Below, one piece after another: positions 1 through 64,000 of a DNA stretch of 64,000 nt; the stretch's first letter is position 1; every line of letters begins with the position of its first letter. The position numbers were made by a program, and so were the translations under genes. The stretch is from Diacronema lutheri (lineage: Eukaryota > Haptophyta > Pavlovophyceae > Pavlovales > Pavlovaceae), in contig JAGTXO010000039.1 of NCBI GenBank assembly GCA_019448385.1, positions 1 to 64,000 of the forward strand, written 5' to 3'. Under the pieces are notes generated by a model. That model saw only the letters and a list, made by a program, of their open reading frames with translations. It was not told where the DNA came from and ran no database searches.

Positions 1-498
1 CTGTTCGGCCGAGGCGCACTCGCCGTCCCCTCGCGCCGGCAACGTGCGTGCGGGCCAGCACGCAGGCAGCGTACGATGCCACGGCAGCGGCGAGCGCGTC
101 CCCGCCGGTGTGCCGCTCGGCGCCCCGTCACGCGCAACGTGCGCGCCGCCCGCTGCATGCGCACGCATACGCGCGCTGGCAGCGTGCGCAAAATTGCCCG
201 GGCAAGATCGTCCCGCGCTCGCGCCGCCGACGCATCATTCCATGTGTCCGTTTCGGCATCTGCCACCATCCACCAGCCCTCGAAAGCCGGCTTGCGCGTG
301 GGCGCCCGTCCGGTGCGAGAAGCGGCTCGCGTCCTCGCGCGGGGCGCCTCCGCGCCAGGCGCCCGGCGCGCGCTCGTCTTGCCGCGCCACCACGCTGATC
401 TGCGCCCAACCCTCGCTCGCCAATTCCCCCGTCGTCCCTGCTGCGCAGCCCGCAACAGCGCGCGCATGGCGCGTGCACGGCGCGGCGCCTTGAGCAAG

Positions 499-1889
499 TT
501 TTACGTCGTCGGTCGGCAGCCTGTGGAAGACGCGTTTGACGGCCCGATGTGGCCGGTGAGAGTGCCCGGCGTGCCGCGTGGTGAGCGCCTGCACGGCTTG
601 CCGGGCTCGGCGCGCGCCCAGCCAGCCTCCCTCCATCCCGCCGCAAACCGTGCGTGCGCACCCCGGACACCCGGCGCTGCGCGGCGCGGCGCAGGCGCGA
701 AAAACGAGGGCAGCGCGTGCTACACGACCGTCCTTATGCAATCGCTCTTCGCCCTGAACATGCTCCGTGCGATGCTTCGCTCCGCTTCGCGCCGTGCCAA
801 CAGCGTCGAGAGGGCGCGTTTTCGGGACTTTGGCACGCTGATCGAGGACACCAGGGCGCCGACACGGCTGTGTCTTGTGTCCGTCATCGACGTCATCTCG
901 GGCCGTGGCGCGCGAAGGACGCCGCAGGATGCCGCTGAGTTCTTCCGGTTGCTGCTCGGCCGAGTGCCCGGGCTCGCTGCGGCCTTTGAAGCCGACACAC
1001 GCGTCGGGCCAGTGCTCGAGCAGATCGCCGTGCCTTCAGAGGCCGGCGAGGGCATCGCCGTACTCGTCAGCGTCGGCGGCGATGCGGCGCGCGCGCTTGC
1101 ACACGCTCTGGGGGGCGCCGCTGGGCCGCCGCGGGATCGCCACACGAACGCGGGCCACTCGGGCGTGCTCACGCCAGCCAGCATTGCTGTCGAGGCGCCG
1201 CGCACGACGCGCGGCAATGGCTCGCAGTGCAAGAACAACCGCGCGCTCGTGTGCGCGCCGCGGCTGCTGCTCGGCGGGCGCGACCACCTCCCCGTCGCCG
1301 GCGTGGTGCACGTGGGCGAGGGGCCGATGAGCGGGCACCTTGTCGCCATCGTGCTCCGCAACGAGGCTTGGTTTCCGTGCGACGACTACAACGTGCGGCG
1401 GCGCGCACGGTCGCTCGGTGCCGCGACCGGCGGTCGAGCGCAGCCGCGACCGCCCCGTCCTCCCGCGCGGCACGCGCGCGTGGCCTGAAAGCTCGCGCGC
1501 GCGCCTGCCGCACGCACGCGCGTTGCCCGCGCAGATCTACAACGTGCCTGAGTCCGACGCGCTGGCGTGGGCAAGTGGTGCGAGCATGCTCGTTCACAGC
1601 CGGCTCGACGTGGAGCCGTTGGACCCGGCGCTGGGCTCAGCGTCACCGCCGTCGGCCGCATCGCCTGCGTGGCCGAGCTCGGAGCCCGACGCGCCGACCT
1701 TGCCGGCAGCCTGGCCGCGGGTGCGGCAGATGGCAGCGGTGCCAACAGATGCGACGATCGGCATCGCGGAGACGGCTGCAGACATCTCTACGGCGGCGAT
1801 CGGCCCAGCTGCGTGCGAGGCCCGCCAAGTTGTCTCCGTGACGCGCGCATTGCCAACAGCGGTGAGTGCGTCCTCGTCTCCGGCGGCCG

Positions 1890-1942
<53 letters not shown>

Positions 1943-2149
1943 ACAACTCTCCCTACCTTCTTCCTCCTTTCGCACCTCGCACGCGCACGCCGTCCGCTGT
2001 CCGCTGTCCGCGGCCCAAATTGCCTTGCGGAAGCCGAGCAGGCAGAGCCCTGCTTGGATGGCTCCAGCGCGCATCTTGTGGATGGCGACGCTGTGGGCGA
2101 GCACGGACGCTCAAATGTGACCAGTGGCGCGCACGTGCACGTGCGCTAA
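499..2149 (+). CDS. Ubiquitin-specific protease (C19)-like protein, 5' end uncertain
   Basis: USP-type deubiquitinase core, predicted to remove ubiquitin or a ubiquitin-like tag through a papain-like Cys/His site. Visible motifs: a Cys box NEGSACYTTVLMQSLF (about 700-750), the QDAAEFFRLLL box (about 925-960), and a His box GHLVAIVLRNEAWFPCDDYN (about 1333-1392) followed after an intron by ASMLVHSRL, matching the USP ending 'aYmLfY'. Three introns keep frame at phase 0: 556-693, 1393-1534 and 1862-2041; the last holds a long C run. The final exon ends at a TGA/TAG-class stop at 2147-2149. The catalytic Cys, His and Asp are all present. The core is short for a USP (zinc-finger region largely missing). 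The start is not visible: the first supported exon is a fragment ending at 555, and the gene may begin outside the window. Family call good, gene model moderate. Confidence 0.62.
1895..1945. repeat. C34 homopolymer followed by a CA repeat
   Basis: A run of 34 C from 1895 to 1928 passes directly into alternating AC to about 1945. It lies inside the intron 1862-2041 of the USP-like gene, on the side towards the acceptor, and could act as an extreme polypyrimidine tract. Confidence 0.95.
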
Positions 2150-4600
2150 CTGGACGTCGAGCGTGTGCGCCTTGTCCGCACGTGTGCACTCACGTGCGTC
2201 TGCGGCGATCTGCCCGGCGTAGTAGTCCGCGCGCGCGGGAGCCGCGTCGGCAGTAGGAGCAGGATAACGTACTTGCGCCTGACGAGGACGGCGAGAAGTG
2301 CGGCTTTTCGCTCGGGGTCTACCATGCCGCCGAGGTTGGCGCTGGCGCGCGTGAGGCAGTCGGAGCGCGCTGGGCCCGGGTTGAAGGCCTCACCCCGGGG
2401 GACGGGAGGATTCAAGGCGCCGAGCCGCTGCGGGTGCGGCGGGAGGCCCCGGGCGGGTGTGCTAATGCGGCTCGATGGCCGCCTGCCGGGGGGGGGGGGG
2501 GGGGGAGGGGGGGGGGGGGGGGGGGGGCGTTGGGCCGCCCGCGGAAACGGAGGTGAGCGTGTGGGAGCGGCGCGCGTCGGCGCGCGCGGCTGGCGTGCAG
2601 CACGGATAAGTCTTGTGTGGACTTCGCGGGGCGGATCCCGGTGCAGGGATTGCCGACGTAGGCCGCGAGCGCGAGCAGGGCGGGGATGAAGACGGATGAT
2701 GGGGTTGGGGCCAAGGCCGCCGCACCCGCAGCTATCACGGTGGCAGCGACCGCCACGGTCAGTGCGAGGCTCGCGTGGCCGCTGCGCGGGCAGCTCGCCC
2801 GCCAGGTCCAGGAGGGCCGGCCTGCGGCCTCAGTGCCCAGCGTTGGGCATGTCAGCGTCTGCGTCTGCGGGCCCGCCACTGCGATGGCGCATTGAGCCTG
2901 GCGCACCAAAACGCAATCGGTCCGCCGATCGGGGGGGGGGGGGGGGGGGGGGGGGCGAGGCGTGCGCGGGGGCTTGGGGTGGGCTCCGGGTGCCGGCGCT
3001 GTGCCAGCGGCGGGCTTGGTTGACGCCGTCTCGCCGGGGCCCTTGCGCCTTGCGGCGCGAGCGTCGCGGAGGGGCGTCGGCTGCGCTGGCTCCGCGTCGG
3101 CGGTGGCGTGGGGCAGGCTCTTGTGGAGGGCGGAGCGCTCGCGCACGAGTCGGTTGCCAAGGCGGGCTGTCTGCGTGCCGTTGGGCTGCGCTTGGGCAGG
3201 TAGGACCTGCGGCCTCGGGGGCGGGCGGGTTTTCGTGTTGGGCCAGGCGGCAACGCGCACCGGCCGTGTTCGCGGCCGGCAGGCGGACGTCCGCAGCGGG
3301 GCGGAGAATGCGGGTGAAGCGCTTGCACGGGCGCGGTTCGCACCTGGCGGCCAGGCGATCACGAACCGTTGGGTCGCCCGGCTGTTTGGTGGAGCCGAGG
3401 GCAGCAAGGATAGCGAGCTTGGCCGCCTCATCGGTGACGAGCGGCACTGTTGCCCAGCTCTGTACCTCGAAGCCCTGGATGTGCAGGCGTCGGGGAAGTT
3501 CCCGGCAGCGTCGCTTGCGTCCGTCGAGAGGCGGACCGAAGTCGCGCCCGTGCCCTCGTTGGCGACACCGAGCTCTCGCTCGTTCACACCGGCCCGCCGA
3601 CGCGGGCGCGTGGTGCGCGCGCGTTGGGTGCGTGTCTGCCTCGAGCAGCGTGCCCAGTCGCAGTGTGGGCGCGTGTCCGTCTGCCTCAAAACGCCACGTG
3701 GAGGGGAAGGCGCGGGGCGGGCTCGCCGAGGAGGTGCCGCCGCTCGCTGCCACCCGGCGCGGGCTCGGGGCAGCCGTCTTCGGGTGCCGCGCTCTTCGCG
3801 CCATGCACGAACGTTCCGCCGCGCTCGCAGCGCGCGAGCGCACACACAGAGCGCGCGGCGACCCCGGCGGGGGCAGTGCGTCCCGGTGGCACTCGCGGGC
3901 GCGCGCCTGGCCTGGGCGCAGCTGGGCGCGTTGCCGCCCGCGCAGCGAGCCGCCCGCGCGCCTCGCCGCGCGCGCGCTTCGTCGCACGCGTGCGCCCTGC
4001 ATGCACGCGCACAGCGCGCGGCGGCTCGGCGCAGTGCAAGGCAGAGCGTGCTGCAACGGTTGCGAGGGCGCGCACGCGCGGCGCGGCGCGCCCCTGTGTG
4101 GTCGCCTGCGCGCGGCGCGTGGTCCGGACGCAGCTCGGTGGCGTGATGCCGTTCGTGCAACACAGTGCGCGTGAGAGCCGCACGTGCACACCTGCAGTGC
4201 AACGCGGCATTGCGCGCGTTGCGTGGGCGGAGCGCGGCTGGATGTGCTTGAGGTCGCGCAGCATGCCGCGCGCCGCGCGCTGTGCGGCGCAGCGAGTCGG
4301 CCATGCCCCTGGTCCTCGTCTCCGGGGGGGGGGGGGGGGGTGGTGGTGGCAACCAGGATCCGCCAGCGCGTGGTGGGCGCCGTCCAACTCCCAGCCAGGA
4401 TGCGCCCCGTTCTTCCCCGACACTCTCCGTCCAAACCCGCCGCCCAGCCTGCCGCCGCACCCGCCGCCAACGCCGCCGCGCACCCATCCGCCGAGCTCAC
4501 CTCGCGCGCGCTCGCGCTCACGCTGCGCGACGAGGCTGCGCAGGCCGGCGCGCGGCCGTGCAGAGCAGCGCAGGCCGGCGCGCGGCCGCGCGCGCGCGCT
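2112..4600 (-). CDS. Possible multi-exon gene of unknown function
   Basis: I do not recognise this protein and give only a weak gene call. Three G runs on the + strand (2488-2527, 2931-2955, 4324-4340) would be C runs in - strand introns, the same pattern as in introns of the well-supported genes. Several - strand stretches between them read like coding sequence: one around 3500-3250 containing GFEVQSWATVPLVTDEAAKL, one with a hydrophobic segment around 2770-2650, and a last one containing ADYYAGQIAADARECT ending in TGA at 2114-2112. After the run at 2931-2955 a plausible acceptor (CAG) leads into the hydrophobic segment. Exon borders and the start are not resolved. The 3' end overlaps the last exon of the convergent USP-like gene by about 38 bases. 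It could instead be non-coding DNA. Confidence 0.25.
2488..2527. repeat. G homopolymer (one A inside)
   Basis: Forty bases of G broken once by A at about 2506. On the - strand this is a C run, suggesting a - strand intron. Confidence 0.95.
2931..2955. repeat. G25 homopolymer
   Basis: Uninterrupted run of G. On the - strand it is followed about 45 bases later by a plausible acceptor (GCGCCAG), as expected for a C-rich intron end. Confidence 0.95.
4324..4340. repeat. G17 homopolymer
   Basis: Run of 17 G followed by TGG repeats; the third G run in the proposed - strand gene. Confidence 0.95.
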
Positions 4601-4859
4601 CACGTTGCGGCCGCGCAGCGAGCTTTCGCCGCGTCGCAGCCCCTCCGAGCAGCCACGATGCACGCCCCCGGAGGACGTTGGCCGCGCTCGGAGGCCGCGC
4701 TCGGGCGCGCAAAGAGAGGCGGCGCGGGCAAACGAGTAGGCTCGGCGCGCTGGCGGGTCCTGGTTGTGGGAGAGCGGGGCATTCTCCAGGGCATCATGTA
4801 AATTCTCCCAAGTATCATCCGGGCCGCCATCCGGACACTGACGTGCCCACAGTCTGCAG

Positions 4860-7800
4860 ATGGAGGACTCCGTGAAGGACGCTTTGCCCGGCGGGCGGGG
4901 CGGCTCGGACAGTTTCTCGCTGGCCCTCAGCACCATTCTGTCGCCGGGAGATACCCACCCCCACGTGGTCCCATCCACTTGCCTCATCGCCCTGCTGCGT
5001 TACGCGGATTTCGGCACGAGCAGGGTTAGGGTGGGCGACACGGGGTGCTCGCAGCATGCGCTCAAGGTGGCGCTGCGCAACCTGCGCAAAGCATGCGCGG
5101 ATGCGGACCGGTTTGGGCAGGTGCTCGTGGTCGTGCTACCGCTCTGCCTCCGCGCGTCCAGCGGCCTCGTGCACTGGACGGCGGCGTACCTGCTCCTCGC
5201 GCCGCCCGCGCAGCGCGGCGCGCCGCCCGGCGCCGCGCTCGCCCTGCTCGCCGATTCGCGCACCTTGGGCAACGGCGAATCGGCGTACGCCACGGCGGCC
5301 GGCGTGCTCATCAAGAAGCTTGCGCAGCGCATCGGCAGAACAGCGCCGCCCATCGATGCCTTCAAGGCGCCCCCGCAGAGTGGGGCCGCGTGTTGCTTCG
5401 CCGCGGCAACAGTCGCGGCCGAGGTCGTGGCGAGCGCATCGACGCTCTACGGCCGCCGCGCGAGTGTCCTTGTCGACATCAAGAAGGCTTTGGACGCGCG
5501 CCTCGCGCGCCTCACGACGGCCGCGTACGAGGAGACCCGCGCGCGCACGCTCCGCGCCGCCATCGGCGCTCTGCTCGGCGACCGCGCCAGGCGCTTCGGC
5601 CCGTTCACCCGCGAGGCCGCGCGGCTCGCCGAGGCCGCGCGGCTCGCCGAGGCGTGCGATGCCAGTATCGGCGGATCCGCGCCCGACGGGCTGCTGCAGG
5701 CCGTCGAGGCGGCGCTGCGCGCGCCCGACGACCGCATCGCACGCACGGCCGCGCTCGACGCGCTCACGGGCGCTGCAGGCCGCGCGCTGTCGACGGCGGC
5801 CAGGCCGCGCGGCGCGGCGGCGCCAAGGCCGCCGTCGCGAGCGCCACCGCCGCGTGCGCCGCAGCGGCGCGCCGCCTCGGCGTGGGGGCCCCGACCATTC
5901 AGCAGCCTCGGCGGGGGCGAGGGCGACGGGGACGATGGCGACGCCACCACCGCTGACGACGGGGAGGGCGCGGAGGACGGGGACGACGACCCCGCGGGCG
6001 CGGCGGCTGCGGCGGTGGCGACGGGCACGGCGGCGACGAGCGCGGTGGCGGCGGGCGCGGCGCCAACCTCGCCGGCGGCGGCGGACGGCGGTGGCTCGGC
6101 GCCGCTCGAACGCCGCTGCGTCTACACTGCGCCTGATGAGGGCGACGCGGACGCGCGCGTGTACGACGCCAAGGACCCCGAGCAGCTAAAAGCGGGCAGG
6201 GCGCGGCTACGGGCGAACAGCGGGCGCGCGCCCGCCGTGGTCGACACGCTTTTCGCGCACGCGACGGGCACGATCGTCACGCGGCAGCGCACGGAGGGCG
6301 TGACCGGCGCGGGCATGCACCACCTCGCCGCCCCGACGCAGGGCGCGGGGTACGGTACCGTCGTGCGGGCCGAGCTGGGCGAGCCCGGCTTCGCGGGGAC
6401 GACATGGCACATGACGTCGGGCGTGGAGAACCAGCCGCGCGCGGTACGAGCGGCCGCGCGCGCGTACGCGCACGACGGCTGGGGCGGCGTGTACAATGCG
6501 CACGAGGACTTTGCCGCCTTCGAGGGCTTGCCGCGGCTCGCCGCGCCCGAATCGCTCGCGGCCATCGCCGGCGGGTCGGCGGACGCGGTGTTCTGCTGGC
6601 GGTCCGGCCGGTCCGTCATCGGCGAGGTGACGACGGTTCACTTCAATGGCGACCGCGCCGCCGCCATCGACCACGCGCGGGCGCTGCGCGTCAGGCCCGA
6701 TTGGCGCTCGCAGCCCAGGATCTACGAGGCGGCGTGCGGCGCGGAGGGCACGGTGCTGCTCGTGTGGGTCGTGCCCGACCGTCACAAGAACCCGCGGCTG
6801 GACTGGGCGCCGATTCTCGTCGTGATCCACCTGCCCGCCGACCCCGACTGGCTCGCGCGCGCCACGCCGGCGATCGCGAAGGCGCGGCGCGAGGTCGAGG
6901 ACGGACGCGCGCGCGCGGAGGCGCGCGGCGTGCCGCAGCACCTCGCCTACACGCTGAGCCCACGCTTCCGAGGCACCGCGCCGCGCGGAGCCGCGCGCGT
7001 GCCGCCGCGCCTCGGCGCGAGCGACGCGCGCGAGGCGCGCGCGCTCGCGGCGCTCGAGCCGGCGCTCATGTTCGCGCCGGCCTGGCGGCGCGCGGTGCGC
7101 GCGGCGAGCCGCGCCCCCGGCAGTGGCGCCGCGGCCGTCGAGCGCGCGCTCGCGCGCCTGCACAACGCGCTCGAGCCCGATGACGAGAGCGCGCCCGAGT
7201 CGACGCGCGTCGCGCCGCTCGCCGCCGCGCTCGAGCAGTCGGCGGGCTGGCCGGCGGGCACGGCGCGCATGGCGGCAAGCGTGACCAAGGGCCCCGGCGT
7301 CGGAGATGGCGCAGGTGGCGACGAAGTGACCAAAGTGGAGGAAACGGCGAAGACGAGCGGCGACGGCTGCACCGGCACGCCTCCTCTGCGCCCGGCCGCG
7401 CGCGCGGCCGGCGCGGCGGACGACGGAGGGGCGGCGGTCGTGGCGGGCGTCGAGGGCGAGCGCGACGCACTCGCCAAGACGGGTGCCGGCGGCTGCGACG
7501 ACGACGCTCGCGAGCCGCTGTCGGCCGGCAAGCCCGGCGCACTCGCCGCCGCGGCGACCGTCGGGGGTCTCGGCGAGCTCGTCGGCAGCCTATGCGCGTG
7601 GCTGGCGCGCGGCGCGGCTGGCGGCGCCATCGCGGCCATCTCCCCCGGGACGGCCGCGCGCGGAGCAAACGGCACGCCGCAGCGCGCCGAGCCGCCGGCC
7701 GCCGGCGATCCCGTCGCTCCGCACGCGCGCGTCGCCGCTGCGGCGCCCTTGGCGGGCAGCGCGGCGGCGCCGTCGTCGGCCGCGCGCGACGCGCAGCGCG

Positions 7801-10800
7801 GCGTCGCGGGATTCGACGCGGCCGCGCACGCGCACGCGCGCGACGGCAGGCGGGCGGCACGGCGGATGCGCGAGCAGGAGGGGGCGGTGCACAGGGCCTT
7901 CCGCATGTCCCTCTGGCGCGACGCGACGTTTGTCGAGTTCGTTGAGAAGCTGCGCCCCGACGGCGGCGCGCAGCTGCTCGCGCGCGAGCCCACGCGGCGC
8001 GCGGCGGCGGTGCTGTGCGAGCTCGCGCGCGGCCGCGACGGCGCGAGCGGCGCGGCCGGGCTGCTGCACGAGATGAGAGCCGCCGATGCGCGCGCGCGCG
8101 AGGCCGCCAAAGCGGCGGAGGCAGCGCAGCTTGCGCACGGGACGCTGCGCATCGTGGCAACCGTGGCGCTGGGCGGTGCGGTCTTCGCCGGCATGTCAGC
8201 GCTGGTCGTTGCTTGCGCGGCGCGCACGGCGACCGGTGCGCTTTTTGGGGCCCGCCGCCCGCGGGCGGCCGCGCGCGGAGCCGACGACGCGCTCGGCACG
8301 CTGCAGCGCGCCAAGCCGCCGCCCGCCGACAAGGGCAAGCGCAGGCGCGCCAGAGCCAACGACGACCCCGTCGACGCGGCGCGCAAGGCCGTGGGCAAGG
8401 CGGAGGGCAACTGCCGCAAGGCAGCCCGCCGGCTGCACCTCGCTGCACTGGGCGAGGAGGAGGCGCAGCAGCGCGTGCTCGACGCCGAGGCGGCGGAGCA
8501 GCTGGCGCGCTCGCGCGAGCCGGCCGGCGGCTGGGTAGGCAGCGCGCGCGCGCGCGCGCGCGCGCGCCCCGCCGCGCGCGCGCCCGTCGATTGGCGTGCG
8601 CGCAGCGCAGAACGGCGCGCCAGCTCCGTCACCTGCGCGCCGCCGCGCCCGTGCCCCTCGCGCGCAGGGGCGCCCTGCGGACCTGCGGCTGCAACAGGCG
8701 CACTTTGGCATGCGCGAAGATGCCGACGCGGATGTGCGCCGCGCGCACGAGGTGCTGCGCCGGGCGAGAGAGGGTGTGGCGTGCGCCAAGGCCAGCGTGC
8801 GGCAGATGGAGGCGGCGTTGCTCAACGCGACGCGCTGCGCCACCGCGGTGCTCGCGCCGCGTGGCGTGCCGGAGGGTGACGAGCAGGCCGCGGCGAGAGA
8901 GCAGGCGGCGCTGGACCGGGAGGCGCCGCCGGCCGCGCAACGCGCGGCGCCGACGGCGCGCTCGCCCTCGGAGCCGCCGTCCGAGTGGGGCCCGCCAGCG
9001 GTCGGCCGGCGCCCGACGCCGCGTGCACTGTCGCACGCCGCGGGTCGCGGGGACGACAACCCGTTTGCGCCGCTCGCAACCGTCAGCGGCGATTGGTCGC
9101 CCACGCCGAGCTCGCGCTCGCCGTCCTCGCCGCCGCGGCAGCCGCCGTCCGACCGCCGCAGCGCGCAGCGTCGCAGCGCGCGCGCGCGGCCGCCGAGGCC
9201 GACCGTTTCGCCCGAGGACGCGCTCGCAGCCGAGCGCCAGGCGCGCGCGCTGTCGGAGCAGGCGGAGCAGAGGCGCGCCAAAAAGGCCGCCGCCAAGGCC
9301 GCGCGCCGCGCCGCGCGCGCCGCCGACAAGCGGACGGCGCGCGTCGTCCACGCGTGCGTAAGCGCCGCCTTGCGGCGCGTCTGCACGAGCGTCGCCACGG
9401 GCACGCCGCTCGCCGTGCTCCGCGAGCGCGCCGAGGGGCCGCGCGCGCCGAAGCCCGCGCCCGCGCCGCCACGCCGCGCAGCGGACGGCGGCCGCGCGCT
9501 CCGCCACGCGCGCCGTGCGGCCGCCGCGGCGGCGGAGCGCGAGGCGGCGGTGGCGGCCGACGCCGACGAGCGGTTCGAGCGGCAGCCCTCCGCCGCCCGG
9601 TTCGACGGCGGCGATGGCGGCGGAGGCGGCCACGTCGAGGCGAGCGCGCGACCGCGCGCCGGCGAGGCCGGCGAGGCTGGCGCGCACGGCGCGCCTGGCG
9701 CAGCGGGGACCCCGGCGGCGTCGCTCGCGTCGCGCAGCCCGTGTGATGCGCGCCGCACGGCACGCCTCCCGCACGCACGCGCCGCAGCCACCTGCGCACG
9801 CAACGGCGGCTGGGGTGGCAACGTCGGCGGCGACGTGTGCGGCGGTTGTTTCGGCGGCGGCGGCGTCCGTCGCGACGCCTGCGGCGGCGGCGACGCCACC
9901 TGCGGCTGCGGCGATGGCGGCGTCGGTGCTGGCGCTGGCGAGGCCCCTGCACACGGTGCGCCGGCGCGCGCGACGGCGTCGCGCTTGCTGCGCTTGCTCG
10001 GCGCGCCACGCGCCGTGCTCGGTGCGATGGCGCACGCCGCGGCCGTGTTGGCGCGCGGCGTGGCCGCAGCCGTCGCTGGCGTGCGCGCCGCCGCGCGCGC
10101 CGTGCGGCGCGCGCGCCGCCGAGCGCCTCGCGCGCGCCGCACGGCTGCGCGGCGGGCTCGCGGCCCGCCGATGCGCGATGTCGACGGCGCCCTGCGGCCC
10201 TCGCCGTCCTGGTTGCGCACACGCCTCGTCTGCGGCCGGCGCCTCGCGCCTCTGCGCCGCGCGGGCGCGCGCCCGCCGCCCGCACACGCCGCGCCGAGTT
10301 CCCGCGCGCGCGCTGCGCAACCCGACAGCGACGCGCCGGCGTGCGCGCCGCGGCGCTCGGCGCCTGTCGGTGCGCCGCCGCGCGCGCGTGGCCTGCGCGC
10401 GGCGCGCGCACGGCGCTTCCTCGACGTCGCCGGCCGCGCGGCGCGGAGCGCGCGCCTCGGCGCGCGCATCACGCGCCAGCGCACGCCGGGTTCGCCATCG
10501 GAGCCCTGCACGGCCGAGAGCGGCGACGGCGCGGGCGCCGGCGGCGTCGGCGCGGCGGCGCCTGGCGCGGCGACGATGCGCGCCACCGGCGCGCGCGCAG
10601 CGCGCGCTGCGGCGGCGGCGGTCGGTGGCGCCTCGCGTCTCGCGCGCCGCGCGATGGCAAGCGCCGCCGCCGCTGCCACCTCCATCGCCGGCGCTGCCGC
10701 CTCCACCGTCGCCGCCGCCGCCGTTGCCATCGGCGCGGCCGTCACGTCACCGGCGTTCGCCGCGGCGCGCGGCATGGCGGCCGCATGCGTCGCTGCCTGC

Positions 10801-11877
10801 GCCCGCCCCACCGCCGCGCAGGCGGCCGCGTCGCGCGCGCTCGGCGCGCTCTTCGTGCTCGTCGACGCGGCCGACGCGGCGGGCGACAGCGACGCCGCGC
10901 TCGGCGCGCTCGCGGCCGCGGTCGACGCGACGGAGCTGCGCCCGCCGCCGGCCTTTTGGCGCGCGGGCCGCGCCGCGGCGTACGCACCGCGTCCGCCGCC
11001 CCTCGACTCGGCGCGGCCGCGCTACAACCGGCGCGCGCGCGCACCTAGCCCTCCCGTCGCGGCCGCGCGGCGCAATCTCGCGCGCGCGGTGCGCGAGCTC
11101 ACGCGCGCCGCGCGCGCTGAGCGCGAGCGCGCGCCGGCGCCGCGCGGCGCGCGCGGCGGCGTGCTCCACGCGCTGCGCGCGTCGCTCCCCGTGCACGCGC
11201 GTGCCGCGCTCGGCACGGACGCGGAGCTGCGCGCGGACATCGCCGCGTTCGCGCGCGCGCGCCGCGAGCTGCACAGCCTCACCGACGCCGAGGTGGCGGC
11301 GCTCGCGCGCCCGGACGGGCCGCCGCTGCCCGTGCGGCTCGCGTGCACGGCGGTCGCGCGCGCGCGCGGCGTGACCGTGCTGCTCGACATCGTGCCGCGC
11401 GGCGGCGGCGCGCCCGAGCGGCTCGTGTGCCGCGCCCGTCGCCGCGGCGCCGCCACGCGCACGCCACGGCCGACAGCCGCCGTTATCGCGCGCGCGCCTT
11501 GCATAGCGGCGCGCGTTGGCCACACTGAGCCGGCGCGCGCGTGCGCGGGCGGATCGATCGGGGTCGCGCGCCTCCGTTCAGCGCGCCGCCGCTCTTGGCG
11601 TGGGGCGCGGCTCGACGTGCACACCCGCGAGCGGCTGGCCACACCGGTGCCAGGCCACGTCGTGGCCTGCGCCGCCGCCTCGGCCATCGGCGCGTGCGTC
11701 GCTCGCGCGCGGCTTGGGCTTGCACGGCTGGCGCGCGCGTGGCCCTGCGCCTCCGCTCCACTGGCCGCTGCTGCTGTCGCCTTCGCGCCTGCCGCCGACG
11801 GTTTTTCTGCGCCCCGCTGGGCGCTCCTGCATCCGCCTTCGCGCCTGCCGCCGACGGTGTTTTCCCCGCCGCACTAG
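4860..11877 (+). CDS. Large protein with N-terminal Ulp1-like (C48) protease fold; 5' part of the Fanzor locus
   Basis: Starts at ATG 4860. Residues about 30-200 look like a Ulp1-type cysteine protease in the order His-Asp-Gln-Cys: H105 in LVHWTAAYLLL, D132 in LLADSRT, Q173 and C178/C179 in PPQSGAACCF. Such enzymes cleave SUMO-like tags or polyproteins. Around residues 570-640 (about 6570-6780) a segment with DAVF...VIGEVTT spacing resembles a degenerate PD-(D/E)XK core with the Lys replaced by Thr. A hydrophobic, membrane-like segment lies near residues 1095-1120 (about 8145-8225). A phase-0 intron fits at 8535-8667, starting in a CG dinucleotide run. The second exon is Arg/Ala-rich with no domain I recognise; its frame stays open to 11877 but looks less protein-like after about 11480. 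The frame beginning near 11541 has no ATG before its own protease domain, so the two probably belong to one transcript; how they connect is not resolved. Confidence 0.6.
8542..8567. repeat. CG dinucleotide run
   Basis: Alternating G and C for about 26 bases just inside the proposed intron 8535-8667; a likely slippage-prone site. Confidence 0.9.
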
Positions 11878-13114
11878 CCGCTGCTGCATCCGCCTTCGCG
11901 CCTGCCGCCGATTTTCCCGCCCCACTAGTTGCTCCTGCATTCGCCTCCGCGCCTGCCACCGACGGCGTTTTCCCCGCCCCACTAGCCGCTGCCGCTGCCG
12001 CGTCCGCGCCCGCCGCCGCGGGCGCGTCTTCCGCCCCACCAGCCATCGCCGCCGCGCCCGCCGCCAACGCGCGCACCGCCAACGTGCCCGTTGCCAACGA
12101 GGCTACCGCCACCGAACCAGCCGCCCTTGAGCTTCCCCTCCAACCCGCCAACTCGGCGCTGCTTGCGTGGGCGGGCGACGCGGCTGCGCGCCGGCTGGCC
12201 GCCGCCGCCGCGAGCGCCGGCCTCCCGCAGGCAGAGGTGGAGCGCATCGCCAGCGGCGACATGCTCGCCTCAACCGTCGACGCGTGCTGCGAGGTCGTGC
12301 TGCGCGTGCACGGGCAGGCCGGCGGCGGGCATGTCTGCCACGTGCCGCTCGCCGCGCAACCCGCGGTGTTTCAGGACGACGCCGAGCGCGCCGCGCTGCT
12401 GCACCGCCTGCGCAGCGAGGCGACAACGCAGGCTGTCATCGGCGTGTGGAGCCCGTCGGACGAGCGCGGCGGCGCGGGCGGTGACGACGGCGCGCAGCTC
12501 GCCTCCGGCCATTTCACCGCGTTGCGCCTTGTGCGCGTCGCGCGCGCGGGCGAGCATCGCTACGACGCGGTGCTCGTCGACACGCTCGCGTCGCCCTGCA
12601 GGCAGGCGCTCATGCTCGCCAAGGCGATAACTGCCACGCTGCACGCGGCGGGTCTCGACATTTCGCGCGTGCGCCGCGCGCTGCTGCTCAACGAGGCGGC
12701 GCAGCGTGGCGCGACGTGCGGCCTCGCGATAGTGGGCGCGCTCAACGACGCGCTCGCCGCGGCGGGCTGCTCGTCCGCGCCGCGCACGTTCGGCGTGGCG
12801 GACATGTACGCTGTCGGCGAGCGCCTCCGCGTCGCGCTGACCGGCGCGGCCAGCGATCGTGCGCCGGGCGGCGTCTGCGCGGTCACGAGCGCGGTGCGTG
12901 GCGGGGGCAGCCCCGATCGCGCCGAAACGCCGCCGCAGACGCGCGGCGCCAAGGCCGCCGCTGGCGTCACCGCCGCCGCCACCGCCGCCGCCACGCCGCC
13001 GCCGCCCGCGCTGGGCGCCGCCGCCGCCGCCACCGCCGCCGCCGCCGCTGCTGCCGCCGCCGTGGCCGCGCCGCCACCGCCGCCACCGCCGCCGCCGGCC
13101 GGCGACGCGGGCGA

Positions 13115-13184
<70 letters not shown>

Positions 13185-16100
13185 GCCGCGCGCACGTTCT
13201 TGAAGCTCGCGCCCAGGGCGCGCGCGGCCGCCTCGGCGCGTGAGGCGTTGCGCGCCGCGTGTGCGCGCGCGGACGCGGCGGCGTCGTCACACGCGTCGGC
13301 GCCGCACGCGCCCGCCGGTGCGCGCCGCCGGCGGCGCGCGGGCGCAGGCGAGCTGGCGCTCGCGGCTGCGCGCGCGCTCGCCTCGACGGAGCACGGCGAT
13401 TTGACGGACGACGCGCTCGAGGCCGCCGTCGAGCAGGAGCTGGGCGACGAGCGCGGCCAACTGCTGCTGTGCACGCGGGGCGCAGCGGCGCAAAGGCCCG
13501 CGCTTTGCCGGCTCCTGAAGCACGCGTGCGCGTCGGCGCGCGCGGCGAAGCGCGCGCAATTCACGGTGTTCGTCGTGCGCGCGGCCACGCGCGGCGAGCG
13601 GGGGGGCGCCGCCGCGAGGCGCGTGGACTCGGTGGTCGAGCTGTCGTGCGCGCTGCACGAGAAGGCGGGCGCGCTCGGCGGCCTCCAGCGCGTCTGTGTG
13701 CGTGGCTTCGCCCTCGAGCGCCGCCGGACACTCGACGCTGGCGCCGAGGCCGGCGCGTCCGCCATCGGCCAGGACGAGCAGGTCGAGGCAGAGGCGGGCG
13801 AGGCGTGCGTCGCCGGCGTGACGATGGCCAAGCAGCTGCGTCAGTTTGCCGAGCAAGCTGCCCGCGACGACGTGCTCTTCCACGTCGCCGTGTCCGAGGC
13901 CGACGCCCACGCCCGGCTGGCGCGCGTTGCGGGTGACGATGTCGGCGCGTACAGCGTCGTGCTCGCAGTCGCCGGGCTCGTCTGGCTGGCCAAGGCCGAC
14001 GAGGTTGCGCCGGCGGCCGCCCAGCCCGCCGCCGTGCCGCCCGCCGCCCCGCCTGCTGCCGCCACGTCCGCCGACGCCGAGCGCGACGCCTCGCCTTCCG
14101 ACCGCCTGCGCGCGCTGACGCTCGCCGTGCCAGTCGCGCTCGCGCGCGGCGTGCTGCGCCACCTCCTCGCCGACGCGTCGCCGGGCGCGTCCGCGACCGC
14201 TGGCGGTAGTTGCGCGACGCCCGTCGAGGCGGCCACGTCCGCCGCCGCGCCGCCCGCCACGGGCGTCGTGACGAGTGGCGTTGCGGCGGGCGCTGTGGCG
14301 GCCGCACCGGCTGCTGCGGGCGGTGCGATGGCGGGTGCATCGCCCATCACGCGGCCGGCGAAGCGCGCGCGGCGCACGCTCACCGCCGCTCCAGCCGCCT
14401 CGGCCGTTGCGGCCGCTGGAGGCGCACGCGCGGGCGCACGCGGCGCGGCCGGCGCGCCTCGCGCGCGCGCCGCGCGCGCGCCGGCCGAGTACGTCTGGCT
14501 TGCCATCGCGCGCCGGATGCTGGCGGCGCGACACGCGGCGGCCGCGGGCGGCGACTTTGTCGCGTCGTGCGTCGCCGCGATGCAGGCCGAGTACGGCGAC
14601 GGCTGTGCCGTCGTCGTCGGCGACGCGCCTGATGACGCCTTGGTCGAGGCTGCGGCGGCGGCGCTGCTCGAGGGCAAGCACGCGGCGGTGAGCCTCGGCT
14701 GCGTCGACCGGCCGGCGGTGCTCGTCGTGCAGCGCGCCGTGGACGCGCCCACGTCGCGCGTGCACGGGTGGTGCGCGCACGCGGCGGGCGCCGCCGAGTT
14801 TGACGAGGGCGCCGCGCGCGGCGTGTTCAACGCGATCGTCGAGCGCGCGTGGGCGCTGCGTCCGGACCCGGCCGACGGCAGCCCGCCGCCCACGCGCACG
14901 TGGGAGGTCGAGCAAATCGCTGGCGACGCGCCCGACCAGGCGGGCGTGGCCGCGCTGCGCGTGCTCTACGCGCTCGTCGCGGCGCACGGCCGCTACCGCT
15001 CGGCCGCCGCGCTCTTTGGCGCGCTCGCGCAGCTGCACGCGCCCGACGCCGCCGGCGCGCGCGCGGAGGTCGTCGCGGCGGCGTGCGCGGTGCCGCCCGG
15101 CGCGCGGCCGGGCGCCGCGCCGGCGGCCGCGCGGGACGACGCGAGGGAGCGCGCATGGGAGGGCGCTCAGATCGCCGCGCTCGCCGTCGGCGCGGACGCT
15201 GCGCGCAGGCGTGTCGCGCCCGTGCGCGCGCTCGTCGACGCGCTCGGCACGCCACCGACCTCGGCGATCACGGGCGGGCCGGCGGTCCGGCTCGCGGGCG
15301 CGGGCGACGGCGGCCACGGTGCACGGTGGGTGGGCGGGCAGGCGGCGACGCCCGCCGAGCAGCTGCCGAGGGAGCTGCTGCGCGCCTACCACGAGGCGGT
15401 GCTGTGCGTCACGCCCGGCAGCCTCCAGCTCGGCCCGGCGGCGCTCGACGCGGTCACGCGGCCGCGCGAAAACGACACGCTGGAAGGCCTCCTCGCGCGC
15501 GTCAGCTGGCAGTGCGGCGCGAGGGCGAGCACGTGCGCCATGCTCGCCACGTTTTCCGAGCAGGCGGGCACCGGCTCGCGCGTCGCGCTCAAGGCCCTCC
15601 GCACGAGCTCCGACCTGGCCGGGCTGACGGCGGCTGCGGTCGGGCAGCAGGCGCCGCAGACGCCGCCGCCGCCGCTGCTCGTGATGCTCGGCCGCTGCCC
15701 CAGCCCGCTCGTCGGCGGTGGCCTCTTCCCGCCCGACCGCGCGACGGGCGAGCCGGCGGTGCACGCGGCGACGTCCGAGCTCGCCGTCGAGCTGCTGCGC
15801 GACGCGCGCGCGCTGGCCGGCACGGACGGGCGGCTCGTCGTGCTGTGCCTCGAGGCGTCCAACCCGCTCTGGTTCTGCCCCAAGGTGCGCGAGCTCGAGC
15901 TGCCGCGGACGCGGTCGGACGGCGTGCGCGCGTCCGGCTGCACCTGCCCTGCGACGTGCAGCGATGCGCGCGGCGCGGCGGGTGGCGCTGCCCGCGGCGC
16001 ATCGACGCGGCCGGCGGCGCGCGCGATCAACAAGGCGGTGCTCGACCACTTCGTCGCGCTTTTCGGCCGCGAGGGCTTCGCGACCTTTGAGTTTGCGGGC

Positions 16101-19100
16101 GGCGGCGAGGCGAGCTGGCTGTGCGACAGCGCGGCCGGCACGACGACCGTCGCGGCGTGCGCGTCGCTGCCGCCGCGCATGGGCGATGGGCAGCTGGCCA
16201 TCCGGCGGCACACGCTCGGCACGGGCGCCGACGCGCCGGCGCACGCCGTCGTCTCGCTCCGCGTCGCGCACGTGAGCCACGCCATCCGCCGCGCGGCGGA
16301 CGACGGCGGCGCGCGCGCCGAGCGGATGGCGCGCGCCGCGCGCGCGTTCTGCGATGTGGCGGCCGCGCTGCGCGTCGACGCGATCCTGGCGGAGGTGCCC
16401 GAGGACCGCCCGACGGGCACGCCCTTCCTTGGCGGGCTGCTCAAATGTTGGGACAAACGCAACGGGAGCTGGACGGCGCCAGCCACGCTCGCGCTCGGAG
16501 ACGTGCGCGAGGTGGCCAAGCGGACGGCCGACGCAGCGGCCGGCCGAGCGGACGAGGTCCCTGCGGCTGGCCGTCCGCAGGTCGCGGCGCGCGCGTGCGC
16601 TGGCGCGATTGGCGGCGGCGCGGGCGCGGCGGGCGCCTCGGACGCTGCGCCGCGTGCACTGGCGGGCGCGTCGGGTGCGCGCACGGACGGCGGCCCTGCC
16701 GACGCACCGCGCCAGCTGGAGAGCCGCTACGGCGAGGCGAGCAAGCTCGACCTACCCCAAGATTCCACTACGGGCCGCGTCCTCGACGCTCGCGAGGCCC
16801 AGGACCGCGCGCGCGTGCCTGCTGCGCCCGACGGCACAGCGCTGCGCCGCGTGCTCGACGCCGTCGGCGCGGGCGCGCCCGCGCAGCGCAGCCCGCGCTG
16901 GCACGACGAGCGATGGGAGGAGGTCACGGGCAGCAAGGTTGGCGACGTCGTGAACGACAACGCCGGCGTCGCGCACGAGACGCTCACCGACGAGTACGTG
17001 CACCGGCGGCGGCGCGAGGTGCGGACCAAGGCGACGACCGCGGGCATCCTCGGCGAGGCCGTCGCGCTGCGCAAGCTGGCGGCCGCGTACGGCATCACCG
17101 TCGTGTGCAACCTGCCGATGGTGCGTGCGGACCCGCACGACAAGAGCGCGCCGTTCGCCTTCTCGCCGGACGGGCTCGCCATCCTCCCCGAAAACAACGA
17201 GCAGGTCCTCGTCGAGGTGAAGACGCTCACCAAGGCGGGCGCCACGGCGCACGAGGACGGGCCGCCGCAGCCGCACCGCGATCAGCTGCAGCTCGGCATG
17301 CACGTCCTCGGCGTGAGCAAAGCGCTCTACGTGCAGTACCTCAGGCACGAGGACCGGATCGTCGTGCACGTCGTGACGCGCGGCGCCGGCTGGCTTGCAT
17401 TCGCGCAGCCGAGGGTGCAGGCCTTCTGGGCGCGCGTCGTCGAGCGGCGCGCGCGGCTCGAGCGCGCGCGCGCCGACCACCCGGCTGCGAGCCGGCGGCA
17501 CCGGCGGCAGCAGACGCCGGCCGGGCCGCCGCTCGTGCTCGCGCTGGACGGGCGCATCCCCGCCGCGCGCGCCGCCGCGCTGCACGCCGTCGCGCACGGC
17601 ACCGCGAGCGCGGCGGCGGTGACGGCGGCGGCGGCGACGGGCGACGCGACGGCGTTGCAAGACGCGATCGCGGCGCTGCGCGCGCCCGTCGGCAATGCGG
17701 CGATCGACAGCGCAGCGCGTGCGGAGCGCGCGGCCGTCGAGCGGGCGATCGCGTACCTCGGGCAGCCGACAGGCGACGCCGCCGCCCGCGGCACGGCCGA
17801 GGCGGCCGAGGAGGAGAGGACGGTCGACGCCGACATCTGCGCGTTGCTGCACCAGCTCGGCGCGAGCGTGGCGCACGTGCACGTCGAGGACGCGGATTGC
17901 GTCACGCGTGAGCACTGGGGCGGGGCGGTGCTCGCTGCAGCGGGCGACCCGTCGAGCGCCCCCGCCATTTCGAGCGTCATCGTCGCGCACATCGTGCGCC
18001 TCGCCGGCTTTGGCGTCGAGCTCCCGCAGTCGATTCGCGTCGCCCCCAGCACGGCCGACTGGCACGAGGGCTGGCTCGACGTGCAGTGCGTGCTGCTGCG
18101 CACGCGCCGGCGCGGGCGGCGCGACGACGACTTTGTGGCCGTCGTCAGGCGCGGTGGGCGCTGGTTTGCGTGCGAGCCCGGCCGCGCGCGGCGGCTGCAG
18201 TGGCGGTCGGTCCTGCGCCGCGCGCGCGGCGGCGTCGACGGGACCGGCGAGGAGGCGTTCGCGGTCGTCTACGTGCGGCGCGGCGACGCGGCCGGCGACG
18301 CGGCTGGCGACGCGCAGGCCGAACGGGCGCGCGGCGGGCGCGCGCGCAGGCGCACGCGCGGCGGCACGCGCAAGCGCAAGCGCGGCGCCTCCGCCGGGCT
18401 CGAGGCGGCCGCGCCCGCCGGCGCGCCGGCGGGCGCTGCTCACCGCCCGCCCGCCAGGCGTGCCACGGTCGCCGCGCGCACCACGCGCTCTGTGACCGAC
18501 GCGCGGCACTCGGCGCCTGCCGCCACGGTTGCACCTGTCTTCGACTGGCGCGCCGGCCGCCCGCCCCCTGCCGCCGCCGCCGCCGCCAAGCGCGGCCAGG
18601 CGCTCGAGCCGGGGCAGTTCGCGCGGCCGCGTGGGCGCGCGCCATGGGGCAAGGTCTGGGACAGAGTCTCGGGTGCGTGGGCGGACAAGCCGACTGGTGC
18701 TGCCGTCGCCGCCGCGCCGCCGCCGCTGCCGCCCGCCGCCGCGCCGCCGCCCGCCGCCGCGCCGCCGCCCACCGCCGCGCCGCCGCCCGCCGCCGCGCCG
18801 CCGCCCGCCGTCGCGCCGCCGCCCGCCGCCGCGCCGCCGCCGCCGCCGCCACCGGCGGCGCTCGGCCGCCGGCAGCACGTCGGCGCGGGCGGCAGCGCGG
18901 CGGGCCGGCGGCTCGCGGCCATCGCACGGCGGCAGCGCGGCGTGCGCGCGCCGCCGCCCGCCGCGCGCTTCCTCGCCACGCTGCCGCCACCGCCACGCGA
19001 CGGCCTCGCGCGCACGAGCAAGCAGGCGCGCGCGAGGCGCAACGCGGACGGACGGCCGGCGCACGCGCGCGCGGCCAACGCGCGCGCCTTCTACCGCGGC

Positions 19101-22100
19101 GTGGAGCTCGGCGTGCACGCGACGCGCGCCATCGTCGACGCGCGCCACGCCGACCTGCCGCAGGCCGTCTTCGTGGCGGAGGCGCGGGCGATCGTCGCGC
19201 GCTCCGCCGGCGGCGGCGCGCTGCTCGCGCCGGACGACGTGCGCGACCTGTGCGACGCGCAGACGGACGCCGATCGCGCTGCGATCTGGGCGTCGGTGGG
19301 CGCGCACGAGGCGACGCGCATCTTCGCGCTCGTCACGCGCAACGCGAGCTTGGCGGGCGCGGCGCTGCTCGTGCTGCACACGCCGGCGGGCGCGCCGGCG
19401 CGCGCGCTCGGGCTCCTGGCGACGCGCTCGCGCGCGCCGTCGACGGGCGCGCCGCGCGACGCGCACAGGGCGCTGGTGCAGCGGTTGGACGTGCTGATGG
19501 ACGCGATCGCCGCGGCGCGAGGCGCGTCGCCGCTCGAGCTCGAGCTCGCGCTCGCGCCCGAGCCGCAGAGCGCGTGCAACGCGCGTGCGGCCGCGCTGCT
19601 CTGCCTGCAGGCCGTCGCGGACGCGAGCGGCCGTCCCGCCGCTGAGGACGCGCTGGCCGCGCTCGACGACGCGCGCGGCATCGACCGGCACTGCCACGCC
19701 GTCCGGCAGCAGATCGAGGCGAAGCTCGCGTGGCGGCGCGCCGACGGCGCCGTCGGCGTTGACGGCGCCGACGGCGCGCCCGCGCTCGCGCCTGCCGCCG
19801 CACCGCCGGCGTGCGCGCCGGCGCACGCTGCCGGCGAGGCGGCGGTCGACCAGGCGATCGTCACGCGGGTGCGCGACGCGCTGCGCGCGTGGGCGACGAC
19901 TGGCACCGCGCCCAGCGCGGCGGTGCTCGACGACGCCTGCGCCGCGTACACGGCCCGCGCACGCGCGCGCAAGGACGCGCGCACGGCGCTGGGCCCGACG
20001 CGCGCGGCCGAGCTGCTCGCCGCGGCCGCGCGCGGCGGAGCCGACGGGGCGGATGCCGCGCGCGCGCTGCTCGGCGGCACGCCGCGCCTGCTCGTCGTGC
20101 TCCTCTGCGTGCCCGTCGCCGCGCCGTCCGGCGAGCCGCCGCGCCCGGTCGGGCTGCTCGTCGCCGACCGGCCGACGGACGACTCGCGCCCGGCCGCGCT
20201 CGTGCGCTACGACTTTGCGCCGCTCGACGCGGACGTGGCCGTCGCGGTCGGCGCGCATGCCGTCGCGCTGGCCAGTGCGATCTGGCCGCTGCTCGCGGCC
20301 GAGGGGGAGCCGCGGCCATCGCCCGTCGTGCGCTCGCAGCCGCGCGGCGGCGACGATGGCGCGCGTGCGCTCGCAACGTTCGCGTGCCTCGACGCGCTGA
20401 TGACCGCCAGCGTCGGCGCGCACGGCCTCGCGGGCGGCGCGGGCATGCTGCCCGCGCTGGTCGCGCGAGGCGCCGCGGCCGCCCAGCGCGAGCGGCAGCT
20501 GCGCGCGGCCGCCGAGAGGCTGGGCGGCACGGTCGCTGGGTGGCCGGACACGGGCGCGAGCGCGGCGGGCGCGAGCGTCGACGAGGAGGCGCGCACGTAC
20601 GAGGTCGAGGCGGTCGTCGACGAGCGCCGCAAGGCGGGCAAGAAGGTGACGTTCCAGTTCCGGATCAGGTGGCGGGGCTACGACGAGAGCGCCGACACGT
20701 GGGAGCCTGAGGCCAACGTGAGCAGCGACCTCGTCGCCCAGTTCCGCAAGACGCGCGACGAGCAGAAGCGGCGCGCGGGCGTATCGGGCAGCGGCAGCGG
20801 CGGCGCGGGCGCGGCGTCGGCATTGGCGTCGGCGCCGCTTCGCGCGCACGGCGAGTCGGGCGCCGCGGGCAAGCGCGCCGCGGCGGGTGCCGCCGCGAGC
20901 GCGCGCGACGCCGCGGGCGCGCGCGCGCCGAGCGTTCCCCGCGCGCGCGGCGTCGAGCGCGCGCGCGTGGACGAGCCCGCTGCGCCGAGCGCGCGCGCCG
21001 CCGGCGGCGCGACGGCGCGCACGCGCGTCAGCGTGCTCCCGGGCTTCGTGGTCAAGCGCTCGACGCTCAACGCGGGGCCGCAGGCGGTGACGGCGCAGCC
21101 CGGTGCGCGGAAGGAGCTGCGGCGCATCGCGGCGGCCGTGCACAGGCTCACGACACAGGCGTACCGCGTCATCAACAAGGTGGTGCGCGACGAGGCTGCG
21201 GTGGCGAGCGCGCAGGCCGTCGGCGCGGCGTCGGGCGGCCCGTCGACCAGCGTGCACACGTCGACCACGATGGACAAGGGAACCGTCCGTGCGATCTTCT
21301 CGGCCATCGGCTGGCACAAGGACGAGAGCACGTACGGTGCAGCGCCCCGAGGCAAGCCCGCCGAGCAAGCCGCCGCGCAGACCAAGGCGGCGACGGCGCG
21401 CGCCGTCGGCGAGATGGCCGAGGGCGTCCAGCCCGTCTGCGCGGTGGGCCTCACGGAGATCCTCGAGGCGGAGGCGACGCAGGTGTCCACCGCGTGCCTG
21501 ATGCATCCATCGCGCGTCGTGAACGGGCTGCTCCGCGACGTCGTCCGCGCGGCAGTCGAGCGCGACGAGGCGCTCGTCGCGCTGCCCGAGATGCAGCGAA
21601 ACGCGCGCGTGCGCGAGCTGTGCGAGCGGCTGCTGCGCGGCGACGTGGAGGGCGCGCGCGTCGGCTGCCCCGCCGCGCTCGACCGCCACCTGCCCGACAT
21701 GGTCCTCCACAAGATCGACTACAAGTGCACGCCCACGAAAAGGTGGAACTACGACCGGCACACGACGCGCTACTTCCTCGTGCAGATCCGCACCCTGCAG
21801 CACGTGGCCGAGGGGCAGGCGCTGCTCTGCCGGCTCGCGCACATCCACACGCAGCTGACCGGACGGCCGCCGCGGTACAATGTGGCGCCGCTGCGCACGC
21901 ACAATGTGCGCGCGAGGCGTGGCTGCCGCTGCCGCCGCCGAGCGCCCAAGCGCGCGCGCCGCCGCCGTGCGCGCCGCCCCGCGGCCAGGTTGGTCACGCG
22001 CCCGCGCGCTCGCGCGCCGCGCGCTGCGCGCAGGTGCCGCGCAACGTGCGCCTCGCCGCGAGCGCCATCTGGGTGACGCTTTCGGATGACGAGCGCAAGG

Positions 22101-23758
22101 AGCTGCGCACGCGGCTCAAGGCGCTGGACCTGCGCGACCACGATGGCGAGCCGATCAAGTGGACAGGCACAAACGGCAACACCCCGCCGATGTCGGACGT
22201 GCGCGTCAGGTACGCGGTCTTTGCGACGCGCTTCGACATCTCCAACCGCGTCTTCGACTACGCCGGGCGCGAGCGGCCGCCGGCCGATCTGCCGTGGCAC
22301 GCGCGGCGCTCGTGGGTTGGCCTCGCGCCGCTGCCGCGCGTGCCGCTCCCGGGCCGGCAGCCCGTCAAGTCGGTGGTGACAGATGGCGTCGCCGTGCACG
22401 CCGTCGGGACCGTCCTCGTGCCGAAGGCGCAGGCGCCGGCCGGCGGCTCGGGCGTCCTGCACCGCTGGCGCCGGCCGGACGGGCGCATCGCCGTCGCGCT
22501 CGGCTCCGAGCTGCGGCGGGCGATCGACGTCGAGGCGGCGGTCGTCGTCGCGGCCGACCCAAACATGGGCAACATCACCACCTACTCTGCGCACGTCGGG
22601 CGGGCGGCCGTCTGGCGGCAGTTCACGCAGCGCGCGCGCGCGCGCGCCGCGGGCTTTGCGCGCGAGACGGCCAAGACCAACGCGGCGCGGCGGCGCGTGC
22701 GCAAGGACGGGCGCGGCGAGGAGTTCAGCGTGGAGGCGGACGAGGCGCGGCTTGGCGAGGCGCACAGCGCCAAGGTGCTCGGCGAGGGCGAGTTCCACGC
22801 CTTCCACCGCGAGAGCGCGCGGGTGCGCGAGCGCGCCGCCGAGCACGTGTACGACGCGCCGGCGCGCCGGAAGGAGCGCTGGCGGCGCGACAGCGGCGGG
22901 CGGTCCAACGCGGCGCGGGTCGCCGAGGCGCTCATCGCGGCGCACTGTGTCGACGGCGTGACGCGCGACCGGCTGCTCGTGTGCGTGGGCAAGTGGCTGC
23001 GCGACCACAAGGGCGCGCAGCCCAAGGGCGCGCCGCCCGCCTTCCAGGTGGGGCTGCTGCGCGAGCTGCGGCGGCGCGGCGTCGCGGCCGTCTTCGTGCC
23101 CGAGCCGTACACGTCGATGCACTGCTCGATGCCGCGGCTCGCCAAGGGCGGCAGGCTGCAGCGCTGCGGCGCGGAGCTCGCGCAGAACCCGCGCCTGCCC
23201 GTGGCAAAGGGCGGCACGCGCACGGTGCACGCGCTCGTCATCTGCCCGGCGTGCAACGGCGGCAAGAAGCCCGTGCACCGCGACTACAACGCCGCGCGCA
23301 ACATCTTCTACGACGTGCACGACATGGCGGCGCACGCGGCCGGGCGCGACACCACGTCGACGCCTGAGCGCTTTGCCCTCGTGCTCGCCTGGTGGGCGCG
23401 CGGCGAGGTGTGGGAGCGTGAGGAGCGCATGGTGCACGGCGAGGGCGACGACTGCGACGACGAGTGCGACGGCGACGACGAGGGCGACGACGAGGGCGAC
23501 GACGACGACGACGACGATGGCAGCGGCGACGGCGGCGGCGGCGAGGGCGACGGCGACGGCGACGGCGACGGAGGCGGCGGCGGCGACGACGACGATGACG
23601 GCGGGGGAGGCGGCGGCGGCGACGGCGGTGGCGACGACGGCGGCGGGCGCGGCGGCGGTGGCGGCGGCGGCTCTCGCGCCCGCACCCCCGCCCGCGGAGC
23701 TGCCAGCGCCAGTGCCGGCGGCGGCAGCGCGCGCGGGCCGAAGCGCGGCCGGCGTTGA
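11541..23758 (+). CDS. Giant Ulp1-YqaJ-chromodomain-Fanzor fusion protein
   Basis: One frame stays open from about 11541 to 21905; a phase-0 GT-AG intron (21906-22033) then joins it to an exon ending at TGA 23756-23758. Together about 4,000 residues. Modules in order: Ala/Pro-rich repeats (to about 12100); a Ulp1-like fold with His324, Asp347, Gln388, Cys393 (counted from 11541); a poly-Ala linker; one or more diverged protease-like segments (about 14480-15060, 19270-19700, 20080-20420); a YqaJ-type nuclease (about 16880-17460); a Pro/Ala repeat; a chromodomain (20583-20770); and a Fanzor nuclease (about 21030-23400) with an acidic Asp/Gly tail ending in a basic GPKRGRR. No ATG precedes the first protease fold (first in-frame ATG near 12259), so the true N-terminus lies upstream, most simply in the 4860-11480 coding region. 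The fusion is seen directly as an open frame; its function is inference. It could be a self-processing polyprotein. Confidence 0.72.
11765..12010. repeat. Tandem repeats with core cgcctgccgccgacggt
   Basis: Four to five imperfect copies, roughly 55-65 bases apart, encode variants of FAPAADGVFPAPLAAAAAS. The copies vary in length, so the open frame changes between the two long reading frames here. This is the junction between the two halves of the locus. Confidence 0.75.
12130..12830 (+). other. Ulp1-like (C48) protease domain
   Basis: His in ASGHFTALRLV (codon 12510), Asp in VLVDTLA (codon 12579), Gln (codon 12702) and Cys (codon 12717) in AAQRGATCGLAIV. This is the His-Asp-Gln-Cys order of Ulp1/adenain-type proteases. 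It looks catalytically complete, unlike later copies in the same protein. Confidence 0.65.
13100..13192. repeat. GCC trinucleotide run (poly-Ala)
   Basis: About 30 GCC units, interrupted once or twice, encode a poly-Ala linker after the first protease module of the giant protein. Confidence 0.93.
16880..17460 (+). other. YqaJ-type PD-(D/E)XK exonuclease domain
   Basis: Motifs follow the phage/lambda-exonuclease-like YqaJ order: SPRWHDERWEEVTGSKVG, then GEAVALRKLAAAYG, then FSPDGLAIL (Asp codon 17169), LVEVKTLTK (Glu codon 17214, Lys codon 17220) and HRDQLQLGMHVLG with the Q-x-Q motif. All expected metal-binding and catalytic residues are visible. Such domains resect DNA ends and are common in viruses and large transposons. 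Confidence 0.8.
18708..18850. repeat. 18-base tandem repeat encoding PPPAAA
   Basis: About seven copies of gccgccgcgccgccgccc with small changes (one encodes Thr, one Val), forming a flexible Pro/Ala linker. Confidence 0.92.
20583..20770 (+). other. Chromodomain
   Basis: Residues read TYEVEAVVDER, then FQFRIRWRGYDESADTWEPE, then NVSSDLVAQFRK. This matches the chromodomain consensus: beta strands, aromatic cage positions Tyr/Trp/Trp, and a C-terminal helix. Chromodomains bind methylated histone tails; in transposable elements they bias where the element acts. It directly precedes the Fanzor part of the same open frame. Confidence 0.85.
21030..23560 (+). other. Fanzor (eukaryotic TnpB-like RNA-guided nuclease) domain
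   Basis: The C-terminal module has the RuvC-fold signatures of the TnpB/Fanzor family: RuvC-I VVVAADPNMGNITTY (Asp codon 22556), RuvC-II VFVPEPYTSMHC (Glu codon 23102), a zinc ribbon (HC..., RCG..., CPAC) between about 23120 and 23260, and RuvC-III VHRDYNAARNI (Asp codon 23282). The helical N-terminal half (about 21100-21900) is separated from the RuvC half by the intron 21906-22033. Characterised members are RNA-guided DNA endonucleases whose guide RNA is encoded beside the gene. All three catalytic acids are present, so it may be active. Fusion to other domains is unusual. Family assignment firm; whether it is the Fanzor1 or Fanzor2 type cannot be told without a tree, but the domain-rich context and intron favour Fanzor1. 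Confidence 0.88.
23456..23690. repeat. GAC/GGC-rich low-complexity tract
   Basis: Irregular GAC and GGC repeats encode an Asp/Gly-rich acidic tail at the end of the Fanzor protein. Confidence 0.92.
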
Positions 23759-24209
23759 CGCACGGCCGAGCCGCGCAGCGGTCGACGCTTTGCGGGCTCT
23801 GCCCAGGTCGCGCGCGGCTGGCGACGCGTGCCGCGCGCGGCACGACCGTGCACGCCGCCACCCGTGGCCGAGCGCGCCGCACCAGCCGGCCCGCTCCAAC
23901 CGCCGTGCGGATCACGGACGCTCGCTACGGCTCGTCGGCGCGCGTCACCTGCGCCGGCGGCCACGGCGCCGTCTGCTCCGGCCTCGTCGCGAGCAGCCCG
24001 ACCGCTGCTCGCCGCCCGCACGCCGCCGCAGCAACGCTGCGCGTCGTGCTCCCCCGCTCGCCAAACGCGAAGAGCTCCCTCACAAGGACGTCCTTCCGAA
24101 CGGCCCGCGCTGCACTCGGGGCGCGATCGTGCCCCTGATCGGATTTGGCTTGACCATCTATACTTGTTGATAGGAAATATGTTTTGAATTTTCGGGTTTT
24201 TTAAAAAAA
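23759..24209. other. Non-coding 3' flank of the Fanzor gene; possible guide-RNA region
   Basis: No supported gene. The first 370 bases are GC-rich. The last 75 bases (about 24135-24209) are strikingly AT-rich, with TTTTTTAAAAAAA near 24199-24209, and fit overlapping 3' ends of two convergent transcripts. In TnpB and Fanzor systems the guide RNA is usually encoded at or just past the 3' end of the nuclease gene, so this is where such an RNA would be sought; no structure was computed. Confidence 0.4.
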
Positions 24210-26286
24210 TCATAGCAAGCCAAGTGCCTCCATCCGCCGCGCGAGCTGGGCCTCGTGCTCCGCGGTCAGTCGAATGATCTGCGCCGACGCCTCCGCTCGC
24301 TCGTGCCCAAAGATTTTGTCCAGCCGCCGCCTCTCGGTTGGGTCGGCGACGCGCTTGAGCGCGGCCTCTCGCCCCTTCTCCGTCGCCGCTTCCGCCTCGA
24401 GCAACGTAAGCAGCTGGTCGTTCTGCGCGCGTCGCAGCGCGGCGAGCTCGTCCGTCGCGCCTGGCCGGCCGAAGCGCGCCGAGCCAGGACGCGCGCGGCT
24501 CGGCGCGGCGGCGCGCGCGCGCTCCGAGGCGCCACGCGCCGACTGCGGCCTCGCACGCGCAGGCCGAGGCGAGGCCAGCGCGCGCGGCGTGAGCGCGCGG
24601 CCGGGCGAGAGCGCGCCCTCGGCGATGCGCTGCTCGAGCTGGCGTTTGTGGTACGCATCCGCGCGCCGCAGCCGCGCAAGATTTTCTGAGATGTCGAGCT
24701 CGCGTAGGCTGCACGCAAACGAGCGAGCGCGCGCGGGCAGCAGCGTGCCGAGTGCGAGGGTTGGCGGGTGTCAACGGTGCGAGCAGGTGCGATCGCCCGG
24801 CATGGGCGGCGCGCAGGGCGACCATGGGGCGGTGCGCGCGGAGCCAAAGGCGCCGTGCGCAGCGCCAAGCTCAGCAGAGGGCGACGCGTGTCACGCGGAT
24901 GAGGTCGGTGCGCGCAGGCGCACGGGCACGCGGCGGCACGGGGCGGAGGCGCGCGCAGACGCACGCGCACGGGGTGCCACGGCGCAGGCCCAGGGCGCTC
25001 GAACCGTTTCTCCTCCCGCCGTAGCATCCGGTCAATCGCACGCCTGCGCTCCGCCTCGGCGGCGCGCTGCTCGTCCTCGTCGAGCTTGGACTGAATACGT
25101 AGCCGCCGCGCCGCGGCCGCTTCGCCCGCCCGCTGCGCGGCGTCCGCCTTCTTGCGCGCGCCCGCCTCGTCCGCCGCCCGCTTGAGCTCGCGCTCGCGCT
25201 CGCGCTCGCGCTCGGCCTCCGCCTCCGCACGCCGGCGCTCGGCCGACTCGAGGCGTTCGGCGAGCGCCTCGGTCCGACCGGCCTGGCTCGAGCGCGCGCG
25301 CAGCCGTGCCGACTTTGCGCGCGCCTCCTGCGCCTCAAGGCGCTCGCGCAGCGCGCGCTGCGCGGCGTGCTGCTCGGCGGTGAGCTCGGTGTGTCGAAGG
25401 TCAGACTTGACTTCCCGCACGATCGCCGCGCGCCGCTTGGCCTCCTGCCGCGCCTCGACCTCGGCGCGCGCCGCAGCGATCTTGTCGCGCTTCGCCGCAG
25501 CCGCGCTCGCGTTCCTCGCCGCACGCTCGCGCCGCTGCCTCTCGAGCTCCGCGGCGCGGGCAGCGTCCTTGGCCTCGAGCTCCGCGGCGCGCGCGTCGGT
25601 GGCGCGGCGCAGTTGCTCGGACGCGGCGGTCTTGCGCTGCGTGAGGTGCGCCACCTTTGCGCGGCGCTCAGCCTCGCGCAGCTGCGCCGCGCGCTCGCGC
25701 TGCGCGCGCATCGCCTCCTCCTTGGCATGCTGCACGGCCGTGCGCTCCTCGTACTTTGCGAGCTCAAGCTCGGCGCGCGCTCGCGCCGCGCGCGCGGTGG
25801 CCTCCTTCTTCGCGGCGCGCTCGCGCCGCGCCTGCTCTTCAAGATAACGCTCCTTCGCGCCACCGCCACCCGCGAGCGCGCCTGCCGAGCCCGGCCGGCC
25901 GCCGGCGGACGCGGCGACGTTCCGCCGATCGACGGCCTCGTACGCCATCTCGCGCAGCTCCTCCTCGACGAGCTTGATCTTTACTGCGCGCGCGGCGCAT
26001 TGCGGCGGCGCCGGTGCACAGCGCAGGGGGACGGACGTGGTTAAGGGCCGGCCTCTGGCCGAGCCGTGCCAGCGCGCGCGCACGCGCGCGCTGCACCCTG
26101 TCGCCTCGCCTCGTGGTGCTCGGCGCGCATGTCGATGATGACCGGGTCGACACCCGGCTCGAAAAAGTCGTCGCGCGGCTTGGCGACGAGCTCGGACGCG
26201 AGCATTCCGACCCGCTCGCACGCGACGAGCGCGCGCGGCTCCGACAGAGCGCGCGCGCGGCCTGCGGCCACCTCGGCCAGGCTCAT
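24210..26286 (-). CDS. Arg/Glu/Ala-rich coiled-coil protein, function unknown
   Basis: Starts at ATG 26286 (MSLAEVAAGRARAL) and ends at TGA 24212-24210. Three exons keep frame: 26286-26097, 25983 to about 25030, and 24708-24210. The first intron (26096-25984, phase 1) is clear; the second donor is uncertain (AAACG|GTTCGA or a site just downstream, both phase 2). About 550 residues. The middle 300 or so are charged helix of the ERRAAELERQRR type, a long single coiled coil like those of ciliary and cytoskeletal proteins. The last exon has a segment around ENLARLRRADAYHKRQLEQR and ends in an amphipathic helix. I cannot name the family; a flagellar or cytoskeletal role is only a guess. Divergent from the next gene, with 148 bases between starts. 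Confidence 0.65.
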
Positions 26287-26434
26287 GCTGCGCCTCGCCC
26301 AAGCTCGTCGGACAGCTCAACACGTCCGTTTGAATCGAGTTCAGACCTACCTACGGCCGTTGTTGCGCCCATCGTGTCTCCACTGGGCCGGGCCGTCCGC
26401 GGCGGAGGGGAGGGGAGGCGACGGGAGGCGGCGC
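26287..26434. promoter_or_regulatory. Divergent promoter region
   Basis: 148 bases between two divergent start codons. Slightly lower GC than its flanks; no TATA box or other clear element. Confidence 0.4.
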
Positions 26435-29400
26435 ATGGCACGGTCGGACGACACGTCGTCCAGCGACGACGATACGACGACGACGGACACGAGCTCCGAC
26501 GACGATTCTACCGACACGAGCGACGATACCAGCTCGTCCGACGACTCGGACGACTCGGACAGCTCCGACTCGAGCAAGTCGGCGCGCTCGCCCAAGTCGA
26601 GCAACGACAGCACGGTGCTCGCGATCAAGGTGGTTCGCAAGCCGAGCGGGCGCAAGCGGGCGCCACGCCGCGCCAGCCGCGCCGCGCCGCCGCGCCGCGC
26701 GCGGAGCGAGTCCGACGACTCGTCGTCGGGCTCGAGCGACGCGCGCGACGAGGTCCTCGAGGCGCACGCCGAGCTCGTGCGCATGCAGCGCGAGCAGGAG
26801 CAGGCGCGGCACCGACGGCGGCGCGAGTGCGCGCACGCGTTCGCGCGATGTGCCCGCGCCGCGCGAGCACTGCGCCGCGCCGCGCCGCGCTCACGCTCGG
26901 CGGCCCGGCCCGCGCGCGGCTGCGCGCTCGCCCCGCGCGCAGGCGCGAACGGCGTCGGCGGCGGCGCGAGTCCGAGCGGCTGCGCGAGCTCCTTCGGCTC
27001 GGGCGGGCGGAGGAGGAGCAGGATGCGGCTGAGAGCGATGAGGATGGCGACGACGCCTCACGCTACGGCCTCGAGCGCCTCATCCGCTCCTTGCGCGCCG
27101 CGCCGCTCCGCGCCGCGCCGCCGCCGCCACCGCCGCCACCGCCGCCCGTCGAGGCGCCCGGCGATCCTCGCGTGCCCCAGGCGCCGCGCACGACGCCACC
27201 AGACAGCGGCGCGCTGCCGCTCTCGCCGGGCGCGCGCGCGGACATGGCCGCCGCCGCGGCTGCCGCTCGCCCGCACGCGCGCCGCGCGGCGCAGGCGCGG
27301 CAGGCGGCCGCGCTGCTCGCCGCCGCGGCGACCGTTGCACCGGCCGGCGACGGCGGCGGTGGTGCGGCGAACGCGGCCGGCGCGGGCGCGGCAGCCGAGG
27401 GCGCGCTACGCGCGCTGCGCGCCGAGCTCGAGGCCGCGGCGCGCGCGCGCGACGCGGCGGGCGAGCCGAGCCAGCCGTCTGCACTGCGCCAGCGCGCGCG
27501 CGCGCTTGGCGGCGCGCTCGAGCTCAGCGCCGGCGGCGAGAGGATGCAAGCGGCCGCCGTCTGCGAGGACGTCGCCGCGGCCGAGACGGCGGACGCGGAC
27601 GCGGCGGCGAGCGTCGCGGCCGCGGCGACACGCGCCGCGCGCGAGGGTGTCCGGGCGTCGCAGGCGTCGCAGCATGGCGACGCGTGGCGTTCGCACACAC
27701 CGCCGCCGTCCGCGCCGCCCGACGGTACGGGCGCGCGCGCCGACGACAGCGGCGAGTGGAGCGCCGTCGGCGCGCTGCAGGCGGGCGCGCGCGCGGCGGC
27801 CGAGCTGGTCGCGCACGGCGAATTGGGCCGCGCGCTCGACGCGCTCGATGTCGCACTCGCCGCCGCGCAGCGCGCGCCGGTTGGCGGTGGTGGCGGCGGC
27901 GGCGACGCGGCGCGGCGTCGGGCTGCGCTCAGCGCCGCACTGGGCGTCGCGCGCGACTACGCGGCGGCGGGCGACGCTGTCGCGGTCGCGGCGGCGCTGA
28001 TCGATGTGCTGCCCACGACGGCGTTGGACGTGCGCGCGGGCGCGCCCGGCATGTCCGTGGCCGGCGGCGCGGGCGCGCGTGCCACGAGCGCGGCGGCCGA
28101 GCTCCGCGAGCGCGCCGCACGTTCGGCGGAAGCGGCAGAGGCCGCGAGCGCGGCGATGGCGCAGGTGCGCGCGGCGACGCGACTCCTACGCGAGGAGAAC
28201 GCGCCGGGCGCGCTCGACGCCGCCGCCGCCGTCGTCGCCGACGCTTTGGCGGCTCTCGACGCGGCGGGCTCGGACGCGGGCTCGGACGCGGGCTCGGCAC
28301 TCGTTTCTTCCGACGCCGATTCCGACTTGGAGTTCGACGCACGTTCCGAGAGTGGCGCCGGGAGCGCGCAAAACGGCGCATCCCCGAGCCACGCGGGCGC
28401 GCCCGTCATCGCATCCGACGCCACGCTCGCGCGCGCCGGCGCGCAGACAGCCGCCGCCGAGCGGCGCGCGCGCGCGCTCGATCGCGCGCATCGCCTCGTG
28501 ATGCGCGGTGCGGGCGCGGCGCGCGTTGTGCGTTCGCTCGAGCGGCTGGCGAGGCGCGACGGCGCGGCGCACGGCGAGGCGGTGGACAGGACGGCCGACC
28601 GCGACGCCGGTGTCCACGGCGGCGGCGGCGGCGGCAGCGCGGGCGGCGAGGGCGAGGGCGAGGGCGCGCCGGACGGCGAAGGCGGCGCGCGCGCCGACGG
28701 CGCAGCGCCGCGCGAGCGACGCGCGTGGGCGGAGGCGCGCGCGGCCGCGCGCTTTTTGCGAGTGGGCGACACGCAGGCCGCGCTGCAGGCGCTGGCGAGC
28801 GCGCGCGACGCGGCGTTTGACGCGCTCGAGGACACGCACGCGGCCGAAGCCGAAGTGGCCGACGCGGCCGACGCGGGCGCGCCGGCGGCGCGCGCAGACC
28901 CTCACCGCCTTGCGCCGTCGGCAGCGCCTCTCGCGCTTGCGGGAGGCGGTGGTGCGTGCGCGGCGAGCGGGCGCGATGTGGACGGCGCGAGCGCCGCGCC
29001 GGCTCGGGCCGCTCCTGCGCGGCGCGCGCACGACGAGCGCGGCCGCTCCTCGGCGTCAGGCGCGCGCTTTGCGCAGCTGCGGCTGCTGCGGAGAGCGGCA
29101 CGCCTGCTGTCCGAGGGCAAAGGTGACGAGGCGAGGCGCGCGCTCGTCGGCGCCGAGTCGGAAGCGCGGCTTGCGAGCGACGCGGCCACCGCCGCGGCCG
29201 CCGTGGCCGAGCGCGCGGTTGCGGCCGCGGCCGCGGCCGCGCCGCCTCAAGCCGGCACGCCGCCCGTCGCCGCTCGCGGCGCGCGCGATCCGCCGTCGGC
29301 GCGCGCGGCGGCGGCTGCCGAGCTCGCGGCCTCCGCCGGCGCGCGCGCTGGCGGCGCGCGCGCGCTCTACCGCGCGAGCGGCGCGGCGGCTGACGCGACC

Positions 29401-32342
29401 GCCACGGCCGGCCCGCGCGCGCGCGGCGCGCTCGAGCGCGCGCACGCCGCGCTGCTCGCGGCGGACGATGAGCTCGCGACGGCCGAGCTCAACGCGTTTG
29501 CGCGCGCGGCGTCCGCGCGCGCGCGCGCGCTCGCGGCGGACCCCGCGCGCGCCGACGGCACGTGGCGCGCCGCCGAGCGTGCACAGCATGCCGAGCTCCT
29601 CGCGCGCGCGGGTGAGCGCGCGCGCGCGCGCCAGGCGCTAGCAGAGCTGCTCGCGCGCGACGGCGTCGCGCGCGCGTCCGGCGGCGAGGCGGCGGCCGAC
29701 GCGGCGGTCGGCGGCGACGGCGGCGTGCGCGTGCGCGACACGCTGCACGCCGCGGTGCGCGCACTCGACCTGCGCGCTGCCGACGCGCCCGGCGCGCACA
29801 GTGCGTCGGCCGATGCGCGCGCTGATCTCGCGCGCGTCGCCGAGGTGTGCACGGCGTGCGCTGAGACGTTCGGCTTAGAGTCCGCGCGCCGCTCGGACGC
29901 GCTCGGCTGCGCGCGCGCGGCCGACGTCGCGCGCCGCGCCGCGCGCGCGCTCGACGCCGACGCGCCCGTTGACACGTGCGCCGACGCGCGTGCCGCGCTC
30001 GCCAGAGCGCTCGACGCCGGCGTCCCCTCCGTGGCCAGCGCGCCGCCGCCGCGCGCCGCGCTGCGCGTCGCGATCGCGCGGATTGTCGCGGGCGACCTCG
30101 ACGGCGCGGCCGTGCGGCTCGCGGGCCTTGCCGAGCTCGCGGCGGACGGCGCGGACGGCGCAGGCGCGCCGGCCATCTCGACCGCCGCCGAGGCCGCCGC
30201 CGCGCTGCCCGCCGCCGCCGCGCTGCGCGCGGCCGCGCGCGCGGCCAACGATGGCGACGCGTCCGCCGCGCTGCGCGCGCTCGGCTCGGCCGGCGCGGAT
30301 GGCGCACGCGGGCTCGGCGCCGCCGCGCGCTCGGCCGCGCAGCTCCTCCCCTCGCTCTCCGCCGCGGAGCGCACGCAACGCTTGCAGGCGCTCGCGGCGC
30401 ACGCGCGCCAGCTCGTCGGTGCCGGCGACGATGCCGGCATGGACGGCGCGCAGGTCGGCGCCGCGGTGAGCGCGAGCGTCGCCGCGCGCGCCGCGCGCGA
30501 GGCGCTGCGCCAGTGCGCGGCGGGCGACGTGGCGCGCGCGGCCGCAACGCTCGACGCCGCCGCCGACGCTCTGTCCGCCGACGAGCAGCGCGAACGCCTG
30601 GCTGGCGCCGGCGGCGCCGGCGGCGGCGGCGAAGCTGCGCTCGCGCTCCGTCTCCTCGAGCGCGGCGAGCACGCCGAGGCGGCGGAGCGGCTGCGCGGCG
30701 CGATCACGCACGCGGTCGTCGCGCTCGCGCGCGGCCATGACGCGCGCGCGCTCGGGCCAGAAGGTGCATCCGACGAGTCGAATGCCGCTCGGCCCGCCAA
30801 CGTGCGCGCGGAGGCGGAGTCGGACGCGGACGCGAACGTCGCGCGCGGTTGGCGGCAGGTGGCGACCTTGCAGCGCGCGCTCGTGCTGCTCCGCGACGGC
30901 GACGCGCGCGGCGCGGCGGATGCGCTCGCGCCGAGCGTCGGCGCGCCCGCCGCGCGCGCCGACGTGCGCGTCCCAGCGCGCGCGCGGCTGCGCGCCGCGA
31001 CGTTCGCCGTGACAGGCGCGCACGCGCTGTGGCGCGAGAGCGCGCGCACCGCGCTCGCCGCCGCCGAGGTCGCGCTGCGCGACGGGCGCGAGCGCGCGGC
31101 GCTCGACGCGATCGACAGCGCGGCGCAGCTCGCCGTGGGCGCGGCGCTCGGTGCGGACGGCGCCACGGCCGCGCCCGCAGCGGCCGTCGCGGACGCCGTC
31201 GCGGACGCCGGCGCGGACGCCGGCGCGTGGGTCGCGCTGCGCGCGCTCGTCGACGCGGGGCGCGCGCTGCGCTCGGGCGGTGCGGAGGCCGCGGCGGCCA
31301 AGCTGCGGGACGCGCGCGGCGCGCTCGGCATCGCCGCGGACGAGGCGGCGCTCGCCGCCCGCGTCGGCGATGCCGAGCGCGAGGTCGATGGCGTCGGCGC
31401 GCACCGGCCGATGCCGCGCGGCGAGCGTGGCGACGCGAGCGCCGATGAGCGCGCGCTGCTTTCTAATGCCGACGGTGAGCTGCGGCCGGGCTGGGCCGGC
31501 GTGCGCGCCGCGCTGGCCGCCGCCGAGACTGCAGAGCAGGCCGCGGCAGCACGCGCTAGCGCACGTCGCGTACCACCCGCTGGCGAACACCTCTTTGGCG
31601 CGCGCGCCGCGCCGCACGGCTCACGCGCCGGCCTGCTGCTGCGCGCAGCCGCTGCGGTGCGCGACGGCGAGCTCGCGGACGCCCTCGGGCTCCTGGCCGA
31701 GCTGCAAAGGCGGCACAGCGAGCGCGCGCACGTACGCGCATTCCGCGCCTTCCCCCCTACGCGTGCTGTGCTTGCACACCGGTTGGCAAGCACAGCCCGC
31801 GCACGCGCCGGCCATGCCTCGTCTTGCGCGCGCGCGCGCCTGCTGTTCAACTTTGCCCTTCTCCCACGCCATGCGTCCCGTGCCCACGCGCGCGCACCTC
31901 GTCGCGCGCGCAGGCCGCGTTCGCCGTCGGCGTGAGCGCCACGCGGTACGGCATGAGTGCAACGGGCGGCGACGCGCACGTCGAGCTCTCGCGCGCCGGG
32001 CGAGTCGCGCGCGCCGCCGAGCTGCTCGAGCTTGGGCGGACGGAGCACGCCCTCGTCGCCATCGACGCGCTGCGCGCCGACGCCCTCGCCGACGATGGCG
32101 ACGACGCGCGGGTGCGCGAGATGGCGGCGCGCGAGCACGCGGTCGCGCGCGCGCCGCCGAGCCGCGGCCATGAGGAGGGGGCGGGGCTTGGTGGCGCGGC
32201 TGCGGCCAAGCCGCTGGCGCCGGTCGCGGTGCGTGAGGCGAGCGCTGGGCCAGGAGCGACCGGGTTCAGCGCCGCGCTGCAGAGCGGCCAGCTCACTGAG
32301 GACGAGCTCGTCGCGCGCGCGCTCCGTGCGCTCGCCGCGTAG
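26435..32342 (+). CDS. 1,869-residue Ala-rich helical-repeat (TPR-like) protein
   Basis: ATG at 26435, stop TAG at 32340-32342. Introns: 26827-26942 (phase 2; the join reads RRRRERERRRR) and 31732-31913 (phase 0). The N-terminus is Ser/Asp-rich and acidic, followed by a basic stretch, an Arg/Glu helix and a Pro run near 27120-27150. From about residue 280 to the end, a loose repeat recurs at least a dozen times in the form 'aL..Gd...Al..L..A': AARFLRVGDTQAALQALASA, RAARLLSEGKGDEARRAL, ALRQCAAGDVARAAATLDAA, LRLLERGEHAEAAERLRGA, AAELLELGRTEHALVAIDAL. The pattern resembles TPR or related helical hairpins forming a solenoid used for protein binding. No enzyme domain, signal peptide or membrane segment. 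I do not recognise the family. Confidence 0.68.
28262..28300. repeat. 12-base tandem repeat (ggctcggacgcg)
   Basis: Three near-exact copies inside the helical-repeat gene, encoding GSDAGSDAGSA. Confidence 0.85.
31186..31226. repeat. 12-base tandem repeat (gtcgcggacgcc)
   Basis: Four imperfect copies in the same gene, encoding AVADAVADAGADAGA. Confidence 0.85.
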
Positions 32343-32493
32343 CTGCGCCATCGCCGGGGCCGTCGGCGCCACAGCGGTCGACAACACCGAGCGCTTTGCC
32401 GCAAGATTAACAACGTTGTCCGATGGCTGTATGAATGTCTGCATCAGACGTTGAGGCAACCATGCCATGCTTGCAAGTCGGCGCAGGAGTGCC

Positions 32494-34194
32494 TCACTGC
32501 TGCACCGACTTGAGCGACGCCATAAGCGACGCGAGGTCGAGGCCCGAGTCCTGCACGGTCTCGTCGGCGCTCAGCACCTGCGTGCTCGCCGCCTCGTGCG
32601 CGTATTTAAAGTCGGCGCCCAGCTCGGGGCCGGCGGGCGTGTGCGGCTCCGCTGAGCGCCCGGCGCCACCGGCCTCCTCCCCCTCCTCGACCTCCAGCTC
32701 GATCCCCCATGTGTTGTCCGGGTGGAGGTCGACGGGCGCGCTCGGCTCGGCGGCGGCGGCGGGCGGCGGCGGGAGGCTCGCCAGGTGCTTCTGATAGTCG
32801 GCCTGGCGCTGGCGGCACCAGCGCTGCGAGCACTCGAGATTTGGACGGAGGCACATGCTCGGGAAGTGGTCCTTGAGCGCGATGTACCCGAGGTATTCGG
32901 AGACCCGCCCAAAGTCGAGCAAGTACTTGAGCGCGTTCTGCACGAGCAGCCCGGCGACAATGCCCATCGTCGTGGGCAGCGAGGCGGCGCAGACGCCCTC
33001 GCGCTTGAGCGTGCGCTCGTCGATGCCGGACGCCACGATGAGCGGCGGTGCACACTCGAAGCACGCGAGCTCGCCCGGCTTGAGCAGCTGGATGTGCCCG
33101 GACACCGCGTCCTCGGAGACACCGGACTCGATCCACACCTGCCCGAGCTCGTTGCATGCCTGATTGATGGTCATGCGCGCCTGGAAGTTGTCGACGCAGC
33201 TGAGCACCAGGTCGACCGCGCCGCCCGTCAGGCTGCCCGACGAAAGCCGCCCGACAAAGTGCTCAAAGTTCTCGACGGTCGTAATGTCATAGTTGTACGC
33301 CTCGAAGACCACGTCCGGGTTGATGAAGGCGAGCGAGCGGCGCGCGGCCTCGACCTTTGAGAGGCCGCACTGGTCGGGCGTATAGAAAAGCCGGTTCATG
33401 TTCGCCAGCTCCACCTTGTCGTAGTCGAACATGATGAGCTTGCCCACGCCGCACCGCACGAGCATCTCCGCGGCGACCGAGCCAACACCGCCAACGCCGA
33501 CGACGACGACCGTCTTCTCGCGGATGCGCTCGTAGTTGGCGACGACGCCCATCTTCTTGAGCGCCATCAGTCGCGAGTATGGGTTCGAGTCAACCACCTT
33601 GTCGCTGAGCGTCGCCACCTTCTCGCGCGTCTGCACCTTGTCGCCGCCGCCGCCGCCCACGCCGCCGGCCGCCGCCGCCGCGGCGGCCGCGTCGCCCGCC
33701 GACGCGGCGCCGGCGCTCGCAGCGGCGAGGGCATAGTTAAGTTCGGCCTCCTGCTCTGCCCTGCTCGCCGCGCCACCGCCGCCCGACGGGCGCACGAGCT
33801 CGGCCGGCGAGAACCAGAGGCAGATCTCGCGCTGCGCGGCGGCGGCGCTCGGCGACGCGCTCGCGACGGCCGCGTCCGACGCCGAGAGGCCGGCGGCGCC
33901 GCGGAGCGACGCCGGAGCGGGCTGAGCCGCATCGCCCACCAGCTCTTTCGCCGCGATGACCACGCCCACACCCTCGAAGACGAGCGCGCTCACACGCGCA
34001 CCCGCGAGCCGCGAGACGAGCGATCGGAAGCCACGGTCGGCGACGAGAGGCGAGTAGTGCTGGGCGGCGAGGGCGGCGCTCGCGCGGACGAGCTTGAGGC
34101 CGACGAGCGCGAACCCGAGCTTGCCGAGCCGCGCGATCGCGTCCGCCGCCATCCCATCCTCCGAGAGGAGCACAAGCGTCTGCTCCGTGCTCAT
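32494..34194 (-). CDS. UBA5: UFM1-activating enzyme E1 (UBA5) fused to an N-terminal pseudo-nucleoside-diphosphate-kinase domain
   Basis: Single exon, ATG at 34194, 566 residues; adenylates UFM1 and passes it to the E2 UFC1. UBA5 parts seen: nucleotide loop [13 protein letters not shown] (about 230), [16 protein letters not shown], zinc cysteines CFEC and [12 protein letters not shown], catalytic Cys402 in [12 protein letters not shown], a UFM1/ATG8-binding motif [11 protein letters not shown], and the C-terminal UFC1-binding helix [15 protein letters not shown]. Residues 1-140 align instead with nucleoside diphosphate kinase: [48 protein letters not shown] and [13 protein letters not shown]. 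There the phosphate-binding Lys (usual KPDGV) is Ser and the phosphorylated His (usual NxxHGSD) is absent, so it should not act as a kinase. The two halves share one uninterrupted frame. Both identifications are strong; the reason for the fusion is unknown. Confidence 0.93.
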
Positions 34195-34481
34195 GATGCC
34201 CACGTGTGTGGGCGGGACCGGATGCGCCCAGATTTAATTGCGGTGAGCTCAGGAGGAGTCTGCGCGGGTCGAGGCGTCGAGCACGGAGCCCCTCAGCGAA
34301 GCCGGCCGCTCGTCGAGCACTGCGTATCGCCTCTGGTCGTGTCCGTCCTGAGAAGCTAGCGCACCGCGGCGGCTCGGCACAGCGGGTCTGGGCGTGACAA
34401 GCGCGCAGCCGCCACTGCGCCGGGAAGGGGGCGAGGCCGGCGAGCCGACTGCTCGATTTTCAATCATTTTGGCCGACCGGG
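34195..34481. promoter_or_regulatory. Divergent promoter region between UBA5 and the glycosyltransferase
   Basis: 287 bases between two start codons. It includes 'agatttaatt' near 34230 and 'attttcaatcatttt' near 34456-34470, AT-rich patches unusual in this DNA. No defined element recognised. Confidence 0.4.
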
Positions 34482-37449
34482 ATGGCTATCCCGTTCATAC
34501 GCGAGGCGTGCGTGGTGGTCGTGTGCCTCCTTGCGGCGGGCCTCGTGGGCGTGCGGCTCGGGCTGCGGGCTGAGAGGCTCTCACACGAGGAAGCGCGCGA
34601 CGCTCAGCGCGCGCGCGTCTTCGCCGATGTGTTCCTCCTCCCCATCCTCGTCTCTGAGCAGCACGCAGTGCGCGCGCGCGCCCGGCGAGCGCCGTTGCCC
34701 GCCAAGCGCGCTCTCTTCCTGGCCTTTGGCCGTTCATTTGGGACTCTGCTTCGCCCACGGCCTCGTTTGCGCAGGCGCGCGCGCGAGCGCACGACGGCAC
34801 CGCGCCGAGCTCTGGCGACGCCTGGGCCGACGGCGCGCACGATCGGCGCGCGTCGGGCGCACCTGATCCGACGCCCGCATTCCTGCGGATCCATGACCGC
34901 ACGAGCGGTGCGATCGCGTGGCTTGCGTCGCGCCACTCTTTCTGCTTTGCGCGCGATGGCGAGCCTTTCCGCGCGGTGAGATGCGCGCCGCGGCCCGCTA
35001 TGCGCGCTCGCCGCGATGCACGGCGCGCCCCCTGAACTGGGACGCGCGCCCCGCCCCACTGCAGGTGGTGGACGGCCCAGGCGTCGGCGCCAATGTGGAC
35101 GCCGGCGCGCTGCCGCGCGAGATCGCTGACCACTCGCCCCTCATCCGCTGCGTGCGCACGATGGGCGCGAGCTCCAGCCGCGCGCCGCGCGTGGCCCTCT
35201 CGTTCGAGCGCGGCGGCACGCCGTGGACGGTGCGTGCGCCGGTAGCGCGCGTGCGGTGCGCGGAGAACGCCACCGCGCCGCTCCCCTCGTGGATCGCCCA
35301 TTCCGATCCGTCATCACGGCCAGACGCTGGCGCCGCCGTCGGCTCGCTCGCCGCGCTGCACATTCCTGGGCTGGTGCATGCACTCGGTCAAACTGTAAAT
35401 ATCTACCACGAGTACGACCAAGGTCCGCATTCGTCGGCGCACGCGCGCGCGCACGCTATGCGCGTGCCGGGCGCTGAGTGGCCATTGCCACTTGCCGGAC
35501 GCGCCGCCGCCGCGCGCGGCGTGCGCGCGCAGTCTTCGACTATGTGGCGGCCGAGTCGGCTCTGGCGACACGGCGTCCGGACCTGCGCCCGGACACGCAC
35601 CAGACCGACGCGCTCATCGTCTCCTCCAACCCGCGCTGGGTGATGGCGAAGAGCGGGCGGAGCGAGGCGCGCGCGCGCGAGAATCGCGCGCCCTGTCCGG
35701 CTGCCCTGTCCGGCTGCGTGCCATGCCGTGCCGCGCTGCCAACCGCGCGCCTCACCGGGCGGCGCGCTTGCGCCCCGCGTCCGTCTCGCGCGCTGGCCCT
35801 GCGTGCGCCGCTACCCACCACCGCACAGCCCACAATTGAGGGCGGGCCCGCCGCGCGCGTCTGCACCGGTTCGCAATCAACGTGCTTGAAGGCGCTGCTC
35901 GCGGAGCAGCGGCGGCAGCCCGTGCTGAGTGCCGACGCGCTCTTCCTCGCGTTCGACCGCGCGGCCGCGGCCGCCGCGGCCACGGACGCGCCCACCACGG
36001 ACGCGCCCACCGCGGACGCGCGGCACGTAGACTTGATCTGCCCGGAGCACACGCTCTTCTGGCGCGTCGTCGCCGCGAAGCGCTCGCCGCCGACGAGCGC
36101 GCTCGTGCGCGCCGCCCTCGGCTCCGCCGTGCTCGGGCGCGCGTGGCGCGGCGCGAGCAACGCAACGGGCGGCGCGGGCGGGCGACAGATTCGTCCGCCG
36201 CCATCGTCGCAGCTCGACGTGGTGCAGTTGGCGCGGCCGCCAACGGATGGCGGGTACGGTAACGTTGACGCGGTCGCCGCGCTGATCGCGCAGGCCGCCG
36301 CGGGCGCACGCGTCCGCTTCCGGCGCGTGCGCTCGCTCGCGTTCAGCGCGGATGGGTGGCCAATGGTGCGGCAGGCGGAAGCACTTTCGACGGCCGCGGT
36401 GTTTGTTGCGCCGCACGGTGCCGGGCTCACACACCTCAACTGGATGCCGCCCGGCGGCTGCGTCGTCGAGGTCTTCCCCGAGTGCGTCTATGATCCGAGC
36501 TACACGCACTGGGCGGCCGGTGCGCGACGTCGACTCGCGCAATGCGCGGCACGGCGTGGCGGCGCCACCGCGCGCGAGCACGCGCGCTGCACGCCACGCT
36601 GCTCGTCTGCGCGCTGGCCCGCTCACGGGCGCTGCGCGCGCGCGCGCGACCCATTCGGCGCCCCTTCCATCGCGTCCACACACCGCGGCACGCCCGCCGC
36701 CAACGCCGCAGCGAGGGGCGACGTCCATTACTTTGGCATCCTCAACGGCACGCAGGCGACGCGGCCCATGGCCCGGTGGAAGCATGCCTTCCACAAGTTC
36801 CGCGCAAGCCCGCTCTGCTCCGGTGCTCGCGCGCGCGAACACACGAGACCCAGCGCGCACGTGCGCTCCGCGCATGGCGCCAACGATGCCGTGCCCTGCG
36901 CAGAGCCTCACGAACGACCCGCGCCGCACGCGCGCTCGCTCCGCCACCCTCCCACCGCCCGTCCATCGCCGCCGCTGCGTGCCCGCAGCGCCGTCGCGCG
37001 ACACGCGCGAAGTGCGCAAACGGTTTGGCGAGTGCAGGCAGCACAACCTGCTCACGTGCTGGCCCGCCTTCCGCACGGCGCGGCAGGACGCGCACCTGCC
37101 CGCGCTGCGCGAGGCTCTCGAGCGCTGCTTCGAGCGGCGCGCGCGCGACGAGGCGAGCGGACATGCCACTGGCAGCGAGCGCTTATTGCTCGCCACCCTG
37201 CCGCCAGGGCAGGCGCAGCCGCAAAACGTCACGCTACCGTCGAGGGCGAAGGCGCCGGTGCCGCGGCCGGTCGGCTCAAAGCTCAAAGCCAAGCCGTGGG
37301 AGCGCGACGCGCAGCGACGACCACTTGTAGCCTCGCGCGCGCCAAGCGGGCGACCAACGCACAGCGCTGAAGTGGGCGGGATCGCGGCTGCGGCGGACGG
37401 TGCGGCGGAGAGGCGAGGAGAGGAGCCGAAGCGCCAGCGTTTAAGGTAG
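34482..37449 (+). CDS. Glycosyltransferase family 61 (DUF563)-like, type II membrane protein
   Basis: Likely Golgi/ER glycosyltransferase. ATG 34482; residues 9-27 (ACVVVVCLLAAGLVGVRLG) form a signal anchor. Supported exons: 34482-34667, 34775-34975, 35065-35422 and from 35533; introns 34668-34774 and 34976-35064 are phase 0 and 35423-35532 is phase 1. Later exons cover about 35900-36520, 36715-36825 and from about 37010 to TAG at 37447-37449; their borders are less sure. The GT61 signature VAPHGAGLTHLNWMPPGG followed by VVEVFP lies near 36408-36470. Before it come IVSSNPRW and GYGNVDAVAALIAQ, the usual approach to this motif. Family members transfer xylose, arabinose or GlcNAc; the donor sugar cannot be told here. 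The C-terminal tail after about 37200 is basic and low complexity. A 15-base repeat (cggacgcgcccacca) lies near 35978-36022. Confidence 0.75.
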
Positions 37450-37505
37450 CGCGCGCTGTGGGTGGCGTGCCCCAAGCGGTTCCCTTCCCCTCGGCTAAGT
37501 AAAGG

Positions 37506-40346
37506 CTATGCGAGCGTCCCGAGCTGCACTTGAAGGTCAAGCAGCATGCGCAGCTTCTGCTTCTCGAAGCGCGTCTGCTCCTCGAGGCGGCGTATGCTGT
37601 CGAGCTGCATCTCAATCACCGACTGCAGGCCCGCCGCGCCAAGGCTGGCGATTCGCGCTTGCGTGCGGCGCGCGACCGGCGGCGCGTGCACGAGCCTGTG
37701 CGCGCGCTCGGCGCCGTCCGCGCCCGAGCTCGACTCGGCGAGCGCCTGCTCGGTGAGCGCAGCAGTTTGCGCCGAGAGCGCCTCAAGCGAGAGCGCCTCC
37801 TCGGGCATGCCGGCCGTTCGGCGCCACGCTGGCGTTGTGGGCTGCAACTGCGAGCGCGCGCCGCCCGAGCGCCAGCTGAGCGGCTCGGAGCGCCCGAGGC
37901 CGGGTGGCAGTCCCGCGGCGGGGTCGGCAAGCGGGTGGCACCGGTGGCCGGCGAAAGCGAGCACGCCGCACGCGCGGCAATAGCGCGTGCTGCATGCAGC
38001 CTCGGCCGCGCCCGGCGCGCCGCCGTGCAGCGGCGCCGATGCAGCGACTGGGGCCGCGCTGCCCCAGTCGGACTCGGCAGCCGCAGGCGCGCGCGCGCCC
38101 CCGCCCGGACTCGGCAGGCGCGTGCCGCAGTCCGGCGGTGCGAGGCGCCACAGCGCGCCATCGGCAGGCGGGGGCGCGAGCACCGGCTGCAGCACGGCGG
38201 TCGCGGCCGCGACGGCGGCCGGCTGCGCGCTCAACGCCCCGCCCGGCGCGGCACGCGCTGACGGCGGCTCGGCCACGACTAAGCCGAGCGCGGCCGCGTC
38301 CCAGGCCGGCGTGCCTCGCGCCAAAGCGTCGATGGGCACGCGTTTCAAAGCCGTCAGCGCATCGACCTCGGCGGGCGTGGCACTCGCCGGCGTGCCCGGC
38401 GACCGCAGCGCGTGTGCCGCGCGGCCGACGTCGTTGCCCGCGCCGGCCGCCGCATGCTCGTCCGTACGATCGGCGCCGTCCGCGTCGTCGTCTCCCGGCT
38501 CGCGCGGCGGCGAGCGCGGCGAGGCGATGTGTGAGACCTCCTCGAGCGCGCCGCGCGCCTTGGCGTTGGCGCGCTCCTTGCCGCGCCGCTTCTCGCGCCG
38601 CGCGCTCGCCTCCTCCTTGGCGGAGAGCAGCTCGCGCTCGAGCGCGCGCCGCTGCCGCTCGGCGACGATCTGTGCCTTCACCTGCGGCTCGTGCGCGAGC
38701 TCGAGCAAATCGGGCGCGCGCTCGCCCGCGCCGCGCCATTCAACGTTTGCGCCGTGCCGCAGCAGCTCGGCGACGACGTCCGCGCGCCCGTTGCGCGCCG
38801 CGAGAGAGAGCGGCGTGTTGGCGCCCGGCCCGCCCGGCGCATTCACGGGCGCGCTCGCCTTGATGAGCGCACGGACGGTGTCGACGTGACCGTTGCCGCT
38901 TGCAAGCATAAGCGGCGACAGGCCGGATGCGTCCTGCTTGAAGACGGACGCGCCCGCGTTGACGAGCACGCTCACCGCCGAGCGCTGGCCGTGCGCGGCG
39001 GCGGTGAGGAGCGCCGAGCCGAGCACGTCGACGTCGATCATCCCACCGCCCGCCTTGACGAGCGCGAGGAGCACGTCCATCTGCGCGCTCGCGGCCGTGC
39101 GCATGAGCAGCTCGCCCGCGTGCGACGTACCCGCCTTGATCAACAGCTCGATCAGCTCGCGGTGCCCGTGCCGCGCGGCGAGGACGAGCGCGCTCACGCC
39201 GGCGGCCGTGACGTGGTCCGCGTGCGCGCCGTGCTCGAGCAGCAGCGCGGCGATGCGCACGTCGCCCGCCTTGGCGTTCAGTACGAGCGCCGTCTGCCCG
39301 GCCGCGTCCGCCGCGTCCGCGCGCGCGCCCGCCGCGAGCAGCGCGCCGACGAGCGGCGCGTGCCCGTTCTTAGCGGACAGCATCAGCGCGCTCACGCCGC
39401 TCGCGTCCGCGCCGTTCGCGTCCGCGCGCGCGGCGAGCAGGAGCGACGCGACGGCAGCGTGGCCCGACTGCGCGGCGGCCATCAGCGGCGTGCGCCGCGA
39501 CATCGTCCCCGCCTGGTTCACGTCCGCGCGCGCGCCGAGCAGCTGCGAGACGATCTGCGCGTGCCCCTTGCCCGACGCGATCGCGAGCGCGCACCATCCC
39601 TGCGCGTCCGTCGCGTCGACGCGCGCGCCGCGCGCGAGCAGCGCCTCGATGACGGCGGGGTGCGCGTTCTCCGCCGCGACCATCAGCGGCGTGCCCACGC
39701 CGTCCGCGCACGCCTCGAGCGCACGCGCGCTCGCCGCCTCGAGCAGCGCGCGCGCGATCGGCTCGTCGCCGAGCTGCGCCGCCCAATGGAGCGCGCACCA
39801 GCCGCGCGCGTCCGCAGCCTCGACGAGCGACGCGGCGGACGGCACGGCGAGGAGCACGCCGAGCACGTCGGCACGGCCGTGCTGCACAGCCACCATCAGC
39901 GCCGTCGCGCCGTGCCCTGGCACGACCGCGTCCGCCGGCGCACCGGCGCCGAGCGCGAGCGACGCGAGGTGCGCGCTACCCGCCTTGGCCGCGAGGTGCA
40001 GCACGCTCCAGCCGGATGCGTCGCTCTCGCGCAGCGCGGCGGCGCGCTGCTCGGCGCCAAGCGCGCCGAGCAGCCGATCGATGATTGCGGCGCTCCCCAC
40101 CTCCGCCGCCGCGACAAATAGCGCCGCGCCCGCGCTCAGGCCCGCCACGCGCACCACCGCGTCGACGCTCGCGCCGCCGTCGAGCAGCGCGTCGACAACG
40201 TCCGCGTGGCCGTTCGCGACGGCCAGCTTCAACGGCGAGTTGCCGCGCGCGTCCACCGCGTTCGCGTCCACGCCTTGCGCGAGCAGCGCGCGCACGCGCT
40301 CGACGTTCCCCTTGGTCGACGACGCGCGCAGCTGCTGCGCTGACAT
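37506..40346 (-). CDS. Ankyrin-repeat protein with C-terminal coiled coil
   Basis: Single exon, 946 residues. I chose ATG 40346 (MSAQQLRASSTKGN) because the frame upstream has only non-ATG starts in the short gap to the divergent gene. Residues about 1-520 hold some fifteen ankyrin repeats with the usual TPLMxAAxxGHxxVVxxLLxxGA pattern, a protein-binding scaffold. Residues about 545-600 form a charged helix (RQRRALERELLSAKEEASARR). A Pro/Ala-rich linker follows. Around residue 820 is a small cysteine/histidine cluster CRACGVLAFAGHRCHP that could bind zinc. The C-terminus (EMQLDSIRRLEEQTRFEKQK...) is a short coiled coil, perhaps for dimerisation. No membrane segment or enzyme domain. Partner unknown. 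Confidence 0.88.
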   Translation of the reverse strand: MSAQQLRASSTKGNVERVRALLAQGVDANAVDARGNSPLKLAVANGHADVVDALLDGGASVDAVVRVAGLSAGAALFVAAAEVGSAAIIDRLLGALGAEQRAAALRESDASGWSVLHLAAKAGSAHLASLALGAGAPADAVVPGHGATALMVAVQHGRADVLGVLLAVPSAASLVEAADARGWCALHWAAQLGDEPIARALLEAASARALEACADGVGTPLMVAAENAHPAVIEALLARGARVDATDAQGWCALAIASGKGHAQIVSQLLGARADVNQAGTMSRRTPLMAAAQSGHAAVASLLLAARADANGADASGVSALMLSAKNGHAPLVGALLAAGARADAADAAGQTALVLNAKAGDVRIAALLLEHGAHADHVTAAGVSALVLAARHGHRELIELLIKAGTSHAGELLMRTAASAQMDVLLALVKAGGGMIDVDVLGSALLTAAAHGQRSAVSVLVNAGASVFKQDASGLSPLMLASGNGHVDTVRALIKASAPVNAPGGPGANTPLSLAARNGRADVVAELLRHGANVEWRGAGERAPDLLELAHEPQVKAQIVAERQRRALERELLSAKEEASARREKRRGKERANAKARGALEEVSHIASPRSPPREPGDDDADGADRTDEHAAAGAGNDVGRAAHALRSPGTPASATPAEVDALTALKRVPIDALARGTPAWDAAALGLVVAEPPSARAAPGGALSAQPAAVAAATAVLQPVLAPPPADGALWRLAPPDCGTRLPSPGGGARAPAAAESDWGSAAPVAASAPLHGGAPGAAEAACSTRYCRACGVLAFAGHRCHPLADPAAGLPPGLGRSEPLSWRSGGARSQLQPTTPAWRRTAGMPEEALSLEALSAQTAALTEQALAESSSGADGAERAHRLVHAPPVARRTQARIASLGAAGLQSVIEMQLDSIRRLEEQTRFEKQKLRMLLDLQVQLGTLA

Positions 40347-40437
40347 CGCGCCGCCAAGCCGGCCCTCGCCCCTCAACCGCCAACTGCCCGACTGCGGACC
40401 CCGAGGAGGAGAGGCGCAGGAGGGCGGGGGCACGGCG
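40347..40437. promoter_or_regulatory. Compact divergent promoter region
   Basis: Only 91 bases separate the start codons of the ankyrin gene and the RING gene, so both must share promoter DNA. No element recognised. Confidence 0.45.
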
Positions 40438-41553
40438 ATGGAGGCCGATTACCCGTCGCACGACCTGGTGACCGGCAGGCGGGAGAGGCCTACGGGCGGA
40501 CGGCGCGCCTTCTTTTGCGCGGCTTGCGCGTTCACCACGAACCACACGCTCGACGACGGGAGCTGCCCGGCTTGCGGCGGCGTGCTTCGCGTGGCCGTAT
40601 CGCCCGATGAGTTTCGGGCGCGAGCTGCCCCGGAGGACGAGCACGGCCAGCTCGACGCGCCAGACGTCGAGGGCCAACCCGAAGCGCAAGCGCTCGCCAC
40701 GCTGCTCGAGCTCCTCTCGCGCACCTTCGGCACGATCTCGGGCGCCGGCGGCGAGTTCTTACCCGCGACGGGCGGCGCTCCGCAGCGCGTGATCGATGCG
40801 CTGCCGCGCGTGAAGCTCTCACCCTTCGTGGAGCTGCGTGCCTACATCGTGCGCGAGCAGGACGATCCCACCGCCGCCGTGGCGCGCCTCGTCGAGGCGC
40901 GCGCGCAGCCGGCGCTCGTGCTGCACGCGACGAACAGCAGCTTCGGCCCGGCCGTCGGCTTCTTGCCGCACGGCCTCGCGGCGCTCGTCGCAGTCGCCAC
41001 GCCGCTCGATGGCGCAGGCGTCACGAACGGCGAGCAGCTCGCCGGCCGCATCGCGCTCATGGAGCGTGGCGGTGTCTCGTTTGCCACAAAGGTGCTCGGC
41101 GCGCAGCGCGCGCGTGCGGCGGGCGTGATCGTCGTGCAGCGCGGCGGCGTGTGGCCGTTCACGATGGGCGACTCGATGGGCGAGGCGAACGGCGCCGAGA
41201 TCTGCAGCTTCATGGTCGACGCCCAGGCTGGAGCCGGCCTGCTCGAGCTCATCTCGCGCGCGCGCGCCAGCAGCGAGCACGTGCTTGTGCACGCGACCGC
41301 GCGGCATGCGGCGGCCAGTTGCGCGATTTGCCTCGAGCTCTTCCAGGTGGACACCGATGCGGCGCAGCTGCCGTGCGCGCACTGCTTCCACGTGGCGTGC
41401 GTTGAGAAGTGGCTTGCGAAGAGCAGCGTGTGCCCTAGCTGCCGCGGGCCCGTTGCGACGCCGGGCGGCGCGGACGCGGCGGACGGCGACTCGCGCGGCG
41501 CGGCGTCGGGGGAAGAGGTGGACGGCCTGCCTGCGGCGTCAATGTTCAGCTGA
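40438..41553 (+). CDS. RING-H2 E3 ubiquitin ligase with N-terminal zinc ribbon and PA domain
   Basis: Single exon, 371 residues. Residues 27-46 form a zinc ribbon (C27, C30, C43, C46: FFCAACAFTT...GSCPACGG) like the N-terminal finger of RNF115/RNF126. Residues about 150-285 look like a PA (protease-associated) domain: RAYIVREQDDP, AGRIALMERGGVSFATKVLGAQRARAAGVIVV and NGAEICSFMVDAQAG. Residues 295-337 are a RING-H2: CAICLELF, LPCAHCFHVACVEKWL, CPSC. It should hand ubiquitin from an E2 to a substrate. PA-RING proteins are normally endosomal membrane proteins, but here I see neither signal peptide nor membrane helix, so it is probably cytosolic. The zinc-ribbon plus RING order is that of RNF126; the PA domain between them is the odd part. 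Confidence 0.9.
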   Translation: MEADYPSHDLVTGRRERPTGGRRAFFCAACAFTTNHTLDDGSCPACGGVLRVAVSPDEFRARAAPEDEHGQLDAPDVEGQPEAQALATLLELLSRTFGTISGAGGEFLPATGGAPQRVIDALPRVKLSPFVELRAYIVREQDDPTAAVARLVEARAQPALVLHATNSSFGPAVGFLPHGLAALVAVATPLDGAGVTNGEQLAGRIALMERGGVSFATKVLGAQRARAAGVIVVQRGGVWPFTMGDSMGEANGAEICSFMVDAQAGAGLLELISRARASSEHVLVHATARHAAASCAICLELFQVDTDAAQLPCAHCFHVACVEKWLAKSSVCPSCRGPVATPGGADAADGDSRGAASGEEVDGLPAASMFS

Positions 41554-41690
41554 CGCACCAGGCGTTCGCGAGTCGCGCCGAGACCCTGACCAGACATCGA
41601 CATGATTCTGGCTTCAGGACTGAATGAAAACCCGACTGATGTTGCAAGGGCTGCGCGTCCACCTCCGCCTCGGCCAGGGAGCGCGCCAGC

Positions 41691-42171
41691 TCACTTTCCA
41701 GCCTGCCGGGCGAGCTGCGCGAGGTGGTAATTGGTGGTCGCCTTGTGTGTTCGCGGAAGTGCCGCCTGTGCGCGCAGGCGTCCGAGGTGTTGGGGGGGGC
41801 ATGAGGCGTCCGCACGCCACGGGGGGCCGCGCGCGCGGAAAGCGTGCACACGAGCACGGCCGTGCGGCGCCTGCATACCGCGGTTCGCGAGCAGCTCTGC
41901 AGCGCGAGGTACGCGGCGCGGCAAGCGCTCTCGTCATAATTGTGCAAGCTCCAGCAGGTGAAAAGCGCCATCATCTCCCCTTGGCACGGCGCGAGCACGC
42001 GCTGCTTCCTGAACTGCGACTTTGAGTTGAACTGCCCGGCGGCGAGGGCCGCAGGGACGGCGACGGGCCGCGCGCCGCGCGCGAGTGAGTGCGAGCGCGA
42101 GGGCCGGCCAGCGGCGAACTATGGCGGCATACCTTGAGGTTGAGAGCAAAGTCCTTGTGGATGCGCCCCAT
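41691..42171 (-). CDS. CHCHD1: Mitochondrial small-subunit ribosomal protein mS37 (Mrp10/CHCHD1), 88 residues
   Basis: Three exons, all phase 0: 42171-42133, 42031-41879 and 41765-41691, ending in TGA. Both donors read GTATGC. The protein has a twin CX9C motif (C29/C39 and C50/C60: CQGEMMALFTC and CRAAYLALQSC), the import signal of proteins oxidised by Mia40 in the mitochondrial intermembrane space. The C-terminal THKATTNYHLAQL matches the conserved NYHL ending of Mrp10/mS37, and the basic N-terminus fits rRNA binding. Length is right for the family. The exons are short enough that the gene is easy to miss. Its second intron has a G8 run on + (41792-41799), a C run on the coding strand. Confidence 0.88.
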
Positions 42172-42347
42172 CGCACCGCGCCGAGCCGCGGCAGCCGAGT
42201 CTTCGTGCTCCTCGCGTTGACGCGCGACGGGACGACGGTGCGCAACGCCGTGTACCGCGTCCGATGTGCAGTATCGGACGCCCTCCTTGTTCCGGCTACC
42301 GGATCCGATATGAATAGTATGGGTACTTTTCTCGGGGTTGTTACACA
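42172..42347. promoter_or_regulatory. Divergent promoter region between mS37 and an ankyrin gene
   Basis: 176 bases between start codons, with an AT-richer patch 'atgaatagtatgggtacttttc' region near 42310-42331. No defined element recognised. Confidence 0.4.
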
Positions 42348-43671
42348 ATGGCAGAGCAGGATGCGATCTTCCTGGCCGCGTCCCTTGGGCACGTGGAGAC
42401 GGTGCAGAAGCTCGTGCAGGGTGGGCTTGCAGTCGACAGTGCAAGCGAAATGGTGCGTGCTGCCATAGCTTTGCGCGCGCAACGCCGTGACCCGCGTCGG
42501 TAGGCTTCTGATTGCACGCATCGCTGCCCACCTTGTGTCCCTGCACGCGCGTGGCCGCGCCCGCCCACAGCACGGCTGGACTGCATTGCACGTGGCAGCG
42601 GGGAAGGGCCAGGTGGAGACTATCAAAGCGCTCATTGCGCTTGGCGCGACTGTCAATCACGCGGACAAGGTTGGCTTCACGCCGCTGATGTATACGGCCG
42701 ACAAGAAGAAGACCGGCGCCCTCACCGCGCTCCTCGGTGCCGGCGCGGACGTCAACGCGCTCGACCGGGTGCGCGCGCGCGCGGCAGTACGGCACCAGAC
42801 CACGCGGGGAAGCACTGAATCTCACTGCCCTCCCCGTCCGCGCCGCGTCTTGCTTGTTGGTCGCGCGGCCGGGGGTGCGCGGCAGGACGGCCTGACGGCG
42901 CTGCACTACGCGGCGCACAGCGGCAACAAGGATGCCGTGCAGCTGCTGCTCGACGCCAAAGCGGACAATGAGATCAAGAGCAAGGACGGCAAGACGGCCG
43001 TCGAAGAGGCCGAGGAGAGAGGGCACAAGGCCGTCGCGGCTCTGCTCAAGGGCGAAAGCTACGAGGAGCCCGTCCCCGAGCCCGAGGCGCAGCCCGAAGC
43101 GTCGAAGCCAAAAGCCGCGGCCGTGCCTAGAGCGAAGGCGACGCCCGAGCCCGAGCCCACCGGGCCGCCGTCTGCTGGCGAAGAGGCTGGCACATCCGCT
43201 GCAACAAGCTCGGGCGCGCCCGCCGAAGCCGAGGCCAGTGGCGCACCTGCAGCAGCGAATGGCGCGCCAGCAACGGCCGGCGCTCCTGCGGCATCCGGCG
43301 CGCCCGCCACAGACGCAGGCGCCGGCGATGCACCGGTTGCTGCTGCGCCCGCCGCAGGTGGGCCCGCTGCCGGCGTGGTCACCGCCGCCGGCGCGCCCGC
43401 TACCGCCGAACCCGCCGCCGCGGGCGCGCTCGCCGTCGGGCAGACTGCAGACGCAGACGCGGCGGCAACGCCGGCCACTGCCTCATCCGCGGCTGCGCCG
43501 GCGGCGCCTGCAGCTGCACCGGCCAGTGCAGAGCGCTCCGGCGAGGCCGCCGACGACGCCGCGGCAGCTGTAGGCGTCGCTGCCCCTGCGGCAACCGGAG
43601 GCGAGCCGGCTGCGGCTGCAGGCGCGCTCGCAGCTCCCGCCGAGCCGACGCCCGAGCCGTCTGCGGAGTGA
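42348..43671 (+). CDS. Small ankyrin-repeat protein with Ala/Pro/Glu-rich tail
   Basis: 362 residues in three exons, all phase 0: 42348-42452, 42571-42768 and 42886-43671 (TGA). Exon 1 gives MAEQDAIFLAASLGHVETVQKL, the cap repeat; exon 2 gives HGWTALHVAAGKGQVETIKAL and GFTPLMYTADKKKTGALTALL; exon 3 gives DGLTALHYAAHSGNKDAVQLL and a final partial repeat. Introns thus fall near repeat borders. About four ankyrin repeats (residues 1-160) are followed by about 200 residues of low-complexity Ala/Pro/Glu sequence. Such proteins are adaptors; no partner or location is indicated. Ends 61 bases from the convergent helicase gene. Confidence 0.85.
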
Positions 43672-43732
43672 TTCAGATTCGGCGCAGCCGCTAGCGCACG
43701 TTGCGAGCCGACCTCCCCTCATCGAAGTGCAC

Positions 43733-46700
43733 TTAGCGCCCGGGGGGCCACGGGCCCTTTGCGGCGTAGGCCAGCCGATCAGGGAGCGGGGCGCGGCCCC
43801 GGCCGGGCGATTGCAAGCCGCGCGGCGCGATGCTAGGGGTGGTGCCGCTGCGCGGGCCGCGCGGCGGTGGCGCGGACGAGCCGCGCGCTCGGCCGCCCGC
43901 CGAACGTGCGGGCGACTGGCGCCAGAGCAGAGCGGTCGTGCGGGACCGCTTGCGCGCGCGCTCGTCTAGCGATGCGGCGCGCCTCTTGCGGGCGGGCATC
44001 GCGAGCGCAACCCTGTGCGCCGGCTGAACGTGGTCACCGGCGAACGCGCGGAGTTGCGCCGCCGGCTGCTGCGGCGGTGGGCGCAACGGCGCACGCGACG
44101 GCGGAAGTGGGTGTAGGTGCGGCGACGGTCGTTCGCCACGCTCGTGTTGCGGCGCCTGAGGCCGCGGCTGCGGCCGCGGCTGCGGCCCTAGGTGCGGCCC
44201 CTGCGACTGCGGCCTCTCCTGCGACTGCGACCTCTCCTGCGGCTGCAGCCTCTCCTGCGGCAGCGTGGGCTGCGGCTGCGTGGACCGCAGCCGCGAAAGC
44301 TGCACTCCCTGCTCGCCTCGCGCCGCGGCCCCTGGGTCGCAGCGCTCGAGGCGAAGGCACGGGTACGCGTCGAACGAAATGCGCGGGCAGCCGTCGCGGT
44401 CGGAGAAGAAATTGCCAAGCGCCTTGGCGTGCGCGACCACCTCCGCCCAGTCGTCCGAGCTGCGCGCGAGCGCGCGTGCGTCGCCGACGACGATCGCCGA
44501 GAGGCGCGCGCGCGTGAGCCCGACGTTGAGGCGGCGCGCGTCCGCGACGAAGCCGACGGACGCGTGGGCGGAGCGCACGGTCGAGAGGAACACTGCATCC
44601 GCCTCGCGCCCCTGGAAGCTGTCGATCGTGCAAAAGCAGCCATCGGGCAGCTGCGCGTGCGGCGTGCACTCGCCGTCACGCGGAGCGCTGCGCGCGCGGT
44701 ACGCAGCGCGCAGCTCAGAAACCTGCGCGCGATAGGGCGTGAGCGCGACGACGCGCGCAGCGGGCCACCGGCTCGACAGCGCGTGCACAAGGCTCGCCAC
44801 CAGCTCCGCCTCGACGCGGTTGTAGAAGGAGCCCGCCTTGCTCTGCGCACACGGCGCGCATACATCATGCCACGCGAGCGTGCCCAAGCCGCACGCGCGC
44901 GGCGCATGCCACGGCGCAGCGCGCTCGAGCGCCGTGCAGCCGTCGCGCAGCGCGCCGGCGTAGAAGCGGCGCGCGGGCACGGCCGAGATGTCCGGGTGCA
45001 TCCGGTACTGCGTGTCGAGCGCACACGCGCGCGACGGCGCGCCGAGCGCGCACAGCCGGCGCAGCGCCGAGCGCGCACCACCCGCGGCGGCGACGCGCGG
45101 CGAGAGGCAGCATGGCGGCAGCTGCTGCTCGTCGCCGACGAGCACGAGGGTGCCGCCGCGCGCCAGCCGCTGCAGCACGACGAGCAGCTGCGGCTCGGTC
45201 GCCTGCGACGCCTCGTCGACGACGATGGCGTCGAACGCGATTGCAGCGTCGCCGAGGACGCGCAGCGCGGCGCCCGAGAGCGTCGCGCACACGAGGTCGG
45301 CGGCGCGCAGCAGCCGCACCGCCGCGGCGTCGCGCGAGTTCGTCGCGCCGCCGCGCCCGCCGCGCCCGCCCGCGTGCGGCGCGAGCGCGTCGAGCTGGGC
45401 GTCGAGCGAGTGTCGGCAGACGGCCGAGCCGATCGCGTCGCGCGCGCCGAGCCGCACGATGCTCGGCGGCTCCCACCCAGACGTGGCGCGCGCGCGGTGC
45501 GCAAAGAAGCCGCGGCTCGCGACGCGCTCCACCGCCTCATCGAGCGCGCAGTTCGTCTGCGCGCACAGCAGCAGCCGCGGCCGCCGGCGCGCGTCGCCGT
45601 CGCTGCCGCCGGCGGCGGCGGTGGCGCGGCCGGTGGCCGCCGGTGGTGCCGAGCGGCCGGCGGCGCCCAACGCGGCGGCGCCCGCCGGCGCGATGAAGGG
45701 CACGAGCGACGAACGCGGCGGCGCGGCCGCGCCACCCGTCGCGCCGTGACCGCCCGCTGATGCCTGCGCGTGCGTGCGCGCAAGCGCGTGCGAGAGGGTG
45801 GAAAGGAGGCCAGCGATCGTGCGCGTCTTGCCAGAGCCTGGTGGGCCGTGCACGACGAGCAGCCGCCAGCCGTCGCGCGCGCGCGCGCTGCCGAGCGCGG
45901 CGGGCAGCGCGGCGAAGAGGATCGCACGGCGCTGTGCGCTGTTGAATTGCCCGGCAAACAGCTCGGCGGCGCACGGCGCGAGCGCGGGCGGCAGCCGCTC
46001 GGGCGCCGACGCCGCGTCGCACACCGCGTCGCCAAGCGCCGCCTCGGCTGCGGCGGCGGTGGGCGAGGGCGGACAGAGCCGCGCGAGTGGCGGCGGCACG
46101 GCGAACGCCTCGCAGCCGAGCAGGGCGAGCAGCTGCCGGCACGCGCTCACGAGCGAGCCGCACGCGGCCGCGCGCCACGGCCAGGGCGCAACATCCGCGG
46201 CGCGCGCGGCGCGGCGTGGTGCGCGCACGAGCAGCCGTCCGTCGGGCAGCGCGCGCAGCACGACGAGCAGGCAGCCGTCCGCGTCCGCCGCCCACTCGCC
46301 CGCCACGCCGCGCGGGCATCGCACGCACAGCACGCAGCCGCGCTCAGCCGAAAACGGCGCGGGCGGAGGCGCGCGCGCGCCGGGCGCGGCGCGCTGCACG
46401 CCAAGCACGCACAGCACACTCGGGCCGTCCGCGCCCGCGCCCACCTGCAGATCCGCCGGCGCGCGCGCGAGCGCGAACGCGCGCCACACGCCGCCGCCGG
46501 CCGCTCGCCGCTCGGCGTGGCGCGCGCGCGCCGGCGGCGGCAACGCGTCGCGTGCGACGGCCAGCTCGGCCGCAGCCTCGAGCGCCACGAGCCCGCTGTA
46601 CCGCAGCCGGTACTGCGCGTAGCTTTCAAACTCGAGCTCAAGCGGCCGCACGCCACACATGGCGTTGCCGCGCGCGCCCGCAGCCATCGGTGCGTCGGGC

Positions 46701-48808
46701 CGTGGGCCGACGCCGGCGGCTGCCGCGGCCGTTGCGAGCGCGCTGTCTGGCGGGCAGAGGACGGATGGGTCCTCAAGCGTGGTCAGCGCCCACAGCGCCG
46801 GCTCGTCCTCTGCGCGCTCGGCGCTCGCACGCCGGACACCGCGCGCGCGCGCCGGCTCAGCGCACAGCCGCAGCTCGGCGGGCGAGAAGGAGAGCAACGT
46901 GTCGTAGAGCAGCCGCTCGCCCTCCTCCTCCGCGCGCGCGCACGCCGCCGGGTCGCGCGCGGCCGCGTGTAGCCGACGGATCGCCTGCGCGAGCGCGCGC
47001 TGCCGGTCAGCGGCGCACAGCTGCGCGAGGCCGCGCGCCGGACTCGGCCCGGGGCTCACCGTCGGTGCGCGCGCGCGCGCCGGGCTGGCCGGCGGCTCGC
47101 GCGCCGCGCCGCGCCGCGCCTGGCTCGGCGAGCGCGCAGGCAAGGAGGAGAAAGAGGAGGAACGCGTGGGCGAGCACGCGGCGGACAGCGCCGCGCTCTC
47201 GCCAGCGTGCGCGCCGTGACCAGGCCGGCTGCACGCGCGCGCCTCGCCGCCGCTCGGTGCATTCGGGACGAGCTCCGTGCCGGGCTGCGCGGCGCGCTCG
47301 AGCGCCGATGGCCGCTCGGCGCTCTCGCGCGTCGCGTCTCTGTCGGCCCAAGGCCGTGAGTCGCCGGCGCCGTCGACGACGTGGACGCTGCCGCCAGCGC
47401 GCGTGGCGCTCGCACTGACCTCTGCGCTGAGCGCTGGGCGGGGCATCGCGCACTCGACGGCTGGCGCCGCTCCGCCTCCGCGCGCACCCTCGGGCGTGCG
47501 CTCGCGCGCGCACGCGGGCGCGGCCGCGCGCGCCGCCGAGGTGGGCGGCGCCGGCTCGAGCGTAGTGTCGTCGAGCTCCTCGAGCGACGAGTTGCACGAC
47601 GAGGCGCGCCCTCGCGACGACGTGGCCACAGAGGAGGGCGATGAGGGCCGTGCGTGCGCACAGCCGTACGCGCCGCTCGGCGCGGCGTCGGCGCCGACTT
47701 GGCTGCCAGCTCGGTCGCTCGTGCGGCGCGCGTTCGAGAATTCGCTCGAGTCGGCGTCGGAGCTGCTCGGAACGAGGGACGACGAGGACGAGGACGAGGA
47801 CGATGACGATGACGATGACAAGGAGGGGGATGACGACAACTCCGAGCTGCGGCTGCTCGACGGCTTGTCGGAAGGCGCGTCGCTGGGCGCACGCTCGAAC
47901 GAACGCGTCGCGGGCGCGACGGACGCGGCAGCCACCATTGCTGGCGGCGCGGCCGCCGGAGCGTCGCAGCGAGCAGGCGGTGGGCGCGCACGTGCGGCTG
48001 GCACGCGTGCGCAGGCATGCGCCTCGCTTCGCTGCCGCTGCGCAACGCCCGCGCGCACTGCGACGCTCGTAGGCGCACCTGCGGCCGCGGCAAACGCCGC
48101 GCCGCTCGCCGTGCCGCCGACGGGCCACTCGGGCTGTGCGGTCGGCGCGTCGTGCAGCACGAAGCACGAGCGGCCGCCGCGGTCGGAGAGCGCGACGAGC
48201 ACGCGCCCGCCCGCGCCGTGCGCTGCTGCCGACGCGACGTCACGCGCGGCGCCGTGCGGCGCCGTGGCTGCCGGCGCGCACGCCGGCGCCTCGCCGGCCG
48301 CGATGCCAACCGCCGTGCTGGTCGTACCAGGCCGTTCGAGCTGCTCGGGCGGCTGGTGTCGCGCGCCGTCCTTGCCCGCGCCGCGCGCCGGAACGCTCGC
48401 AGCCGGCGTGGCCGCACCGGCGGCCCTCGCTAAGGCGAGGCGGGTGTACTGCGCGCACGCGGCGCGCACGCACGCCTCCTTGTCCAGCGCATCGGCCGTG
48501 AGCTTTGCGACGCCCGCGTCCTCGACAAGGAAACGTCGTAGCGCGCTCACTTTGATCGCACGCCGTGCGAGAAAGCCGGCCAGATCGACGCGCAGCGAAT
48601 TGCGCGCGTGCTGCACGACGGTCTCAATTTGCTTGGCCAACCCGGTGCTTCGCTTGGTGAAGCCCACCTTTGCCGCCTTCAGGTAGAGCTTCTTCACGTC
48701 ATCCGCCTCCATGTAGCCGAGCACGCGCGAGCCGACGAGTTCGATCGCCGAAGCATGCGGCCCGCGCGCCCTTGGCTTGGCCCGCGAAGGCGACCGCGCC
48801 GGGCCCAT
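43733..48808 (-). CDS. Sen1/senataxin-like superfamily 1B helicase
   Basis: Single exon, 1,691 residues from ATG 48808 to TAA 43735-43733. The C-terminal third is a UPF1-like RNA/DNA helicase. Motifs seen: Walker A VVHGPPGSGKTRTI (about 990), Ia LLLCAQTNCALDEAVERV, Walker B VVDEASQATEPQLLVVLQ (about 1195) with LVGDEQQLPPCC, CALDTQYRMHPDIS, CTIDSFQGREADAVFLSTVRS and RRLNVGLTRARLSAIVVGD. Upstream, EFESYAQYRLRYSGLVALEAAAEL resembles the entry to the senataxin helicase core. The family resolves R-loops and helps end transcription. The N-terminal 850 residues are mostly low complexity, including a Ser-rich acidic block near residue 325-350, and hold an unassigned basic segment at the very N-terminus. 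The C-terminal tail has a QERPQSQ-type repeat and a nuclear-signal-like ARKRRAASLDERARKRSR. Sen1 versus another UPF1-like branch is not certain. Confidence 0.85.
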   Translation of the reverse strand: MGPARSPSRAKPRARGPHASAIELVGSRVLGYMEADDVKKLYLKAAKVGFTKRSTGLAKQIETVVQHARNSLRVDLAGFLARRAIKVSALRRFLVEDAGVAKLTADALDKEACVRAACAQYTRLALARAAGAATPAASVPARGAGKDGARHQPPEQLERPGTTSTAVGIAAGEAPACAPAATAPHGAARDVASAAAHGAGGRVLVALSDRGGRSCFVLHDAPTAQPEWPVGGTASGAAFAAAAGAPTSVAVRAGVAQRQRSEAHACARVPAARARPPPARCDAPAAAPPAMVAAASVAPATRSFERAPSDAPSDKPSSSRSSELSSSPSLSSSSSSSSSSSSSSLVPSSSDADSSEFSNARRTSDRAGSQVGADAAPSGAYGCAHARPSSPSSVATSSRGRASSCNSSLEELDDTTLEPAPPTSAARAAAPACARERTPEGARGGGAAPAVECAMPRPALSAEVSASATRAGGSVHVVDGAGDSRPWADRDATRESAERPSALERAAQPGTELVPNAPSGGEARACSRPGHGAHAGESAALSAACSPTRSSSFSSLPARSPSQARRGAAREPPASPARARAPTVSPGPSPARGLAQLCAADRQRALAQAIRRLHAAARDPAACARAEEEGERLLYDTLLSFSPAELRLCAEPARARGVRRASAERAEDEPALWALTTLEDPSVLCPPDSALATAAAAAGVGPRPDAPMAAGARGNAMCGVRPLELEFESYAQYRLRYSGLVALEAAAELAVARDALPPPARARHAERRAAGGGVWRAFALARAPADLQVGAGADGPSVLCVLGVQRAAPGARAPPPAPFSAERGCVLCVRCPRGVAGEWAADADGCLLVVLRALPDGRLLVRAPRRAARAADVAPWPWRAAACGSLVSACRQLLALLGCEAFAVPPPLARLCPPSPTAAAAEAALGDAVCDAASAPERLPPALAPCAAELFAGQFNSAQRRAILFAALPAALGSARARDGWRLLVVHGPPGSGKTRTIAGLLSTLSHALARTHAQASAGGHGATGGAAAPPRSSLVPFIAPAGAAALGAAGRSAPPAATGRATAAAGGSDGDARRRPRLLLCAQTNCALDEAVERVASRGFFAHRARATSGWEPPSIVRLGARDAIGSAVCRHSLDAQLDALAPHAGGRGGRGGATNSRDAAAVRLLRAADLVCATLSGAALRVLGDAAIAFDAIVVDEASQATEPQLLVVLQRLARGGTLVLVGDEQQLPPCCLSPRVAAAGGARSALRRLCALGAPSRACALDTQYRMHPDISAVPARRFYAGALRDGCTALERAAPWHAPRACGLGTLAWHDVCAPCAQSKAGSFYNRVEAELVASLVHALSSRWPAARVVALTPYRAQVSELRAAYRARSAPRDGECTPHAQLPDGCFCTIDSFQGREADAVFLSTVRSAHASVGFVADARRLNVGLTRARLSAIVVGDARALARSSDDWAEVVAHAKALGNFFSDRDGCPRISFDAYPCLRLERCDPGAAARGEQGVQLSRLRSTQPQPTLPQERLQPQERSQSQERPQSQGPHLGPQPRPQPRPQAPQHERGERPSPHLHPLPPSRAPLRPPPQQPAAQLRAFAGDHVQPAHRVALAMPARKRRAASLDERARKRSRTTALLWRQSPARSAGGRARGSSAPPPRGPRSGTTPSIAPRGLQSPGRGRAPLPDRLAYAAKGPWPPGR
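44193..44266. repeat. 18-base tandem repeat in the helicase tail
   Basis: About four imperfect copies of a unit containing cctctcctgcg encode LPQERLQPQERSQSQERP on the - strand. Confidence 0.8.
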
Positions 48809-48933
48809 AGGCGCCGCGCGCCGATGGCACGCGCGAGGCGCCCACTCGCGCGCGTCTGACCGTGCCCCTCGCCACGGTCGCCACGCGGGCCCAGCACGCT
48901 CCGAGGCGCAGAGGCGTGCAAGGTGTCAGCACG
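48809..48933. promoter_or_regulatory. Divergent promoter region between helicase and MAP kinase kinase
   Basis: 125 bases between start codons; no defined element recognised. Confidence 0.4.
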
Positions 48934-50463
48934 ATGGCTTCCATGCCGGCCGACACACCGCCGAGACGGGCACGAAAGCCGCCGCCTCCGGGGCTTGACC
49001 TGACCAACCAGTCGCCCGGACCGCTGCCTGTGTACGGCACGCGGACCCGCACGCCCCGCCTCTGCCGCAGCGCGCCGCACGCCCAAGCTCCTGACAGCGT
49101 GCCATGCCGGCCCTCGCCTCATTCGCCCCGCGCTCGGCCGCAGCTCGGACACGGGCTCGCTGCGCGACGGCAACGTGTCGCTCAACATGCAAGGGCTGCG
49201 GATAAGCTCAGATGACTCGAGCGCCTCAGGCGTGGGCCAGGTGCGCCAGCAGTTGGGCCCGCTCGCTCTTCGCGTCCGCCCTCACGCGCGGGCGCGCGAG
49301 GCGCCACCTTGCGTCCGCTCTGCTGTTCTGCAGGACGACAAGCAGTACATCGTGATGCAGCGCGAGGACATGGATGTGCTGCGACCGCTAGGTGAGGGCA
49401 CGAGTGGCGTCGTGCAGCTCGTGCGGCACAAGCCGACTGACCAGCTCATGGCGCTCAAGGTGGCGACGCGCCCACACGCGCTCGCGCAGCGCGGCGCACC
49501 GCGCGGCGCATTGACCACTCTGCCGCTGACGCGCGCAGCGGCGCCGTGGTGCGCGGCGTGCACGCGCGCCGTGCGTGCCGCGCGCGCGCCCTTTCCGGCG
49601 CGCAGATCATCCCGCTCGGCATCGCGGAGCGCGAGCGCAAGCAGATTCTGCAGGAGCTACGCGTGCTACACCGCGCGCTCGTGCACGGAGAGCGCGCCGA
49701 CGCGAGCGTCGACTCGGATGCCGGCGGCGTGGCCTCGTGCGGCGGCGAGGGCGGCACGCGCGAGCAACAGCGCGTGCCGTCCATCATCAGCTTCTTTGGC
49801 GCCTTCTACGCGGACGGTGCGATCCACATTGCGCTCGAGTACATGGAGTGCGGCAGCCTGCACGACGCGCTCCGGCGCCGCGGCGCGATCGACGAGCGCG
49901 TGCTCAAGGGCATCGCGACGCAGGTGCTGCGCGGGCTGCACGCGCTGCAGCAGCTCAAAATTGTGCACCGGGACGTCAAGCCGGCGAACGTGCTGCTCAA
50001 CTCGGTGGGCGACGTCAAGCTCGCCGACCTGGGCATGTGCGGCGAGCTCGCAAATTCGTTCTCGCGCCTGCGCTCGTGGGTCGGCACCGCGGCCTACATG
50101 TCGCCCGAGCGGATCAGCGGCGCGGACTACTCCTTCAACTCTGATGTGTGGTCGCTTGGCATCTCGTTGTGGGAGTGCGCCACCGGCCGCTACCCGTTTG
50201 GGAGCGCGGACCTCACATTCTGGGAGCTACTGCACGACATTGTCGAGGGTGATGCGCTGGGCGACCCGCTGCCCAACACGCCGTCGCTCTCCGTATTCCT
50301 CGTGCAGGCGCTCCGACGCGACCCGTCCGAGCGGCCGGATGCAAGTGCGCTGCTGCACCACGAATGGGTCCGCGACCGCACGCCGCCCCCCGGGACCCTG
50401 CAAGCGTGGGTCAAGGAGGTGGTCGGCGCAGCGCCCTCGGCCGGGATTGACCTTTTCGAATAA
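48934..50463 (+). CDS. MAP kinase kinase (STE7 family)
   Basis: 392 residues in four exons: 48934-49031 (phase 2 end), 49144-49240, 49334-49459 and 49606-50463 (TAA). It should phosphorylate a MAP kinase on its Thr-x-Tyr loop. Kinase motifs: glycine loop LGEGTSGVV, beta-3 Lys107 in LMALK (last codon of exon 3), HRDVKPANVLLN (Asp230), ADLGMCG (Asp248), AYMSPERI, SDVWSLGISLWE and the PFG...F segment; YMSPERI is the MKK hallmark. The N-terminus has basic residues followed by GLDL (RRARKPPPPGLDL), a plausible MAP kinase docking site. The usual DFG is DLG. The activation loop CGELANSFSRLRSWVGTAAY keeps Ser positions but the exact S/T-x(3-5)-S/T pair must be inferred (Ser-Phe-Ser-...-Ser). An insert rich in Gly/Asp lies between helix C and beta 4. 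Stops 17 bases from the next gene's stop. Confidence 0.9.
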
Positions 50464-50480
50464 AAGTGAGCCAAGAACCT

Positions 50481-53400
50481 CTAAAAAGGTGCCCGTGTGA
50501 CTTCTGCCGTCGGCGACACGCCGCTCTCCGTATCGCCCGAAACGACATCGGCCGCCGCTGCAGCCGCGGCGGCGCTGCCCGCGGCGGCCTGCAACCGCGT
50601 GAGCTGCTCGTTGAGAGCAAAGTTTGCAAAGCCCTCGTACCCGCCAGCGCTGGCCCCACACGCTCCGTCCGCCTCGGCAACGGGGAACGTCGGAGGCTCG
50701 GCGTCGTCGACGAGGATGTGTTGCTCCGCCAAGCGGCGCGCGCGGCGCAGCTCCGCTGCCGTGCTGGCAGCGAACGACGCGCGCGGCGCGACGTGCAGGG
50801 GCCGCAGCGGAAACGCGTCAGGCGTCGGCTCGCCCGGCCGAGCGGCCATCGCAGCTGCGATCGTTGGCTGCGCGTGCACGAGGCCCACGGCTCGAGCCGC
50901 CTCCTCCGCCTGCAGCGCCATCAGCTCGAGCGCGCGCGGCGAGAGCACAAACGGCGGCAGCGCGGGCGAAGGCGCGTGAGCCAGCCGCTGCGCGACGGGC
51001 CGCGCGGCTGCAGCGGCTGCTCGCGGGCTGCAAGCGTCTGGCGCGCCGAGGTTGAGCGACACGGCACGCAGCCGCACCGCGCGCGCGCCACCCTTGGGGC
51101 TGCGGCTGTGCGCGCCATCCGCGCCGGCGAGGCCACCGCGAGGCGCATCTGTCCGGTCGACCGGCGACGGCGCATCGGCTGCGGCTTTCGCCGCGCGCAC
51201 AGGCGCAGGCTTTGCGCCGGGCGGTTGGCGCTCTGAGCGCGCCCGCGCGGCGGTGGCGGCCGCACGCGCGGCGTAGTGCGCTGCGGTCACCGACCGGGCG
51301 CCATGCGGCTCGTCGGCGGACGAGGACGACGCATACGCGTCTGAGAGCGGCAGCGCGAGCGCCGTCTTGTCGTCACCCGACGGGCGCGCAGACACCTCCT
51401 CCATGCTGACGATCCAGCATGGGTCGACAGACGCGCCTGACGCCCTCGAGCGGCACGGCTCGGCACGTGCCGGCGTGCGCTCGTGCGTACGCGCGCTGAG
51501 CGCCACCAAGCTGTGCGTGCTGCACGGCGCCGCGTCGGAGGTCGCAATGCCGCTTCGCGAACCGCCCTCGAGCCGCTGCGCCACGTGGCTCAAATGACCG
51601 TCGCTCGGGCGCGCGTCGGTGTGCGGCGCCTGACGCGCAGGGGACGGACGGTGCAGCGGCAAGGCGCGCCCCCCCCCCGTTGCGCCGGCCGCGGCCCGCT
51701 CGCTCAGCTCATCGAACGCGGCAGTGACCGACATTGTGGCAGCCGCCGCGGTGGGCGCGGCCGCGAGCGCCGCGGCGCTCGCCCGCATGGGCGCGATGTG
51801 CTCGCAGGTTACCGCTGCACGGCCCAGGCGATTGGCCTCAGTGGCCGCCGCATCACGAGCGGTCGCAGCGACCGCGCGGCCGTCGGAACCCCCTGCTTCT
51901 TCGGCAACGTGCGCCGCTGGCCCGTCGCGCGCGCTAGCGTGCAGCCCGATCGCGTCGCCCGCAGCTCGCGCGCGGTGGGAGACGGCGCGGTGCGGTGAAA
52001 GGCTTTGGCGCAGCGCCACATTGCTGCTCGTGCTCTGCAGCTGCTGCACGCCCGACGAGGCGTGGCCTGCTGGAGGCGCGGCGAGCGCCGTCGCGAGCGC
52101 AACGGCGGCCTCTTCGTGCTCGTGCGTGCGCGTGAGCGACGCGGCCGTGTGCTTACGGAAGGAAGGCGTATCATCGCCCTGACTCGAGCACACGGCGCGC
52201 ACGAGCCGTGCGCGCGCATGCCGTGCCGCCTCCTCGTGCGCATGCGCCTCCGCCTGCGCAATGAGCGCCTCGCGCCGCGCGTGCTCGTCGCGCAGCTGCC
52301 GCTCGATGAAGCTCAGCCCTCCGACGCCGTCCGCGCCAGCGCCTGCGCCGGCCGCGCCGCGCGCGGGCGGCGCGCCGGGCGCCACAGCCCGCACGTCGCC
52401 CGCGCGACTGCCGGATGCGCGCACCAGCTCGACTGCCGACGCAGCCTTTGGCCGAGCGATGGGCGCGAGCGGCGCAGCGCTTATGACGCGAGACGCACAT
52501 TTGCGCCGCGTGGCGCCCGGTGTGCGGCGCGCTCGATCGGCCGGCGAGCTCTGCCCGCTGTCGCTCGATGAACGTGCGCCGGCGTCAGCGCGGCCCTCTG
52601 CAAAAGGCGCGGTCGAGGCATGCAGCCTGCCAAGCTTGTCGGCGATGAGCGCCGCGCTCGCTCCCGTCGGCTGTGGCGGCTGGAAGACGGCCGGCGATCG
52701 CATCGCAAAGCCGCGCGTCGGCCGCTGGGCGCTCGCGCCCATGGCCGGCGCGGGCGCGCGGCTGACGGCCGACGTGGCGACGCCGCCGACGAGCGGCGCG
52801 CCAAGCTTGCGCAGCAGCCTGTCGCGCGCCTGCGCAAATTGCTCGTTGGCGCGCTTCAGCTGCGCGCGCGTTGGACCGTGCGCATCGGCCGCAGCACCCG
52901 CCGCTGACGCCGCGGAGCCACGGCCGGCTGAGCCCGCCGACGTGAGCGCGCGCCGCCGCTCGGCGGGCGCAACGTTCGCCTCGCACAGTCTGCGGATCGC
53001 CGCGTCAATCGGCACATCGACATGCGCGAATGGCGCGGCCGCGTTCGACACGACACCGAGCGCCTGCCGCACGAGCGCGTGCAGCTCGGCATCCGCGAGC
53101 TGCGGCTGCGCGCACTCAATCGCAGCCGAGACGTCGGCCGCGCTTGCACAGCCGCACCGGCCGCGCTCAGCGTCCTTGGCGAGAAGGTAGCGCTCGACAG
53201 TCGCGAGGAACGGCACCGCCTCGCCAAAGTGCGCAGCGACAAGCCTCGCGATCGCCGCGGAGCCCTCGTCCCAACGCGCGCCATCCGCCGGCTGTGCGAC
53301 GACGCCAGCCATCGACTTGCGCGGCTGCGCGCTGCCGACGCGGCTGCCGGCTGCGTGCGGCTGCGCGCCGCTGAGCGGCGGCAAGAGCAGCTGCGGCACG

Positions 53401-55912
53401 GCCTGCGCGCGCTGCGCCTCGCTTAGTGACGCAGCGATCGACACGGCCATTTCGCCGGGGAAGCCGCCCACAAACTGCGGTGCGCCCGCATCCGGCTCGA
53501 CCGAGACAGCGTCGCTGGCCGCGCCACCAGCCGCGCGCCGCTGCAAGTAGCCGTTGGTCGGCACGCGCAGAAGCTCATCGTACGAGTGCACGCTCGACGG
53601 CTCGCCGGGCAGCTCGGCGGCGAGCTCGCTGAGCACGCGCTCGACCACCGCCTCGGCGACACCAGCGCTCAGCAGCGAGAGAAGCGCCACGGAGAGGATT
53701 GCGTGCTTGGGCAGGCGGCCCGAACGCTCGCGCGCGCCAGCGCCACCGGCGCGGCTGCGCCTGCCGGCGCCGGGCCGCGCCGACTCGTCCGCGGCGTCGG
53801 CGTCGGCGAACGCGCCGGCGAGCGCGCCGAGCACGCGCGCGAGCTCGAGCGCCGCGCGCTCGTGAGACGCCGCGCGCGTGAGCGTCGAGTAGAAGGCGTC
53901 GACCTCGGGCAGGCCGCGGTGCTTCTTGCAAGCGTTGACCAGGTTGTACGCCCACTCGTGCGCCGAGCTCTCGCCGGCCGAGTCGACGAGCGCACAGAAA
54001 TGAGCGTCGAACCAGTCGGCGAAGCCCATCGGCAGCTCGTCCTCGCCGCGCGTCTTTCGCTCGCCTTCCGCGCCGGCCGAGCCGTCCGTCGCGGCTGCGT
54101 CGGCATGATCGGCCGCAGCTTTCGCCTCAGCCGCTGCGTCGGCACGCCTCACGGCGGAGGCGGCCGTCATCTCGTGTGCGTACTTGGCCCAGAGGTCGCG
54201 TATCGCGTGCACGAGCTGCCGATGCGACCAGCGCTGATTCGCGATCGGCCCGTCGACGCGCAGGTGGCGCGGCGTGCCGTCCCACGCCGGTGTGCGCCCG
54301 TACGCAGGAATGTAGCAGCCGTCAAAGGCGCACTCCACAGCCTGGCGGCCGACGAGCGCCCAGGAGCGCTGCACCTGCGAGAGCAGCTCGCTCAGGTAAG
54401 CAGTCGACGGCACCGCGTCGGCTCGCGCAGCTCCGCCGTCCGCCCCGGCGCCTTGGTCGGGCGCCGCACCGGCTTCGCCATGGGCGCTGACGTGCGCAGG
54501 CGCGGCCCCGGCTTGCGTGTTGGCAGGGTCGAGGGCGCCGTGCGGCACGCGGACAAACTCCGAGTCCAGCGTGTGCGAGAGCCTGTTGGTAACGAGCTCA
54601 ATACGCGTGCCGAGACGCACCGCCCTCACTGCGGGCACATCGGGCAGCGACGCGAGCTGCGCGCTCGCCGCGCGCCAGTCCGGCCGCGGCGTGCGCGCGA
54701 GGTGCGCGTCACGCACCTCCTGCGAGCGCTGCGCGAGCTCGGATTGTGTTGCGAGGAGGCGCGCGAGCGTGCGCCGCGCCTCCTTGCCCTCCTGCGCGTG
54801 CTTGTGCTGAAGCGCGCGGTGCTCGTCGAGGAGGTTGTCGTGGCGGAGGAGCAGCGCCTCGTACTCGACGGTTGGGATGCTCACGGTCATCTGCACGGAG
54901 AGCTCCTTCTGTGTCTGCTGCACGTGCCAAAGTGCGCGAGTGTACTGCTCGTGCAGCTGCGCGCGCTCCTCGAGCCCCGCCTCGCGCACCTCCTCCACCT
55001 CGTCGGTGAGCGCGTGCGCCGTGCGCGTGAGGTCTGTGATGGCCTCCTCCTTCTTGCGCAGCATGGCCGCGAGCTCGTCGTGCATGCGCGAGACGCCCGC
55101 CCACGCCTCCGACTCGGTCATCAGCTTTGTGTACAGGTCGGTGCACTTGCTCGTCAGCTCGAGATTCTCCGCCTCGAGCAACGCGATGCGCGTTCGCAGC
55201 TCCTGCGCAGCGGCGCGAACGGCGGCGGCGCGCGCGCGCGGCGCGGAGAGTGAGGCTCGCCCGTGCGCGGCGCAAAGGGCGTGTCAGCTTGCAAAGTATG
55301 GGCACACACGGCCACACGGTCGGACGCGCGCGTGTGCTTGGCGGAGCACGGCGGCTAGGCGAGCGCGCGCACTTCGTGCTGGCCGCTCTCCTTGTCCGCC
55401 TTGGCTTCGGCCTCGGCGACCATGGCCACGTGCGGCACGAGCTCGCCGTGCTCATCCGTGTCGCGCGTAAAGACGGCGGGATGGAGCGTGTCGAGCATCT
55501 TTCGCAGCAGCCCCTGCGCCGGGCCCGCCGTCACGTCGCCCAGCCGGCGGAGCAGCGCCCAGCACTTGTGAATCCGGCTGGATGTGAGCTTTGCGGCGTC
55601 AGTACCGTACGGGTCGATGGCGTGGCTGTCTTGCGCGACCTCGACCTCGAGCGCGTTTAGCTCCGAGCGAAAGTGCGTGGCGTTCGCCTGCTCGGGCAGG
55701 CTCGACGGTTTAAACGAGAGCGAGTCGCGCGCGCGCGCGCTCGCACGTGGCGAGAGCGACGCCACCTCCGCCGCCCTGCGGATCGCGTCCGCGGACGTCA
55801 CGGGGTCATCGCGGCGCCAGCCGCGGTGCGCCGTGACGTGGTGCACGCGCGGCTTGCCGTCCAGCGTGGGCGCCGACGCGCTGTGCAACCCGCCGTGCGA
55901 CAACGCGTTCAT
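50481..55912 (-). CDS. 1,753-residue coiled-coil protein, function unknown
   Basis: ATG 55912 (MNALSHGGLHSASAP), TAG 50483-50481. One phase-0 intron, 55372-55203, joins ...KESGQHE to ELRTRIALLEAENLELTSK. Residues about 100-330 form a long coiled coil (LEAENLELTSKCTDLYTKLM, MHDELAAMLRKKEEAITDL, YEALLLRHDNLLDEHRALQ). A well-ordered middle region (about 400-650) contains WSHRQLVHAIRDLWAKY and MGFADWFDAHFCALV, then a helical stretch KHAILSVALLSLLSAGVAEAVVE. The rest is mostly disordered, with SPSPR-like and Ala-rich segments. The coiled coil after a helical N-terminal domain faintly recalls TSNAXIP1-like ciliary proteins, but I would not name it. No enzyme motif or membrane segment. Confidence 0.72.
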
Positions 55913-56192
55913 GATCGCCACGATGAAACCGCCGACGCCATCCTGGCGCTGTCAGGTCAGCAGGCTAAGTGCCAGACTACTCACCGATGGCCTCTGAGAC
56001 GGACAGACGCCATCGGCCTCGCGCACGGCTTGTGCGGCAGACGTGTTGAAGCTGCGATGGCCTTTGCATTTGGCTTTGTGTCGGACGTGCCGCTGACCAA
56101 CTGCCGTGGTGAGACGGGAGGCGTAGATCGACGTGTTGCTGGAGTACGCGCACCGGGGAGGCCAACATCCGGCACTTTGTCATTTTCCGCCG

Positions 56193-57194
56193 TCAGGCGT
56201 GGGAGTGAGACCTTTTGAGCGACTCGCCTCGGCCCGCGACGAGCGGCTCGCCGTCTTCGTCCGCCTTTGCCCGCTCCGCATCCGCCATCTCCTTTGCGAT
56301 CACCGTGCGCAGTCGCTTGTAGAAGAAGACGCCGAGCACTGCAAGGCCGTATCCGACCGGCTGGATGAGCGAGAGCCGCGTGCCAAAGATGGGCACGGCG
56401 ATCAGAATGTTGAGCCAGTCCTTCACCTGCCCGCAAATGCCGTACGTGACAGCGCTCGTCTCCTTGAGCACCATGAACGAGGCCACGTTGAGCGATGCGG
56501 CGATGCACGCGTTCGCGATGAGGTGCGCGGGGATGCGACCCATCACGACGGATGCATCGTGGAACTCGAAGGCCATGAACGGGACGAAGAGAGCGAGAAA
56601 CGAGATCGGCGCCTGGTAGTAGATGCCCGTAATTGCGTTGAACTTGATGTCTTGCCCCTGCAGCAGCCGCTGCGAGAGGACGAGCCGTGCGGCCTCGACG
56701 ACGAGCCCGACGAGCGCAATCACAAAGCCGTGCAGGACAAAGTCGACCTCGCCGTACGAGGCGATCGCGACGCCCGCGCCGATCCAAATCACCACGCCGA
56801 GCAGCCTCCACGCGAACATCTCGAGCCCGATTGACACACCGATCAGGAAGGAGAAGGTCGGGATCGCGGCCTTGAGCATCTGCATGAACGGCACGGAAAT
56901 GTACACCATCGCCTGGTTGGAAAGCGCCAGCGAAAGCGCCGAGCAAACGGCGATCGGGCAGATCAGACTGAGCACCTGATCGAACGTCAGCTTGGGCGGC
57001 GTCTGCAGCCCCGACGCGCACACGACGTGCGACATGATTGCGGCGAAGAGCTGGTGCGTCGAGGTGAGCGCGAACGGGAAGCCAAAGTGCGCGTAGGAAA
57101 GCAGCCATTTGTTGTACATGATGAGTGAAATGGAGATCACCATCCACATCAGGATGATGATGCCGACCCGCACGTTTTGCGCCAACTCACCCAT
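56193..57194 (-). CDS. Triose-phosphate/nucleotide-sugar transporter family protein (KD group)
   Basis: Single exon, 333 residues, about ten membrane helices; member of the drug/metabolite transporter superfamily that exchanges sugar phosphates or nucleotide sugars across Golgi, ER or plastid membranes. Seen: IMYNKWLLSYAHFGFPFALT (the NK pair at 28-29 after the first helix), PIAVCSALSLALSNQAMVYISVPFMQMLKA, and SAVTYGICGQVKDWLNIL with the VKDW motif of the KD group. The C-terminus is hydrophilic and ends KRSHSHA. There is no plastid-targeting extension, so an endomembrane location is more likely than an inner plastid envelope one. Substrate not predictable from motifs. Confidence 0.9.
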   Translation of the reverse strand: MGELAQNVRVGIIILMWMVISISLIMYNKWLLSYAHFGFPFALTSTHQLFAAIMSHVVCASGLQTPPKLTFDQVLSLICPIAVCSALSLALSNQAMVYISVPFMQMLKAAIPTFSFLIGVSIGLEMFAWRLLGVVIWIGAGVAIASYGEVDFVLHGFVIALVGLVVEAARLVLSQRLLQGQDIKFNAITGIYYQAPISFLALFVPFMAFEFHDASVVMGRIPAHLIANACIAASLNVASFMVLKETSAVTYGICGQVKDWLNILIAVPIFGTRLSLIQPVGYGLAVLGVFFYKRLRTVIAKEMADAERAKADEDGEPLVAGRGESLKRSHSHA

Positions 57195-57304
57195 CGTGCG
57201 GCGCGAACTGAACTGGTGCGAACCGGCCTGCTGCGTATAAGGAGATAAGCATCAAACGTACGACGTTACGGTCAACGGTTTGGGCTCCATCGCCCTCGAG
57301 GGCG
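57195..57304. promoter_or_regulatory. Divergent promoter region between transporter and channel
   Basis: 110 bases between start codons, with a lower-GC stretch 'aaggagataagcatcaaacgtacgacgtta' region near 57239-57268. Confidence 0.4.
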
Positions 57305-60300
57305 ATGAAGCAGCTATGGGGCGGACAGCCGCAGCAGCCGGCCTCCGAGCCGAGCGCGCCGCGGCGCGAGCGGCAGCAGGCGGACAGGATGCGGTTGAAC
57401 ACGCTACAAACCGATATTGAGAAGAGCCTCGACCAGAACGGCACCGCGCGCGCGCTCGGCCAGCCTCAGGCGCAGAGTTGGTGGGATCGCCTCATGGCGA
57501 ACGGAGTGGGCTTCTTGACGGGCGGAATGGGCGCGTCGACGTCGACGCAGCGGCGCGGCGGGCTGCATCAGTCGGGTTCAAAGCGCGTGCGGCGGCACGT
57601 CACGTGGTCCACCGTGCTTGTCAGTTCCAAGCTCGACGTGGGCGGGCAGAAGGAGGACGGGGACGGGCTGCTCGCGCGCGACTGGCGCGAGCTCGCGGCC
57701 ACAAACGCGCGCACGTTCGCGTCGTTGATCCAGCTGCCGCACACGACGTACGAGTTCGTAATGGCGCCGCTGCGCGTCGCCTTTGCCGACGAGATGCTGA
57801 TCGCCGCGATCCCCACCGACGCGCTGATGGACGTGCTCGCGCTGCTCGACGTCGCCAAGACGTTACATGACGGGCCGCCCGCGGGCGCGGCGAAGGCCGC
57901 GACGAGGCCGTGGGCGCGCTTCAACCAACGGCTGCTGCTCGCGCTCAACTGCGCAGGCATCGCGATGCTTTGGATCGCACGTCCACTCTTCTCGACGACG
58001 CCCGTGCTGTGGCACGTGGCGCAGGGCGTGCGGTTCGTGCGGTACCTCGACATGCACGGCCACATCGTGCGGTACGAGGACGACATCCGCACGCGGTACA
58101 CGCTCGTCGGGCTGTACAAGTACATCATCTTGACGGTGGGGCACGCGCACCTCTTCGCGTGCCTCTGGTGGGCTATTGCGCAGGTGCAGCGCTGGTACGA
58201 CGGCGTCGGCGAGTTCCCGGCCGACAGCTGGGTGATGCAGAACCTCCGCTTCTCGGGCAACCCGCGCTTCAACATGGAGGCCAACCGCGCGAGCGAGAAG
58301 TACGCGCTGTCGCTCTACATGGCATTCGCCGGCCTGACGACCAGCGGGTACGGCGCGATCACGATCCGAACCGTGCCCGAGCTCGTGCTGTGCGCCGTCG
58401 TGTGCCAGTACCAGATCATCTTCTACGCGCGCGTGCTCGGCACCATGTTCCACTTCCTCTTCCGCACGGACGAAACTGTCAAGGCGTTCAAGAGCCTGCT
58501 CCGCGTGGTCAACGCGTACGTGTCCGCTCGCCAGCTGCCCTTCACCCTCCACCGCCGGCTGACCGCGCACTTTGAGTTCCAGCACAAGAAGACGACGCTC
58601 CGCTCCAAGCACGTCTACACGCAGATGCCCGAGCTGCTGCGCACAAAGACGGCGCACGCAATTAACGCGGCGCACATCTTCAACTGCCGCATCTTCACTG
58701 GCTGCAACGAGCAGTTCTTGCGCAAGGTCGTCGTCAGCCTCACCGAGCGCTACCTCATGCCGCTCGAGGTGCGCGCGCGCCCGCTCAGCCCCCCCCCCCC
58801 CCCTCCCCCCCTCCCCCGCTGAGCGCTCGGCGCGAGCAACGTCCGGACGGTGAGGGCTGACCCGGGCGGCTGACAAGGCCGGCGCGGGGACGGGCTGGCC
58901 CGACACCCCGGCGGCCGCGAGCCCTCATCACGACCGCCCCGCTCACGCTGCCGGCCGTGGCGCAACGCGCGCGCACACCAGGTCCTGTTCCGGCAGCACG
59001 ACGCAAGTCGCGAGCTTTACTTCTGCACGGACGGGTCGATGCACGTGCGCAAGGACGCGCGCTTCGTGCGCACGATCCGCGGGGATGCGAATCAGGGCAC
59101 TATCGTCGGCGAGGCGGCCTTCATCCTCGGCGTCCACCAGCCGTACAGCGTCGGCGCGGTCGGCACGGGCGACGTGTCATTACTCGTGCTTTCCAAGCGC
59201 CAGTTTGAATCGTACATCGCGTCCTACCCGGAGCAGCTCGACGTGGTCACGAGCAACCTGCTCAAGCAGTTCGACGTGGACAAGCAGGGCAAGAGCCTGA
59301 CCAACCACAACAAGCAGCTCGAGGAGGATGAGGCGATCGAATACGAGGAGCTCAAGGCGATCGTCTCTGCCGCGATGGTCCGTCGCAACGAGGCGACGCT
59401 CGCGCAGATCACGTACGCCGCGTCGGAGGGCGACATCGACACGGTCAAGCTGCTCGCCGCGCACGGGCTGGACATCAACGCGGGCGACTACGACGCGCGC
59501 TCGACGCTGCACCTCGCTGCGTCCGAGGGCAACGTGAAGGTCGTTCAGCTGCTGCTCGAGCTCGACGCCGATCCAAATGCCAAGGACCGGTGGGGCGGCA
59601 CGCCGCTCCGCGACGCTGTCAACGGCAAGCACGAGGCGCTTTGCACGATCCTGCGCGAGGCGGGCGCCACGATGACGCTCGACGACCCGGCGGGCGCGCT
59701 GTGTGACGCCGCCTCGCAGGGCCAGCTTGACTACCTCGCGACGCTGCTCGCCAATGGAATCGACATCAACTCGTACGACTACGACCGCCGGTCGGCGCTG
59801 CACCTCGCCGCGTCCGAGGGCAAGACGCGCGTCGTCGAGTTCCTCATCCAAAACCTTGCCGATGTGAACTTCCTGGACCGCTTTAACCAGTCGGCGATAG
59901 ACGATGCGATCCAGCACCGCGAGAGCGCGACGGCATCGGTGCTGCGCGACAACGGCGGCAAGCCCAACAAAGACAAGGCCGTCGCGCGGCTGCTGCTTGC
60001 GATCGAGGAGGGCGACCTTGAGATGCTCGGCATGCTCACCAAGGCGGGGATGGACATCAACCAGCCCAACTACGACAGCCGCACCGCGCTGCACCACGCG
60101 GCGGCGCACGGCCAGCTGACGGTCGTCGATTTCCTCACCTACCACCAGGCGGAGGTGAACGTTGTCGACCGGTGGCTCAATACGCCCGTCGTCGACGCGA
60201 TCACGCACGGCTACGCAGACGTGGCGCTGTTGCTCTACTCGCTCGGCGGCCGGCCGTACATTGCGAGCCCCGACCCCCGCTCGAGCATCAACATGGCGAT

Positions 60301-63300
60301 GGAGCGGATGGCTGGGGAGGAGGTCATCCATATCATGCGCAAGATCAACGTGATCAAGTCAGAGGGCAAGGCTTCGGCAAAGCAACTCGCCTCCAAGCAG
60401 CGCAACCTCAAGGTGCTGCTTGAGAAGTTTGCGGGCAACCTGAGCAAGTACGAGGCCGTCCTCAAGCCGCTCACGTCCGCGCTGCTCCTCGCCGTGCCGC
60501 GCTGGGCGGCGATGCTCGGCGCCGCCAACGACGGGTCGGTAGCATCGTCGCAGGATCTCGGCTCGCTCGCGGGCAGCGAGGACTCCGAGTTTGAGTGGAG
60601 CGACGAGGAGGACGAGGTAGCCGAGCTTGCCGCGGGCGTCGCTAGCGCTCCAGTCGCAGACGCGGACGGGGCGGCTGCCGGCGCGCCCGCGCCGCGCCGC
60701 CCGTCGCAGTTTGGCGAAGGCGAGAACAGCGACATGGAGAAGAAGGCGCTCGCTATGGACCCTGAGGAGGCGAAGCGGAAGTCGAAGGACCTATTCAAGG
60801 CGCTCATGCGCGTGCTGCTGCAGACGCCCAAGATCAATGACGGGCTCGAAGCGATGCGGCTCGTGTACCACGAGCGTCTCAAGGAGTGCGAGGCCAGGCT
60901 CAACGAGGAGGGCGTAGCGCTCGTCGACCAGACGAAGCGCGTGCACAACGACGCGATCATGCTCTTTCTCAAGACGGACATGCGGCTCTCGCCGCAGTTC
61001 TCAAAAGTGGTCTCGCAGGAGGTCCTCGCCTCGCCCGCCTTCGATGCGAACGGCTTGGTGCCCGGCCTGCACAAACACGTCTTCCTCTCGCTTTTCTTCT
61101 CGCCCTCGCTCGTCAGCACGCTCTCCACGCTCAACGGCAAGACGCCGAGCGAGCTCGAGTTCTCCGCGCAGCGGCTGGTGCGCAGGAGCTCCGTCCTCTC
61201 CGACACGGTCGCCAAGGCCGGCGCGCTTGTGGCGCGCAGGGGCAGCCGCCGCAGCAGCGCGGAGTTTGGGAGCCGCCGTCGCAGCGCGGACAGCCGCATG
61301 TCTGGCGCCGACTCGTCCGAGCGCGAGGCGTTCGACGCGCACCGGCGCGCATCCAGGATGACGGGCGGTGCAGAGGTCGAGACGCACTCCGCCGCGTTGG
61401 CAAAGGCCGCGGCCGCGTACAATGCGAAGGCGGCCGCCGCGTCCGGCTGCGGCAGTTGGCTGAGCAGCGCCTTGTTCGGCAACCGTGCGAGCAGGCGCAG
61501 CTCGACTGAGGTTGCGCGCAGGGAGTCGGCGCAGCTCTCGCGCACGGGCTCCGTTCAGGCCGCGCCCCCGAGCCGCGCGCCAGGCGTGCGCAGGACTTCT
61601 CTTGAGACGTTTTTCAAGACCGTCGGGGGCATGGCGAAGCGCAGGAGCCACGAGGCGGACGTCGGCGGCGGTGGCGGCCAGCGATCCGCCAATGTCGGTA
61701 GGTCTCTGCCTGACGCGGGCGGTGGAAGCCGCTCCGTCGCAGGTGGTGCGGCGCTCGAGCTGTCACCGAACCGGCCGTCGCACGGCTCGCGCCTGTCCGG
61801 GCAGGACGCGGCTGGGCTCCCGGACAGGGTCGCAGCTGTGCAGCTCCAGGCGGACACAGAGACCCTCGCGTACGACATCGGCGAGGCAGCGTACCTGATT
61901 GCCTGCGTGTTCCACACCTTCAACCTTGACCAGCGCGGCGTCGTGAGCGTCAAGAAGATCAAGACGTCCCTCCGCGCCGCCGACGCGACAGGCGAAGTCG
62001 GGCGGAGTGAGATCGGGCCCTTGCTCAAGAAGCTGTCGGTGAGCGTCACGGATGGCCCGAAGGGCATCCTCGACGAGGCCAACTTCTTTGTCTCGTTCTC
62101 GCTCTGGGTGCAGGGCAGCTTGAGCGTGGAGAAGGACGAGTTCATTCTCCCACCGATTCGCTTTGCGTCCGACGTGCTCGACTCAGAGGCGCTCTCGCAG
62201 TACGAGGAGCGAGCGCTGTGGGACCGGAGGCTCGCGGCGTCAAAGGCGAGAACCCTCGAGGAGGAAGGCGGGGACGACGGCGAAGCTGGCAACCAGCACG
62301 GCAACCTTGCGTCCCTCGCGGTCGCACTGAACATGCAGCTTGTCGCAAGCGGCACACCGTTGGACGACGCAGCGCAAGACGGCGCGCCTGCTTCGGCTGG
62401 TGAAGATGTCGCGGGCGCGGAGGCACGTCCCAACGAGGCCGAGGAGGCGATTGCTGCGGCTGCGCGCGAGAAGGAGCAGGCGACGCTCGTCAACAGACTG
62501 CGCATCGACCACATGCTGCATCAGATCCGGCGCAAGAAGGCGGCGCTGGACGCCGCTGGGCAGCGTTACGCGCCGGTTGACGTGTCCGACGCCATCCTGC
62601 TGCTCGAGGACGCCGCCGACGACACGACGATGATCAAAAAGCAGGAGTTCATCACATGGTCCGAGGAGGTCATCGGGATCAAGTGGACCGGTGGGGAGGA
62701 GGTCACGTGGTTTGAGCTCGAGATCGCGCTCGCCGACCGCCGCAAAGCGGCTGACGGCACGTCCGGGCTTTTCAGCTTCTTCGACCGCCTGTGGCACGGT
62801 ACGAACGACGCCGAAGTGGCGTGGTACATCTTTGACCCCAAATCGCCCACCCTTCTTTACCTGCGCTGCGTATTTGCGGCGGTGGCGATCTACTACTTCT
62901 TCTTCGTGCCCATCCGCATCTCGTTTCACCCGCACGTGCGCGACATGGCGTGGGTGGCAGCGTTGGACTACACGTGCGACGCGTTGTGCTACGTGCAGAT
63001 CTGCGCCACATTCTTCATGCCGTACGTCAACAAGAAGGGCGTGATGACTTCATCGCTTGAGAAGATCAGGCGGCATTATCTCGCAAACCGCTTTGGCTGG
63101 GATGTCGCGGCGACGTTCCCGCTTGACCTGCTCACCATCGCGGTGCTCTCGAGCGACGACGCTGCCGTGCTCGTGCCATGGCTGAGAGTGCCTCGCTTGT
63201 TGCACTTGCTCAACTTCACGACGCTCTTGTCAGCGTGGTCGTCCAAGTTCGAGGAGGCCAACACAAAGATTGTGCTTGTCAGGCACTTCGTCACGCTCGT

Positions 63301-64000
63301 CATCTTCTTGCACTACAATGCGTGCGCGTGGAACATGGTCGGCTTCGATTCTGCAGTCGACAACTCGCTCAAGCACCGCTGGCCGGACGACTTTTACAAC
63401 GTGCAGTTTCGCGGCTTCACGAGCGTTACTGCGTCCCACCTCCCCGACGATTGGTCCCTGGGGCACCAGTGGCTGGTGTGCGCCTTTTGGTCGACATGCA
63501 TGCTCGTCTCGCAAGGGCACAACATTGTCTACGGCAATTTTGCCGAGATTGGCTTTGCGCTCTTCCTCTGTACCTTGAATCTGACTGTTTACGCGATCAT
63601 CGTCGGGCAAATATCGGTGCGTGCGCCGCGCCGATGCGTTCCCCGCGTGCAATCACAGCGAGTCTGAACGCACGCGGTACGATACGCTGGACGACCACTC
63701 GTGCGCGCGCTTGTCGCGCAGACGATGGTCATGAAGCGCGACGAGGATAATTTGGCCAAGCGGCTTCATCTCGAGGCGGTGCAGGGCTATGTGACGTCTC
63801 TGTCGCTGCCCGACGAGCTCGTGCACGAGATCAAGCACCACTTCACGGCGAAGGTCTCAGGATTGTCGCACGACGTGGACGACGATGGCCTGCTCTCGTC
63901 TCTGCCCCTTCCACTCAAGGTCGATGTCAAACGCACAATCTGCAAGGCGACCGTTGCCAAGACGCTCGCGCTCGACGGCTGCGACGAGGCCTTCATCGAC
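57305..64000 (+). CDS. Multi-module cyclic-nucleotide-gated-type ion channel with ankyrin repeats (3' end beyond window)
   Basis: At least 2,126 residues; exons 57305-58768, 58982-63616 and 63722 onward, all phase 0. The first intron has a C-rich run. Module 1 (residues about 100-590): six membrane helices, pore with TTSGYG at 345-350, a C-linker, and a cyclic-nucleotide-binding fold split by the intron (FRQHDASRELYFCTDG, GTIVGEAAFILG). Its phosphate-binding Arg (usual RTA) is not seen, so nucleotide binding is doubtful. Residues about 625-915: seven or so ankyrin repeats. About 1460-1500: an EF-hand-like FNLDQRGVVSVKKIK. Module 2 (from about 1780): second set of membrane helices, a pore region CMLVSQGHNIVYGNF lacking GYG, then a C-linker ending LSSLPLPLKVDVKRTICK at the window edge, where a second binding domain should begin. 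Resembles plant AKT-type channels (ankyrin) and four-repeat CNGK channels (tandem modules). Further modules may follow. Confidence 0.87.
58790..58819. repeat. C-rich run in a channel-gene intron
   Basis: Three C runs separated by single T, inside intron 58769-58981. Confidence 0.9.

Follow-up and report, generated by a model that had tools for sequence, protein, structure and literature searches.

Fanzors are known as compact nucleases guided by RNA, and their biological role within eukaryotic transposons has yet to be settled. They are known in transposable elements, like the Fanzor1-bearing transposons described by Bao and Jurka (2013; PMC3627910), where the Fanzor lies inside a repeated DNA element, and their action as RNA-guided nucleases is described in PMC10432273. 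According to the latter description, Spu-1 of Spizellomyces measures ~2.1 kb and has a single ORF and inverted repeats, but no recognised transposase. The Fanzor locus that we describe here in Diacronema lutheri resembles the former in being part of a repeated element and the latter in its lack of a recognised transposase, but the element is ~31 kb long, has no evident inverted repeats, carries Pif1 and USP domains and places its Fanzor downstream of a YqaJ nuclease and a chromodomain in a giant frame. We have found no earlier description of one huge predicted protein that combines a Fanzor with a domain that reads chromatin and a nuclease that degrades DNA.

The window, that is, the whole stretch of 64,000 nucleotides that was analysed, contains in positions 1-24163 (+ strand) most of one copy of this high-copy DNA transposon, namely its right ~24.2 kb, the contig start falling within the element. 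A copy on contig C9 spans 31,049 bp by coordinates (C9:2136663-2167711), 3 kb of which are unread, and positions 1-1458 of the window are identical to L045:6543-8000. The right terminus (24141-24163, +) is an exact 23-mer that occurs 194 times in the genome (0 for the reversed control), and the right end was identical in all 30 loci cut. Both termini are sharp, with CTATATAC at the left and CTATAC at the right, and the adjoining flanks vary between copies. In the five copies read at both ends, target duplications of 2 bp or more were absent and the short sequences at the two ends were alike. No inverted repeat was evident at the termini, and the first 200 and last 300 bp had no 8-mer in common in inverted order. 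Every locus had been chosen for a 100% match to either 20400-20900 or 23864-24163, and because of this selection we drew nothing from the high identity and low variation of these two stretches. The first-look candidate counts along the element, 274 for the left end, 189 for window 1-300, 262 for 20400-20900 and 280 for the right end, led us to give up an early notion that copies were truncated at the 5' end. The mobile ~31-kb element and its 194 exact right ends lay beyond the view of the original prediction, as did Pif1, USP, the longer frames of many other copies and the frameshift of this one.

A scan of 94 of the 128 element ORFs of at least 150 aa matched no recombinase or transposase in Pfam at E<=0.1, and no integrase, polymerase, capsid or packaging family; in these ORFs, no known transposase is recognised. 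This weighs against a doubtful but still substantial possibility, according to which an unrecognised or trans-acting recombinase (a Crypton-like tyrosine recombinase or a Helitron-like one) moves the element, with CTATATAC and CTATAC as recombination cores and the Fanzor and YqaJ parts as accessories. The absence of target duplication and the similar short ends in the five copies argue for such a recombinase, as does the Pif1-type helicase of the element. Furthermore, the genome has 16 Phage_integrase matches and one Helitron_like_N match (on C63), two of which (C17:194914 and C69:95472) lie within a few kb of the estimated left ends of copies, and PMC3627910 describes Helitrons that contain Fanzor1 and one element that combines it with a partial Crypton transposase. 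However, none of these genomic matches is inside a placed copy.

The reading that we prefer starts from a single polypeptide, likely encoded by the element, that would hold the YqaJ nuclease, the chromodomain and the Fanzor. The long open frame originally predicted is real: the + strand is stop-free in 11529-22073 (3,515 codons between stops, with the first ATG at 12261) and in an overlapping frame in 20711-23755 (1,015 codons), and the former exceeds the longest run (1,898 codons) found in 200 sequences simulated by a second-order Markov model, each 24,163 bp long and read in six frames. Between ~12.0 and ~21.9 kb, high third-position GC is found in frame 0, and between 22.03 and ~23.4 kb in frame 2. 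A candidate 128-bp phase-0 GT..AG intron (21906-22033, +) joins the two frames without a stop, as had been proposed; four other GT..AG pairs fit too. A 2-bp insertion common to five of the 30 copies falls inside this candidate intron (one of the five, L036, has an exon indel as well), and the exon parts of 18900-22400, as covered, were free of indels in 25 of the 30 loci (L027 and L034 cover only part of them). The proposed start at 11541 turned out to be wrong: near 11.8 kb, a length difference of one base shifts the frame of the window copy and shortens its giant ORF. Among 146 scored copies, the frame reaches at least 4,450 codons in 83 (4,450-4,550 codons in 60) and is below 4,000 codons in 44, and the frame at 8539-11874 (+), which is cut off in the window copy, forms the N-terminal part of the giant ORF in the C9 copy. 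Apart from this one base, the length differences of the long ORF in the C9, C5 and C30 copies sum to multiples of three. The dN/dS values between copies ranged from 0.21 to 3.57, on small counts of changes, and a protein search with residues 1500-3460 of ORF 11529-22073 gave 0 matches among 2,306 candidates scored. The seeming protein divergence of loci L019, L023 and L037 resembles the effect of frame errors close to the ends of contigs and was left out of account.

The predicted chromodomain (20598-20750, +) was confirmed by PF00385 (53.8 bits against a cut-off of 25.1, E 4e-12) and is closest to the CDY/HP1 type, the best PDB matches being CDYL (2.4e-10) and HP1 (1.2e-9). The YqaJ or lambda-exonuclease-like nuclease (16899-17309, +) stands less firmly. 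The PF09588 match spans almost the full length of YqaJ and reaches 22.4 bits here (cut-off 22) and 28.2 in another copy, but the score in the window depends on what is scanned and was 15.4 and 21.1 bits in protein scans, the NCBIfam lambda-exonuclease model TIGR03033 (E 2.2e-5) stayed far below its own cut-off, and no relevant solved structure was found for this part. Chromodomain and YqaJ matches occur in frames of equal lengths on the same contigs.

The Fanzor with its three RuvC acids was also borne out. Its C-terminal RuvC/zinc ribbon half (22034-23755, +, with an acidic and Gly-rich tail) returned the Fanzor/TnpB zinc-ribbon domain PF07282 (E 4e-6, 27.3 bits against a cut-off of 26.3), which upholds the relation to TnpB/Fanzor, and its triad (D 22556, E 23102 and D 23282, +; D616, E798 and D858 of ORF 20711-23755) aligned with that of a second Fanzor family of the same genome (BLASTP E 8e-9), an element family whose long frames end in a Fanzor as well. 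A2, a profile of both families, recovers SpuFz1 (E 1.7e-4) and Cas12f1 (1.1e-4), whereas this half alone is weak (NF040570 guided_TnpB 0.085; solved structures not significant, Cas12f1 0.19). The predicted zinc ribbon has its four cysteines (805, 819, 845 and 848), but its first two lie 14 residues from each other and do not form a CxxC. The signature D-X(125,275)-[TS][TS]XX-C4-X(5,50)-RD is present in this half. When compared to the published Fanzor-lineage expression DPGx(120-160)ExxxxxxCxxCx(12,18)CxxCx(4,8)D (PMC10711439), it has DPN for DPG, 182 residues from D to E and no first CxxC, with E-x6-C kept, and this Fanzor may be partly degenerate because it is without the DPG motif and one CxxC. 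The family 2 Fanzor departs from the strict expression too, yet has DPG, E-x6-C and both CxxC at longer spacings. The N-terminal lobe (WED/REC) presumably lies, by its position, in the giant frame at 21033-21905 (+), where no similarity to the family 2 Fanzor was found. Protein searches, each with 8,000 sequences scored, gave one near-identical ENA protein of 570 aa for the Fanzor half and 0 matches for the family 2 Fanzor, and a single-sequence model of 22034-23404 had a pLDDT of 36. Family membership suggests that the D. lutheri element could be an RNA-guided system.

It is rather unlikely, in our view, that several proteins are made, the Fanzor coming with or without the chromodomain from its own transcript and the long upstream frame being a separate gene. 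Own starts are available at ATG 20445 (~1,060 aa, with the chromodomain) and ATG 21270 (~790 aa, without it), and also at ATG 20400; there is no ATG between 20445 and 21270, and the ones at 20400 and 20445 precede the chromodomain. Homology does not fix where the N-terminal lobe starts, and the known Fanzor SpuFz1 is described as a single ORF in a ~2.1-kb locus (PMC10432273). However, a separate Fanzor has against it the unbroken frames of at least 4,450 codons that include the chromodomain in 83 of the 146 copies, with YqaJ in frames of equal length, and a start at 21270 would lose what by eye appears to be the beginning of the N-terminal lobe.

The element encodes further proteins upstream. 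One is a Pif1 helicase; in the C9 copy either an intron or a frameshift divides its match between two frames, and the frame lengths of the split Pif1 recur in many copies. The solved-structure search with the N-part of the helicase gave nothing relevant. The better of two stretches of a ubiquitin C-terminal hydrolase (USP)-like domain is at 694-960 (+; Pfam UCH, E 4.2e-8, 33.5 bits against a cut-off of 23.9, scanned on L045:6534-7997, which runs on into the window), with no NCBIfam match and no solved structure at E<=0.01. An ORF of 1,345 codons (4842-8876, +, first ATG 4860) matched no Pfam family at E<=1; judged by frame length, it probably continues in frame into the giant ORF in as many as seven of the 146 scored copies, whose frames have 5,339-6,136 codons. 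By eye, an H/D/Q/C pattern was noticed near 5.2 kb.

A Ulp1-like protease had been claimed at 12261-12890 (+), also from an H/D/Q/C pattern seen by eye, and this claim was not confirmed. No Pfam family matched the region at E<=10, no solved structure bearing on it was found, its single-sequence model had a pLDDT of 43, and the nine Peptidase_C48 (PF02902) matches of the genome all lie outside the placed copies. Built-in cleavage, which was part of the proposed one-chain system, has therefore no profile support, but targeting by the chromodomain and end processing by YqaJ in one chain remain a fair inference, because the Fanzor follows both in one frame, across a probable intron. The by-eye patterns at 12.3-12.9 kb and near 5.2 kb, together with the USP domain, would also be the basis for a polyprotein cut into parts by proteases of the element, which we hold to be highly improbable. 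No protease profile matched the long frame, and hhalign among the candidate segments gave probabilities of at most 0.7%, within the range of shuffles. Moreover, USPs cleave ubiquitin and not polyproteins. Pif1, USP and YqaJ occur in giant viruses, and this gene content, with the presence of Fanzors in large viruses described in PMC3627910, would suit a large DNA virus that became endogenous, or an element derived from a virus; we give this origin very little credence, as capsid, polymerase and packaging families were absent from the 94 ORFs and three viral-contig scans turned up nothing related to the Fanzor or YqaJ parts. Finally, a chance origin of the long frames from 73-82% GC, with the domains as noise, would agree with the long overlapping frames on both strands, but it is refuted by the Markov controls and by independent profile matches in a consistent order.

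As a whole, we tentatively take as the best explanation, at somewhat less than an even chance, a one-chain YqaJ-chromodomain-Fanzor protein that homes by means of the flanks, with help from Pif1. The three domains would be made as a single chain, and the Fanzor would use an RNA from the right end of the element, with the right-flanking DNA as guide, to cut the same site when unoccupied (an empty sister or allele). The non-coding 3' end (23756-24163, +) is, by its position, the presumed source of the guide RNA scaffold; its last 101 nt fold no better than shuffles (z -0.32), and 23964-24063 gave a z of -2.23. The tethered YqaJ would then resect the cut ends and Pif1 could aid recombination or replication, so that the element would be copied back in or retained. 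The HP1/CDY-type chromodomain might tether the complex to a methylated histone, biasing it to methylated chromatin, and the USP could act on host ubiquitin marks. We counted in favour of this explanation the copy number, the sharp ends, the lack of target duplication in five copies, the identity of the Fanzor, Pif1 and UCH, the frames with YqaJ and chromodomain, the ATG-free interval 20445-21270, the indel pattern, the length differences in multiples of three and what is published on Fanzors in transposable elements and as RNA-guided nucleases, and against it the fold of the last 101 nt, the missing DPG and CxxC, the N-terminal lobe without similarity to family 2 and the split Pif1. Moreover, homing accounts for retention and not for ~194 places; reaching new sites would need an unrecognised or trans-acting recombinase. 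An improbable extension is that this giant element is transposase-free and has spread to those places by RNA-guided cutting and built-in repair tools, with one protein of >4,000 residues that would read methylated chromatin, cut with a flank guide and resect with its lambda-type exonuclease, Pif1-assisted recombination making the copies.

If our preferred reading is true, the element would be a natural case of an RNA-guided nuclease coupled to modules for steering repair and targeting chromatin, and a Fanzor tied in this way to a reader of chromatin and a nuclease for resection would make the role of Fanzors in transposons directly testable. Near-identical copies at ~194 places, in an alga cultured for aquaculture, would aid such testing.

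Compared to other known transposons, the element differs from DDE cut-and-paste ones in that neither TIRs were evident nor target duplications present in the copies read. It is like Cryptons in its short similar end sequences and lack of target duplication, but Phage_integrase matches are absent from the ORFs scanned and from the placed copies. It shares with Helitron/Helitron2 the Pif1-type helicase and the lack of target duplication, and a Fanzor1 association of Helitrons is described in Chlamydomonas (PMC3627910). However, Helitron_like_N is absent from the 94 ORFs scanned, so that the HUH Rep plus Pif1 combination was not found, the ends are 5'-CTATATAC and CTATAC-3' instead of 5'-TC and CTRR-3', and the 3' hairpin is weak. 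In size and in gene content beyond transposition, it is like the Polintons, Teratorn and large Helitrons described in PMC6431247 and like Starships, but unlike these giant eukaryotic transposons it has, among the ORFs scanned, none that matched a family of integrases, polymerases, transposases or recombinases. Unlike known lambda-exonuclease/YqaJ nucleases, its YqaJ part is embedded, together with a chromodomain, in a frame of 3,515 to ~4,500 codons.

The right part of one copy of a ~31-kb high-copy DNA transposon of Diacronema lutheri (window 1-24163) contains on its + strand a stop-free frame of 3,515 codons (11529-22073), compared with 1,898 codons for the longest frame in 200 second-order Markov sequences of 24,163 bp each, and a second stop-free frame at 20711-23755. 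By the GC content of codon positions, the coding frame is frame 0 between ~12.0 and ~21.9 kb and frame 2 between 22.03 and ~23.4 kb. The two can be joined by a phase-0 GT..AG candidate intron (21906-22033), in agreement with the original prediction of a continuous frame plus one phase-0 intron, and four further GT..AG pairs would fit as well. Profiles support two of the modules proposed for this protein: a chromodomain (20598-20750, +; 53.8 bits), whose nearest solved structures are CDYL, CDY1 and HP1, and a Fanzor half (22034-23755, +), which has a TnpB-type zinc ribbon (E 4e-6) and shares 26% identity over 332 residues with the Fanzor of a second element family of the same genome, the D, E and D residues being aligned. 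The YqaJ assignment (16899-17309, +) holds in part: the region is borderline against Pfam in the window copy and found no relevant match among solved structures, but it reaches 28.2 bits in another copy and matches the lambda-exonuclease model with an E of 2.2e-5, below the strict cut-off of that model. No profile supports the Ulp1-like protease, and a separate scan of the long ORF returned only Chromo and YqaJ. Upstream in the element, either beyond the window or in its leftmost part, are a Pif1 helicase with its 2B domain (E 1.8e-24), the match being split over two frames in the copy on contig C9, and a USP domain (E 4.2e-8).

We surveyed frame lengths in the best 150 of 260 chromodomain matches, of which the first 4 look like other genes and 146 like element copies. 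The frame has 4,450-4,550 codons in 60 of these 146 copies, at least 4,450 in 83 and fewer than 4,000 in 44, and the YqaJ matches (best 150 of 203) sit in frames of equal lengths. In seven of the 146 it exceeds 5,300 codons and, judging from these lengths, the upstream ORF (ATG 4860) is probably part of the same frame. The frame of the C9 copy spans from about window 8539 to 22073, and a single-base difference in length near 11.8 kb, ahead of the first ATG (12261), shortens the frame of the window copy. YqaJ, chromodomain and Fanzor are predicted from sequence to be made as one chain, because they share a frame, there is no ATG between 20445 and 21270, 25 of 30 loci lack any exon indel within the stretch of 18900-22400 that each covers, and a 2-bp insertion present in five of 30 loci lies within the candidate intron and would do no harm there. 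Against one chain, the presumed Fanzor N-lobe (21.03-21.9 kb) is placed by position alone and has no similarity to the second family.

The exact right-end 23-mer of the element occurs 194 times in the genome (reversed control, 0), and a search with a 501-bp probe listed 262 first-look candidates; the best 40 were scored and all are 100% identical. Similarity breaks off at one and the same position, window 24163, in all 30 loci extracted around the right end, which were selected by a 100% match to the last 300 bp of the element; 29 of them continue into flanking sequence that differs beside the end, with G as its first base in 18, and the remaining one is a contig end. Five contig ends (C1:1, C12:1, C8:187138, C14:457505 and C32:562155) lie at or within one base of the element right end and are likely assembly breaks at repeat boundaries. 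A comparison of two copies, followed by a genome search, identified the left end as CTATATACGGCGCGG. The C9 copy measures 31,049 bp by coordinates, and the first base of the window contig lies ~6.9 kb inside the left end of a copy. Near the left end, L045:1662-2548 shows direct and inverted internal repeats with GTGTAGG-type units. Target duplications are absent from five copies that have both flanks. Loci read elsewhere in the element, likewise selected by exact probes, are 98.5-100% identical to the window. Shorter copies occur, such as one of 12.65 kb (C28:58928-71582). Its matches to Pif1, YqaJ and the chromodomain are each listed in a frame of 2,282 codons, probably a single frame in a derivative with an internal deletion. 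One copy (locus L034) joins window 22054 to inverted 17819, and a short relic (L073:2956-3105), 88% identical to window 16692-16843, is perhaps an older relative.

The window covers positions 1-64000 of contig C73. The assembly has 43,492,796 bases in 103 contigs, one of them of 3,042,068 bases, and the element would make up ~14% of it if all 194 copies were full length, some being shorter. For strain NIVA-4/92 of this haptophyte, Diacronema (Pavlova) lutheri, the genome paper gives 43.503 Mb, 73.25% GC, 103 contigs, the longest of 3.042 Mb, and repeats as 22.9% of the genome, mainly annotated as LTR and LINE; by word counts, Fanzor, Helitron and transposable element have zero occurrences there (PMC8379373). 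Elsewhere in the window are a Glycosyltransferase 61 match at its cut-off (35478-37367, +), an ankyrin-repeat protein (37509-40448, -), a large gene for an SF1 helicase-like protein that has AAA_11/AAA_12 domains (43736-48925, -), and an ankyrin plus cyclic-nucleotide-binding protein whose ion-transport match is slightly below its cut-off (58874-63664, +).

It is the second family (loci L001-L008 read) that supplies the genome's best Fanzor matches; its copies are 95-99% identical and have DPG and CxxC motifs, for example at C1:154701 and C9:378667. Frames of as many as 1,779 codons contain matches with the same score, and the Fanzor closes the frame in the loci read, so that this genome has two cases of a long frame ending in a Fanzor. 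Neither chromodomain (best 150 of 260) nor YqaJ (best 150 of 203) appears at these places among the matches listed. The right end in L002 has two strong hairpins (z -9.78 for L002:2315-2415), the last of which, ending at the flank, is present in seven of eight loci (...CTATATATG).

Fanzors are RNA-guided nucleases that require a motif next to the target, which was CATA, TTAA or ATN where this has been tested (PMC10432273, PMC11423790). In this element, the guide could derive from the right flank, the Fanzor would then cut empty sites, YqaJ would resect, Pif1 would assist copying and the chromodomain may direct the protein to chromatin. Such a mechanism does not account for entry into new sites, and for that step a recombinase supplied in trans, Crypton-like or of another kind, is the main rival. 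The 94 element ORFs scanned, from a set of 128 that reach 150 aa, contain no match to a transposase or recombinase. Of the 16 tyrosine-recombinase matches in the genome, none is inside a placeable copy and two lie a few kb or less from where left ends of copies are estimated to be. These matches (C1:83672, C4:48529, C17:194914, C69:95472 and others) and the single Helitron_like_N match (C63:35738) are possible trans-acting mobilisers.

In the open-licence papers listed by literature searches, neither a fusion of a Fanzor to a chromodomain or YqaJ nor this ~31-kb element is reported. Among solved structures, the window Fanzor alone matched nothing significantly, and a profile of both families matches Cas12f1 (1.1e-4) and the Spizellomyces Fanzor (1.7e-4), with weaker matches to TnpB structures. 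The Fanzor half does not fit the stricter 2023 expression (PMC10711439), and it does carry the 2013 Fanzor signature; that earlier report also describes several transposon types containing Fanzor1 proteins (PMC3627910).
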